A stretch of DNA of 64,000 nt from Hypericum androsaemum. Lineage: Eukaryota; Streptophyta; Magnoliopsida; Malpighiales; Hypericaceae. The stretch covers positions 13,293,176 through 13,357,175 of the forward strand of contig OZ023187.1 of NCBI GenBank assembly GCA_963995505.1. The letters are read 5' to 3'. Positions 1 to 64,000 of this stretch are shown in pieces; position 1 is the stretch's first letter; each line of letters opens with the position of its first letter. Under the pieces are notes generated by a model. That model made no database searches and had not been told where the DNA came from. It saw only the letters and a program-made list of their open reading frames with translations. The position numbers were made by a program, and so were the translations under genes.

Positions 1-507
1 TGGAAAATTTCGGGTTTAAAGGAGGAGGATGAATGACAATTGGTGTAGCACTAACTTCGAAAATCTTTTGATTCTTTTAGACAAATAATTCAACCTTTCC
101 GAATAAATTCGCGAGTACAATTGGTCAGTGAATTAATGCCTTCAGGATATAATGAAGTCCTAAAACCGTAATCGGATTCAAAGATTGTACTCCCTTGACT
201 CGACCAAGAATACACTTTTTCTGGGTTTTCTGATGGTGCTATAGAGAGGAAGAAAATAGGAAGGCTTTTAATGATTATGATGATTATACTGCAAATGAGA
301 ATCATTCACCACTATTTATAGGAGATTCACAACTGTTAAAGATGCTTCTTCATCACCAGGCATCAATAGTGGCTAATAGGATTGGTCACATCTTGTTTGA
401 ATTCAAACTCAAAGGGTACAAATTAAACCTATGCAGATCCTCCGAATTCATACTGAAACTCGAATTTGGTTTTCAAAAGACATGTACCATTTCGGGACGT
501 GACGCTA
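1..507. other. unassigned sequence left of the copia fragment
   Basis: No gene is recognised here. A short minus-strand open frame (about 90-305) starts with an Ile-rich hydrophobic stretch, but it has no family signature and no splice context I trust. Similarity to the copia copy at 2295-5545 stops near 508, so this stretch lies outside the retrotransposon fragment and is either flanking host DNA or an older repeat. Confidence 0.4.
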
Positions 508-1119
508 TCCCGCACCTTGCTAACTACTATTTCGTGTTGATAGATGGTGGTGAGCCAGGAGATTATGCAGGGGCACATCGGAGTGAGCTTGTGCGCAAGA
601 GGGTGCTTGCAGTGAGTGAGAAGACAGAGTCGTTGAATGCCAACAAGACTTGGGAACTAGTCAAACTCTATAGTGCCAAAAAGGCATTGCATAATCGTGA
701 GGTTAAGTGTGTGACAGAGGAGAACAAGAGTTGCAAGGAGAGAGCTCAGAAGCAGAAGACTCCAGGTGATTTCCTGGGTGGTCGTGTGAGGTATGCAAAG
801 GGGTGTACAAGATAAGTGATAGTAGATTCGGTGAGAGTAGAGAGAAGGATTTTGAAGAGTCTTGGAGTATAAAAGTGAAAGACCATTGAAGTGGGTGCCC
901 GTCCACTTGACAAGCTTTGTAGAGAAGAGCCTAAATGAGAAGGGCAAAAAGGCTAAAATAGCAAGATGTGTTGATGCGGATATGACATCAAGCTACCTTG
1001 AGAGAAGAGGTGGTATTGCAAGTGTGATGGCCAAGGGGGATACCTTGGAGAAGTTGGAGCTATGCTTGGCTTCAACTAGCCTTGTGAAGTGATGAGAAGA
1101 GGCCGGTGCACCAATTGGT

Positions 1120-1571
1120 GAAGGTCGTCTAAGTGAAGGGTGAGCAGTGCCAATTTGGTGAAGATGGTCACCTAGTGAAGAGTGACAAGTGCTAAGTGGA
1201 AAAGATGGTCATCTAGTAAAGGGTGACAAGTAACAAGTGAAGAATGTCATCTAGTGAAGGGTGCCAAGTTGCAAAGAAGTGAAGTGGGTCATCAAGTAAA
1301 TAGTGACAAGTGATGAGGATCGCCTAGTGAGGGGTGGTTCGTGTTGAGGTTAGTCTCCGAGTGGGAGATTGACAAGTGAGGATCGCATAGTGATGGGTGA
1401 TTGATGATAAGGCTAGTCTTCGGGTGGGAGATTACCAAGAGATGAAGAAGGTCATCCAATGACGGGTGATCAATGTTGTGGTTAGTCTCCGGGTGGGAGA
1501 TTGCCAAGTGAAGATGAAGATCCCCTAGTGAGAGGTGGTTCATGTTGAGGTCAGTCTCCAGGTGGGAGATT
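1120..1571 (+). repeat. tandem repeats carrying polypurine-tract-like motif
   Basis: Between the pol end and the LTR there are degenerate repeats of a roughly 65-70 bp unit. The motif GTGGGAGATT ends four successive units, starting at about 1361, 1424, 1493 and 1562. The last copy directly precedes the LTR at 1571, where a copia polypurine tract is expected. Upstream, degenerate units with GTCATCTAGTGAAGG-like text extend the array to about 1120. Confidence 0.75.
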
Positions 1572-2294
1572 ATTGGGTATGGAGTCTGAGGATGTCTTAT
1601 GAATTGATCGATTGGATTTAGAGCCCGAGGATGCTCGAGAAATCAATCTAGTCAAGAGTTGAGTGAAGACGTGATGACATCTGAGGAGTCATGTAGTTTG
1701 AGTGAAGAGCTTGAGGATGATCGAGGGCGACGATCAGGTCAAAAGACGAAGCCGAACAAGTGCTTTGTGAAGAAGATGAAGGAATTTGCAATCGCAAGTT
1801 CAAGTTAATTAGTGATCGCTAGTACGAGTTACAGAGATTTTGGGAGGGGGCAACTGGCGGTCGCCAGTTGATTGGCAATCGTAAGTTAGGTCCGTAAAAG
1901 TAAATTTTAGTGGACAAGTTTGCCCCTCCTGACCCCAAAATCCTTGTAGGGTTGGTGCCTCTATAAATACCCATTGTAAGCCTCATTTGAGGTATTGCCC
2001 CAAGTGTAGAACTCCAAGTGAAGGAGAAAGAGAGAAAAGAGAGAGAAGAGGAGAGATTGAGAGAGAAGTGAGCCAAAGAGTGATGGCATCTATTGTATAC
2101 GAGTAAGTGAAGCTCTGAGTGATTATATAGTAGAATCGTTGAGGATCGAACCGGGTCACCAAATATCGTATCCCTCCTTGTGCTTTCTTTATGCATCATG
2201 TGTTCGTTCTTCTCATGGTGATTGTGGTTTACTCGTGTGTATTTTCTATTGCATTGCTTGGGTCCACATGGAAAGTGGGTATTTTTCTCCAACA
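1571..2294 (+). repeat. copia 3' LTR (plus orientation)
   Basis: It starts TATTGGGTATGG (the partner LTR starts TGTTGGGTATGG) and ends TTTCTCCAACA. It is collinear with the reverse complement of 4823-5545. The U3 part contains short palindromes such as the 9-bp inverted repeat at 1851-1870. A TATA box lies at 1962-1969. Confidence 0.85.
1962..1969 (+). promoter_or_regulatory. LTR TATA box
   Basis: TATAAATA followed by CCCATTGTAAGCC. The same motif and context occur at the equivalent point of the partner LTR (5161-5168, minus), so this is the likely LTR core promoter. Confidence 0.65.
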
Positions 2295-4800
2295 AGCTTC
2301 AACTTCTCCAAGGTATCCCCCTTGGTCATCACACTTGCAAGACCATCTTTTCTCTCAAGGTAGCTTGATGCCACATCCGCATCAACACATCTTGCCACTT
2401 TAGACTTTTTGCCCTTCTCACTTAGGCCCTTCTTTACAATGCTTGTCAAGTGGACATACATCCACTTCATTGCCTTCTCATGTTGCTTTCTGGGACTTCT
2501 CATGAGCCTCATCTCTACTTTTAGTGCATCTGTACTCACCGATCTTGTACACCCCTTGGCATACCTCACACGACCACATACAGAGCCACTTAGAGTCTTC
2601 TTCTTCTTGGCTATCTCTTTACAATATTTATTCTCATTTGTCACATGCCTAACCTCACGAGCCCCACGATTATGCTATGCCTTCTTATGGAACTTGACTA
2701 GTTCTCGAGTCTTGTTGGCACTCAATAACTCTATCTTCTCACTCACTGCATGCATCCTCTCGCGCACAAGCTCACTCCTTTATGCCTTTGTATAATCTCC
2801 TGGCTCACCACCATCTATCGACAAGAGATAGTAGTTAGCAGGCGAGAACCTCCTCACCGGAACCACTGGCGATGGATAACTTGGTTCTGCTTCCTCACTG
2901 GCCTCCCAGCCATATAGTACCTGTTTGCTCCTACCCGAGTTCGAGATATCTAGCTTGACCATCTCACTGCTAAAACTCACATCATCAGCAACAATCTCCA
3001 TGTCCCTCTGCATCACCCTCTCATTGAATATGACATCCCGGCTTCACACAACCTTTTGGTTCTTCTCATCCCAAAGCCTGAAGCTGAAATCATATCCTCT
3101 ATATCCAATGAACGTGCACTTCTTGGACTTGGCATCTAGCCTGCTCTTCTCACCTACATCCACACGAACATACGACACACAACCAAATACCCGAAGGTAG
3201 GTTAGACCACAATCTCCTTACCACTCCAAGCCTCCTTCAGTATCCCACTCTCCAAAAGGATTGACGGTCCTCTATTGATCGTCATGTTCATCTTTTCTGT
3301 ATTGCCACCTAGCTTGGGATTTCCAGCTATTGTCTTCTCCATGCGAATCCCATTCGCTTCACAATACTCCTTGAACTCTTGGAGTTTGTACTCTCCGCCA
3401 TTTCTAGATCTCAACTACACCTTAAGACCCTTCTCATCAATTAAGGTCTTGTAGCATAATGAACCACCCACAAATACCACCGGTGTCAGTCTCCTTACAA
3501 CACTTTAGACTAATTCAAGCTTCTCTACCTTTCGGAAAACACCACCTCTTAAAAATCTCTCTCTTCCGCTCTCCAAGACCACAATGCTCGTACAGACCCA
3601 CCTCCACGGTCTTCAAGCTTGGTAGCTTCCCTCTTGAACAAAGTACCTTCATCCCCTTCTCACTCATGTGGCCACTTTGCCACTCATAGGTGTTCTTTGT
3701 CACATACAACGTCCCCTCCTTCACTCCTTGAGCTACCACCATAGCTTCCTTGGTGATTTTTCATGACCCACAGTCAAAGGTCACACCATAACCTTCCTCA
3801 TCCAATTGCTCCAAGGATAGCAAGTTCCTCCTTAACCTGAGAAAATGTCTCACACCCTTCATTTGCAACAACGATCCATTGAGGGTCTTGATTCGAACCT
3901 CTCCCATGCCTACAACTTGCAAAGTCTCATCATTCGCTAGATGAACCATGCCAAAGTCACCTAGGATATTCTTCTCCATCATACTCGCATCACTACAAGA
4001 ATGGAATGAGGCTCCCGAATCCATAACCCACTCCTCTAATAGACTACACTCACTTAAGACCAACACATCACCATGGTCTTCTATCGTTACATTGGCCGAC
4101 TCGTCCTCCCTTCTTGGTGTTGTGCACTAATCTTGGAAGTGACCATACTCTTCATACTTCCAACACTGTACCGAGCTAAATCCCTCTTCAATCCACCCCT
4201 CGATTTAGATCTTAACTTACCCCGGTCTTTCCTCCCCTTTGACTCGTACCTCCCCCTATTGCCACACTCAAAGCCATACTCAAGGCTACTCTGAATTCTC
4301 TCCATCTAATCTCCCCACTCATGATCAAATCCCTCACCGCCAAGACACTCACCGCCATGACCGTACCATTCCAATTATCGGGTAAGGAACTTAGCAAAAT
4401 TAGGGCTTGTACCTCATCGTCGAAGTCAATCTTCACCATGTCACTCTCTGCCATCTTGAGGTTGAACAACTTCCTCATCAAATGCACTTTGTTGGCAGCC
4501 GAGGGCTTCTCATATATCTCGAAGAAAGTCTCAAACATCTTCTTGTTGGCTTCGCCTTCAAGGTGTGAAACGCCACATTCCTAGACAAAGACAAGCACAC
4601 CATGCTCATTGTCTTTCGGTCTAGGAGCTTCCACTCCTCTTCCTTTATGTCGCCGGGCTTCTTCTCTCCAAGCGGCAAGTGCAAGTCCTTGCCATACAAA
4701 TAATATTCTATTTGCATATTTCAAAAGCCGTAGTCGACACCATCGAACTTCTTCACGGGTTACTTCCCTTCACCCATCATGGTCGCTCTCACCAAGGCCT

Positions 4801-4820
4801 AAACCCGGGTTCTGATACCA
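4801..4820 (-). promoter_or_regulatory. primer binding site
   Basis: On the minus strand, TGGTATCAGAACCCGGG lies 2 nt inside the LTR end. It matches the initiator-Met-tRNA primer site (TGGTATCAGAGC...) usual for copia elements, and it fixes the element's orientation. Confidence 0.75.
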
Positions 4821-4822
4821 GT

Positions 4823-5545
4823 TGTTGGAGAAAAAATCCACTTTCCACGTGGACCCAAGTAACACAACAACATAAGCACACAAAAAAACCATGAACACCA
4901 CGAGAAGAATGAACACAAACACAAAGAAAGCACAAGAAAGAGACTATATTTGGTCACCCGGTTCAATCCACAACGATCTACGTCCGGGGGCATCCAAGCC
5001 AGGAGAGATTTCACTATCTTTACTCTTAGAGCTTCACTCACTCTTACAAGCAAAGGCCACACTTTGGCATCCACACTCACTTAGGGTTCTCACTTTCTCT
5101 CTAGCCACTCACTTGGCTGTACAACACTTGGGCAACAACAAAAATGAGGCTTACAATGGGTATTTATAGAGGCACCCTCTATTCTAGGGTAAATGGCTCA
5201 AGAGGGGCACTTTTGTCCACTAAAAGTCTCATTTTTTGGCCCAACTGGCGGCCACCAATCAAGCGATCGCTAGTGTACTTGCGCCCGCAAGTACCAACTA
5301 GCGCCTGCCAGTTTGCTAGCGCCCACCAGGCGCCTCAGCATCTTCTTGTACTGCTTCGTCTTGGGACTTCACTCGACCCCGTCTCTCGACCCGATCATCC
5401 TCAAGCTTCTTCATTCGAACCGCACGACTCCCCGGATGTCTTCATCATCTTCACTTGATTCTTGACTCGATTGATTCTCCGAGCATCCCGAGCTCCGAAT
5501 ACAATCGATCAACTCTCGAAACATCCTCAGGCTCCATACCCAACA
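4823..5545 (-). repeat. copia 5' LTR (minus orientation)
   Basis: It is a 723-bp inverted partner of 1571-2294, with ends TGTTGGG...CCAACA on the minus strand and a TATA box at 5161-5168. The U3 region (about 5245-5335) is a cluster of GC-rich short palindromes, for example TACTTGCGCCCGCAAGTA, interleaved with GCGCC/GCCAG repeats. Confidence 0.85.
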
Positions 5546-6381
5546 TAGGATTTGTCCCAGAATTCTAATTCGAATAGAACTATAATACCATGTATCTCCA
5601 CATCCACCGTGTTTACGCTTCCGCTGCCCTAACAAGATGGATATAGGACGTTCCCACCCAATTCAAGCCCAAGAACCTATTACCCTATCTTTGACCACAA
5701 CTTTGAGGATGGATTACACAGAAGACTGAAGTTGAGACTTCGACAATTTATTGGGAGTTGACGGTATTACTTTATCGTCATGATCGTTTCAACTTTGTAG
5801 ATGCGTGTTATACCAAATTGCGTATGTCCGGTATCTACTGTTCTTCTCATATTATTTTGCTATGGTTTTCTGATCAGTGTTTCGCTTTTGTTGTGCTAGC
5901 AATCTCTATGCACATGCTTCATTTCAAATATTCGATCCATTTCCTGGAAAGGATTTCTTGGATGCTGAACAAAGCCAGCAAGGCATCCTCCTCCGAATTC
6001 TGACAGGTAAAAAGCACCCTTCATCCACAGTCAGATGCTGTCGAACTCCCTCCGAATTCGTAAATTGGCCACGTTTAACTTTTTTTTTAAATAAGTCCAC
6101 TTTTATTTTATTTGGTAGTGTACATACGTTATGAAATATATATTAGATTCATAATCAAATGCTTAAATAGCCTCGCCAAAAAACAAATCAAAAATATATT
6201 CCGGGGAGGGGATAACTAAAATTAGAGAGATCTTTGATTGGTATTGAAGCTGGTCATAATCGAAGAAATTGAAGTTTGAAACGCCAACTATCTTGACTAG
6301 TACATAGGAATCTGGAAAAAGGCAGGAAACATAAGATTATAATGAGCTAATTCTTCATAGTTGGTCGTAGTCGAACACATT
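5546..6381. other. intergenic, 3' side of the DC1 gene
   Basis: No gene is recognised. The short open frames at 5758-6134 have no family signature. The stretch next to 6381 probably includes the 3'UTR of the DC1 gene. Confidence 0.4.
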
Positions 6382-9300
6382 TTATATGGCGGGTGCATTC
6401 CCAGGATACGTTATTAGTGACTCGTAGCAAGTTCTCCATTTGATATCTAGAGCATCACTTCTCACTTTTTTCATTGGACCTCTTGACCCGACAACTCTGT
6501 ATGTATCGTGCTCCTTATCCATCAGCTTCAACTCTTGTTGTCTTGCATCTGCTTCGTCCATCTTGGTCCTTAGCTCTGCTTTGTACATGGCCACTTGCTC
6601 AAGCGCTTGCTCCAGTCGTGATGTTTTGTCGTCCACGATCTTCTTTGACTGAATGTAATAACGAGCTTGCCAAACTCGCTTGATGTTTTCGGCTATAAAT
6701 CCAACATTGAACTTTCCTCTCTCTTCGACAAAACTTATCAACTCCAACCATTTCAGAATTATTTTTTTTCTGACATCGACTACTTTGGTTGTCCGCATCT
6801 GATGTAGAACAGCGACCGTGATGAAAATTAGAAAGCGTTTCTCTTCGTATTTGAGCTTGTACTTGTGATCAGTGATGATGTCGTACATCCCAAAAAACTC
6901 TTTGTATATTGAGTCGAGAATTTCGGGGAGTGCATAAGCTCCTGTCGTAATATCTCCATCATATTGCCTCAAGTAATAGTCGTCAAAGTCATCAACTGAG
7001 GGAGCACTAAGACTCTTCTCAAAGTGTGACAAGGCCTTCCAGGAAAATGAATACTCGTTGGCTTCCTCATCAAGGCTAGTGCTGGAACTGCTTGATTCAT
7101 CCGAATTGTAAAAGAAGACTCTTCTCGAAGTAGATTCATCTTCTTTCTCGTTTTTAGGTGTGAGCTTGTTAGTTTCCCTTTCCTCGACATCACAATGATA
7201 AAAGGCTCTGGTTAAATCATCAAGAAATAAATGCTTGGTGTTTAGAATCCCATCTCCGGCTCCCTCAATTGTAGGATCCACCATCACTTCTGTCAAGTCC
7301 AACTTGTCATTAATTACCCTGCATGCAACTTGAGGAAATGGAGTTCTCAATTCAACTTCTCCACGCTCACCGCGAAGCAATGGTAGAACCTAACATAGTG
7401 AATAAAATGAATATTACTAAAAAGATTAGTCATATTGATTCGGATGCTTGAATTTTTTTTTATTTCACTTGATGGACTATGTGCACAAACTAGAACAAGT
7501 GTTTGAAGAAACACACCTCATTTAGCACGCACTTCACGTCACAGATCATTAGACAACCTCGCGAGCAACAATAAACTCGAAGCCGTGGGTCTCGTCCTTC
7601 TTCACAAATGTGACATGCGAACTCATCTGATCCGTTATCTTCAACGTAGTAGTCTTTCAGTATGAGAGGATGAACATGACTAGCATGCTTGACCGTATAC
7701 GGCAATGGACCACATTGAAAATGGAGAGCAAAGTAACATTCTTGATATGCACAACGAATCGTGCAAGAGCCATCACAAGATTTACAACATGCTCGGCACT
7801 CTATGTTGCCATGCATGTTTACCACTATATAAAGAATGTGGGGATGCCCTTTGTGCTTCACAGATGGCAGGAAAGTAGCACATTGAGTATCCAACTGAAA
7901 ATCACATGGTTCACAATGGTAGACCACATCATAGAGAGGGAAATTTTGTGAAAGACTTTTGAGGCATATTTTACAGGTCATAGCTTCATTTGGGAGTGAG
8001 GAGGACCTATTTGTAAGAGTAAGAGGGTGTTGCGGATGAATCGGGTGCTCAAGTTCAGCACATGATTTGTGGAAAAACAATGCACACTGACCACACTTGT
8101 AGCTCAAAGTCCAAGGGATGCAAGGTTCTTTACACAAAAAGCAAGTTCGCCTTTTGTCTTCTATTTTGGTTTCACATAGACTCAATTGATGCCAATGGAG
8201 TATACTTTTGAATCTCCCATCCTCACCAAGTACATTCTCCGGCCACATGACACATTTGACACAAAACTTGCACTTGCGCTCGCCGCAATAAAAGGCCAAC
8301 CCCGAGCACTGGCGGTTGCAAGTCGTACACTCGAAAGAGAGAACACGAAGTAGAACAACTGGTGGATTAAAAAGGAGATGGTTTGTCTTGTGAGGTAAAG
8401 AATCCATGCAGGACTTGTGGACGTAGAACTGACACAGGTTGATACAACTATAAAACGGTTGTTCAGAACATGATCTTTCACATAAGTTGCACATATGGTT
8501 GTGGCCTTGTGTGCCCGTGAAGAGCTTCAAGGGGTGCCAATGGCAAAAATGATTAACCAATTGGTTGACTTCTTTTTCATGGTTACCAAGTTGGGGAAGT
8601 TGGACACAATCTAAACACAAGAAGAAGTCACAACTATTGCAATGGTAGTTGAAAGGATGGTTGCTTAGGAGACATGCATTACAAGTTGTGGACGGAGAAA
8701 GTATGAGCTTGAGATTAGGGCACGGATGTAAGAAATGGGTGGTGATGACTTCTGGAAGAGAAGACTCATCAATGAATCTGCGTACAAGACAACAAGAAAT
8801 GCACAAAATGTTATCCGTAGTGTGGAGGAATCCAATATCCACACGGAGAACCAAATTCGAACTTATGGATTTCCGACAGTCCACACACTTTTCTCCTGGT
8901 AATGTGAGAAGACGACAAGAGGCTACTCGATAATCCATCTTGAATTGTGCCCTCTCGGGCAGAAAGTCAAGGCAAGGCTTGTGAAGGTGAAAATCGCATG
9001 GTTCACAACCCCAAATTGGTCCAAATGAGCAAGGCATCTCACAGATTCGACAAGACGACATGGACTTGGATTCTTCGACAAGTGGTTGAATAGGGTGACG
9101 ATGACAAGGATGTAGGATGCGCTCTCTCGAACTCTCTCCCTCGCAAGTAGCGAGGGAGAGCATCGGAGCTGCGCACTCCACACAGATTTTAAAGCCGCAC
9201 GGCTGACATAGGTAGGTGAAACCGTTGGGGCAATACTTAAAGCAAGAATAGCATTCGAAGCTAGAGATCGTATGGAGGAAGAGCGGGCAGGAGTGGAAGA

Positions 9301-9502
9301 AGAGCTTAATCTCAAGTGCAAGTTTTGCACACCCTTCATGGAAATAACATCTGCACAGAGTACACCAATGGTAGATCTGACCTGGAATCTCCTCTCGACA
9401 CCCACGGCACTTCAAAACTCTGCCATCTCCTTCTCCCTTGTCACGAATTATCAGCTCGTGTTCGTGTACGGGCCCCTCGTTACGCCTCATCTCCCTCTCC
9501 AA
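6382..9502 (-). CDS. DC1-domain (Cys/His-rich C1) protein with C-terminal helical extension
   Basis: Two exons on the minus strand: 9502-7517 and 7389-6382. The donor is GAG|GTGTGT and the acceptor TTAG|GTT, both in phase 0, with a 127-bp intron. Without splicing the first frame would run only eight codons further to a stop, so splicing is strongly favoured. Exon 1 (about 660 residues) is a series of DC1 modules with the repeated CxxC...HxxC...C pattern, e.g. CRGCREEIPGQIYHWCTLC near the start and HICEEGRDPRL near the end. DC1 proteins are plant zinc-finger relatives of C1 domains; most roles are unknown, some are linked to defence or hormone responses. Exon 2 (335 residues) has no cysteine-rich module. 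It has an acidic Ser-rich linker, then a helical block (ILDSIYKEFFGMYDI ... FIAENIKRVWQ) and a coiled coil around LEQALEQVAMYKAEL. The block resembles the helical C-terminal region of plant MATH/PEARLI4-type proteins by pattern only. The start at 9502 is the first ATG of the frame. Confidence 0.8.
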
Positions 9503-9522
9503 GATTGAAGTGCTTCTTCTTT

Positions 9523-9549
9523 GTGTTTTTGTGTGTGTGTGTGTGTGTC
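9523..9549. repeat. (GT)n microsatellite in the DC1 5' region
   Basis: A run of TGTGTGTG repeats lies about 20-45 bp upstream of the DC1 start codon, probably in its 5'UTR or core promoter. Confidence 0.8.
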
Positions 9550-10016
9550 AGTTCTTCCAGATCATATGGGATTTGATCTTCTTAATGTAAAAGCATGACC
9601 AATTGATTATAAAATGACAAGTGGCCACATGATTGAAGCTGTAAAGTATTTGGTTTTTGTTATTTTAGTGCCTAGTTGCAGACCCAAGTTGGGGCCTGCC
9701 ATCAACTTCGATAACTAAATTAAAATAGCACCGGGAATTCAAAAGGTTATTAATTTATAGTAAACAAGAGGCCAAGTCGGATTGGATGGCTTAGCTCTTC
9801 TTCTTGGAAGCTTGTGCCTTGTCCAATGTACGAAGAGTTAGTTCTTCGGAATGTACTTAACCATCGAACAAAGGTGCAAGCTCAAATACAGAAACAAAAA
9901 AAGGACAACGAACTTCAAATTCACGTAGGACACATACTAAATTGACTAGCCTGAATTCGGTGGGGACTGAAAAAACTGATACTTATATGTATTTATCTGA
10001 CGTACAACACACACAT
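9550..10016. other. upstream region of the DC1 gene
   Basis: No gene. About 9585-9715 (AAAAGCATGACCAATTGATT...) recurs in diverged form at 11531-11640 and 11985-12110, which suggests duplicated copies of this promoter region. Confidence 0.45.
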
Positions 10017-10108
10017 AAGTCTCTAGTAGTACATGAGGGGACATGTTGACCAGGAAGTGGAACAGATTGTTGAAGGCAACTAATGCTACGATAAGTCTCT
10101 AGTAGTAT

Positions 10109-10170
10109 GTCTCTTCGGGGGCATCTGATAAAATTGAACGATACAGAGAAGATTAGCATGGCCTCTGTGC
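10109..10170 (+). pseudogene. 5' fragment of U6 snRNA (retropseudogene)
   Basis: It matches the first 60 or so nt of U6 (GTCTCTTCGGGGGCATC ... AAGATTAGCATGG) with substitutions. It is then cut and followed by TTTAAAAAAAA. It is flanked by 15-bp direct repeats AAGTCTCTAGTAGTA (10093-10107) and AAGTCTCTAGTAATA (10181-10195). The truncation, A-tail and target duplication indicate LINE-type retroposition. There is no upstream element or TATA at Pol III spacing, so it is not a functional U6 gene. Confidence 0.8.
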
Positions 10171-10587
10171 ATTTAAAAAAAAGTCTCTAGTAATACACGA
10201 GGGGACATGTTGACCAGGAAGAGGAGAAGCCATGAACACTTGGTAATCTTTATCTTTATCACGCCCCCGTAAGCTTCTCTGTAAACAACCGTTAACTTGA
10301 AACGTAAATCATAAAAACAGGCATGCGGAAGTGGCTTGGTAAAAACATCAGCAATCTGATCTTTCCCTGAAATATAGCAAACACGAAGTCTATCGACAGC
10401 AACACGCTCCTGAAACAAAGTAAAAGTCAATTTCTATATATTTGGACCGACGATGAAACACTGGATTTGCTACCAAGTAGGTAGCCCCTAAGTTATCACA
10501 CCACATCATTGGGGACTGAGAACATGGAAAACCAATTTCCTGGAGAAGAGACTGCACCCATATGATTTCGGAGGCCACCGCCGCTAA

Positions 10588-11443
10588 GATCATCCGCATC
10601 CGCGTCCTTCCCGCGCCCTCAACCTGGCGCGTGGAAGGCACGCACCAATCAGACAAAAGAAAAAAAAAGGAAAAGGGGCGAGGCGCCCTCGCGTGTTAGG
10701 GAGGCGCGTTTCGCCTCGCCTGAAATGCGAGGGCGCCTCGTCCACGTGGTATTTTTTTGTTTCTTAAACTATCTACTTAGTTACACTTGGCACAATATTA
10801 TTCTTACAAATAGATTTTTTCGGATATGATTTGTGTGGTTAAAAAAATTTAGAATTATCTGTGATAAAAAATAAAAATAATTTATATAAAAATTTACATT
10901 TTTCAAATCTCTATAAATAGAGTACAATATTAACATATTTTTATACACAATCTCAAATTCTCTCTTCTTTTACTATATACTATCTTATTAATTTTTCTTG
11001 TTATATTATTTCTACTATGGATCCAAATGATCCTAATTTTTCTATTTTTTTAACCATTTTGATCTTATAATCCTTCATCTTTTCCAAATTCTGAAGACAA
11101 TCCGAACTTTTAATCTTTTTTTTACTCTCAGTTGTCGCCAAATCTTTCCCAAATTCTGATATATGAACACCGTAGCCCCCAAATATTCTAAAAAAAAATT
11201 CTTATTATCTCAATTACGAAATAAATATTAACGTATATTTAATATAATTTTTATATGAACAAAAATGAAAGTAGATAATATGTGGATGACAGAGAAATTA
11301 ATTATTATTCTGTAATCTAGGTTGGGGCAAGTTGCGAATGTAGGTAAAATAAGGGATAATTGAGTTGGGCTGATGTGAATGAAAAAAAAATTATTTATTT
11401 ATTTCGTGACCTAGGTTGAGACAGGTTGCAAATATTAGTGGTC
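10588..11443 (+). mobile_element. PIF/Harbinger-like element inserted in copia RNase H
   Basis: It is flanked by TAA on both sides (10585-10587 and 11444-11446), the 3-bp target typical of PIF/Harbinger. The ends are imperfect inverted repeats (GATCATCCGCATCCG at left; GACCACTAATATTTG on the other strand at right) that differ largely by C/T transitions. Inside, a TATA box (CTCTATAAATAGAG, about 10910) precedes an ATG at about 11016. Its broken frame reads MDPNDPNF, then Asn/Pro/Phe-rich text like the ORF1 (Myb/NAM-associated) start of Harbinger elements. No transposase is present. Confidence 0.6.
10679..10740. repeat. compound GC-rich hairpin
   Basis: Perfect 14-bp inverted arms (10679-10692 CGAGGCGCCCTCGC and 10727-10740) enclose a second small stem (GAGGCG at 10701, CGCCTC at 10712). 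It lies inside the left part of the Harbinger-like element and is markedly GC-rich against AT-rich surroundings. Confidence 0.7.
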
Positions 11444-11530
11444 TAAGACACGATACTCAGCTTCCATGGAAGAACAAGAGTCACATCGTTGCTTGCGGGA
11501 CTTCCATGAAATAAGTTTAGGCCGGAGGAA

Positions 11531-12110
11531 CATCGTTGATTATTAAATGACAACTGCCCAAACATGATTGATGTTGCCAAGTCTTTGGTCTCGTTATTTT
11601 ACTGCCCAATTCCAGAGGCACTTTCTGTATTTAAAAAAAAATTTGATTAAACTAAAATAATTTTCGGTTATTCTAGAGAATGGTTGCGGAGCCAAAGTCC
11701 GAACGGCGACACCCCATCAAATGTTACAAGACAGCAAGTCGTTTTCCCACATGGAAAATAAGCAAGCAACCAACCAGGGGAATGTCCTTGGCTGGCCGCT
11801 CGTCTTCTTCGTTTCGTAAAATAATGTCCACAGGCCTAAAGCCTTTGCCTTTTTCTTTTCTTCAGAAAATTGATAAATGGCCACTGGTTCAAATTTATCT
11901 TTCCTCTGGTGTTTTGTATGTCAATTCTTCCGGATCATATAGATCCAGATAAAAATATATTTACACCCTAATTAATTATCTTGTTATAAAAGCATGACCA
12001 ACTGATTATACTATGACAATTGCCCACATGATTGAACTTGCAAAATCTTTGGCTTTTGTTTTTAAATTTTAGCGACTAGTTGCGGACCCAATCATGGATG
12101 AAAGAAGCAA
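11531..12110. repeat. diverged copies of the DC1 upstream segment
   Basis: 11531-11640 and about 11905-12110 resemble 9540-9715, the region just upstream of the DC1 start: TCTTCC[AG]GATCATAT, then AAAAGCATGACCAA, then CACATGATTGAA. Gene bodies are missing, so these look like remains of tandemly duplicated DC1 loci. No coding region is seen at 12110-12786. Confidence 0.5.
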
Positions 12111-12786
12111 CCAGGAAGTCCTTTGAATGAGTTAGAGTGACCACGCAAAAGTGATTAATATATATCAGGATTCATAAAGGGAGAAAAAAATGTTTAGTAA
12201 TCATGAAATAAAATTAGCTTTAATACCATATGATTTGACTAGTTTTGACCAAACATCAAGGGACTTGAACACAACAAAACTATGGCAGTGAAAGGCGGAA
12301 CAAAGCTAACATGAACTACCAAGTTCATTTTTACCAAGAGAATTTGATATCGTTGAACGAGGCAGCTCTAATTGACATATGTTTTTTTGTTGTTGTTGTG
12401 TAACCTATGCTTTACTAGAGTAACTAATGTCTACTGGGCTAAGCTTTGTCTTTTCTTCAGAATATTGATTAATGTCTAACTAATCCAAAAAAAATAATTT
12501 ATGTATAATGTACTAGAAAGTCTTTTCAAAAAAAATTTAGTTCCTGAATTTTGCGAAATTGAACTGATTAGTCCCTTAGATCTTTTATGGTCAATATTTT
12601 TTATGGAGTATCAAAACTACCCTTCTCTTTCTCCTAGCAAGTAAATGAAAGTAAAAAATAATAATTCCTCCATGGGCTGATTCTCCGGAGCTGTTTCTCC
12701 TTGGACCTTGACCTTGATTTTGTATTCTCAGCCATTCTTGTCCCTTTTTCATTTGTCTCTCATTTATTACAAGGCAGGAGCTTGAG

Positions 12787-12870
12787 ATGGATCCAGATTC
12801 GGTGAAATCAACTTTGTCCAATCTGAACTTTGGCAATGTTATGGCTGCTGCTGCTCGCGACTACCAAAAG
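12787..12870 (+). CDS. orphan first exon resembling TXNDC9/PLP3-type thioredoxin-domain protein
   Basis: A 28-codon exon opens with ATG at 12787 and ends AAG|GTTCCT. It encodes MDPDSVKSTLSNL, then FGNVMAAAARDYQK. From memory this matches the N-terminus of the plant TXNDC9 homologue (phosducin-like, a co-chaperone for tubulin/actin folding with CCT). A polypyrimidine tract plus CAG at about 12774 suggests a 5'UTR intron acceptor just upstream. I could not find the next coding exons in the following 2 kb, which hold transposon debris. So this is either a truncated gene copy or the start of a gene whose remaining exons have been displaced or deleted. The donor is weak. Confidence 0.5.
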
Positions 12871-13678
12871 GTTCCTCTCTTTTTTCTCTGTGTTTGATAT
12901 GAAGCTATAAAGTTCGAGACGTTACTATGTTAATCTTGTTCTGGTTGGAGAATTCGGACTCGTGGCTGAGCTGAATTGGGCTCGTTTAAATTGGGCAGCA
13001 AGGCCCATGGGCATTTACTGGTGCTGCGTAGGTTTGGGCCTATCCAAATTATGAATCCGAGCTAATAATTTTACTATATGAATTATCCCTGTATTATTTC
13101 GAGTAATAGATCTGGATAGAAAATTATACGACTCCGAATCAAAGAAAATAGATACAAATTCAAATATCGTTCCCACAGGACCAACATAAAAAAAATAAGC
13201 TTTTTATGAGTTCAATTGTATTATTCTTAGAAAAATCAACAATACACCATCTATACTATAAGTACAATACCTAAAGTAGTAGATAATTGAGTATCAAAAC
13301 TATACAGTAATAAACGTTATCTAATTAGATTTTGCAAAGTATCCCACCATGTTAACCAAAATGTCAAGCTTGCACCAAAACAAAATATCAACTTTAACAC
13401 CCTCTCGCTTGTGGTTCACCTAAATTATGGAGGATCATGGAATTTTGTTTGGCCATTTTCCTTCCTTCCACAAACTTTTTTTTTGTTCCAGTACGATATT
13501 CTGATACTGATTGCCATCTTCTCTTAATTAAAATTGTATTTTTTTTTATCGGTACCTATATCAATCAAATAAACTGGTGTAGGTAGTTTGCAGATCATTG
13601 TTATTTGAATTTCTTATTGCACTTCTTGCTGTTATTAAAATTGAATCTCGGCCGCCCGTGGAATATGGGAAGCAATTT
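12871..13678. other. AT-rich non-coding stretch after the orphan exon
   Basis: No exon, RNA gene or clear repeat is recognised. It could be intron or eroded repeat. Confidence 0.35.
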
Positions 13679-13904
13679 GTTTTTTTAGAGATAACAAGGT
13701 GCAATTTTTTTTTTTTGGTTTAGAACCACTTGGTATCCGGCCCACTGGACCGACTAATCGAAGTTTGAGCCGAGTAGGACTTTTGAAAGGTGACAAAGCT
13801 CTACCGACAAGTATTTAACACTACTTCGTTTCCAAGGAATCGAACCCGATACCTTGGTTAAGCTAGAACAACTCCCTCATCAGTTAATCCAAGTGTTTGT
13901 TGGT
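13679..13904 (-). mobile_element. SINE-like insertion
   Basis: It is flanked by 11-bp direct repeats GGAAGCAATTT (13668-13678 and 13905-13915). Read on the minus strand it has a Pol III B-box-like GGGTTCGATTC near 13835 and ends in an A-rich tail (T run at about 13699-13717 on the plus strand). The exact 5' end and A box are uncertain. Confidence 0.5.
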
Positions 13905-14281
13905 GGAAGCAATTTTATGTTGGTGACAATGTAACCAACGAACATTTAGATAAATTGACAACCGAGTTGTTCTAACTTAACGTCTCGAGTTGAGCTAAGC
14001 TTTCACAATGCATGAAGCAGTGGTGAAGCTATTTGGTATCCCGTTTTATCCCTGCAAACTAATCATCCATTCCATCCCCTAAATAACACAAATCATGGAA
14101 ATTTCAGACACTAAGACTCCTCTTCTTGTCCTTCAATTTTCTGAGTTCTCTCTGAAAATTCAACATCACCCTCCTGCCATCCCACATAAAGCCTTTCACT
14201 ACTGCAATTCAAGAACATATTAACCATTGATTGCTCTTCCTTCATCTCCAGCTTCGAATACATCGACCCGGAAGAGTTCAA

Positions 14282-14420
14282 TCCGAGGACAGAATCCTAT
14301 ATCAGTTGCAGAGGAGCTTTTAGATGAACTTGATGGTGCTAAATGGTTCTCTAAAGTGGATCTAAGGGTTGAATTCCACCCGATCACAAGACTGCATTCA
14401 AAACACATGATGGACATTAT
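14282..14420 (+). mobile_element. Ty3/gypsy reverse transcriptase scrap
   Basis: The frame encodes NPISVAEELLDELDGAKWFS, then KVDLR, the conserved RT block of plant gypsy elements (ELLDEL.GA..FSK.DLR). After this the match decays. There are no LTRs nearby. Confidence 0.7.
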
Positions 14421-14601
14421 TGCACACGAAGGTAGCTTTGCACACGAAGCACTGGTCTACTGCAACATCAATTGTTCGCAATGTTACATACGGGTGTAGA
14501 GATACAATAAACATCCACGCCAGCTCTTGTCCAACATTCACCAAGAGAGTATCGCCAAGTGGTAACGAATGCTTCCGCGGGCCATAGGAGGTGGACCGTG
14601 A

Positions 14602-15973
14602 TCAGCCTTGAGTTTCGTTATTCACATTAATTTCTAGCAAACGGTCAACTCTTTGCCGGCATATTGGGCATCGGTACTGACTCTGAAGATGCAGAGCCTT
14701 GGCACACTCGCTGCATAGACACTACACAAAATAGCATAGACCAAAAACATTTCAGCTCAAACAATATGCATCATCACCAGGAGTCTCCCGGATGCCTTGA
14801 ATTTTCTTATTGATAAATTAAAGATTGCATGTAACAGCAAGAAGAAGCTTTCCTGAGATGTAGGAAATCTTCCATGTCACAATCTAAGATACCAACCTAA
14901 ATGGAACTAGCACAAAAGATATCTCCAATCCACAAGGTACGAGATGCTTGAAATAGTTTAAACAGCAAACAAATGCACAATTCGAAACAGCAACAACAGA
15001 AAAGATTATTGCGACTTGTGGTCCAACAGAAATAAAGCTATCGGAACACTGAGGTTAGAGTTGAAAGTTTTACCATGTGACGGCAAGGGAGGACGGTAAT
15101 GTTCCTCGGTTCAGTCATGCAAATGACACATTCTTTCCCGGAATCACCGTCCTCGGACTCAACATCCACAGAATTCGCAATGCCGTATATCTCCTGCAAC
15201 TCATGCCTCACGCCATTCACCCACAAAACCTGTTTTGCCACCCGAACACCATATCCATCTTTCTCCCTCTTCTCAAAAACCGCAAGAGCAATGTAACAAT
15301 TTCCACCCGAGTTCCCCTCCAGAGCATCAGCACCATCCTTCGACAAGCCTGCCTCCACCTTCATCACGAGAGGATAACCGCCTTCCCCGCTAACCGCCTT
15401 CAACTCCATCTCATCGAACACCGAAAAATCAATCCCCGTCCCGGAAGGTTGCCTGAACTCCTGACCAAGACCTTCCTCGAAAGGCACCCGGATCGGCTTG
15501 ATCACATCATCCTTGGTCGATATCAGGTTACAATCTTCTCCTTCTTCAGCAAAAAATGCAACCGTAATGCTGCCCAACAAAAAAAAAACAAATCGACATA
15601 AAAAAAAATTCCGGAGAAACAAAAAAAAACGGATTGCGAGATTTGACCTTCCACTGGAGAGAGCGTCAAAGGTGAAGCCGAGCAGGAACCGCCCCGGAGC
15701 CTCGGGGTCCTCGCGGACGGAGATGGTCTCCCGCTTAACGTTGACCTGCGTCCTGACAGTCACCGCCGTCTGATGCTCCAGGTGCGGCGGCGGGGGCGCC
15801 AGGCTGGGGGGAAGGCGGTGGTGGTTAGGGTTGTTTTGGTAATTGTAATTGGTCGGTAGGTTAGGGTTTGGGTAATGCGACGGGGCCGTTACGATGTGTT
15901 GGTTCGGCGTTACGGCGCCGCCTTGGCGCCTTCGGCTGCTGCCGTTACTGTTACCGCCCCATACGTTTCCCAT
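14602..15973 (-). CDS. LUL-type RING E3 ubiquitin ligase (LOG2-like)
   Basis: Three exons on the minus strand: 15973-15648, 15569-15074 and 14721-14602. Boundaries are AG|GTCAAA..GGGCAG| and ATG|GTAAAA..TGTGTAG|. The total is 942 nt, giving 313 residues and a stop. The N-terminus MGNVWGG has Gly2 suitable for N-myristoylation, as known for LOG2. A Pro/Asn-rich region follows. Then comes the conserved LUL/DAR2 region ([31 protein letters not shown], about residues 107-215). A C-terminal C3HC4 RING follows, [10 protein letters not shown] ... [14 protein letters not shown] ... CPICRQRV, completed only when exon 3 is joined. LUL proteins are membrane-associated E3 ligases linked to amino-acid export (LOG2 with GDU1) and stress. 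All RING ligands are present, so it looks functional. A paralogue number within the LUL family cannot be assigned from sequence alone. Confidence 0.88.
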
Positions 15974-16221
15974 TTTCTCTTTACTTCTCTCTTTTCCTAA
16001 ATTCTCTATTTCCCACGACGCCGTTTTATATTGTTATACGTTTACCCTTTTCAAAGAATTTATATTTACCGAATTTAAATTAGTCGCAAGTGCAACCAGG
16101 GGAAGTAATGTTATTCTATTGCCAAAACAAGAGAAGTCATGTTATAACTTATTTCTGGTTTGACTGTTTTCTATAATTATTTTATGCTTTGACAGCTAAC
16201 AGATTTTTCATATAGTATTTA

Positions 16222-16749
16222 GGGAAAATTACACTTCACCTACTTGTAGTTTGTCCGATGTCGCGTTCAGGCCGTGTAGTTTCAATTTGGCAAATCAGTC
16301 CCTGTACTTTAAAATCTTTTGTAGCATACGGTCCACTCCGGATGACTGGACTAAAAATGCCACGTGGTGTGTAGAAAAATTACAAAATAGTCTCCATTAT
16401 TATTTATATTATTTCAAAAACTCCCACCTTCGACAACAACCATCCTCCTTCCGCTCCTCCGCCAGGGAGCGCCCTTCCCGACCCCTCTCCTCCTCCTCGA
16501 CATCGGGATGGTGAGGAGGGAGGTCCTCGACGTGTACCTTAGGGTTGTTGTCGAAGGTGGGGTTTTTGAAATAATATAAATGATAATCAGGACTATTTTG
16601 TAATTTTCCCATACCACGTGGCACTTTTAGTCCAGTCATTCGGAGTGGATCGTATGCTGCAAAAGATTTTAAAGCACAGAGACTGATTTACCAAATTGAA
16701 ACCACACGACCTGAACGCAAAATCGGGCAAACTACGGATAGGTAAAGTG
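16222..16749. mobile_element. foldback MITE with long inverted arms
   Basis: About 220-bp inverted arms (16222-16441 and about 16541-16749) flank a 100-bp GC-rich core. Arm text such as GGCAAATCAGTCCCTG, GCCACGTGG and CCTTCGACAACAACC is found inverted on the other side. It is flanked by 9-bp repeats TAGTATTTA (16213-16221 and 16750-16758), the size typical of Mutator-type insertion. No transposase is present. Confidence 0.75.
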
Positions 16750-16758
16750 TAGTATTTA

Positions 16759-17156
16759 TTTATAGTGTCAAGTTTTTTATTATTGTTTTTTTAAATCAAA
16801 ATTTTAATCATTGTAACATGCAAGAGGACCGTCCCAACTACTGTGCGAGATTGCAAAAAAGTTCAGTTCACATTCGAAGAGGCGTACAGTGGGGGAGCAA
16901 AATAGAAGCATAGACATAGTTAAGCCAGCACAACAAAATTCTCAACAACAAAAAACCAACAACAAGAAGTTTGACCCTTAGAAAAATAAAGGATAGTTGG
17001 TGAAGTGCAGGTACAAACCCTCTTCATGAGTCCACCTGCAACAAAATTTCACCAAGACATGGATGAGTTTTCGAAGAGAATTGAGGACTTGTAATTAATT
17101 TGTGCATCCATTTCAACACAGACCTAATGAGCGGATTATTTCATACCAGGGGCAAC
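16759..17156. other. intergenic, 3' side of the B3 gene
   Basis: No gene is seen. It probably includes the 3'UTR of the REM gene. Confidence 0.4.
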
Positions 17157-19423
17157 TTAGGATTTGGTAATGGTTACTCTGAACGTAGGTTCGGAGCGAT
17201 CGATCAATTCAAAGTGGCAAATATCACCAGTCTGCAAGTTGTTGTCCTGTGCAAAGTTACTCCAGCCGTGGAAGATTGATGCAGTGGATCCACGATAAGC
17301 GTACTTAGCTCGCCATGTCCTACCATCCGCGCCACGCAGGATGAGATCGGAGCGTTGCATCCTGAGATGCTGCCGAGTGAAACTGACAGGAATAGCCTAT
17401 CCAAGATACATTGTTGCCAATCAGGGTGATATTGACAGCAGAGGGGAAAATAGTGTTGTGAAAAAAATATTGCAGAAATTGAACGAACCAAGTTGCCTCC
17501 TTGCGTGTTGGATTGGAACATCTTGACCTTGAAAAAGGGATTTCCAGGTTGCAAATCAGCGTCATCATCGTTCTCATCCTTTATCTGTGGCTCCTTGTTT
17601 GTCGTAATCGGTGTCGAACTCTGTTTTCGAACGAATCTGCCTTCCGCATCTCTTTTAGCTGTGAGAAAGTTGAGCGATTGAATAGGAATCAGAACAACGG
17701 CAGTTAGAAGTAAACTGCAATCCTGTTGAAATCAATACCTTGTGCTTGGTATGCACCGCGATTCGGATTGACATGCCTCGTTTTGTTTCTCGGTGTCATA
17801 GCAGTTCCTGTATCAGAACTGCTACCTGATTTGTGAGTTACCGATTGGACTCTCTGACTATTTTCACCTCGAAATACTTCTCTCGTTTTCGAAGTACATG
17901 ACTTCTTACTAATGCGTATGCGCGGACTCCTGTTGTGTCTCATTTGTTCGGTATTGTCTGCAATGCAACATATCATCAGGTATGTTTCGCCATTCAAACA
18001 TTTTGGTACTGTTAGCTAATATGAAGTATCTATCTGATAGATCATGTAAGTCGTTACATACCTATTGACGCGGACTTCTTTTCATCCTTGTCGAATCTGA
18101 ATAAGATTACGTTGAATGAGATTTCACAAGTCTTTCTCAGTTCAAAGACACAAACATCGCCAACTTCGAAACGATTGCTTTCTGCAAATCCATGCCAATC
18201 GTGTCTCCTTGCATAAAATCTCCGGCCATTGTCATTGGACAACCGAATGGACCACGTTCCTCCACCCTCTGCGAAAAGCGTGACATCGGAACATCGGGTT
18301 GGGATATGCTTTTTGCAAAACCAGTCAGGTAGGGGCTGCATTAGTATTGTTTCCCACAAAAAGAAAACGAAAGGTCAACAACATATTCAATGTGATGTCA
18401 TCAACAATTATAAAACCGATTGGGACTTTACCAAGCCGTGTCTATCAAGATATGAAGGCTGCATAGCAACCATGAAGAACGGATTTTTTGATTTGAAAGC
18501 AGTTCGAGCTCTTCGTAATGCATCCTCCTTCTCTTCAGCTGTCAATGGTTGCATTCTTCTTTTCTGTCTCAGAATTTCTTCACTCATCGGTGTCTCATAC
18601 GTCGTCGAATATTCTTCACATTCTTGACCTGCACAATTTGGAAAGCCTACAATCACTATCAAACTCTTTATCTTGATAACCTAAAGTCTCAATTCTATTT
18701 GATAAATAGATCACTTAACTTTGGCTCTCCTGAGCCTACCATTCTTGAGATTTTTCACCATCTTCTGAGCCCCAAGACACTCTTCTGGTGGTACTCTATC
18801 CTTCCTTTTCCGGCTTCGACATGACACACCGAGGGTCTCTTCTTTTTCTTCGGTCTTGTCCATCTCTGGTTCACCAACGTTCTCTCCGATATCAACCTCC
18901 TCGACACCATAATTCGCGGAGCTACAAGGGTAGGCAATCTCCGAAGCACTGATATCGAATATGACTAAATCGAAACCACAGTTCCTGTCGTATCGAAAGA
19001 TGATGAAGTGCCCCAGGGCTAAGGAATGATACTTTACAAACTCATGCCAACCTTTCCCAAACCAAGTGAAACCGTCACGCTTGATCAACTCTACGTTCCA
19101 CGTCACGCCACTCGGAACCTTGAGCAAAACAGAACCTGGAAGATCACTCCCATGCTCTTTCATAAACCTTCTCGGAATAGCCTGAACAAAAGATAAAATA
19201 AATTGTACCCAAAAAGAATCTCTCCACAATGAACCAAAAAAGTGTATAAAATAATCCCAAAAAAGAAAAATCTTAGCTCAATCTCCCACTTTGAAAGGGC
19301 ACTTACGAGCTTGCCTTCCTCGAGGTCATCCTCCTTAATAATGACCCTCAAAAAGTGTGGCTTCTTTGGCTTGAACATCGTGTTTTTCTTCTTCTTCTTC
19401 TTCTCCACTTTGTTAGACTCCAT
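17157..19423 (-). CDS. REM-family transcription factor with three B3 domains (VRN1-like)
   Basis: Seven exons on the minus strand can be joined in frame: 19423-19307, 19181-18740, 18628-18432, 18335-18062, 17957-17739, 17658-17489 and 17396-17157. All have GT..AG ends and matching phases; total 1659 nt, 552 residues. B3-1 (about residues 22-125): HFLRVIIKEDD ... AIPRRFMKEHG ... GVTWNVELIKRDG ... GWHEFVKYHSL ... FIIFRYD. B3-2 (about 235-335): NPFFMVAMQPSYL ... PLPDWFCKKHIP ... VGDVCVFEL. B3-3 (about 456-552): NPFFKVKMFQS ... AIPVSFTRQHL ... GDICHFELI. A Lys-rich run follows the start and acidic or basic linkers lie between domains. REM proteins are plant nuclear DNA-binding factors, often meristem or reproductive; VRN1 acts in vernalization. 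The start MESNK (19423) was chosen over a longer frame to 19564. MFKPKKP (about 19381) is also possible. Confidence 0.87.
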
Positions 19424-20405
19424 TGGCTTGCTTTTGAACTTTGTATTTGGTTTTGTGTCTCCTCGACATGGGAGAGCAAGTACTATGAACATGTGCTCGT
19501 TTCTTACAAGCTTTTGGTTAAAAGGTGGTGGTTTGCTAATTTCCAAGAGAAGTTGGAAGGTCACGGAGGTTAAAACAGCAAACAGTAAAAGGCGTCAAAG
19601 AACATCAAGGGTCACTTTTCATACTAGTCACTGATCTTTTACATTTTACAGTGCAGCTTTTAGGAATTAATTTTTTATACCATATTATATCTGAATATCT
19701 ACTTAATCGACTAATTTATAAATAAATAAAAAATAAATTGGCGATTTGAATTAGAATTCTTTAGAATTATAACTTATTTTTTTAGAACTCATATTTTTCG
19801 TGGACATTTATTCTGACTAATTCAAGTTTGAGTCATATAGTATTCTTAAAAAGTGGCAAGTCTCGTTTAACAAATATTTAACACAAATATATTTCAATAA
19901 CTCGAACACTAAAACTTTTTATGTATTAGTTTGATTGTCAGAATTAGGACTAGAGTTATTTTTGTCCGAGAGTTTTAGGGCGATAATTAACTCCTTAGCC
20001 TTAATAGATAAGTGTCAAAAAGACAAATAGTTTTTTTTTTTGGTGAGCAAAAAACACAAATAGTTTTGGTAACATAAGTAGGCGATTTTTTTCGGACAAA
20101 CAATAGAAACAAACTCGTTGACGATATAAATGATCTCTGATTAAATAAACTGTTCTTGTAAATAATAATAAAGAGAATAAAAGAATAGAGAAACATTTGA
20201 TATGGTAGCATTTTTAAGCAATTAAATATTATCACCTATAATCTGTATAATAAAACATGAAACAATGGAGCACATAATAGAGAACATGATTAAGTAACGA
20301 AGAACATAAGCCACCCAAAATAACGTTTAAGGGATTGACGAATATTCACTTAATTAATGAGCAGTTTAATTTGGATGAAACGATGAAGTCCAGATAACAT
20401 TTTGG
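19424..20405. other. AT-rich intergenic region upstream of the REM gene
   Basis: It should contain the REM promoter. No convincing TATA placement, RNA gene or repeat family is identified. Confidence 0.35.
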
Positions 20406-20431
20406 CTCTCTCTCTCTCTCTCTCTCTCTCT
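20406..20431. repeat. (CT)n microsatellite
   Basis: About 13 uninterrupted CT units. Confidence 0.9.
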
Positions 20432-20988
20432 GTGGGCAGCCTGCTGCGTGAAAATAACAAATGATATGAAACTTCTTTAAATTTTGATAAAATTCCACAG
20501 ATTTCTTTTGTAAATTGGGTGCTAATACATCAAACTTTCATCATCTTATTACAAACTTTAATATTTTTTAACATGCACAACTTACTACGGATATGTACAA
20601 ACATTAATTATTCTCTAAACATTTCTCAAGTTTCTCCATCCTGACCTTTTATTCTAATTGGAAAGGAAGAGAAAACTGTATAAAACATTAATTATCATCA
20701 ACACTAATATCTAATATTTCTTCGTCTCTCTCTTCTTTAATGGTCTCCAATTTTGGAGAATTAGGCCTTAATAGCAATGGGTATCCAAGCATACGGGTCG
20801 GATTTGGATTCAGGGGACTACATAAAAATCATCCCCATGGTAAATATGGACTTTTAGATTTGATCAAATTCTTTTTTTACAGATCTGATTGTCAGAATTT
20901 GTTGAGGGTATTTTCGAGTTTTTATCCAAACATACTCATCAGAGTTCCACCATTTTCTTATATAATCCCACAAAAAAATATCATCTAT

Positions 20989-21027
20989 CCCCCCCCCCCC
21001 CACCCCCCCCCCCCCCCCCCCCCCCCC
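20989..21027. repeat. poly-C tract
   Basis: 38 of 39 positions are C (one A at 21002). The tract is followed by GGCCGCGTCCCC. The surroundings are AT-rich, so it is compositionally isolated. Confidence 0.9.
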
Positions 21028-21284
21028 GGCCGCGTCCCCGTTCATTTTTTTCTTGAAGTCTCATTCCCTCTTTTATTTAATCTTTTTTTGGATTTTTTCT
21101 ACCAGCTTTTTCGTTGATTATTTGGTCCGAAAGAAATGACTCATATGCTGTTTCGACTTTGATTATTGCTGGATTGGTCGATTTCATGTGGTTCTGATGA
21201 TTTTGTATTTAAAGATTGGAACTTTATGTTGGTGTTTGTTTGTTGTTTGAACTTAGTGCTTAAATTTCTAGCAAAAATTCATAG

Positions 21285-21612
21285 ATGAATGATACCAATA
21301 TCCTAGAACGATGATACCAATATCCGAGAAGAATGAAACTAATATTCGAGAAGAATGAAACCAATACATTCAAATGGTATACATTTTCACTTATAATGGG
21401 ATACCAATATTGGAGAAGATGAAAACTAATATCACGGTGGAATGAAACCAATATCATAGTAGAATGAAACCAATGTCATAGTAGAATGAAACCAATAACA
21501 TAGAAGATGGAAACTAATATCATAGTAGAATGAAACCAATATCATAGTAGAATGAAACCAATAGCATAGAAGATGGAAACCAATATCCGAGAAAATGGAA
21601 ACCAATATTCCC
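21285..21612. repeat. minisatellite, about 22-bp unit
   Basis: Repeats of GAATGAAACCAATATCATAG with variants, the clearest part at 21430-21600. Open frames across it are by-products of the repeat. Confidence 0.85.
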
Positions 21613-24030
21613 ATACTTGTATTTTCATAAATTGTATTATTTTGCTGATATTTTTTTTAATTTTTTAATTATTATATTTCTAATATTGCCCCTATCCCTT
21701 TCAGTGGGGATTACCCATGTTCCCATTGAATTTGAACCCATACGGGTCGGGGAATCTCGACCCATGGCTTCATTATGCACCTAAGCTCCTTAGCCATCTT
21801 AAATATTGTAGATTTATGTATATTAAACACAAATAATTGAATTCTAATAAATGGATTTGTGTCTCTCTTTCTCCTTGGCTTTAGCTGAGAAAGAGAGGGT
21901 GGATGGAAAAAAAAGGTAAACAATTGTTTCTCTCTTGCTAAGAATATTCAGAGAATTTGTACTTGGAGTAAATATTTTATGAAATAGAGATAATTGAGGG
22001 TATTATTGTATAGGAGATAATTAAGAAGAGTATAGCTAAATTGGGATTACAAATAAGCGAAAATGGTGTTTTTTCATAGAAAATTAACGGATGTGAAGAG
22101 TTTTTCTTGATTTGAGATGAGAGAGAATTTTACGAGTAGCAAACTCGTGACTAAATTTTGATTTTTTGTTTGGAGTTTAGTTTTTTCTAGAAAATGAACT
22201 ATCTGGATATTTATTTTAATCTTTTGATTACAAAAAAAAATTAAAGAGGGTACTAAAGTAATATAATTAACAAAATTTGTAGTTTATAAAACAATTAAAA
22301 AACAACATCCTCGGAGATCGCATTCAATTTATTTTTGTCAAAATTTTTGAAGGGCGATAAGTTAATACTCGTCTTTAACCGAGACAATGGCCTCTCAGAA
22401 GGAGACGACTCACTAGCACATTGCATCCTATTTTATAAATTTATCATAGACAATCAACACGTGTCTACCATCTAGACCACTCCTATTATGTTTTTCGTTT
22501 TTAAGAAGAAAGTGTTGGTAATTTTTTAATTAAAAAACCCAACTATCTGTGCCTATTTAGAGCAATGTCATCAGGGTGAATCATCTTTTATTGATAACAA
22601 ATGCAGGTACATTTCTTATGATTGAACCGCATAACAAATACTAACTGAATAAATGAAACAAAAAGTTTGTTAATCGGGCCTCCTCCCGTTACAAATAAAG
22701 TGCTATTCTTTATTATTAAATAGATCTATGCAGAATTATAGTCCAAATTAATTCAATATCACATTTACACTATTAACATTTTTATCCTCTCTTAGATGAA
22801 ATCTTTGTTAAAAATGAAATTTTGAAAATTGACATTAAAGAATTGTGACTGATATATATTTAAAATTTTTATAACTTTTTTCCTTTGAAAAAAACTTTTT
22901 ATAGATATTCGTATTATATCATCTTATATTTCCTTAAAAAATTGACGTTAATCCGTTAAATGGAACCTTAAAAAAAATCCATTAATCGGAACTTCATATA
23001 CAAAAAAGCCCAGGGTGGTTTTCAGCCAAGCCCAAAGCGAAAATTTATGCATGACGTGCAATTTGATTTTTTTTAATCTACAATTCGACTTTATTAAAAA
23101 TCATTAAATCAAACACTTACTCAACAGTAATTTTTTAATATCTATGTAGTTCAAATTCAATTTTTTATCATTTTATTAATTTTTATGCAATTTGACCGTT
23201 GTAGCTAAGTATATCAACATAATGGACCATTAATAGACCACTCAATGAACCCATTTTTACACTAAATTAAAAATTTTCTATATTCAATCTAAAATCACAA
23301 TATAATAAACCAGTGGATTTCTTTCGCATACATTAAACCTAATACATTTTTATCTTCAATGAGAATTTTTTTTAGCGTTAAGGCATGGATTTTTCCCCAT
23401 GTAACCATTTAACTTTTTTACTAACAAAGAATTTCTCCGTTGTTGAGTTTTCGATGTAGTGATTAGACATATCCTCTCTGCAAAGGTTATGAATACGTAC
23501 TGTTTGTCCCAATTCTGTCCATTCGGTCAAGTTATTTATTAACCCAAAAAATAAATAGTTCTCTTCAACTCTCCAATGTCTCCACTCTCTAAAGTTGCAA
23601 ATTCTCTCTCATTCTCCAATATTCCTCTTCTCTCTCTCGCTCTCTTCCATTCTCCTGAAGCAAATAAATTGGGTTTTTGCATCTAGAAATACAAGAGAAA
23701 GGAAGGGGTCAACCAATCAAACCGTGGATCGAGACATGCAAATAAAAAGTCTACAATTACTGAGGTAAATTTCGATTCTCTTAGGTTTTTTTTTGTTTTG
23801 GAAAATCAGTTCTTGAGTTAAAAAGCTTCAACTTGAACTTTATTTCTTAATTTAGAAAAAAATATTATTTCACTAAATAAATAAAACAATTCTGTGTGAT
23901 TTTTGGTCTGTCTCTCTCTGGATTGTGTAAGAGCGATGAAGTTGTTGTGGGGCCCGAATAGCTTCTGCATGCACAGCTTAAACGCCTCGTTTCAAACGGG
24001 AAAGGTAAGCTAAGTGTTCCTGAGCGTGTA
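21613..24030. other. long AT-rich gene-free stretch
   Basis: No coding region longer than noise. A CT-rich leader-like segment at 23560-23660, followed by GAG|GTAAAT at about 23763, looks like a 5'UTR exon with a donor, but no downstream coding exon is found. Confidence 0.35.
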
Positions 24031-24038
24031 TCTTCCAA

Positions 24039-24081
24039 ATACCACATCGGTTGGCGCAGCAACTACCGCTCTGTTTATAAT
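24039..24081 (+). promoter_or_regulatory. U6 promoter: USE and TATA
   Basis: TACCACATCGG (about 24040-24049) matches the plant upstream sequence element (RTCCCACATCG) with one mismatch. TTTATAAT at 24074-24081 is the TATA box. The gap of about 24 bp is the Pol III spacing of dicot U6 genes, not the longer Pol II snRNA spacing. The TATA lies about 30 bp before the RNA start. Confidence 0.85.
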
Positions 24082-24103
24082 GATGCGCGAAGCAAAACAA
24101 GTC

Positions 24104-24123
24104 GTCCCTTCGGGGACATCTGA

Positions 24124-24155
<32 letters not shown>

Positions 24156-24205
24156 GGCCCCTGCGCAAGGATGACACGCACAAATCGAGAAATGGTCCAA
24201 ATTTT
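24104..24205 (+). ncRNA. U6: U6 spliceosomal snRNA
   Basis: A complete U6: GTCCCTTCGGGGACATC at the 5' end, the conserved ACAGAGA box (within GATACAGAGAAGATTAGC), CCTGCGCAAGGATGACACGC for U4 pairing, and the 3' end GGTCCAAATTTT. It is almost identical to the plant consensus as I recall it, differing at T for C in the GACATCTGATAA stretch. With an intact upstream element, TATA and terminator it should be transcribed by Pol III. It forms the catalytic core of the spliceosome with U2 and U5. Confidence 0.95.
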
Positions 24206-24208
24206 TTT
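24202..24208 (+). terminator. Pol III terminator
   Basis: A run of seven T at the U6 3' end. Confidence 0.85.
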
Positions 24209-25032
24209 GAGCTTTTTTCTGATTGCCCAACCCACAGAGAAACGACGGCGTTTCATAGAAATGGGGTCAGGTACTGTATTACATAGAAGTCTTTAATCTT
24301 ATGTGTTTTTTGTAGAAATAATCTCATATGTGTTTGGTTGCAATGTAAATGCACTCCTAGTTTTATGACCTCCGAAAAAAATATACGTACTTGACTAATT
24401 TCCAAGTTAATTGAAAATAATTGTTCCATGTTAATAATTAAATTTTTTATATGTAAAATAGAGTACTATGTCTCTTCAAATGGTTAAAGAATGATAAATA
24501 ATTATACTTCTATTTTATGTATCTATCTACAGTTCAATTGGCTCATTTACTGTTAAAAAATTTTAAAAAGTGCATTATTGGGCAATGTATATGTTAAGTT
24601 ATTTAAGTTCATCCCTCAAAAAAAAAAATTTTAAGTTCAAATATATATTTTTATTAATATTGCGACAGACACTAGGGTTCATTTTTTCTTGGCAAACGTG
24701 GCTCGTTCCTGCACCTGCACCGGGTAATTATAGTAGATCAAATCAATCAGACCTCTTTCCAAAAAAAATGATCAGAGAAAGAGTAGGGGTACATGCGTCT
24801 TTTCTCTTTTTCCTTCAATTCTTGTAATGGAAGGAGCTATAGGTTAACGCGAGTCCTTTTGCGTGACCTCAGAGGACAAGTTCCAGGATGTCTTTACCAC
24901 ATCGAAAACTGTTAAGAGTGTAACCTAAGTTTATAAGGTAGCTTACTGTTAAGAGGCATGACTTTACTTGAATAGGATCTGTTCTATAGATTGTACTCGT
25001 CTCCTTGAGCACTCAAGAGACGGGAATCATAG
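24209..25032. other. gene-free stretch downstream of U6
   Basis: AT-rich, no feature recognised. Confidence 0.35.
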
Positions 25033-26240
25033 TCTGTTGGATTAATTGCAACTGTCCGATCGGAGCATTGATTAACGGCACCAGTCGGTCTCACGATCCT
25101 TAGAGGATTGCTCTCAACCATCCGTCAAATTTTTTCCCATGAAAAAACGCACTCGCCTTGCTTGGGCTTGGAGGAGCTCGCCTCTAAAGTGCTCGCTTTG
25201 GCTTGGAAGACTTCGCCCGTGAAGTGCTCGCATGGGCTTGCCCGGGTTCAGGGGCGGAGTGACATTAAGGGGAGTGGGGGCAATTTGCCCCCACTTAATT
25301 TTTCTATGCTTGATAACTAGGTATATTTTTTAATGTATGCCCCCACTAAAATTAGAAATTGACTCCACAAAAAAATTAATCAAACTAAAAATTAAAACCA
25401 GAATGGCCCATTACCGACTTATCATATACTATTCGGGCCCAAAAAATTATATTACCCTCACTTCCCAAATTTTCTGGTTCTGCCCCTGCCCGGGTTTAGA
25501 GTCCGCTTGGGCTTAATAAGTCCATCTTGGGTCCAATTTGGGGTACGACGTTATTTTGGGGGAATGTTCGATGAGGACGGAGATGGTCAAGGTTTTCCTA
25601 TATTGAGATAGGATCTCCAAGATTCGGTCAGGATCTGGAATGTTCCTTGTTAGGTCGAGGTTGCTTGTGGGACATGGCCTTAACCCCTTCGTTTTGGAAG
25701 TTGGCTTTGTTTTCCTGTATTGGGTCGAATCAAATCTTCACATTTGGCAACGGTCATAAATTGACAGATTTTACGTGATTCACTCTTTATTGAAGTCGAT
25801 TTTTCGGGATTATATCTTGGAGTTGGGATTGCATACGTTGGAGGCGGTTAGGGTTTCTTCTCATGACTCAAGGCTAGGACGGCATCATCTATATAAGAAG
25901 GACATGGGCACGAGAGCAAGACAGGACCAACACAACAACAAAACTCTACTTTTCTATTTTGTATAGTTTTTACTTTTCGTAGCCTAGCTTAACCTTAGCG
26001 TAGCACTTTTTTTCCCTCTTCGTTAGGTTGAACTTGGGACGACTACTTCGGACCGTCTCAGATTACTTGACGTTTTTGTACCTCTTTTCCCTGTAACAAA
26101 CCTTGTAACAGGAACTTTTTCAGAAGTTCTGAATCGCCAGTTCAAAAACTATAACCGGAGATTTTGGAATTGTAGTCACCCCTAGTAGTTCCTACTCAGT
26201 AACCTATATTCGGCCCGTTTCTCGAAAATCATCATAACAG
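25033..26240 (+). repeat. possible solo LTR
   Basis: It begins TGTTGGATTAATTGC and has an LTR-like composition, more GC-rich than its surroundings. A TATA-like CTATATAAGAAGG lies near 25890, followed by an untranslated-leader-like stretch. No partner LTR, primer site or coding region is visible and the right end is a guess. A hAT MITE sits inside it. Confidence 0.3.
25249..25488. mobile_element. hAT-type MITE (240 bp)
   Basis: The ends CAGGGGCGGA and (inverted) CAGGGGCAGA are typical of Tip100-like hAT elements. The 8-bp target duplication CCCGGGTT is intact on both sides (25241-25248 and 25489-25496). It has a subterminal hairpin GGGGGCAATTTGCCCCC. It is non-coding and non-autonomous. Confidence 0.85.
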
Positions 26241-27619
26241 TATTTTTATTCTTGCTGATAAGTTGTGAATAATTTATTCATAAATAGTATCATAAAACGT
26301 TATCGTGCGGTAATGTGATATGTACCCAATACTAATAAAAAGTAATCCATCCATCGGTTTTTTCTCTTTCAAATGATATTTTTTTCACTCAATGTGTAAT
26401 CGGCGACAATGAGGATCTAATATGCGCTGATTACATAAAAAAAAGGAGATTGTCCATTCGCAGAGCTAAAGCGGTCAAACAATTTATAACAAAACTAAAA
26501 TTTTAATTTCGATTGTTGAAAAACTGAACTTATGATTTAAAGGCTTGAAATTGTCAAATGCCCTAGAAGTGAACATCATTCATGTTCGATTAAAAAAAAT
26601 AAATTGCACTCAAGTTAGTCCATTATTCAGAATGAACAAAAATTTATCTATAGAAAAACTCATTTTTCTCCATAAGGGCGTAATTGTATAGAAATTATGA
26701 CAAGGTACTATTTTTTAATTTCTCTCTCTGGCTGAACTCATCCCTAACCTTTGGCCAAACAAACAATTTGATCTAAATGCTAAAGTTATTTAGATTATTT
26801 AAGAAGATATTCAAAACTAATAAAAAGATAAATCATTAAGAAACCTGCTAAAATAAAGTAATAAACCACCCATCTACGTCTCCTCTTTTTCTGTGTATCC
26901 AAATTCGAATTATACTAATTTTTATTAACTGAATTGAATATTTTACTATTTAAATTTGAATTCGAATAATTAATTATCTAAAATTTAAAATCGAATTTTT
27001 TTAGAATTCGAATGAATTGAGCCAAGATTTTGCAGTAAAAGCATCGACTGCATAATGTCCCTATGAGATCCTCTTGCGTTATCGACAAACAAGAAAACCC
27101 ATAGAGCCAAGAAAAATAATTTATCAAAAAAGAATTAATTAATCAAAATCTCTCTTGTCGACAAAATAACAAAAAAGGAAAACTACAATATATTGGTACA
27201 AATAAACAAATATGATGTCTGCCTAGTAACTAATCCAAATACAAATAAACATTCGAAAAGCAAACCAACTAGAAACCACGTGAGTCGAGCGGCAGAGACG
27301 AGCAACTAGCTACAAAATTTTAGGGTTTCGTGAGGTTTGATTGTTCATCTCTGGTTGGACTGGGTCGATATAAAAGAAGGTGAAGTTGCATTATTTCCAT
27401 GGATGTATAGTCAAATTTTAATTTTGACCCTATATTTAGTATATTTTGGATAATTCGAATTTATAATTTTGATATCCGAATCTAAATACGAATTAAATTT
27501 TTGGATAATTTGAATCCAAATACACTATTAACTGAATCCGAATTTTTTTCGGATATCAAATATGAAATAATATGCTTATGCTCACCGCTACTCGGAACAA
27601 CCAAACCAAAACAAATTGA
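26241..27619. other. AT-rich gene-free stretch
   Basis: Rich in AATTCGAAT/ATTCGAATT repeats near 26900-27000 and 27430-27550. No gene recognised. Confidence 0.35.
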
Positions 27620-29735
27620 AATTCCACTAATCAGGAATCTCAAGCGCACAATGAAGGATAAAACATAATATTGTTTCCCAAATTAAGAAGTAAATGAAAG
27701 GCACGGCGACAGGAACCAAAGGGACGACGACGATTTCCAAAGACAGAGGACCCGTAAGCCTGACTAACCCGTCCCCGCTTTCGACAAGCCACTCGGAATC
27801 TTCGACCAATGATTGTTCCTAGATATCTTGTGGCCGACGGCGAACATGGTATCGAGAGACGAGTGGAAAGGAGGAAGAAGGGGTGCACCGTATATTTTGG
27901 TAGGAAGAATTTTCTTGGAATGTGTAGATTTTGAGATTAAAAGATTGAACTCTCTTACTTATTATTGAGTAATTACATAAGTATTTATATATTCTAAGGA
28001 ATTAGTGAGCATGATTACAATTAATGCACATCAAGTATAATAACTAATCTAGTCGTTACATATGGAGAGAAGTGCGCTAACCGTTGGAGAGGATGAGAGA
28101 GACGCGAGAAATCCAAAACTAACCGTTATAGGCCGTTACAAGGCTAATGTGTAATAATTAATCTAGTCGTTACATATGAAGCGCGCTATCCGTTAGAGAG
28201 GAGGAGAGAGACGCGGGAAATTCCAAACTAGTTGTTATAGGCCGCTACAATGCTGAACTATTTCCAAGTCAGGAAGAGTGCAAGAATACCAACTCAAACT
28301 CGTATGAAATGATGATGATCAATCGTAGGGATCATCATCACCTTGATGATCTATATTCTTAACGCTCTCCCTCAAGTTGGGGAGTAGATATCGCAAATCT
28401 CTAATTTACCGTTGCCGAGGAGCCATTTGGAAACTTCGAACAATGATTGTTTCTAGATATCTGGTGGCGGACGGCGAACATGGTGTTGTGAGACGAGGGG
28501 AAAGGAGGAAGAAGGGTTGTACCATACATTTTGGAATGAAGAATTTTCTGGGAATGTGTAGAATTTGAGATTAAAAGATTGAACTCTCTTACTTATTATT
28601 GAGTAATTACATGAGTATATATATACTAAGGAATTATTGTGCATGATTACAATTAATACACATTAGTACAATAACTAATCTTGTCATTACATATGGAGAG
28701 AAGCGTGCTATCCGTTGGAGAGGAGGAGAGAGAGGCGAAAAATCCAGAACTAGCCGTTATAGGCCGTTACAAGGCTAATGTGTAATAAATAATCTAGTCG
28801 TTACTTATGAAGCGCGCTATCCGTTGCAGAGGAAGAGAGAGACGCGGGAAATTTGAAACTAGCTGTTATAGGCCGTTACAAGGTTGAATCATTTCCAAGT
28901 CAGGAAGAGTGCAAGAATACCAACTCAAACTTGTATGAGATGATGATGATCAATCGTAGGCATCATCATCACCTTGATGATCCATATTCTTAACGCTCTC
29001 CCTCAAGTTAGGGAATAGATATCGCAAATCCCCAATTTATCGTAGTCGGCTAGCCATTTAGAATCTTCGACCAATGATTGTTCCTAGATATCTGGTGGCG
29101 GATGACAAACATGGTGTCGAGAGACGAGGGGAGAGGAGGAAGAAGGGTTCTTAACATGGTATACTGTACAAAAATCATTGTACACATTCCCAGAAAGCTA
29201 ATCTAGTCGTTACATAAATTGAGAAATAGTGAGGTATATGAGTTTACCAACAGTTCTTTTAAATTGAGAAATGTCTAACAATTTCGCCTTCAATGTTAGA
29301 GAGTTTAAGGTTAAGCTCAATTGAAGTTTTAAATGGTGTAATACCATGTAGATTTTGAGATTAAAAGATTGAACTCTGTTACTTGTTATTGACTATGTAC
29401 AGATGAATGAGGAATGACTAAGAAATTAGTGTACAAGATTACAGCTAATACACATTAAGTGCAATAACTAATCTAGTCGTTATAAATGGAGAGAATCGCG
29501 CAGCCGTTATAGGCCGTTACAAGACTAATGTATAATAACTAATCAAGTCGTTGCAAATGGAGGGAAGCGCGCTATCCGTTAGAGAGGAGGAGAGAAACGC
29601 GGGAAATTCGAAACTAGTTGTTATAGACCGTTACAAAGCTGAACGATTTCCAAGTCAGGAAGAGTGCAAGAATACCAACCGTAACTCGTATGAGATGGTG
29701 ATAATCAACCGTACGGATCATCATCACATTGCTGT
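27620..29735 (-). repeat. tandem array of three copia LTRs with short internal pieces
   Basis: Minus-strand LTRs lie at 27923-28364, 28557-28995 and 29347 to about 29735. They start [CT]GTTAAGAATAT and end CTCAAAATCTACA. Each full unit begins after a polypurine-like CAACTTGAGGGAGAG. Anchors GATTGTTCCTAGATATC recur at 27811, 28445 and 29076, a period of about 632 bp. Next to the third LTR a primer-site-like TGGTATTACACC is seen (about 29346). Most internal sequence is missing, which points to unequal recombination between LTRs. Confidence 0.7.
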
Positions 29736-30006
29736 TTGAGTTACCATTGCACAAGGACAGAAGCAAATTATGATTTTTGGACTCAGTGATGTGATGCGAA
29801 ATATAAGACACCGAAAAGAAATGGGACACAACTTTTTAGATACATTGATGTTAAAAAGAAACGAACCAAGCCCTCAACTTGAGGAAAGCTGAACTTGATA
29901 ACAATTAAAACCCTATTCGATCAAATAAATGTTCAACAAAGTACCCTATGAGACCAAGTCAGATTGTAGAAACCTGTACCCTAAGTTGAGTCAATCGAAA
30001 GAATCC
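29736..30006. other. 3' flank of the F-box gene
   Basis: No separate gene. It probably includes the F-box 3'UTR. Confidence 0.4.
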
Positions 30007-31128
30007 TCAACAGCCCATGACAGCACAGTTGTAGATAAACACACCGCCACGTTCCTTCGCACCGAGAACCTTCCAGTCCAAGGATCCATTGCTAACCCCC
30101 GACTTCGGACACCACGAGCTGAGCACAATAGCTTCCCCTTCCAGGCCCCGTTGCCCGCCCACAACCAGAAGCTGATTTCCGCAGGCCTTGAAAGCCAAGC
30201 CCCAACCATTTGATGTATCAGCCCTTATCGGAAGCCTTCCCAGTACATCCCAAGTATTCTTCGCCTTGTCATACTTCTTCACCATGTTAGTGGAGTGTTC
30301 AACTGCATATAATTCATTCTCCACAACAGCAACAAGCGGAGGAGCCTCGGATGCCCTGTTGACATTAGGATACATCCCCTCAATCTTCCTCCATGCTCTC
30401 GTCTCAAGGTCGAACTCCTCCCCACAAGTCAAGGAAGCATTGGGTCCCGACATCCCACCAATTACATAGAATTTTCCATCCATGAAAAATCCAGAGCACA
30501 TTTTACGCGGTGAATGCATGTCTGGTAACATTTCCCATTTACCAGTTCTCGAGTCGTACAACTCTGCTGACTGCAAAATGTTCCCCATTTGATCAGTCCC
30601 ACCAGCAACAACTGCCACAGAACCAAAGCTGCCCGACCCAAACAAGCAACGAGGATGGTGCATTTCCTCGCACCTGATCCAGCCCCGACGGATCATACTG
30701 TATTTCCAAATTGCAAAACCAAACATCTCACGCCCAAAAACCAGCAATTCACTATCAACAGCCAAAGACTCCTTATCAGCGTGGCTGAAGCATTCGTCAC
30801 AAGGTATTTTAGGCAAAGTCATCCACCTCTTCCTCATGGGATCAAACGCCTCCCATCCCCGAGGATCACTCACCAAAAACACCCAATGCTCTACCAACCC
30901 CAACTTCTTCCTCATCCCATACAAAACCCCACTGCCCATTAACCTATGAAAGCTCTTATTAATACATGACATCGAAGCAAAATCCGACCTATTTGCCCGA
31001 GCAAGGCAAATCAACGAAACATCGTCTATGAGACCGGGGAGGAGAGAATCACTTGGTCCTATCTTCAATCGACCATCATTCACTCCCACTCGCGGTATCA
31101 CTCCAGTCTGCTTCTCAATGAAGACCAT
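30007..31128 (-). CDS. F-box/kelch-repeat protein (SKIP11/At1g74510-like)
   Basis: A single coding exon of 373 residues starts at MVFIEKQTG (31128). The longer frame runs back into a poly-T tract plus TAG (31136-31150), which is the acceptor of a 5'UTR intron. F-box region at about 30-75: [20 protein letters not shown] ... [10 protein letters not shown]. It is followed by LGLVEHWVF, a signature of this kelch subfamily. Kelch repeats cover about 115-345, with [16 protein letters not shown] and LLVVGGQRG as blade strands. Such proteins are substrate receptors of SCF ubiquitin ligases, the F-box binding a Skp1/ASK protein and the kelch propeller the target. The frame is intact. Its promoter and 5'UTR recur many times downstream in this window. 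Confidence 0.9.
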
Positions 31129-31135
31129 TTCCAAG

Positions 31136-31693
31136 CTAAAAAAAAAAAAAACTCTGTACCAAACCAATCCGCTATACCCCAAAACCAAAAGAATGAATTA
31201 TACCAAACAAACCCCCTCTCCTTTATAATCTCAAATAAATTTACAACAACAAAATCGGTTTATGGGCCGATAAAGAGACTAAAGATCCCTCCTTTATTGT
31301 TCCACCATCGACGCCATCGTTATTCCCTGAAGAAAACCATCAAAAAAAAGAAGATAAGAGATTAAAACCAATCAATAATCAAAGGCATGCAACCCAATTC
31401 GGATCCCAATCCGTTCCTCCAACTGGGTACTGGCCGATTCTATTGCAAAGCAAGTAAAGGATTCGAGGAGCAAAAAACACAAGTGGGTTGGTTCTACCTG
31501 GAGAGAGCTGGTCGGAGGAAGATCGCCGGAATTATGGGTCCCCGGAGGAGATGGAGCCCCTCGAACATGTCGCGGGAGGTCGGCGAAGAGCGAGAGAGAG
31601 GACCTTGGGTCGTCTACTCTTATTAGTTGGCGTGGCGTTGTATTTAGATTTAGAAGCGTGGAAAATTAAGATAAATGGGGACTCTATTTATAG
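31136..31693 (-). promoter_or_regulatory. F-box gene core promoter, 5'UTR exon 1 and 5'UTR intron
   Basis: On the minus strand: a TATA box CTATAAATAG at 31693-31684, then TTTATCTTAATTTTCCACGC, a CT-rich leader, and CCCATAATTCCGGCGATC. The donor CTCCAG|GTAGAAC ends exon 1 at 31498. The intron (31497-31136) ends in a T run and TAG, 7 nt before ATG. The exon 1 start (about 31655) is inferred from TATA spacing. This segment is the source sequence, or a sister, of the amplified repeat family. Confidence 0.65.
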
Positions 31694-31699
31694 GGGCTT

Positions 31700-32640
31700 G
31701 TTAATGTAACGCTTTTGTAACGCATTTGACCAAATTTAATTTTTGTAACGCTTTTAGTTTTTTTTAGTGCAAGCAAGGAAGCTTAGTTTGTAATGATTCG
31801 AGAATTTTTATTCGAACGAAAATAACATATTGACTAGTTAATATAAATACCGTTGATTTAGCATTTAATAGATTTTGAATTTATTGAAACTAATGAATTT
31901 TATAATGACAGTCTAATTATAACTCCAACCAATTTGACCATACTATGAGAACATTAATGAATATAATCACATGCTTAGTGACACCAAAAGAAGTTATATC
32001 TATTGGAGAAAATAATAGCTAGTAATTCTTTTGTTTAGGTTTTAACTAAATATGGATTCACGTGGTTATATGAGTATCATTTTTTTTTATTTGAAATTCT
32101 CGTGGTTAGGTTTTAACTAAATATGGAATTCACATGGTTATGTGTGTATCGTTTTTTTCCTATTTGGAATTATTGTGATTATGTTTTAACTAAATATGGA
32201 ATTCATATTTCATATGCAGATGCACTTGGTTCTGCAGATGTTCTTGGTTCTGCAGATGTCCCGGGAGGCCGGCAGTTTGGTGATCGGTGGTACTTCTAAA
32301 TTAGCCGTTAAACTAGCCGTATACGGACTTAGTGAGTGTTTAGTGCATTAATTAGCAACCGGTATACAAGATGAGCTCATTAGCTCGTGTAATTAAGCTG
32401 TTAAACTAGTCGTCAGAAGAATTACAGGAAAATTATAGCAACTGGTATGCAAGATGAGCAGATTAGCTCTTGTAATTAAGCTGTTAAACTAGTCGTTAGA
32501 AGAATTACTGCAATTTTCCACCTGTCAAAGATAACTTATTAACGACTAATTACAATAGTCTACGAATCAACTGAGTGTTGAACAACAATAAGTGATCTTC
32601 GACAGGTGGACGATTTGTTGAACACGTCGCGGGAGGCTGA
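31700..32640. repeat. arm of the F-box-promoter foldback repeat family
   Basis: Immediately upstream of the F-box promoter begins AT-rich non-coding repeat DNA (ACATATTGACTAGTTAATATAAAT, then AGGTTTTAACTAAATATGG). It is found in both orientations up to 64 kb, e.g. around 35.7, 36.4, 37.9, 39.8, 42.8 and in every unit of the array at 57.4-64 kb. Two CCGGGAGGCCGG/CGCGGGAGGCTG scraps (32265, 32628) are further pieces of the 5'UTR exon. No protein is encoded. Confidence 0.65.
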
Positions 32641-32654
32641 CGAAGAAAAAGAGG

Positions 32655-32680
32655 CAGAGAGAGAGAGAGAGAGAGAGAGG
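32655..32680. repeat. (GA)n microsatellite in a 5'UTR-derived scrap
   Basis: GA repeats directly after the GGGAGGCTGACGAAG remnant, at the place where the F-box 5'UTR has its CT/GA-rich leader. Confidence 0.8.
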
Positions 32681-32749
32681 AGAATGGGTCATCTTCCGCA
32701 ACCTCTATAATACTCTTCCGAAATAAAATCTAGTGGAAAATCCATAGCA

Positions 32750-33430
32750 GTGAAAGATTGCCCGGCCTATGTTGGTAGTAGTATTTGCTTGTAAGATTGA
32801 AATTGTTGTTTTCATATTTAATTATTTTAATAGTATGTTATATTCTTTTTAATTCAATATATTAGTTGAGAAAAAAAATTAAGTATTGTACTAGCAAACT
32901 TTTGGTGGTGTGTGCATTTTTCTATCGCTGTCTACACTTACTAGTTTTCTATCAAAAGATGAAAACACAAAAAAAAAATCAGGATGCTAAATTTAGAAAA
33001 TTCACAGCTTCCTCGTTTAATTTACTAGTTTGTCGCACATTGCTCTGAGCCTCTAGCCGTTGATGTAACAAGTACCAACCACTTTGTCGCCGTTCAAAAA
33101 CATTTTTTTAAGAGAAGCCATTCGAAATATGGACAAGGCCTTGGATGGCCTGATTATTGAAAAAGAAAAAATAAAACTGAAAAATGGAGAGATCTTTCAT
33201 TTTTCAAATGTTATACTCGCTTAAATTTTAATTATTCGATACAGTATTATATGGATACTAGATAGTATAATAATAAAATAGTATACACATAAATGAAAGT
33301 GACCTTATATGTACTCGAACGATTAATCCAGAATTAGAATAAAGTTGAGCTATAAAAAATGGCAAAAATATCTCTATCAAATTTTAACATAATTAGATTT
33401 TTTAAAATTGATTAAAATTAAGCAACACTT
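32750..33430 (+). repeat. segment with inverted paralogue at 49.4-49.9 plus 57.24-57.32 kb
   Basis: TTGGTAGTAGTATTTGCTTG, the CTATCGCTGTCTACACTTAC block and GTGACCTTATATGTACTCGA reappear inverted at 57300, 49800 and 49470. The inverted copy is split by the LARD-like element at 49887-57242, so this copy shows the uninterrupted state. Confidence 0.7.
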
Positions 33431-34859
33431 CACAAGTAAAATGTGACCAGTGGTAACGGTAGTCTTATAGCAAAGATGGCATTTGATGCGCACAAGTTGG
33501 TGTTCTTTTCTAAGCAAAAAAATAATAATGGAAAGCAATAAAGAACTTTCACGGTGTTGTTGTTGGTATCAGTCGCTCCTCCTCACCGTTTATTTGACTT
33601 GGCTCTTCAAATTAAATGTCGAGAAACGTTACGGAGAACAACTTACAATTGCCAATTGAACACTTACTCGAATGGTACAATTTAGAATTGACTGTTCATG
33701 ATTTAATTTCGGACAATTGCTTATAATAAGACAGCTAACAGTTGGATACATGTCCACATCAACAAGCCCATACTTTACCGGAATCAATCTGCATGTTAAC
33801 CCCTAAAAAAAAGGATTTTGCTTTTGTTTACAAGTACAATGTGTACGTGCACAAGTTTTTTTGTTTTGTTTTGAGAAACAGCACAAGTTTAATTTTTCAA
33901 TGTAGAGATCGGCACACGTACGGTAGAAGAGAACAATGTAAGCCAAATCACAACTTTGGTATAGGTCTCTCTCATATTTTTAGGAATAACCAATAGATTG
34001 GTAGTCAACATTGTTGGAATGACTATCAATTCGGTTGAACTAATCAGTTTAGATCTAACTGACCATTTTGTTTCGAAAAAAATATCTATAAAATTTAGTT
34101 AGATATAAAATTAGATTAGATATAAAATTATTTGACATTTTATTATTAAATATAATTCATAGTACAATTCTTTAAAAAATCTATTGACTGACTGCCCGTC
34201 GAATTGAGATCAAAAGAGCAGAGTTGATCGGGACTCGAGAATAGAGTGGTCCGTCTCATTTTTTAAAACAGTGGAAATAACAAATGGCTTAAGACCTTTC
34301 GTTCTTAATAAAAGACGAGATCAGAACAAGCAAACGGACCACAAGGACTTTTTAATGGTTTATTTGTATAAAAGATTGTAAATTAAACTCTTTCTCCTTC
34401 TTCAGTTATGAAAAAATGACACACACTTAATAACGTGAATTTATATTTAATTAAAATCTAACCACAATAATTACTAGCTATTACTTTCTCCAGTAGATAA
34501 AAAAATTTCTGATATGACTAAGCATGTCACATGAAATGTGGCTATACTCATTGATGTCTTTAGAGTATCAGTCAAATTGGTTGGAGTTATAATTGGATTG
34601 TCATTATAAATTTTTTTAGTTTCAACGAATTCAAAATCTATTAAATGTGTTATTAACTATTAAATGCTAAGTAAACCAACATTTCTTTTAAATTTGAATA
34701 AAACTAAGTTTATGCGCATTAAAAAAATGCTTAAGCATTACAAAAATTATAAACGTACAAAACAATTAAGCCTTTATAAATGGAGTCTCATTTATCTTAT
34801 TTTTCACATTTGCTTTTAGTACCGCGCAAATGTTGTATTACAAACAACTGTGAAAAAAA
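33431..34859. other. AT-rich repeat DNA without genes
   Basis: From about 34400 it is again an arm of the foldback family (CTAACCACAATAATTACTAGC, GGTTGGAGTTATAATTGG). The earlier part shows no recognisable feature. Confidence 0.4.
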
Positions 34860-35570
34860 GATAAATGGGACTCTCTCTCTCTCTCTCTCTCTCTATATTT
34901 AAAGGCATGCTTGTTTTGTACCGCTGTCCTAGAAGCAAGTGTGAAAAGACAAATGAGCCTCTCGCTCCCTCTCTATTTAAAGACATGCTTGTTTTGTATA
35001 TTTTTATTTTCTGTAACGCTTGTGGTGGGGTTCGGGTATTTTGCTACTTCTGTCATTTTCTTTTTCTTTGGTAAAAATATCTGCCATTTAGTCAAAAAAT
35101 GTATTGCTTAATCGGTTTTCAAGTATTCCAAAACTTAATTTTAAGTGAGATAGGTTCTTTAAAATATTTAATATTATTATGTCAGTAATGATTCCAATTA
35201 GGTAACACATTGACTAGTTAATATAAATGATGGTTGGTACATAATAATGTTAAATTTTTTTTGGAGTTTTTTTCCATTCTTTAAAGATTCTATTTGGTTT
35301 AAAATTAAAAATTTAAATACTTAAAAATGACATAAGTGTTACTTTTTTGTGACTAAATGGCATATATTATTACCAAAGAAAAAGAAAATAGCAGAAGTAG
35401 CAAAACACCTGAACCCACCACAAGCGTTACATAAAATAAAAATGTACAAAACAAGTATGCCTTTAAATAAAGAGGGAGAAAGAGTCCCATTTACCTTTCC
35501 ACACTTGCTTCTAAGACAACGGTACAAAACAAGCATGCCTTTAAATAGAGAGAGAGTCTCATTTATATTA
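34860..35570. repeat. inverted repeat built from promoter-arm sequence
   Basis: Arms of about 230-245 bp, 34860-35105 and 35340-35570, are reverse complements with small differences. Each carries AAAGGCATGCTTGTTTTGTA twice and CTGTAACGCTTGTGGTGGG. An internal (CT)n at 34870-34894 interrupts the left arm. The arm contains TATA-region text of the F-box promoter family but no 5'UTR exon. Confidence 0.75.
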
Positions 35571-36074
35571 TTTTTTCTAATACATCATTTGCGTTGTACT
35601 AGAAGCAAATGTGGAAAATAATATAAATGAGACTCCATTTATAAAGGCTTGTTTGATTTGTACGTTTCAATTTTCGGTAATGCTTAAGCACTTTTTTAGT
35701 GCTCGAAAACTTAGTTTTATTCGAACTTAAAATAAATGTTAGTTGACTTAACATTTAATAGTTAATAACACATTTAATAGGTTTTGAATTCATTGAAACA
35801 AACAAAATTTATAATGATAGTCCAATTATAACTCCAAGAAATTTGACTGATACTCTAACGACATTAATGATTATAATCACATTTCATATGACATGCTTAG
35901 TCATAGCAGAGAAAGTTTTATCTACTAGAGAAAGTAATATATAGTAATTGTTGTGGTTAGGTTTTAACTAAATATGAAATTCACGTGGTTAAGTGAGTAT
36001 CATTTTTTTCCTATTTAGAGAAGAAGGTGAGGGAGTCTAATTTTAATCTTATTTACAAATAAACTCATTAAAAA

Positions 36075-36250
36075 ACAAGTGGGTTCTACTTGGAGAGAGT
36101 TGGGCAGAGGAGGATCGCTAAAATTATGGGCTCCCGGAGGAGATGGAGCCCCTCGAACATGTCGCGGGAGGCCGGCGGAGAGAGGAGAAAAGGGTCGTCT
36201 ACTCTTATTAGTTGGTGTGGCGATGTATTAGAAGAAAGTGTGAAAAATGA
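36075..36250 (-). repeat. F-box promoter/5'UTR exon copy
   Basis: The minus strand reads like 31470-31650: ACGCC-type leader, CCTCCCGCGACATGTTCGAG, GGGCTCCATCTCCTCCGG, CCCATAATT, ending CTCCAAGTAGAAC. The splice donor is changed from AG|GT to AA|GT. It is flanked by AT-rich family arms on both sides. Confidence 0.75.
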
Positions 36251-37091
36251 GATAAATGGGACGTTTATATAAATGCTCGCTTGCTTTGTGCGTTTTTATT
36301 TTTTGTAACACTTAAGCATTTTGTGTGTGCTTAATTTGGTATCCGGACACTTGGGTTTGAATCGGATAGAATCTTTAAATCATGACCAAACTTTTCAAAC
36401 TAATATTAAGCATTGTTATGTAAGCAATGATTCGAACTTGATATTAAAATAACATATTGACTAGTTAATATAAATGCTTGTTGGTTTAACATTTAAGAGG
36501 TTTGAATTCACTGAATACTAACAAAAGTTATAATGACACTCTAATTATAACTCCAACAACCTTGACCAATTCTTTAAGGATATCAATGAGTATAATCACG
36601 TTTCATGTGTCAGGTTGAGTTATACCGGATAAAGTTATATTTATCGGAGAAATAATAGTTGTTAATTATTTACCAAAAAAATGGAATAACTAGTAAATAT
36701 TGTGGTTAGGTTTTAACTTAATATTGACATTGTTAAGTGAGCATTATTTTTTTCCTATTTGGAGAAGAAGGGAAAAGAGTCAAATTTCCAACCTAGACTC
36801 ATTAAAAAGACAGAAAAGAGTTATGTACACTTTAATTTTATCAACTAGATCTAGATGATCACTTTTATTTGGTCTAAAATTCTGCAGATGCACTTAGTTC
36901 TATAGATGTTCTTGCTTCTGCAGCAGGCGCTGTAGAACTCCGTAGATTGTCCACTTGTCAAAGATCACTTATTGTTGTTAAATAGTTAGTTGAGTTGTGG
37001 AGTTTTGATGGTAGACATTAATAAGGTAGTTTGGTGGTCGACTTTGTTTAAAGGCTACCAAACTCTCGGCCACCAAACTATATTATTAACA

Positions 37092-37410
37092 AGGGGCGGA
37101 TTTGGTAGGGACTGGGCTAGTCCCCACCCATGGAGACTAATACAAACTAATATCACTACACATGCAAACCAATATCACTTCACATGAAAACCAATATCAC
37201 TTCACATGAAAACCAATATCACTTCACATGTAAACCAGCCTCATGCAAACCAATATTATTTCATATGCAAATCAATATCACTTCACATGCAAACCAATAT
37301 CACCTGATAGGTTATTGACCATCAGATTTAAAGACAATCAAATCTGACAGTCCAAAATTTAGTCCCCACCTGGGGATAAATTTTATTTAGTCCTCACTCA
37401 ATCTGGTCTC
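37092..37410. mobile_element. hAT-type MITE carrying a minisatellite
   Basis: It is flanked by 8-bp repeats TATTAACA (37084-37091 and 37411-37418). The ends AGGGGCGGATTTGGTAGGGACT and (inverted) AGAGACCAGATTGAG are roughly inverted and both continue into AGTCCCCACC text. The interior (37150-37315) is a minisatellite of about 21-bp units AAACCAATATCACTTCACATG. Confidence 0.65.
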
Positions 37411-37567
37411 TATTAACAGCTACGTACAAAGGTTTATTAACTCAACTAACTATTTAACAACAATAAGTGATCTTCGACAACTGGATAATCCACAAAATTC
37501 TTCTAACGACTACCCATTGATTCTATTGCAAAGAAATAAGTACTAAGTGAAATATTTGAAAAGAAAA

Positions 37568-37653
37568 AAACACAAGTGGGTTCTACCTTGAGAGAACTAT
37601 CGTAGGAAGATTGTTGGAGGAGATAGAACCCCTCAAACTTGTCGCGGTTGGCC

Positions 37654-37724
<71 letters not shown>

Positions 37725-37750
37725 ATAGGTTGTTTACTCTTATTAGAAGC
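37568..37750 (-). repeat. F-box 5'UTR exon copy with expanded GA tract
   Basis: Degenerate copy: GTGGGTTCTACCTTGAGAG, AACCCCTCAAACTTGTCGCG, GGCCGGCAG. It is followed by a 65-bp (GA)n at 37657-37721, then CTCTTATTAGAAGCGTGG. The donor is lost. Confidence 0.7.
37657..37721. repeat. (GA)n microsatellite
   Basis: About 32 pure GA units, inside the copied F-box 5'UTR leader. Long open frames here are repeat artefacts. Confidence 0.95.
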
Positions 37751-38379
37751 GTGGAAAATAAGATAAATGAGACTCCATTTATAAAGGCTTGCTTGTTTTG
37801 TACGTTTATAATTTCTGTAACGCTTAGGCGTTTTAACATTACCCTTATAAAAAAAGCGTTTTAACATTGACTATTGACTATTGATTATTGACTAGTTAAG
37901 CGTGGAAACTCAAACTAAAATAACGCATTGACTGGTTAATATATATGATGGTTGACTTAACATTTAATATGTTTTTATTCATTTAATCCTATCAAAATTT
38001 ATAATGATAGTCTAATAATAATTCCAACCAATTTGACTAATACTCTGAAGACATTAATGAGTATAATTACATTTTATATGACATGCTTAATCATGCCAGA
38101 GAAAGTTTTATCTACTGAAGAAAGTAATAGCTAGTAATTGTTGTGGTTAGATTTTAACTGAATACAAAAGTCTACTAACTCAACTAAGTATTGCACAATA
38201 ATAAATGATCTTTGATAGGTGGACAATCTATAGAATTCTTCTAACGACTAGTTAGATTCATCCTACATCTTGATAATTAGCTACAAATTGCTACATCTAG
38301 TCATTGCTCCCTGTGGTTTGACAAATACCCTTACTTATCTTTGCTGTAAGGGTTCAGATCTCTAACTGGGCCTACCCTG

Positions 38380-38546
38380 CATCACCAGGATCCATTGGCT
38401 GAATTGGGATAAAATTTCCAAAAGTAAAAGCATAGGTAGCCTAGGTTTTAGGAGCATGGAAGCATTCAACCATGCTCTGTTCGCTAAAAAATTTGTGTCG
38501 TTAGAAGAATGTAGCTCTGTTCAACCATACTATGTTCGCTAAACAA
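38380..38546 (+). mobile_element. LINE fragment
   Basis: A decayed frame reads like GFRSMEAFNHALFAK, the post-RT motif of plant L1-type LINEs. The nucleotide sequence is close to 47090-47195, so both belong to one LINE family. It ends where the inverted repeat begins. Confidence 0.65.
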
Positions 38547-39245
38547 TGAGGGATCTTTAGTCTCTTTAACGGCCCCAAAATTGATTGGTGTAGTTCCATG
38601 GACTTTGTTGTTGTAATTTTTATTTGAGATTATACTGGGAGGGAAAATAAACGAGGGGGTTTGTGTTTTTTTTGTTAAAGTTATAAGGTTTCTTTAAAGG
38701 GTTAATTTGTTTGGTTAGTAAAGGGAGTGAATAAGACTTAAGTGGGTTTGAAGTTCATTCTTTTGGTTGAGGGGTATTGTAGATTGGGTTCATACAAAGT
38801 TTTGTTGTGTTTTAGCTGGATATGGTGTTCATGGAGAAGCAGAGGGAACTGAGTTGTCTGAAGTGATTGTGCAGGTGGGAGTGAATGATGGTCATTTGCT
38901 CCCAACCTGCACAATCACTCAAGATAACTCAGTTCCCCTATGATTCTCCATGAACACCATATCCAGCAAAAACATAACAAAAATATGCACAAACCCATTC
39001 TATTATACCCCTCAACCAAAAGAATGAACTTTGATTATACCAAATCCACTTAAGTCTTATTCACTCCCTTCACTAACCAAACAAATCAACCCTTCAAAGA
39101 AACCTTATAACCTGGACAAGAAAAAAAAACAAACCCCCTCCTTTATTTTCCCTCCGAATATAATCTCAAATAACAATTACAACAACAAAATCTATGGAAC
39201 AACACCAATTGGTTTCAGGGCCTATAAGGAGACTAAAGATACCTC
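38547..39245. repeat. inverted duplication of the F-box gene 5' end (hairpin)
   Basis: Left arm 38547-38881 and right arm 38899-39245 are reverse complements over about 335-347 bp, with a 17-nt loop (38882-38898). The right arm is collinear with 31040-31290 of the F-box locus. Reading away from the loop it covers the first codons including ATGGTGTTCATGGAGAA, the 3' end of the 5'UTR intron, and intron text ending AGGAGACTAAAGAT. The left arm keeps an acceptor-like TTTTAG|CTGGAT before the ATG; reading frames are broken in both arms. A transcript across it would fold into a long near-perfect hairpin. Homology to the F-box locus continues rightward to 39665. Confidence 0.85.
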
Positions 39246-39429
39246 ATTTTTATTCCATCATTCCCACCATCGTTATTCGCTGAAGAAAACCACCAAAAAA
39301 GAAGATAAAAGACAAAACCAATCAACAATCAATAGCTAGAAACAAAGAAACAATCGTGTTCAAACAACATGCAAGTAACCCAGCTTGAATCCAACCCAAT
39401 CCGGATCCTTGATAACCAATCCCTTCCTC

Positions 39430-39665
39430 CAACTGGGTACTTGCCGATTCTATTGCAAAGCAAGAAAGTAGCAAGTGAAAGATTTGAAGAGAAAGAAAAA
39501 AAATAAGTGGGTTCTACCTGGAGAGAGCTGGGTGAGGAGGATCACGAGAATTATGAGGCCCCAGAGGAGATGGAGCCCCTAGAACATGTCGCAGGAGGTC
39601 GGCGAAGAGAGAGAGGAGAAAGGGTTATCTACTCTTATTAATTGGTGTTGCGCTGTAATAGAAGC
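39430..39665 (-). repeat. F-box promoter/5'UTR exon copy with intact donor
   Basis: It continues the F-box-like right arm. CCAACTGGGTACTTGCCGAT and AGCAAGTGAAAGATTTG match intron text. CTCTCCAG|GTAGAACC preserves the donor, followed by the exon 1 leader to CTCTTATTAATTGG. Together with 38899-39245 this is the most complete second copy of the F-box 5' region, but there is no gene body. Confidence 0.75.
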
Positions 39666-40430
39666 AAGTGTACAAAATGAGAAAATGGGACATTTATATA
39701 AAGGCTTACTTGGTTTGTGCATTTTTATTTCCGTAACACTTAAGCATTTTTTTTTGGTTTAATTCGTTATCATGATAAAGTTTTTTCAACTAATATTAAA
39801 ATTTTTATGAAAACAATGATTTGAACTTGAGACTAAAATAACATATTGACTAGTTAATGTAAATGTTGGTTGGTTTAACATTTAAGAAGTTTTGAAATCA
39901 TAGAATACTAACAAAATTTATAATGACACTTGAATTATAACTCCAACAACCTTGAACAATTCTTTAAGGATATTAATGAGTATAATCATGTTTTATATGA
40001 CATATTGAGTCATACTAGAGAAAGTTATATCTACCGAAAAAAATTATTATTATTGTTATTAATTACTTACCAAAAAAGGAATAACTAATAATTGATGTGG
40101 TTAGGTTTTAACTAAATATGGAATGTCGTGGTTAAGTAAGTATTATTTTTTCCTATTTGGAGCAGAAGGGGAAGGAGTCAAATTTCCAACCTTATCTACA
40201 AATAGACTCATTAAAAAGATAGAACAAAGAGTTATGTACACTTAACCATGACAGTTCCATATTTAGTTAAAATCCAACCACAAAAAAATACTAGTTATTC
40301 CTTTTTTTGTTAAGTAATTAATAGCTGTTATTTTCTCCTGATAGATATAACTTTTTCTGGCCCCCGGATTAAGTAATTATGATGTATGTTTTTGAGCTAA
40401 GCAGACACGTCACAATTTTACATTAAGTTC
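39666..40430. repeat. foldback-family arm
   Basis: AT-rich non-coding sequence of the dispersed family (ACATATTGACTAGTTAATGT, GTGGTTAGGTTTTAACTAAA). No gene. Confidence 0.5.
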
Positions 40431-40439
40431 CAATACAAC

Positions 40440-42420
40440 AACTATACCTTTTGAGTTGATTCATTGTGACTTGTGTGGGCCATACCGAGTTCCGTCTTCT
40501 TGTGGAGCATGTTATTTTCTGACTATGGTTGATGACTTTTCTCGAACTGTCTGGACCTACTTGCTTGCCGAGAAGAGTGAGGTTGGAAGTGTCTTTCCCA
40601 ACTTTTGTGCTATGGTTTTGACGCAATATAATCGAAAAGTCAAAATATTACGAAGTGACAATGGAATGGAGTTTATTGGCCTTCGCTCTTATCTAGCTGA
40701 ACATGGTATTTTGCATCAAACCTCTTGTGTCGATACGGCACAACAGAATGGGCACGTTGACCAAAAGTACAGGCACATACTAAATATTGGTCGTGCCCTT
40801 CGATTTCAAGCGAACTTACCACTGAAGTTTTGGGGCGAGTGCATACTTGCTGCCACATATTTGATCAACAGGACTCCGACACCTTTACTTGAGGGAAAAA
40901 GCCCTTAAGAGCTCATTTTTGGAAAGGTTCCCTCTTACTCAGCCATCCGAACTCTCGGGTGTTTGTGCTATGTTCATCATCACCCTCGAGTGAAAGACAA
41001 ATTTGGTGAATGCACCAAAAAATGTATCTTTGTCGGGTATCCATTTGGCAAAAAGGGTTGGCATGTCTATGATATTACAACCGAAGAATTCTTGTTTCTC
41101 GAGATGTGATTTTTGTTGAAGATACTTTTCCTTATCAACAAGCAAGCTCGCCACTCGTGCAACCTTTCCCTGTACAGGCTGTTCCTATTTCGAATGATGA
41201 AGTTATTGACAATGGCCATTCCGAGGTGGAGTGACACTACTGTCGTTGCGCCCGCTGCCTCTTTATCAATTCCAAGTGCTGTCCTGACTGCTCAAAATAC
41301 CTCGACTAGTCAGTCATCTGCAAGGGTATCAGGTGACTCGCCTACTGTACCAAGGCCTATCCCCGAGGTTGTTCCTCTTGGCCGTGGTCATCGCCAGCGA
41401 ACGGAGCCTACAAAGTTTCATGATTTCATCTTGAATAAAGTAATAGTTCATACTGTGCGCTACCTTATTGACCCCCCCGCTCTTGTTGCACCTCGTTCGC
41501 TGTCCTTAGGTATGCCTTACCCTATAGCCCATTATGTAACAAGCAAAAATTTTACTTTTGAGTCATAGGAAGTTTGTAGTTGCTGTTACTATTGGGCATG
41601 AACCGTCCCATTCTGCTAAAGCCGTGAAAGATCCGTGGTGGCTGAAGCCATGCGAAATGAAATTGAAGCTCTTGGACGCAATGGGACTTGGACTATTGAG
41701 CGGCTACCCCCAAACAAGATCGCTATTGACTGCAAGTGGGTTTATCGAATCAAATATCATTTTGATGGGTTGATATAATGCTATAAAGCTTGACTAGTTG
41801 CAAGGGGGGATCATCAAATTGAGGGACTTGACTATAATGAGACGTTTGCTCATGTCGCTAAAATGGTGAGTGTTCGAACATTTCTAGTGGTTGCTGCAGC
41901 TCGATCGTGGCACCTCCATCAAATAGATGTCCACAATGCCTTCCTACATGGTGATTTAGCCGAGGAAGTATATATGAAGCCTCCTCTTGGGTTTATTGTG
42001 CGAGGTACCGGCAAGGTCTGTCGTCTCCGAAAGTTTTTATATGCGCTTCGACAGGCTCCTAGCAACTGGTTTGCCAAACTTGCTGCGACGCTACGAATAT
42101 ATGGTTTTCGTCAATCATATGCTGATTACTCCTTATTTACCCTGCATCAACATGGCAACTCGCTTTGTGTTCTCGTCTACGTTGATGATTTGATTATTGG
42201 TGGTAATCAAGAGGAGTCGATTGTGCGGCTCAAGCTCTACTTATCTCATTATTTCTACATGAAGGACTTGGGCACACTAAATATTTTTTTGGCTTGAGTA
42301 TTGCTCGTGGACCCGATGGCATCTTTATTTCTTAATGCAAGTATGCATTGGATATTATCAGTGAGAGCAGACTCCTTGGTGCTAAGCCAGCTGGTTTTCT
42401 GATGGAACCCAACCATTGAC
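40440..42420 (+). mobile_element. Ty1/copia pol fragment (integrase and RT), decayed
   Basis: Integrase core in one long frame: HCDLCGPYR, DDFSRTVWTYLL, RSDNGMEF and LPLKFWGECI, with the DDE residues recognisable. It is followed after a stop by GCLCYVHHHPRVKDKFGECT, a connector, and RT with WVYRIKY, HQIDVHNAFLHGDL, YALRQAPSNWF and VLVYVDDLIIGG. Frameshifts and stops occur between blocks. RNase H and LTRs are absent, so it is a dead internal fragment of a different copia lineage from 1-5.5 kb. Confidence 0.9.
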
Positions 42421-43572
42421 TTGCATTATCTACTGTCGCCAATTCGTAAATTTTTAATTAAATAGAAGGGCAAAGATAAAAAAAGTGGGGGAGTGTGTGT
42501 GTGAACACACGCGCCAACCACTCCCCCCGCCTTTATGATGCACGTGTTAGCCGACCCTCTCTCGTGCTCTTTTTTTGCTTTTTTTTTCCATTCAAGTTAC
42601 AATTAATTACAAGTTTCAACTGGGATCTCCCCCTTGCCCCTTTGGTCTAGACGGGCCAGAAAAGCCCATTCCGGACCCAATGCAAGCCCCTTTTCCTGGT
42701 ATGACTAAGCATGTCACGTGAAGAGTAATTATTCTCATTAATGTCCTTAAAGAATTAGTTATGGTTGCTGGAGTTATAATTAGAGTGTCATTATAAATTT
42801 TGTTCGTATTGAATTAATTCAAAACCTCTTAAATGTTAAACCAACCAACATTTATATAAACTAGTCAATATGTTATTTTAGTCTCAAGTTCGAATAATTA
42901 CTTTCATACAATATTTAATATTTGTTCAAAAAATCACTTATTGTTGTTAAATAATTAGTTGAGTTAATGGACCTTTGTAAATAGCTGTTAATATATTAGT
43001 TTGTCACATGAAGCGTGATTATACTCATTAATGTCCTTGGAGAATTTGTCAAGTTGGATGGAGTTAGAAGTCATCTATGGTTTCTTCACCACTCATGCAC
43101 ATAATAAGGTAGCCATCAACCTTAAAACAATCAAACACATAAGACAATACCGAGTCGCATTAACACATAATGGGGACTCATGCACATCAACACATAATGG
43201 GGACTTCAGAGTTCTGCCTCCTGTATGGCAGAATCCCGCGAGACACAGATTAAATACCTTCTCCATTCCCGCATAACGTAGATTGTCTAAGCGCAATGTG
43301 GGCCCAACAGATGTAAAGATGTACCAATTGCATGGGGCACAAATCATTGCTACACTCATCCAAAACACACATGTGATCGACGGGCCACAGAAGCATATGA
43401 TAAATTACACACACATTAGGCTAGTAGTTAGAAGAATTCAACTGATTGTCCACCTATCGACTATTTAACTCAACTAACTGTTGAACAACAATAAGGGATA
43501 TTCGATAGGTGGACAATCAGCTGAATTATTCGAACGACTAGTTTAATGGCTTAATTACACTAGCTAATGAAA
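42421..43572. other. repeat DNA without genes
   Basis: Contains a small hairpin near 42486-42530 (GGGGGAGTG and CACTCCCCC arms). Foldback-family arm sequence lies at 42700-43060, and an unassigned less AT-rich block at 43071-43425. Confidence 0.4.
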
Positions 43573-43800
43573 GCTCACTACCCATCAACCTATGGAAAGC
43601 TCTTATCTATGCATGACATCGAAGCAAAAATTGATCTACTTACCCAAGGAGAGAGATGGCCGTAGGAGGATCGCTGGAATTATGGGTCCTAGAGGAGATT
43701 GAGCCCCTCGAATATGTCGTGGGATGCCGGCGAACAAAGAGAATGAGAAAAATGGGTCGTCTACTTTTATTAGCTTGTGTGGCGTTGTATTAGAAGCAAG
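43573..43800 (-). pseudogene. F-box CDS fragment fused to the 5'UTR exon copy
   Basis: 43575-43650 matches F-box coding positions 30931-31005 (CCTATGGAAAGCTCTTAT, CATGACATCGAAGCAAAA). It is joined directly at about 43650 to the 5'UTR exon copy (CCGTAGGAGGATCGCTGG, AATTATGGGTCCT) that runs to 43800. The intron, start codon and first codons are skipped. The sense strand is minus, as in the parent. Confidence 0.75.
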
Positions 43801-44780
43801 TGTGGAAATGAGATAAACATGACGCGCTCTCTTTCTCTCTATCACTCTCTCTCCATTTCGTATATATACTTCCAAATTTATATAAAGGCTTGCTTGTTTT
43901 GTACGTTTTGGTTTTCTCTAACGCTTAAGTGGTTTTTTAGTGTTCGGAAATTTAGTTTCAAGTCATGTAAGATCTTTAAACCTTGACAAAAAATTTTCAA
44001 TCAATATTTAACATTATTATATTAGTAATAATTTGAACTAAATAACACATTGACTAGATAATATAAATGCTGGGTTGTTTAACATTTAAGAGGTTTTGAC
44101 TTCATTGAATACTAACAAAATTTATAATGACATTGTAATAATCGTATAAATAATTTGAATAATAATATAAAATATAGTGATTTAATGATAATTGAACCAA
44201 GTTAGAGTTCGGGTTTTCCTATATAAAGGAAATATATTTTCTCTTTTTTATGCGGGAAAGGAAAAAACCCTAATTTGGAAGAGAAAATGCAATTCTTGGA
44301 TTGCATAGAGCCGCCATCGTTGTTGGCAAAATCCAATGGTGAAATAGTCTGATTATAGCGAAACTTCGAGGTATTGTTCCTAACATCTTGGGTAAGATTA
44401 TAGACGGTAGATATGTTATTTAGAGGTAGCTAAGATTGTCTGCAAGATTGTTTTGGAGGAGAACTTGTAATCTCAATTTCCATGGAGCAACACTCACTTT
44501 TGATAAAATTCGACGGTGAGGTCTTGTGCAATTGCTAAGAAATTCTGAGGGATTATTCCTAACATCATGACCATGATTTGGAACAATTGAGATAATAATT
44601 AGAGGTATCTAATACTTTCTATACAAGTCATAATTAAGAATTTTAAATCTGAATAAAATAGGAAAGTAAATCAATTTCCTTCGCAAGATTGGGTGCTAAT
44701 TAATTAAATTTTGGATCCATGTACTCTGTACGTGTTTGGTATTGATGATCTACGAGAACTTGGTAATAGAATGTTTGCTC
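43801..44780. other. repeat DNA without genes
   Basis: 43860-44130 is a foldback-family arm. 44150-44780 is an unassigned repeat with two related halves around CCTAACATC[AT]TG, perhaps the LINE's own sequence. Confidence 0.35.
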
Positions 44781-44789
44781 CAAGAATTT

Positions 44790-45320
44790 GGAGTGGAAAG
44801 ATCCCCTTCAAAATATAATGTTTCATTTGCTTGGTTATGAAAGCTAAGTTACGCAGAAGAGATAATCTCATTCGAAGAAGAATGCTGGACCTTTAGGATT
44901 CACCTTTTCCTATTTGTGAAGATGAAATGAAAGTATTGATCACCTAGGAATTATGTGGTGTGGCTGCCCTAATATCACCGCTTCTATGGAGGCTTGGTTG
45001 TGGTTGGTGTATAGTGGGATGATTAAGAAGGGTTAGTTTGCATTATACATAGCTATTCTTTGGGGAATTTTGCTAGTAAGGAATTGTGATTTCTTTCAAA
45101 GTGAAAGGTACAACCAGGAGCTTTTCATTCATGATATTATATACCGAGTTCAAGAGTGGCTTCGATGGTCCCACTCAATGACGAAATTCGGGTACCAAGA
45201 CTTACTTTTGTACATGGAATCTCTACGAGATTGGGGGATAACATGTAATCAACAATTAGCTTAGCTTGCTTTTTGTTCTTAGTGTAAATATTCAGGGTAT
45301 TTATAAAATTTATCCATTTA
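44790..45320 (+). mobile_element. LINE 3' end remnant
   Basis: Decayed frames carry the zinc-binding RT tail of plant LINEs: FVWLVMKAKLRRRDNLIRRR, FPICEDE, GVAALISPLLW, RYNQELFIHDIIYRV. They end in an A-rich stretch (about 45325). Confidence 0.7.
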
Positions 45321-45598
45321 CCCAAAAAAATGGGGACTTAGTAATAGAAATTGATTAATCCACATGAATCCTGGATAAATATATTAGTTGACAAGAATGT
45401 ATATTTATGCATAAACATGAATTTGTGAACATGATCTTCGTGATTTAAACATGATCTTGGTGACTTGCACTTGACCTTGTGGTGTATATATTATATTACT
45501 TGATTTATATATTATATAATCTTATTTGAGGCAAGTCGGTTTCCTTCTTAAGGCTTTTGTGTGTTATGTCATGCTTTGTTTAATTTGGCATTGTGAGT

Positions 45599-46640
45599 TG
45601 ATAAATGTCCAAAATACTCATTTCACTAGACCATTTTAGAGTCATTTAGGTAGTTTTGAGTCCTTTTAAGTCTTAGTCATGTGTCTTTGTCCATTTTAGG
45701 CTTATTACCTTAAATGGACTCATTTGTTGAGTCATTTGTATTTTTAGGAGGAGTTCAGGGAGAACGAGCCTAATTAGAGGCAAGGAGAAGGGTTAAGTCC
45801 ACGCGAGAGCCAAAGGGAGTACGGATGCAAGGAGTAACTCAAGGGAGTGGCAAAGCCAATGTCAAATGACCTCAAAGTGTACATTAGGAGTTGTCGTTCG
45901 ATGGTCAAAGGAAGTCAACCACTCGGGGCCGTACAGGACAAGTGAAAGCCACTTGGAGCTGAGGATAAGGCAGAAGCTTAAAGTTTGCATGGACGATAGA
46001 TTTTTAAAGGCCGACTGTCACGCGAATTCCCCCCCGCCAATGACGCGCGAACAAGGAAGGACCCGTACGAAGCTTATGGTCGTGCGATCTTAGGCTGAGG
46101 TGGATGGCTCCCACATTATACAACTTTCTCACAAAGTTGTCTACCATTGGTTGCCAAGCTTATCCCCGGGACCACCAGCTGCCACGTTTGGGGATCTTCA
46201 AGGAATATTCCTCGATGGATGATTAAAATAGATATTTGGTCTTGTCACTTATGTATAATTTTCCTTTGAGGGTAAGGGTGGAAAAACTTGTATAAATAGC
46301 CCCCTCACATTTAACCTAGGGAGCTTTTTGGAGACACTTAGCTAGACAGAAAAGATGACTCTCTCTCAGATAAGTAGTCGACCGGGAGCTGGATCGGAGG
46401 AGGAGGTCTGAGGGCTCTGATCTAGACTAAGCCCCTATATCCCTTCCTTTTTATCTTTCTTGTGACATTTATGATTTTTCGTTATCTATCTATCTTGTGT
46501 TTTGGCATGAATAGCAAGTAGAGTCCTTAAGGGTGGGGTACCCGGAAGGGGACCCGACTAGCTAGGCGACGGAATTAGCTAAATAACCTTAGAGAACGTA
46601 CAAACCAAAGGTCTTAATGCTTCTAGCCTTGATTGTTCCT
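45599..46640 (+). repeat. possible solo LTR
   Basis: It begins TGATAAATGTCCAAAATAC. It has a more GC-rich body, TATAAATAG at 46291-46299 and a leader-like region after it. The pattern resembles gypsy LTRs of the Tat/Athila type, but no partner, primer site or coding sequence is present and the right end is uncertain. Confidence 0.35.
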
Positions 46641-46796
46641 AGTTTGAGCTAGATAGTGGTGCGCTAGTTCGGCTAGGTTCACACTAGAGGATCCAATGGT
46701 ATTCGACCTATACATTGGGCAGCAGGTGACTGCGGGTGGTTGGGGAGTAAACTAGTAGGATGGTCGTAGACGCTGGGTGTCGAGGTCTTAATGCTT

Positions 46797-48250
46797 CTTG
46801 GTATGAGCTTTATGTCTGAGGATGTTAAGTATCTTGGGCTCCCTTCATTTTGGGGGAGGTCTAAATCAAATATTGTCAACTTCATTTATAATGCCATGTG
46901 GTTTATAACTCAATCTTGGAAACAAAAATTGCTATTGACATCAGGAAGAGAAACGATGATTAAATATGTTCTTATTTCCTACCAAATTACACTATACAAC
47001 ATGCTCAATTTCCTAAGTTGATATGTAAGAAACTTGATGGATTAATGGTAAGATATTGGTGGTCAGGTTATCTAGAAACTGGCAGGATCTATTGGCTGAC
47101 ATAGGATAAAATTTTCAAAACTAAAAGTATATGTGGCCTTTGTTTTAGGAGCAAGGAAGTATTCAACCATGCTCTGTTTGTTAAACAGGTGTTGAAGATG
47201 TTAACCAACCAGGAAGCCATGTGCTCTCAATTGCTTAAAAGTATTTAGTTCCCTTCTATGTCTCTTTTACATGCAAGAAGAGGATGTAATCCCTCTTGGA
47301 CCTAGACAAGTCTACTGAAAGGACATGAAGTTATCAGACCTGAGTTGTTGTGACGTGTAACAGATAGTTCAAGCATCAAGATTTTGGAGCATCGTTGGCT
47401 TAAAGAGTTGCCAAACTTTTCAATCCAACTCCTAAAACCACAACCTTATCCTTGGTGGCTTATCTGATAGATCCAAACAACAACCAATTGCAAATTGAGG
47501 TGCTCAATAGTTTTTCCTCCTTGGGGGAGGTCACTAAGATAACCAAACTTACACCAAGACGTGGACTGGGCAGGGAAAAACTCATCTGGGTCCATGTTTG
47601 GTAAGGCAAGTATACTGTTAAATCTTGTTTCCTTTTTTTGCAGCATAACTTTGTGAATGTTGATGATGCACTGAAAGTTCTTTGGAATAGACTATTGAGA
47701 ATGAAAACAAGCCCAAAAACCATGGCATTTTTGTGGAAAGATGTCAACGATGCACTTCCAATAGCTCAAAATCTCTGTAAAAGAAATTTTTTGGATGTCC
47801 TAGAGTACAGAATCTATCAACAGTTGTTGAAGGTGTAGAACATGTTATATTTCTTTGCCCTCATGCAAGATCAACATGGTTTGCATCTTCATAGCATATA
47901 TTACCTCTATAGAAGGATCTCCGGATATGAAAGTGTGGGTGCAAGCTTTAATTCTTTCTCTGGAAGGTGCATATTGCAATGATCTCAACCAACAATTTGC
48001 TTTCGTCTGCTAGAAAATATGGAGTACACGCAATGAGTATCTGTTTATAGGCAAAAATCTAGATCCTCGTCCAACATGGAATGTTGCTTGCAGAAGATGG
48101 ACGAAATTTGACAGCATAAAAAGCTTTGTTCCTACAAGTTTAATTACAGTAGGCAATTTTTGCGTCCTCCAGGATCTGATTCTGCCAAAGTAAATGATGA
48201 TGCCTTGTGGTTACAATGATCAAGAGAAGTATACTTTTTTTTAATGATGA
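46797..48250 (+). mobile_element. LINE (L1/RIL-type) pol 3' remnant
   Basis: RT-end and zinc-binding blocks in broken frames: VKYLGLPSFWGRSKSNIVNF, WKQKLLLTSGRETMIK, EVFNHALFVKQ, then MKTSPKTMAFLWKDVNDALP and LFLCPHA-like text. A possible RNase H-like tail follows to about 48400. Many stops; dead copy. Confidence 0.85.
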
Positions 48251-48511
48251 ACCGGGACCATAATGGACATGTCACATTTGCTAAAACTAGGACATCAACT
48301 TTTTCAACAGCCATTACAGTTGAACTTATAGCAATTTGTGAGGCAGCCTCTCACTTGAAGCAGCAGCACCACCTCACTAAGTCCACCATTCGAGTCAGAT
48401 TGCAAAGTGGTTAGGGATTTCCTCAAAAATAGCTCAATCATCATAGATTGGGATTTAGAACTCCAAGCTTTAAAAGTTAAATATATTATTTTGAGTTTAC
48501 CCTTATGTAAG

Positions 48512-49396
48512 TGTGCTACTGCGATAATGATATGTTATGAAAATACTTAAGTGATTTGATTTAAACTATCAATAACAACAAAGTATTCATACTTTTGTGA
48601 CACACATCTTGAAAGAACTTCAAGGTTAAGCGTGCTTGGCCTGAGGTAATTTCAGTATGGGTGATCTCCTGAGAAGTTTTCAAGATGTGTATGAGTAAAG
48701 ACAAAACACATTGAAAAAAATTAGTGTTGGTCTGTAAAGATAGCCAGTCGGATCACGAGGCACTACAGTTGGTATCAGAGCAAGATCTCAGCTAGTACAA
48801 TATGGTTCGGGGATCGAACACACCCAATATGAGGGATTCTGGGATTGTCTGAATCTGGCGCGACAAAGACGTCGCATAATTAAGGAGGGGCGAATGTGAT
48901 ACCACGATGATGATATGTTTTGAAAATGCTCAAGTGATTTTATTTGAACTATCTATATCAATAATGTGCACCTACTTTTCTGACACGCATCTTGAAAGAA
49001 CTATAAGGTTAATCATGATTGGCCTGAGGTAATTTTCGGGATGAATGTGAGTGATGACAAAATACACTGCAAAAGACTCGTATTAGTCTGTGGAGATGGT
49101 CGATCAGATCACGAGGTGCTACAGTTGGTATCAGAACAAGACCTCGGCTAGTACAGTGTGGTTTGGAGATGGAACATACCCAATACAAGGGATTCTGAGA
49201 TTGTCTGAATCTAGCGCGACAAGGACGTCGCATAATTAAGGAGGACTGAATGTAATACTATGATAATATATATTTTGAAAATGCTTAAGTGATTTAATTT
49301 GAACTATCTATATCAACAAAGTGCATATACTTTTCTGACACACATCTTGAAAGAACTCCAAGGTTAAACTGCTTGGCCTGAGGTGATTTCAGTATG
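48512..49396 (+). mobile_element. tandem Cassandra-type TRIM (three LTRs, two internal domains)
   Basis: LTR1 48512-48767, LTR2 48895-49123 and LTR3 49251-49396 (truncated) start TGTGAT/TGTAAT and end CACTACA/GTGCTACA. Each of the first two is followed by a Met-tRNA primer site TTGGTATCAGAGC/AAC and a short internal domain ending in AAGGAGG purine tracts. The LTRs contain a 5S rRNA-derived block (GGTTAAGCGTGCTTGG ... GTATGGGTGATCTCCTGAGA, 48615-48684 in LTR1), diagnostic of Cassandra. LTR2 has lost the second half of it. There is no coding capacity. Confidence 0.85.
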
Positions 49397-49886
49397 TGAT
49401 AGAGATATTTTTGCCATCTTTTATGGTTCAATCCTATTTGAATGCTAGATTAATCATTCGAGTATATATAAGGTCACTTTCATTTATGTGCATACTATGT
49501 TTTTGTTATATACCATCTAGTATCCATACAATATTATATCGAATAAACAAAATTTAAGCGAGTGGAATATTTGAAAGATGAAAAATATTGTTTGTTGTTT
49601 TTTTCATTAATTACGCTAGTCCAAGGGTTGTCCGTATTTCGAATGGCGTCAAAGTGGTTGTAACACTAACGGCCAGAGGCTCAGAGCAACGCCTGACAAA
49701 CAGGTAAATTAAATGAGGAAGCTGTGAATTTTCTAAATTTAGCATCCTGATTTTTTTCTGCATTTTCATCTTTTGATAGAAAACTAGTAAGTATAGACAG
49801 CGATAGAAAAAGGCACACACCACCAAAAAATTGCTAGTACAAGACTTAGATTTTCTCAACTAATATAATGAATTGAAAAGAATAAA
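49397..49886 (-). repeat. left part of the split inverted paralogue of 32.75-33.43 kb
   Basis: The reverse complement matches about 32850-33350. It begins exactly where Cassandra LTR3 is cut and ends at the LARD-like insertion; the rest continues at 57243. Confidence 0.7.
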
Positions 49887-50579
49887 TGTCACGATCCGAA
49901 CTGTGGTCGGTGACCGGCGCTAGACTTCAACTCATGTTATTCACAAAATAAATCTAGCCAGCCTCTAACGTATTCAAATTTATAATCAAAAGTATTTAAA
50001 CATAAAATTAAACCTAATGATCTTTTGTTTCATATTCCCAGCTTACAAAATATAAGCCAAGCTTTTACTTTTTAATACATACTCCCAAGATCAAAACAAA
50101 TCCTGTGACTACGGAGCTTCTAGATCAATGAGAAAAATACAAACTGGAGACCTCCAGACCAATCCCGGAGAATAAAGCAGACTTATACGATCAGAGTAGA
50201 TCTCCGAACCAATACAACTCGTACTCGAGTTCCTGCAAAACTGGTGAGAGGGGGGAATGAGTGTTTTGGAACACTCAGTAAACAAATAAGATATGCATCG
50301 TAATTTATTTAGCTACTCAATGCACAACATACCTAAAATATGCATATAACTAACATGGCAAATAAATTATGCGGAAATGTACAGTGTTCAAAAGTCATAC
50401 TTACCAGATGATCAAATATAGCATATAATCATAAAGTCGCAGAAACATGAGCAAACTACGCAATTTGACACATGACACATAATTCCAATATCCTATAGCA
50501 GAACTGACAAATATTCGGCAAGATCTAGATAGTGTCACTCTAACCCCGACACGAGGATACCATATCTCACAGGCACCAT

Positions 50580-50760
50580 CATCAACCAACCTCTTCGGCC
50601 AAATAGTTCTACCCGCCGAAAGGCAACCATATCATATCAGACCAACCTCATCGGCCAAATAGTTCTGCCCGCCGTAGGCAATCATATCATATCAGACCAA
50701 CCTCATCGGCCAAATAGTTCTGCCCGCCGTAGGCAACCATATCATATAGCGAAGCTATCT
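50580..50760. repeat. 60-bp tandem repeats in the LARD LTR
   Basis: Three copies of ACCAACCTC[AT]TCGGCCAAAT...GCCGTAGGCAA...CATATCATAT in this LTR, two in the other (56625-56740). Confidence 0.85.
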
Positions 50761-52130
50761 ATATTATATAGTTATTCGTAGCACACAAATTCATAGGCTC
50801 CAAACGAATCAAATAGGTCCAATGAACAAACCTACATCTCCAGTGCCCACTCGAGGCCAAATTAAGCAAACACTTATAAATCATAATGTCACGTCATAAT
50901 GCTCATATGAAAAATGCACAATATGCACTAACAATACCATATTCAAATCATAACAAATAAATAGAGTGCGCCAAAGAAAGCACGAGTCACATATTATTTG
51001 TTTACCAATTTTATATGGCCGCCATCCGAATGAAATTTGATTCCAATACACAAATCTCTTCTCTTCAAATTCTATTCTGCCGAGTTCTTTATTTGTAGAG
51101 TCTCGTCTAAATCTTCTCAATTATATTTCAAATCCAAAGTTTTGTTTCCGTTCAATTTCAACGTCTCCTCTTCGGTTCTTTCCTTTTTCTCATCTTGTAT
51201 TTTCTCTTTGCCTTTAATTTCTACCACACTTTTACTTGTGTTTTTCTTTTATAATCGTTCGGTGGAAACTATCCATGCTTAACTCTTGCCACCTTTTAAT
51301 TTATAAGTATGAGTTTTGGTTGAAATTTTCAAGCTGCCACGTTTTCCACTTTTTCTTTCTTCTTGCCACGTTTTCTTTTTAACCTTTTTACTCTTCTTTC
51401 TTTTACCTTATGATTATCTTGATCTTTTCTTTTATAATTTCCAGTAGTGTCGCTAGAACTTTCAAGCACCTTTAAGTAAAGTTAACAATCTCATTTTAAT
51501 GAGTTGACCCATATCTTCTTTTAATTTCAAACTTATCCTATTTTATTTGGTTATTCTTACCTATCAGAAGTGTTAAAATCTTACTGAATTCATCTTAGAT
51601 TTTATTTTTATCCTTATCTGTTGCTTGACGGGTAAACTGACCAACTTATTTTTCTAGTTTAAATTTCTTTATTTTTCTTTTAGCATTATCCATTGGTTAC
51701 AATTTCATTTGTAATTACGTGAAGTACAACCTAACCTCAACCTCTCTTATTTTCTTTCAAGGGCATTGTGTTTTAGTGGCATTTCCATGAGTTGCCACGT
51801 TTCTAATTTGTTCTCTTTTTTTATTTTTTTTCAGCTTATCCTCTTTTATTTCATTATTTCTTGTCTACTAAAAGAATTTACCTTTCTACTATTAAAATGC
51901 TTACTCGTGTAAAAATTTAACAATCGATCAAGCATTTTATGTACATCGGGTTAACGAATTCACCATAGTAATTAATTGGTCCAGTTATATCAAATCTTAT
52001 TTCTAGAATATCTCGATGACTAATTTGTATTAATATTTTTCAAAGGTAGTGATATATTCTTATCGTACTAAATGACCTAGCATACTTGATTAAATCTAAT
52101 TAACTTCTAATAATATGGTTGGGTATTACA

Positions 52131-55100
52131 TTCTCCTCTCCTTATAAAAATTCGGTTCCCGAATTTACTTACACAAACTTTTCTTACATATCATTCAAAT
52201 AAACAGATACGTCAATTATATCTCATCTTATATCTCCGAGGGGTCCAAATTTCAGAATGGTTTTTCTATTCTACTTATAGATCTGAAGTTTTCCCTTCTA
52301 AAATTTTTAAATTTTCTTATGCAAAATTATTTTTGGCACTTTCAATATGCCAAATTTTATTAGTGGCTTCAAACAAGAGGAGGGTCATTTAAGTAGGACT
52401 ACTACCTACACGTGACAATGTCATAATTATTGTGGCAAAAGCCAACGTGCCATTAGCTCAATTGGCTTCAAATTCTCAAATGGGTCAATGTATCTAAGAT
52501 TGAGTCATTGTCTTTTCCACATGTGAGACTTTGAGCTTCTCAGATTAAACTTTATATCATGTTATCTTCCAATCAAATAAAACACAATTCACTTGGATTA
52601 TTTTAAAAATTTTATGAATGACTTTAGTTTACCCATTCATCTCCCAAACTATTCCAAACTAACTTATACCCCTTTTTGGAGAAAAGTTTAGTCCAATTAT
52701 ATTTCATTATTTCGGCACAACCACTTAAATTCTAAAGAATTCTCTAACACCAAGTAACTTATTAGATGACCCATTCTTCTGACTTTCATTTATCTTCATA
52801 TTTTCTCATTTTAACTACAATTATCACCAAAAGAAAATGATACTAGTGTCTTAACCAGTCAATTTCTAACCACATGTCATACTGTCAAATCTTTCACTCA
52901 TTATCCCTTTCTTAGATAGTACAATGAGCAACATGTGTTTTTCCACATTAATTTATAGTTCCTTTCATCTCTTATCCTTTTAAATATCCTACTCCTTCCA
53001 TTTATTCTCCGAACTACATAAAATCAAGGTAAAATTCATTTGATCGAATTTCACTTACTTATTTATAATATGATTGTTCTTCTAGTTCTGCCAATTATTC
53101 AGTCAATTTTTTTTATATCTAAATTTCTGATCCAATACTATAACCTATCCGTAGATGGTACAATGCACTTGTATCTCAATCATACAAAATGATTTTCTAG
53201 CCTCTAATTCTCCAGACAAATTCCTTTAAAACAGAATGTCAATAAGTTATAAGCTTATGGGTCTCAATTTCATATCATATGCATTTTAACTCCTGTGTTA
53301 TTCTAACTTAATATTTTCTGAAAATACCAGAAAACTAATCACAACTTTTATCGTCTCTTCATTCCTTTTTTTTGGGTCATACATTCGATAGTTCTACTCA
53401 ACCCTTATTCGGGTCATCTCTGGACCATATCTTCCATAATCTTACTAACATTTATTTAATCAGCCCAAAAATGTCAAAATCTTACAAACATTTGATATAT
53501 TAATTCTCAACGGTTTATTTTTCACTATGACACCACTGAAAATCTTTTGGTTCTTAAAGTTGTATGTGTCTATTGGGTTCTTGAATAACTAAACCTCTAA
53601 ACCTTTCCAACAACAAACCGTATCATTTTACCATCTCTGAAACTCAAAATTTTTCATAACCTTCCAATACTCCAAATCCACAAACACTTCATCACACCTA
53701 CTTATGTCTTAACAATCTTTTTCTTTATCACCTATACTTTCACAAGGAAAACTTATCATATAACTTGTAGTTCTATGAAGTTCACAATGTCAGTTGTAAT
53801 ATCTCCATGTGCTCTTCTAAATTATCCATATACACCAAATATTTCCATAAAATTATTAACTTATCTCTCATATGCTTGAGCACTCGAATTATAACTCTTA
53901 TCATAAATTTCATCTTGTGAGTTGACCAAATATCATATCGCTACATCTTAATGCATACACTAAGTTCCAAAAGTTATGTTGACTACAACATCTTCCATTG
54001 GTACCATGACGTTGTGTCATTCTTATAATCAAATAAAAATACCACAAAGTATTTTTGAACCTATAAAAATCCTTATTCATCAAGTTTGCTCAACTCTTTT
54101 CCTCGAATAAAGTCATACCTAATAGTGGTACAAATGTTAACACTTTTCTCATTAAAGAGTTATCATATTACTCGATCTTTCAAATACAAACTAGTTCATC
54201 ATCCACCAAACTTCTAAAAAAATTTCTTTCCTAACTTAAGTCTTATTACCCTTCCAGATGTCCATAATCTACCTTTTCCACTTATTTAGTATACATTGTA
54301 TAAGTTGCACCAGACTTCATACCAAAACTCTCGGATCTTAGCAAATATCTATCACATCCTCAAATATCCATCTGTCATAAACTTAAATCTTAATAAGGCA
54401 ATAGCATACCTAGATGATTTATCATTGCTTGTGCCAAAGATTTCTCATTGATTCTCTAATTTTCAACATAGTTATCTTGGTATTTCATTGACATTGTGTA
54501 CGCTGAAGGATTTACTTAATGGAGTAATATATAAAAATATTTCCATCAAATGACATACTAGTTTTCATCTCCTTGGTTTTTTTTCCTGAAGTTTGAACCA
54601 AAATTTATTGTAGCTTGTCTTAATTCTAATATATAAAAATTATGACTATTAAGTCAATCATATATTTTCACTTCACATCTCAAAATTTTGCACAATTCAG
54701 TATAGGTTCCAAAATCTACATAACATGTGTACTCCTATTCTTATATTTCTTTATCCACTTCTTTTAAGAGAAATTTTCCTTCCCGCTCTCTTATTGAGCT
54801 TGCTCAACACCATCTCAATATTGTGGTACTTATTGTAGCTAAAAGCTAAATGATTTGTAGATTATCAAAGTTTTATCTCATGACTCTACCTCACATTCTT
54901 CAAGACACAGATTATATGCATCAGATCAGTATCTGATTATATGCATCAGATCATTATCTGATTACATAAAGAAGCTATAAACAAATCTTGATGGATTTCC
55001 TTTAGCCTTCATATTTTTTCCCACGAATCAATAGGTAAACTTTGTAATTTGGTCAAAACTATTTACCTTGTCTATAACCGTTGAGCAAATTATCTTATCA

Positions 55101-55927
55101 AAAGTCCATCAGAATATATCTTTTCCAAAATCCATAACCATGATTCAAATCAAGATTCATTCTCAATCTTAACTTACTAATAGTATTAAAAGCAATAACT
55201 TAATTATAATTTAATTCATATATCACAATCCCATAATTCCATTCATAATAAATCTCACACCACTTTCTCAATATATATTTTTATATTCCAGAGCACACTT
55301 AAGAATTAGTTTCTAATATATTCTTCTTCCACATAATGTTGTTCATAACTTCTTCTTTTCAAACATATTTAAACTCAAAAAAACATTCTCAATGCATAGA
55401 TAAACAAACATAGAAGAGTTCACAAAGTCATAACTCAAATATTCGGTGAGACTCTAACCAATGGCCCAAAATATGCATAGGAAGAAATTCAATATATAAG
55501 GGTGTTTAGATGATTTGGACAAAGTGGTGATCAGTCACTTCATCAAAATCTCACCCAAGGAATGATTTTCATATATATAAATATATATACTCAAATGAGC
55601 TCTTCAAAGGAATAAATATACAAACAGGACCCGAGTTCTCACCAAAATATAGAGTAAATGCCTCGTCATATCAACAATGTATCACATAAGTTCCTCACAT
55701 AAGAATCTCAAACATAAACATCTCAAACAATGTTTCAATTCATCACACCAACATGTTCAAACAGAAACAAATCTTCCTTGACACCGAAAAGATTAACGCA
55801 TGAGCAAATGACAAAGATAGAAGGGACACAAAGATATGGAAAAATCCTATGCTCCGTAGCACAACTTATGATACTCGACACCCAATAATTCAAACAAGGC
55901 TCTAACCTAAAGCTCTGATACCAAGTC
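52131..55927 (-). other. LARD internal domain, non-coding
   Basis: 3.8 kb, AT-rich and T-biased on the plus strand, between the purine tract and the primer site. No gag, protease, RT or integrase motif on either strand. The composition bias without frames suggests an RNA-only function (packaging, priming) or an eroded gene region. Confidence 0.7.
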
Positions 55928-57242
55928 TGTCACGACCCGAACTGTGGTCGGTGACCGGCGCTAGACTTAAACTCATGTTATTCACAAAATAAATCTAGCT
56001 AGCCTCTAACGTATTTAAATTTATAATCAAAAGCATTTAAACATAAAATTAAAACCTAATGATCTTTAGTTTCATATTCCCAGTTTACAAAATATAAGCC
56101 AAGCTTTTACTTTTTAATACATACTCCCAAGATCAAAACAAATCATGTGACTACGGAGCTTCTAGATCAATGAAAAAAATACAAACTGGAGACCTCCAGA
56201 CCAGTCCGGAGAATAAAGTAGACTTATACGATCAGAGTAGATCTCCGAACTAATACAACTCGTATTCGAGTTCCTGCAAAACTGGTGAGAGGGGGGAATG
56301 GGTATTTTGGAACACTCAGTAAACAAATAAGATATGCATCGTAATTTATTTAGCTACTCAATGCACAACATACCTAAAATATGCATATAACTAACATGGC
56401 AAATAAATTATGCAGAAATGTACATTGTTCAAAAGTCATACTTACCAGATGATCAAATATAGCATATAATCACAAAGTCGCAGAAACATGAGCAAACTAC
56501 GCAATTTGACACAAGACACATAATTCCAATATCATATAGCAGAACTGACGAACATTCGGCAAGATCTAGATAGTGTCACTCTAACCCCGACACGAGGATA
56601 CCATATCTCACAGGCACCATCATCAACCAACCTCCTTGGCCAAATAGTTCTGCCCATCGGAAGGCAACCATATCATATCAGACCAACCTCATCGGCCAAA
56701 TAGTTCTGCCCGCCGTAGGCAACCATATCATATAGCGAAGCTATCTATATTATATAGTTATTCGTAGCACACAAATTCATAGGCTCCAAATGAATCAAAT
56801 AGGTCCAATGAACAAACCTACATCTCCAGTGCCCACTCGAGGCCAAATTAAGCAAACACTTATAAATCATAATGTCACGTCATAATGCTCATATGAAAAA
56901 TGCACAATATGCACTAACAATACCATATTCAAATCATAACAAATAAATAGAGTGCGCCAAAGAAAGCACGAGTCACATATTATTTGTTTACCAATTTTAT
57001 ATGGCCACCATCCGAATGAAATTTGATTCCAATACACAAATCTCTTCTCTTCAAATTCTATTCTGCCGAGTTCTTTATTTGTAGAGTCTCGTCCAAATCT
57101 TCTCAATTATATTTCAAATCCAAAGTTTGTATTAACTTGTATTAATATTTTTCAAAGGTAGTGATATATTCTTATCGTACTAAATGACCTAGCATACTTG
57201 ATTAAATCTAATTAACTTCTAATAATATGGTTGGGTATTACA

Positions 57243-57320
57243 AAATAAAGCAAATATTATTAAAATAATTAAATGTTAAAACAAAATTTTCAATCTTACA
57301 AGCAGATACTACTACCAACA
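57243..57320 (-). repeat. right part of the split paralogue
   Basis: The reverse complement matches 32755-32840 and completes the segment interrupted by the LARD-like element. Confidence 0.65.
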
Positions 57321-57766
57321 TGGAAGTGGATTTGGTGCTGGTAACGTAAGTTTACCAGCACCATTCAATTTGAATCTCGATCGTTGATTTAAAATCTTGA
57401 ATGGTCCTTATTTCATGATTATACCCTTATTCATTATTCATATGCATTTACTATTTTGGTGTGACTAAGCATATCATATAGAATGTGACTGTACTCATAA
57501 ATGTCGTCAAAGTATCGAAAAAATTGGTGAATTATAATTAGACTATCAATATAAATTTTGTTAGTTTCAATAAATTCAAAACCTATTAAATGTTAAATCA
57601 ACTAGCATTTATATTAACTAGTCAATATGTTATTTGAGTTTGAATACAAATTCTTGAATCATTACTAACTAAGCTTCCTGGCACTTAAAAATGCTTAAGC
57701 GTTACATAATTCTTTTGATCAAAAGCGTTACATAAACTAAAAGTGTTACATAAACAAGCAAGCCTT

Positions 57767-58068
57767 TATAATTGGAGTCCCATTTATCTTATTTTCCACG
57801 CAAATAATACAGAGCCACGCCAACTAGTAAGAGTAGACGACCCCTTCTTCTCTAAGAGTAGATAACTCCTTCTTCTCTCTCTCTCTTCGCCGGCCTCCCG
57901 TGACATGTTCGAGGGACTCCATCTCCTCTGGGGACCCATAATTCTAGCGATCTTTCTACAACCAGCTCTCTGCATATAGAACCCACTGGTATTTTTTGCT
58001 CCTCGAATCTTTGAGTTGCTATATTAGAAGCAAGTGTGGAAAATAAGATAAATGAGACTTCATTTATA
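57767..58068 (+). promoter_or_regulatory. array unit A: facing promoter arms around F-box 5'UTR exon
   Basis: Left TATA-like TATAATTGG at 57767, then the exon copy in sense orientation with a partly duplicated leader (57840-57885). Right inverted TATA (ATTTATA, 58062-58068) reads back on the minus strand. The splice donor is changed (CTCTGCATATAGAAC). Confidence 0.6.
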
Positions 58069-58344
58069 AAGGCTTGCTTGTTTTGTACGTTTATAATTTC
58101 TGTAACTTTTAAGCATTATTTTGTTGCTCAAAATTATTGTGGCTATAAATACTAGTTGACTTAGTTAATATAATAAGTTATTTTTTTCAAACTAATATAA
58201 ATGCTCGTTGATTTAGTTATTTGATAATAATATTTGATAATAAGTTATTTTGTTCAAACACTTATTTTATTCAAACTAAAATAATACATTGACTATTGAC
58301 TTAGTTAATATAAATGCTGGCTGATTTAACATTTACTAGGTTTT

Positions 58345-58470
58345 TTTTTGTCAAGAAAAATTTAGGTGGGTTGGCCTAAATCTCCGGGATCTTGATGGTA
58401 TTAGGATTCGATCTCTGCCAACTCAAGCTTAAGGGCGAACTCGTATCCATCCAGCCACACTTGCGTAAGT
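58345..58470 (-). mobile_element. tRNA-type SINE with target duplication
   Basis: Direct repeats ACATTTACTAGGTTTT (58329-58344) and ACATTTGCTAGGTTTT (58471-58486) flank a 126-bp insert. On the minus strand the insert has A-box-like TGGCTGGATGGATACGAG, B-box-like AGATCGAATCC and an A-rich tail. Sister units at 59920-59940 and 62330-62350 have the uninterrupted site. Confidence 0.8.
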
Positions 58471-59402
58471 ACATTTGCTAGGTTTTGAATTCATTGGAAC
58501 TAACAAAATTTATAATAATAGTTCAATTATAACTCTGAAGGCATTAATGAGTATAATCACATTTTATGTGACATGCTTAGTCATACCAGAGAAAGTTTTA
58601 TCTACCGCAAAAATTAATAGCTAGTAATTATTGTGATGAGGTTTTAACTAATTATGGAATTCATGAGTTTAACTTCTACACTAGTCGTTAAACTAGTCGT
58701 GGAAGCACTTAGTGGGTGATTAGTACACTAATTAGCAATCATTATATAAGCTGAACTCATTAGCTGATTTTCGTAAGCTGTTAAACTATTCGTTTAAAGA
58801 ATTCTGAATATTGTCCACTATTTAGTTGAGTTAGTAGACTTTTGTAATTAGTCGTTAAAGAGTGATCTTTGACATATGAACAATATGCAGAATTGTGTCG
58901 CGCCAAATGCATCTGCTGAATTGTACAACAAATAGAGGGGATCATCAAGATCTAGTTGATAAAATTAAACAACACATAACTCTTTGTTCTATTTTTTTAA
59001 TGAGTCTATTTCTAGATAAGATTGTAAATTAGAGTTCTTTTCTAGATAAGATTGTAAATTGGAGTTCTTCCCCTTCTTCTCCATATAAGAAATAATAATA
59101 CTCACTTAACCACGTGAATTCCATATTTACTTAAAATCTAATCACAATAATACTAACTATTATCTTCTCCGGTAGATAAAATCTTCTATGGTTTTGTTAG
59201 TTTCAATGAATTCAAAACCTATTAAATGTTAAATCAACTAGCATTTATATTAACTAGTCAATATGTTATTTGAGTTTGAATAAAAATTCTCGAATCATTA
59301 CTAACTAAGCTTCTTGGAACTTGAAAATGCTTAAGCGTTACATAATTCTTTTTGTCAAAAGCGTTACATAAACTAAAAGCGTTACATAAACAAGCAAGCC
59401 TT

Positions 59403-59677
59403 TATAAATAGAGTCACATTTATCTTATTTTCCATGCTTCTAATATAGAGCCACGCCAATTAGTAGGAGTAGACGACCCCTTCTTCTCTCTCTCTTCGTC
59501 GGCCTCCCGTGACATGTTTGAGGGGCTCCATCTCCTTCAGGGACCCATAATTCTGGCGATCTTCCTATGACCAGCTCTCTCCATATAGAACCCACTTGTA
59601 TTTTTTTGTCCTCGAATCTTTGAGTTGCTATATTAGAAGCAAGTGTGGAAAATAAGATAAATGAGACTTCATTTATA
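59403..59677 (+). promoter_or_regulatory. array unit B: facing promoter arms around F-box 5'UTR exon
   Basis: TATAAATAG at 59403-59411 (plus) and TATAAAT at 59677-59671 (minus) face each other across the exon copy (about 59455-59625: CCTCCCGTGACATGTTTGAG, GGGACCCATAATTCTGG). The donor is replaced by CTCCATATAGAAC. Confidence 0.6.
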
Positions 59678-60823
59678 AAGGCTTGCTTGTTTTGCACGTT
59701 TATAATTTCTGTAACGTTTAAGAGTTATTTTAGTGCTCAAAATTATTGTGGTAATAAATACTAGTTGACTTAGTTAATATAATAAGTTATTTTTTTCAAA
59801 CAAATACAAATGTTTGTTGATTTAGTCATTTTATAATAAGTTATTTTGTTCAAGCACTTTTTTTATTCAAACTAAAATAACACATTGACTATTGACTTAG
59901 TTAATATAAATGTTAGCTGATTTTACATTTACTAGGTTTTGAATTAATTGAAATTAACAAAAGTTATAATAATAGTTCAATTATAACTCCGAAGGCATTA
60001 ATGAGTATAGTCACATTTTATGTGATATGCTTAGTCATACCAGAGAAGATTTTATCTACTGCAAAGTAATAGCTAGTAATTATTATGATGAGGATTTACC
60101 TAATTATAGAATTCATGAGTTTAACTTCTAAACTAGTCGTTAAACTAGCTGTGGAAGTACTTAGTGGGTGATTAGTGCACTAATTAGTAATTGGTATATA
60201 AGCTGAACTCATTAGCTCATTTTCATAAGCTGTTAAACTATTCGTTAGAAGAATTCTGAATATTGTACACTATTTAGTTGAGTTAGTAGACTTTTGTAAT
60301 TAGTCGTTAAAGAGTGATCTTTGACACATGAACAATATGCAGAATTCTGCCGTGTCAAATGCATCTGCTGACTTGCATAGCAAATAGAGGAGATCATCAA
60401 GATCTAGTTGATAAAATTAAACAACACATAACTCTTTGTTCTATTTTTTTTATGAGTCTATTTGTAGATAAGATTGTAAATTAGACTTCCTCCCCTTCTT
60501 CTCCATATAAGAAATAATGATCTCACTTAACCACGTGAATTTCATATTTAGTTAAAATCTAATCACAATAATACTAACTATTACTTTCTCCAGTAGATAA
60601 AATCTTCTCTGGTTTTGTTAGTTGCAATGAATTCAAAACCTATCAAATGTTAAATCAACTAGCATTTATATTAACTAGTCAATATGTTATTTGAGTTTGA
60701 ATAAAAATTCTTGAATCATTACTAACTAAGCTTCATGGCACTTAAAAATACTTAAGCGTTACATAATTCTTTAGGTCAAAAGCGTTACATAAACTAAAAG
60801 CGTTACATAAGCAAGCAAGCCTT

Positions 60824-61100
60824 TATAAATGGAGTCCTATTTATCTTATTTTCCACGCTTCTTATACAGAGCCACGCCAACTAGTAAGAGTAGACGGCCC
60901 CTTCTTCTCTCTATCTTCGTCGGCCTCCCATGACATGTTCGAGGGGCTCCATCTCCTACGGGGACCCATAATTATGGTGATCTTCCTACGACTAGCTCTC
61001 TCCATATAGAACCCACTTGTATTTTCTTGCTCCTCGAATCTTTGAGTCGCTATATTAGAAGCAAGTGTGGAATATTAGATAAATGAGACTTCATTTATAA
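60824..61100 (+). promoter_or_regulatory. array unit C: facing promoter arms around F-box 5'UTR exon
   Basis: TATAAATGG at 60824-60832 (plus) and TATAAAT at 61100-61094 (minus) flank the exon copy (about 60875-61045). The donor is changed as in units A and B, so the change predates array expansion. Confidence 0.6.
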
Positions 61101-61203
61101 AGGCTTGCTTGTTTTGTATGTTTATAATTTATGTAACGTTTAATTGTTATTTTAGTGCTCAAAATTATTCTGGCTATAAATACTACTTGACTTAGTTAAT
61201 ATT

Positions 61204-62181
61204 AGGGCAAACTACTGTGGTGTCCTTTGTGTTTCCCCCATATTTCAAAAATAATTTTCCCATCCCCCGTATTTAATTTTATTATACTCTCGGGTCCTTG
61301 GCTGACGTCAGTAACTCTTTTTTTATTTATGTCATTGAAATGACAAACATACCCTTAACTTCATCTCCTTCCTCTCGACTTTCACCTCCCCTAAAAAAAA
61401 TTTCTCTCGATTAGGGCTTAACGAAGAGTGAAAGAAAAGGGATCCAGACCAAAAAATTGGAAAGTAAACTTAGTTTAATTTATTAACCACAAAAAATTGG
61501 AAAGTAAACTCACTTTATCTTGTCCTAGCTCCTCAAATTCTATAGGGGAAGCAACATCCATTAAATAGAAGACCAGAAATGCAAATTAAATAACCGCCCA
61601 ATGCCGTTCATTAAACGAAAAGCCAAAGCTGGGCTGTGCGTGCAAGTGGAAGAAGCTGAAGCCGTCGCCAGCATGGAATGCGTCATTTTTATGGGGAGAG
61701 GGAACTCAGGGAAGGAGACTTGCGAACGGAAGTGGAGCTCGGCAATAATTGCAGTCCATAATATTGTCGGCGTCGGTTGAATCGGCCTCTCTCCGCCCGA
61801 GCAAGGAGACTTTACTCTCATTGATTTAGTTTTTTGTTTGATTTGATCTCTAGGGTTGGATTTTGTTACTGTAAAGAGGAAAGAGAGGAATTTTGTTCCT
61901 GGATTTTGTTTCTATAGTTGGACTCGTTGGTTGGAGGAGGGAGGTGGATGAAGTTCATGACATCATCAGTTAAGAGGTTGAACAAGAGATGGTGTCAGTA
62001 TTTTTTTATTTTTATTTCAGAGGCATTTTTGTCATTTCAATGAAAAGAGAGAGTTAATGACATCAACAAGGGACCTGAAAGTATAATAAAATCAAACTCA
62101 TGAGATGAGAGAATCTTTTTTGAAAGAGGGGAATTAAATCGTCGATTATGTTAAACAAGAGAGATACTACAGTAATTTTCC
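61204..62181. mobile_element. Mutator-like TIR element with non-transposase interior
   Basis: Inverted ends of about 150 bp: AGGGCAAACTACTGTGG at left, (inverted) GGAAAATTACTGTAGTAT at right, then shared ATTTTATTATACT[CT]TC[AG]GG and CATTGAAATGACAAA. It sits at TTAATAT[AT]A-type flanks. The interior has a GC-richer block (61610-61810) of unknown origin and no transposase. Confidence 0.7.
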
Positions 62182-62377
62182 AATAATATAATAAGTTATC
62201 TTTTTCAAACTAATATAAATGCTCGTTGATTTAATTATTTGATAATAAGTTATTTTGTTCAAACACTTATTTTATTCAAACTAAAATAACACATTGACTA
62301 TTGACTTAGTTAATATAAATGCTGGCTGATTCAACATTTACCAGGTTTTGAATTCATTGGAACTAACAAAATTTATA

Positions 62378-63516
62378 AGGAAAATTACTTTGTAGTCCTT
62401 GGAGTTTACTTAAATATACTCAAAAGTTCTCCCTGTTCACAAAATACACGCCGACGTCCCTCTAGTTTGCTTTTATTATACTTTTGGATCCCTGGCGCAC
62501 GTTAGCAACTCTTTTTTTTCATTTTTGTCAATAAAATGACAAAAATACACCTAGAACAAAAATATAAAAATGGTGACATCATATGTTCTTCTACCTCTAG
62601 CTAGTGACATCATCATCTCATTCCACTCTCGTGAAACAAATATAACCTTAGAAATTAAATCAAGAGCAAGAAATTAAATCTTAAACTGGGTTCTCTGGGC
62701 TCATCAAGAGGACGGCCAAAAGGGGTTCAGAAGCGACGATCGAGCCAGGAGGCCTCCGTTTGTAGCTCCCTCAAGGCCTCCGTTTCCAGGGCATGCCGCC
62801 AACGCGTAGACGACATGAGGTTGCTGTCATCGCCGTTAGGGATAAGAGCGAGGAGCAAAAATTAGGAAAGGGAAAGAGCAGGAGAAAGATGATGACGGCA
62901 GTGGCGGAGATGGTTAAATTGAGATCGGAGAGGGAGGAGCGGCTGATTTGGGTTCTTGGCAAGGAAGAAGACCACCAGCCAAATCTGTGGCGGGCCGCTG
63001 CGGACAGGGCTAGTTCTTCTTCGGCCCCTCTAATTGCGTCGATATTTCAGTTGTCAGCTTATTCCTGCTCGTCTCTGGGATCTTCTACATCCTCTGCTCG
63101 TCCCCCTAGCCTCGTTCCTGATGGCTCCTTTGACGTCTCCGATGCGATTAAGCTCAGTGGTAATGGTGCATTTCCGGATTCGATTAGTTTGTTTCCCTAG
63201 ATTTGCTTGGTTGTGTCGGTGGGAAGAAGGTTGATCTTGTTCACAAGGAAGAAGAGGAACGATTTTTTTTGGTTGATTTCCAGATGGTGTTCTTGTTCAC
63301 AGGGAAGGGAAGAAGGAGAGATGATGTCAGCAATTTTTTATTTTTTTATTCTAAGGGATTTTCATCATTTCAATGATAAAAAAAGAAAAAAAACTCATTT
63401 AGGGACCCGAAAGTATAATAAAAGCAAACTAGAGGGACGTCGGCGTGTATTTTGTGAACAATGGGGACTTTTGAGTATATTTAAGCAAACTACAGGGGCT
63501 ATAGAGTAATTTTCCC
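62378..63516. mobile_element. Mutator-like TIR element with GC-rich captured-looking interior
   Basis: Ends [AG]GGAAAATTACT with inverted arms of about 170 bp (e.g. ACACGCCGACGTCCCTCTAG). The target duplication AAATTTATA is intact on both sides (62369-62377, 63517-63525), 9 bp as expected for Mutator-type elements. The empty site is visible in the sister unit near 58505. The interior (about 62700-63200) is GC-rich with a 135-codon plus-strand frame from 62793 (MPPTRRRHEV ...), with no recognised domain and no transposase. Confidence 0.78.
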
Positions 63517-64000
63517 AAATTTATAATAGTAGTTCAATTATAACTTCGAAGGCATTAATGAGTACAATCACATTTTATGTGATATGCTTAGTCATACCAG
63601 AGAAGGTTTTATCTACCGCAAAAAGTAATAGCTAGCAATTATTGTGATGAGGTTTTAACTAATTATAGAATTCACGAGTTTAACTTCTAAACTAGTCGTT
63701 AAACTAGCCGTGAAAGTACTTAGTGGTTGATTAGTGTACTAATTAGTAATCAGTATATAAGCTGAACTCGTTAACTCATTTTCGTAAGCTGTTAAACTAT
63801 TCGTTAGAAGAATTCTGAATATTGTCCACTATTTAGTTGAGTTAATGGACTTTTGTAATTAGTCGTTAAAGAGTGATCTTTGACACATGAACAATATGCA
63901 AAATTATGCCGTGCCAAATGTATCTGCTGAATTGCACGGCAAATAGAGGAGATCATCAAGATCTAGTTGATAAAGTTAAACAACACGTAACTCTTTGTTC

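Follow-up and report, generated by a model that had tools for sequence, protein, structure and literature searches.

The question raised by this locus of Hypericum androsaemum is whether a long inverted duplication of the 5' end of an F-box/kelch gene gives rise to small RNAs against its own gene family or is a silent relic of rearrangement. The window, namely the whole stretch of 64,000 nt analyzed here, corresponds to positions 13293176-13357175 of contig C8 in a genome of 385 Mb and 29 contigs; coordinates below are those of the window unless C8 is specified. A self-match of the window with 723 columns delimited the inverted duplication at 38542-39251, which comprises a left arm of 340 nt in the F-box gene sense (38542-38881, + strand), a loop of 17 nt (38882-38898; TGAATGATGGTCATTTG), which in the coding sense extends the frame of the left arm (...VNDGHL), and a right arm of 353 nt with its sense on the - strand (38899-39251). 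The 353-column alignment of the two arms contained 300 matches, 40 mismatches, and 13 gaps (88% identity without gaps). The inverted duplication and the 17-nt loop described in the initial annotation were thus recovered, albeit "near-perfect" is too strong a term for such arms. The RNA of 38542-39251 was folded into a single long stem regardless of the strand, with a minimum free energy (MFE) of -471.8 kcal/mol for the + strand and -474.3 kcal/mol for the - strand, and none of the 20 dinucleotide shuffles per strand was as stable (z of -35.4 and -40.4, respectively), in agreement with the long hairpin anticipated in the same annotation. The inverted repeat is real and far beyond chance. As the arms differ by 12% and by indels, and the outer flanks are unlike each other, an assembly artefact is unlikely.

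An intact gene at 30007-31128 on the - strand, KFB1, encodes a protein of 373 amino acid residues. The search with this protein detected 1334 proteins at E<=0.001, and the top match among the best 120 of the 1334 was an At5g60570-type protein of Euphorbia lathyris (80%). KFB1 can be assigned to the At5g60570 type by the names and similarity of the matches; the designation as F-box is likewise based on the names of the protein matches, as the nine Pfam families listed for KFB1 included kelch motifs and no F-box model. KFB1 has a putative 5'UTR intron at 31136-31497, preceded by exon 1 from 31498, and an internal acceptor candidate at 31328-31327. Exon 1 also carries a short ORF (MFEGLHLLRGPIIPAIFLRPALS, 31498-31600), which, as judged by eye, splicing at 31136 would join in frame to the KFB1 ATG; this ORF is retained in some KFB copies and broken in others. 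A second gene, KFB2 (+ strand, 378 residues), is located approximately 1.9 kb beyond the right end of the window (window-equivalent 65941-67077; 3117-4250 in the adjacent stretch L008). KFB2 shares 329 of 373 aligned residues with KFB1 (88%), with a dN of 0.054 and a dS of 0.172, and both genes are open and look constrained.

Among three adjacent stretches searched with KFB1 by tblastn, L008 yielded KFB2 and one 3' fragment, and no match was found in L009 or L010. The genome-wide protein search at E<=1e-20 gave 10 matches, namely KFB1, KFB2, two fragments, and six others of 28-52% identity. A KFB 3' fragment with its frame open to the stop lies outside the window at C8:13363738-13364181 (7739-8185 in L008), and a short fragment with one stop was found by the protein search at C8:12810155. 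Another gene in the window, at 15 kb, encodes a LOG2-like RING protein (47% to Linum perenne and 48% to Jatropha curcas among the best 120 of 1223 matches). No near-identical protein was present among the best 120 of the 1334 matches for KFB1 or the best 120 of the 1223 for the LOG2-type protein. In the matches listed, the homologues of KFB1 and the LOG2-type gene are apparently on one contig in, e.g., Euphorbia, Linum, Erythroxylum, and Ulmus (with locus numbers that differ by two in Ulmus), and apparently on separate contigs in, e.g., Castilleja and Rutidosis. Thus, the shared contigs in several genera make the genomic place of the KFB cluster seem old.

Both arms of the hairpin contain 5'UTR-intron-like sequence, ATG, and the first F-box/kelch codons, so that both resemble a protein-coding gene in the manner of an inverted-duplication siRNA/proto-MIRNA locus. 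In the left arm, the acceptor TTTTAG is intact and the ATG at 38822 is followed by a frameshift due to a 1-nt deletion. In the right arm, the acceptor AG has been changed to TG (TTTTAG to TTTTTG, at about 38968-38967), and the retained ATG is followed by an in-frame stop 13 codons on. The coding part is therefore dead in both arms, and it is broken off after about 20-26 codons in the alignments. The initial annotation regarded the arms as carrying the beginning of the F-box gene, with its intron, acceptor, ATG, and first codons; the homology holds for all of these, but only the left arm has an intact acceptor AG. Judged by eye in the alignments, approximately 100 nt of each arm have no counterpart in KFB1 or KFB2, and approximately 130 nt have none in KFB2. 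A part of this stretch matches KFB1 at both edges, which suggests deletions in the intact genes.

KFB1 had been proposed as the parent of the arms. In the four-way alignment, the left and right arms showed 81.5 and 76.7% identity to KFB2, and 74.8 and 70.0% to KFB1; in the three-way alignment without KFB2, the identity to KFB1 was 78 and 76%. KFB2, which lies outside the window, is thus the closer of the two genes (77-82% against 70-75%), and we reject KFB1 as the direct parent in favor of a KFB2-like copy. Ten columns of the four-way alignment unite the two arms against KFB1 and KFB2, while the alternative groupings received 0 and 1, suggesting that one copy was inverted and duplicated once. 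The divergence between the arms (K2P of 0.13-0.14) is slightly smaller than the dS between KFB1 and KFB2 (0.17) and larger than that of a nearby LTR pair (92.4% identity). The locus is not clearly "young" as initially annotated, since the divergence of its arms is close to that of the two genes; gene conversion between the arms could lower the apparent age.

The right arm runs without a break into the remainder of a KFB 5' end, and 39159-40159 aligns with 31224-32093 of KFB1. On the - strand, the arm is followed by the colinear rest of the copied 5'UTR intron (39252-39517), an intact splice donor (CCAG, then GTAGAACCC, at 39518/39517), a copy of exon 1 (39518-39660, 82% to KFB1 over 39518-39635, with the 5' limit guessed) in which the short ORF is broken, and a copy of the promoter region (39661-40243) with TATATAAA at 39700-39693. 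A second acceptor-like sequence, TTCTTCAG at 39281-39280, is located 28 nt ahead of the stem and common to KFB1, KFB2, and the copy containing the hairpin. Judging from this colinearity, the hairpin forms the 3' end of a KFB copy that is truncated but possesses its own promoter copy. A leftward transcript from this promoter-bearing 5' end would enter the stem, and the foldback could escape removal by splicing, either because the acceptor is lost in the right arm or because the shared acceptor at 39280 is used. With the promoter and exon 1 retained (39518-40243), the hairpin idea appears stronger than in the initial annotation.

We tentatively propose a decaying inverted-duplication siRNA/proto-MIRNA locus, of the kind known from the origin of MIR163 and from poplar ARR17, a reading to which we give just short of an even chance. 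The origin and anatomy of the hairpin are well supported, and its small-RNA output is plausible. The sequence shows a KFB2-like 5' end that breaks off within its first codons and bears its final ~340 bp a second time in inverted orientation; the order of events was presumably duplication, then truncation, then inverted duplication. RNA polymerase II would transcribe leftward from the promoter copy, and the ~710-nt foldback would survive splicing, owing either to the loss of the right-arm acceptor or to splicing at the shared one at 39280. It would then be cut by Dicer-like enzymes into 21-24-nt siRNAs, which may act mostly on KFB2 near the start codon, weakly on KFB1, and on the hairpin locus itself via DNA methylation.

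The surroundings of the hairpin can also be read in another way. The promoter unit of KFB1 (31498-32100) has at least 28 matches in the genome including itself, with 27 in C8:13.3247-13.3636 Mb and one short match on contig C13; the counts for such repeats are lower bounds. As 27 of the 28 are in a single interval of C8, the unit probably spread by local duplication rather than as a dispersed transposon. Nine copies of exon 1 were found in 72.7 kb, five of which are on the - strand at the left (including that of KFB1) and four on the + strand at the right (including that of KFB2). Besides the hairpin's copy, those on the - strand are found at 36091-36205 (with a promoter on its right, and sister to the hairpin's copy), 37616-37672, and 43570-43765 (joined to a 79-nt KFB coding piece), and three exon-1/promoter copies form a tandem array on the + strand between 57871 and 61004 (57871-57974, 59467-59583, and 60887-61004). 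A second long inverted repeat, IR-A, occupies 34348-36074 (1727 nt; MFE of about -903 kcal/mol) and adjoins the exon-1 copy at 36091; its arms are mostly KFB promoter sequence and face each other. The cluster may thus be a graveyard of KFB 5'-end duplications, in which the hairpin is an untranscribed by-product of rearrangement with no function. Nine exon-1 copies against only two complete KFB genes, and a second inverted repeat made of promoter sequence, are consistent with a silent relic of this sort, whereas the TATA-like sequence, donor, and exon 1 retained in the hairpin's copy are at odds with it. We regard a relic as clearly possible, somewhat short of an even chance.

Two other repeats were noted in the cluster. 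A probable LTR element at 49887-57128, with 1.2-kb direct terminal repeats of 92.4% identity, separates the two halves of the cluster, and a unit of approximately 630-750 bp is repeated in tandem at 28034-29734, just downstream of KFB1.

A MITE or foldback element could in principle also yield a hairpin, and flanking duplications of 9 and 10 bp are present in two other elements of the window, located at about 16225-16756 and at 62379-63515, respectively. The repeat at 38542-39251 has no flanking duplication at its ends (the best match within 25 bases is 6 bp), its right flank is colinear gene sequence, and all 10 genome matches of the hairpin, as well as 27 of the 28 of the promoter unit, are inside one cluster. 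With neither target-site duplication nor dispersed copies, we reject the transposon origin as highly improbable. As for the other elements themselves, 16225-16756 is a hairpin of approximately 520 nt, almost wholly palindromic, with the 9-bp flanking repeat TAGTATTTA, and looks like a MITE or a Mutator-type element; its ends (AAAATTAC...) resemble by eye those of 62379-63515, which has terminal inverted repeats of approximately 115 bp and the 10-bp target duplication AAATTTATAA and is inserted in a KFB promoter copy. A further inverted repeat at 518-2840, with arms of approximately 545 bp (80% identical; CpG observed/expected of 0.38 in both arms), showed at its ends no target duplication above 4 bp.

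We then consider what the stem could target. Each 21-mer of the duplex was taken as a possible small RNA and compared with the KFB pre-mRNAs under the usual plant mispair scoring for 21-mers, with a score of <=4 accepted. With the loop included, 51 sequence windows fell within this score in KFB1 (35 in the putative intron and 16 3' of the acceptor) and 74 in KFB2 (28 intronic, 40 3' of the acceptor, and 6 at the border or elsewhere). With the stem only, 40 were found in KFB1, of which 35 are in the putative intron and 5 are exonic (best score of 3.0), and 55 in KFB2, of which 21 are exonic (best score of 1.5) and mainly form a run across the start codon. Scores of 0.5 for KFB2 and 1.5 for exonic KFB1, the lowest obtained, depend on the loop sequence, and the corresponding 21-mers may be left undiced. 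Markov-resampled hairpins gave 0 or 1 sequence window in each of 30 trials, with 1 in only four of them: for KFB1, the first ten trials all gave 0 and the second ten a single 1, and for KFB2, three of the ten trials gave 1 and the others 0. In terms of computed potential, the arms are therefore sufficiently complementary to their gene of origin for targeting. As KFB2 has more and better stem matches, it is predicted to be the stronger candidate for targeting; at the mRNA level, KFB1 would be a poor candidate, unless its arm-like region becomes exonic through use of the acceptor at 31327.

The hairpin as a query against the host genome gave the 10 matches mentioned above, all at C8 13.324-13.359 Mb and corresponding to KFB1, the hairpin, and KFB2, in a search that skipped very common words and scored only the best candidates (three, all of which were scored). 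As all of the matches are within the cluster, small RNAs from the hairpin would fit KFB2 best and KFB1 less well. The expectation that they match the parent gene is partly borne out: the 40 stem matches in KFB1 far exceed the 0-1 of the controls, but 35 of the 40 are in the putative intron and KFB2 fits better. Under a looser count (up to 4 mismatches, in the window outside the repeat), 171 positions were matched, and 88 of these fall within 31000-31499; since even the reversed hairpin had 61 matches, those in the rest of the window are close to the background level.

The many potential sites in introns (35 of 51 in KFB1 and 28 of 74 in KFB2) raise an alternative mode of action, in which 24-nt siRNAs from the hairpin and IR-A would direct DNA methylation of KFB 5' introns and promoters, as proposed for poplar ARR17, instead of mRNA cleavage. 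IR-A, with arms matching KFB promoter sequence, and the CpG depletion of the hairpin described below agree with such a mode, and the inverted partial ARR17 copies of Populus euphratica, with mainly 24-nt reads (PMC9636151), offer a precedent. The 5' regions of the two genes are nonetheless not CpG-depleted: the CpG observed/expected ratio is 1.23 in the KFB1 promoter, about 0.8 in the KFB1 intron, 0.98 upstream of KFB2, and 0.66 in its 5' noncoding region, against 0.72 for the window. There is thus no sign of long-term methylation in these regions, and we consider this alternative unlikely.

To return to the decaying siRNA/proto-MIRNA locus, the stem bears no mark of constraint in the two properties examined. 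The longest paired run between the arms is 27, against a mean of 27.0 in 2000 permutations (the fraction at or above the observed value was 0.46), and wobble-compatible changes numbered 10 for a + transcript and 12 for a - transcript. From the random spread of mismatches and the absence of wobble bias, no constraint on pairing is seen. By the same token, the single drift-resistant miRNA/miRNA* duplex of a bona fide MIRNA was not found, nor was a known MIRNA family: the Rfam scan of the window at gathering scores gave only two U6 snRNA matches, at 10109-10195 (51.8 bits) and 24104-24206 (114 bits). Pairing with no detected constraint fits a relic as well. As no constraint was found, the hairpin is about as likely to be a silent relic as a fading locus, and as the arms are now drifting, any regulation by the hairpin is probably modest or fading.

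The hairpin is poor in CpG, with 3 observed against 16.8 expected from the mean ratio of the window (observed/expected of 0.13), which places it within the lowest 0.3% of 710-bp segments (9 of 3165, in two places). Taken arm by arm, the loss corresponds to Poisson P of 0.09 and 0.03, for arms that share ancestry and are thus not independent. The corresponding stretch of KFB1 has five CpG; the left arm retains one of these, and the right arm retains none. The ratio is 0.61 in IR-A, 0.95 in the inverted repeat at 16.2 kb, and 0.38 in that at 0.5-2.8 kb. Methylation without function is common. The depletion gives a weak hint of past methylation of the hairpin, and such decay is also what a silenced, methylated relic would show. 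The only other 710-bp segments of the window as CpG-poor as the hairpin lie in 46801-47730, within which 47083-47185 matches the left flank of the hairpin (38386-38488) at 85%.

The two inverted repeats invite a broader, if improbable, proposal. IR-A (34.3-36.1 kb, promoter sequence) and the hairpin (intron and start codon) are each directly downstream of their own KFB promoter copy, and the interval between KFB1 and KFB2 might regulate itself, with siRNAs from both repeats damping the two flanking genes transcriptionally and post-transcriptionally. If the hairpin is expressed, it would be a middle-aged case of the birth of a small-RNA gene from a gene family through promoter/5'-end duplication, truncation, inverted duplication, and drift; the donors, the hairpin, and the failed copies, all in one cluster of ~40 kb, would then make it possible to test for how long a hairpin remains able to silence its donors. 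If it is silent, such hairpins would persist as relics, and anatomy alone would not make a small-RNA locus.

At ~710 nt, the foldback exceeds the typical length of plant MIRNA precursors. A literature search by titles and the beginnings of abstracts, covering 20 of 30 and 12 of 54 papers and with subscription papers mostly outside its scope, found no hairpin of an At5g60570-type gene, and for At5g60570 itself only a transcriptome study of date palm. The KFB hairpin differs from genes of this type in encoding no F-box protein, owing to the frameshift in the left arm and the stop in the right arm. The initial annotation invoked inverted duplication as an established origin of small-RNA loci, and this stands: PMC1790633 presents evidence of such an origin for 16 MIRNA loci of Arabidopsis, reports that the formation of MIR163 included duplication of the source promoter, and regards drift and death as perhaps the commonest fate of such loci. 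In rice and Arabidopsis, most miRNA genes related to transposons or pseudogenes are linked to inverted duplication by PMC3237417; for the hairpin, the pseudogene route fits. As in MIR163 and young MIRNA loci, the foldback arms resemble a protein-coding family beyond any small-RNA site; in contrast to those loci, no preserved miRNA/miRNA* segment was seen in the hairpin. The soybean CHS cluster (I locus) is likewise an inverted cluster of gene copies giving siRNAs against family members, but it spans 27 kb of CHS genes (PMC3804491), whereas the KFB foldback covers 0.7 kb of a 5' end. In poplar, inverted partial copies of ARR17 with homology to exon 1 are thought to give siRNAs against the intact gene, and these copies are in a male-specific Y region, with mapped small RNAs and a target on another chromosome (PMC9636151). 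The KFB hairpin and its possible targets share, by contrast, a single cluster of ~40 kb. Further parallels are found in the flower-color loci of Antirrhinum and Mimulus.
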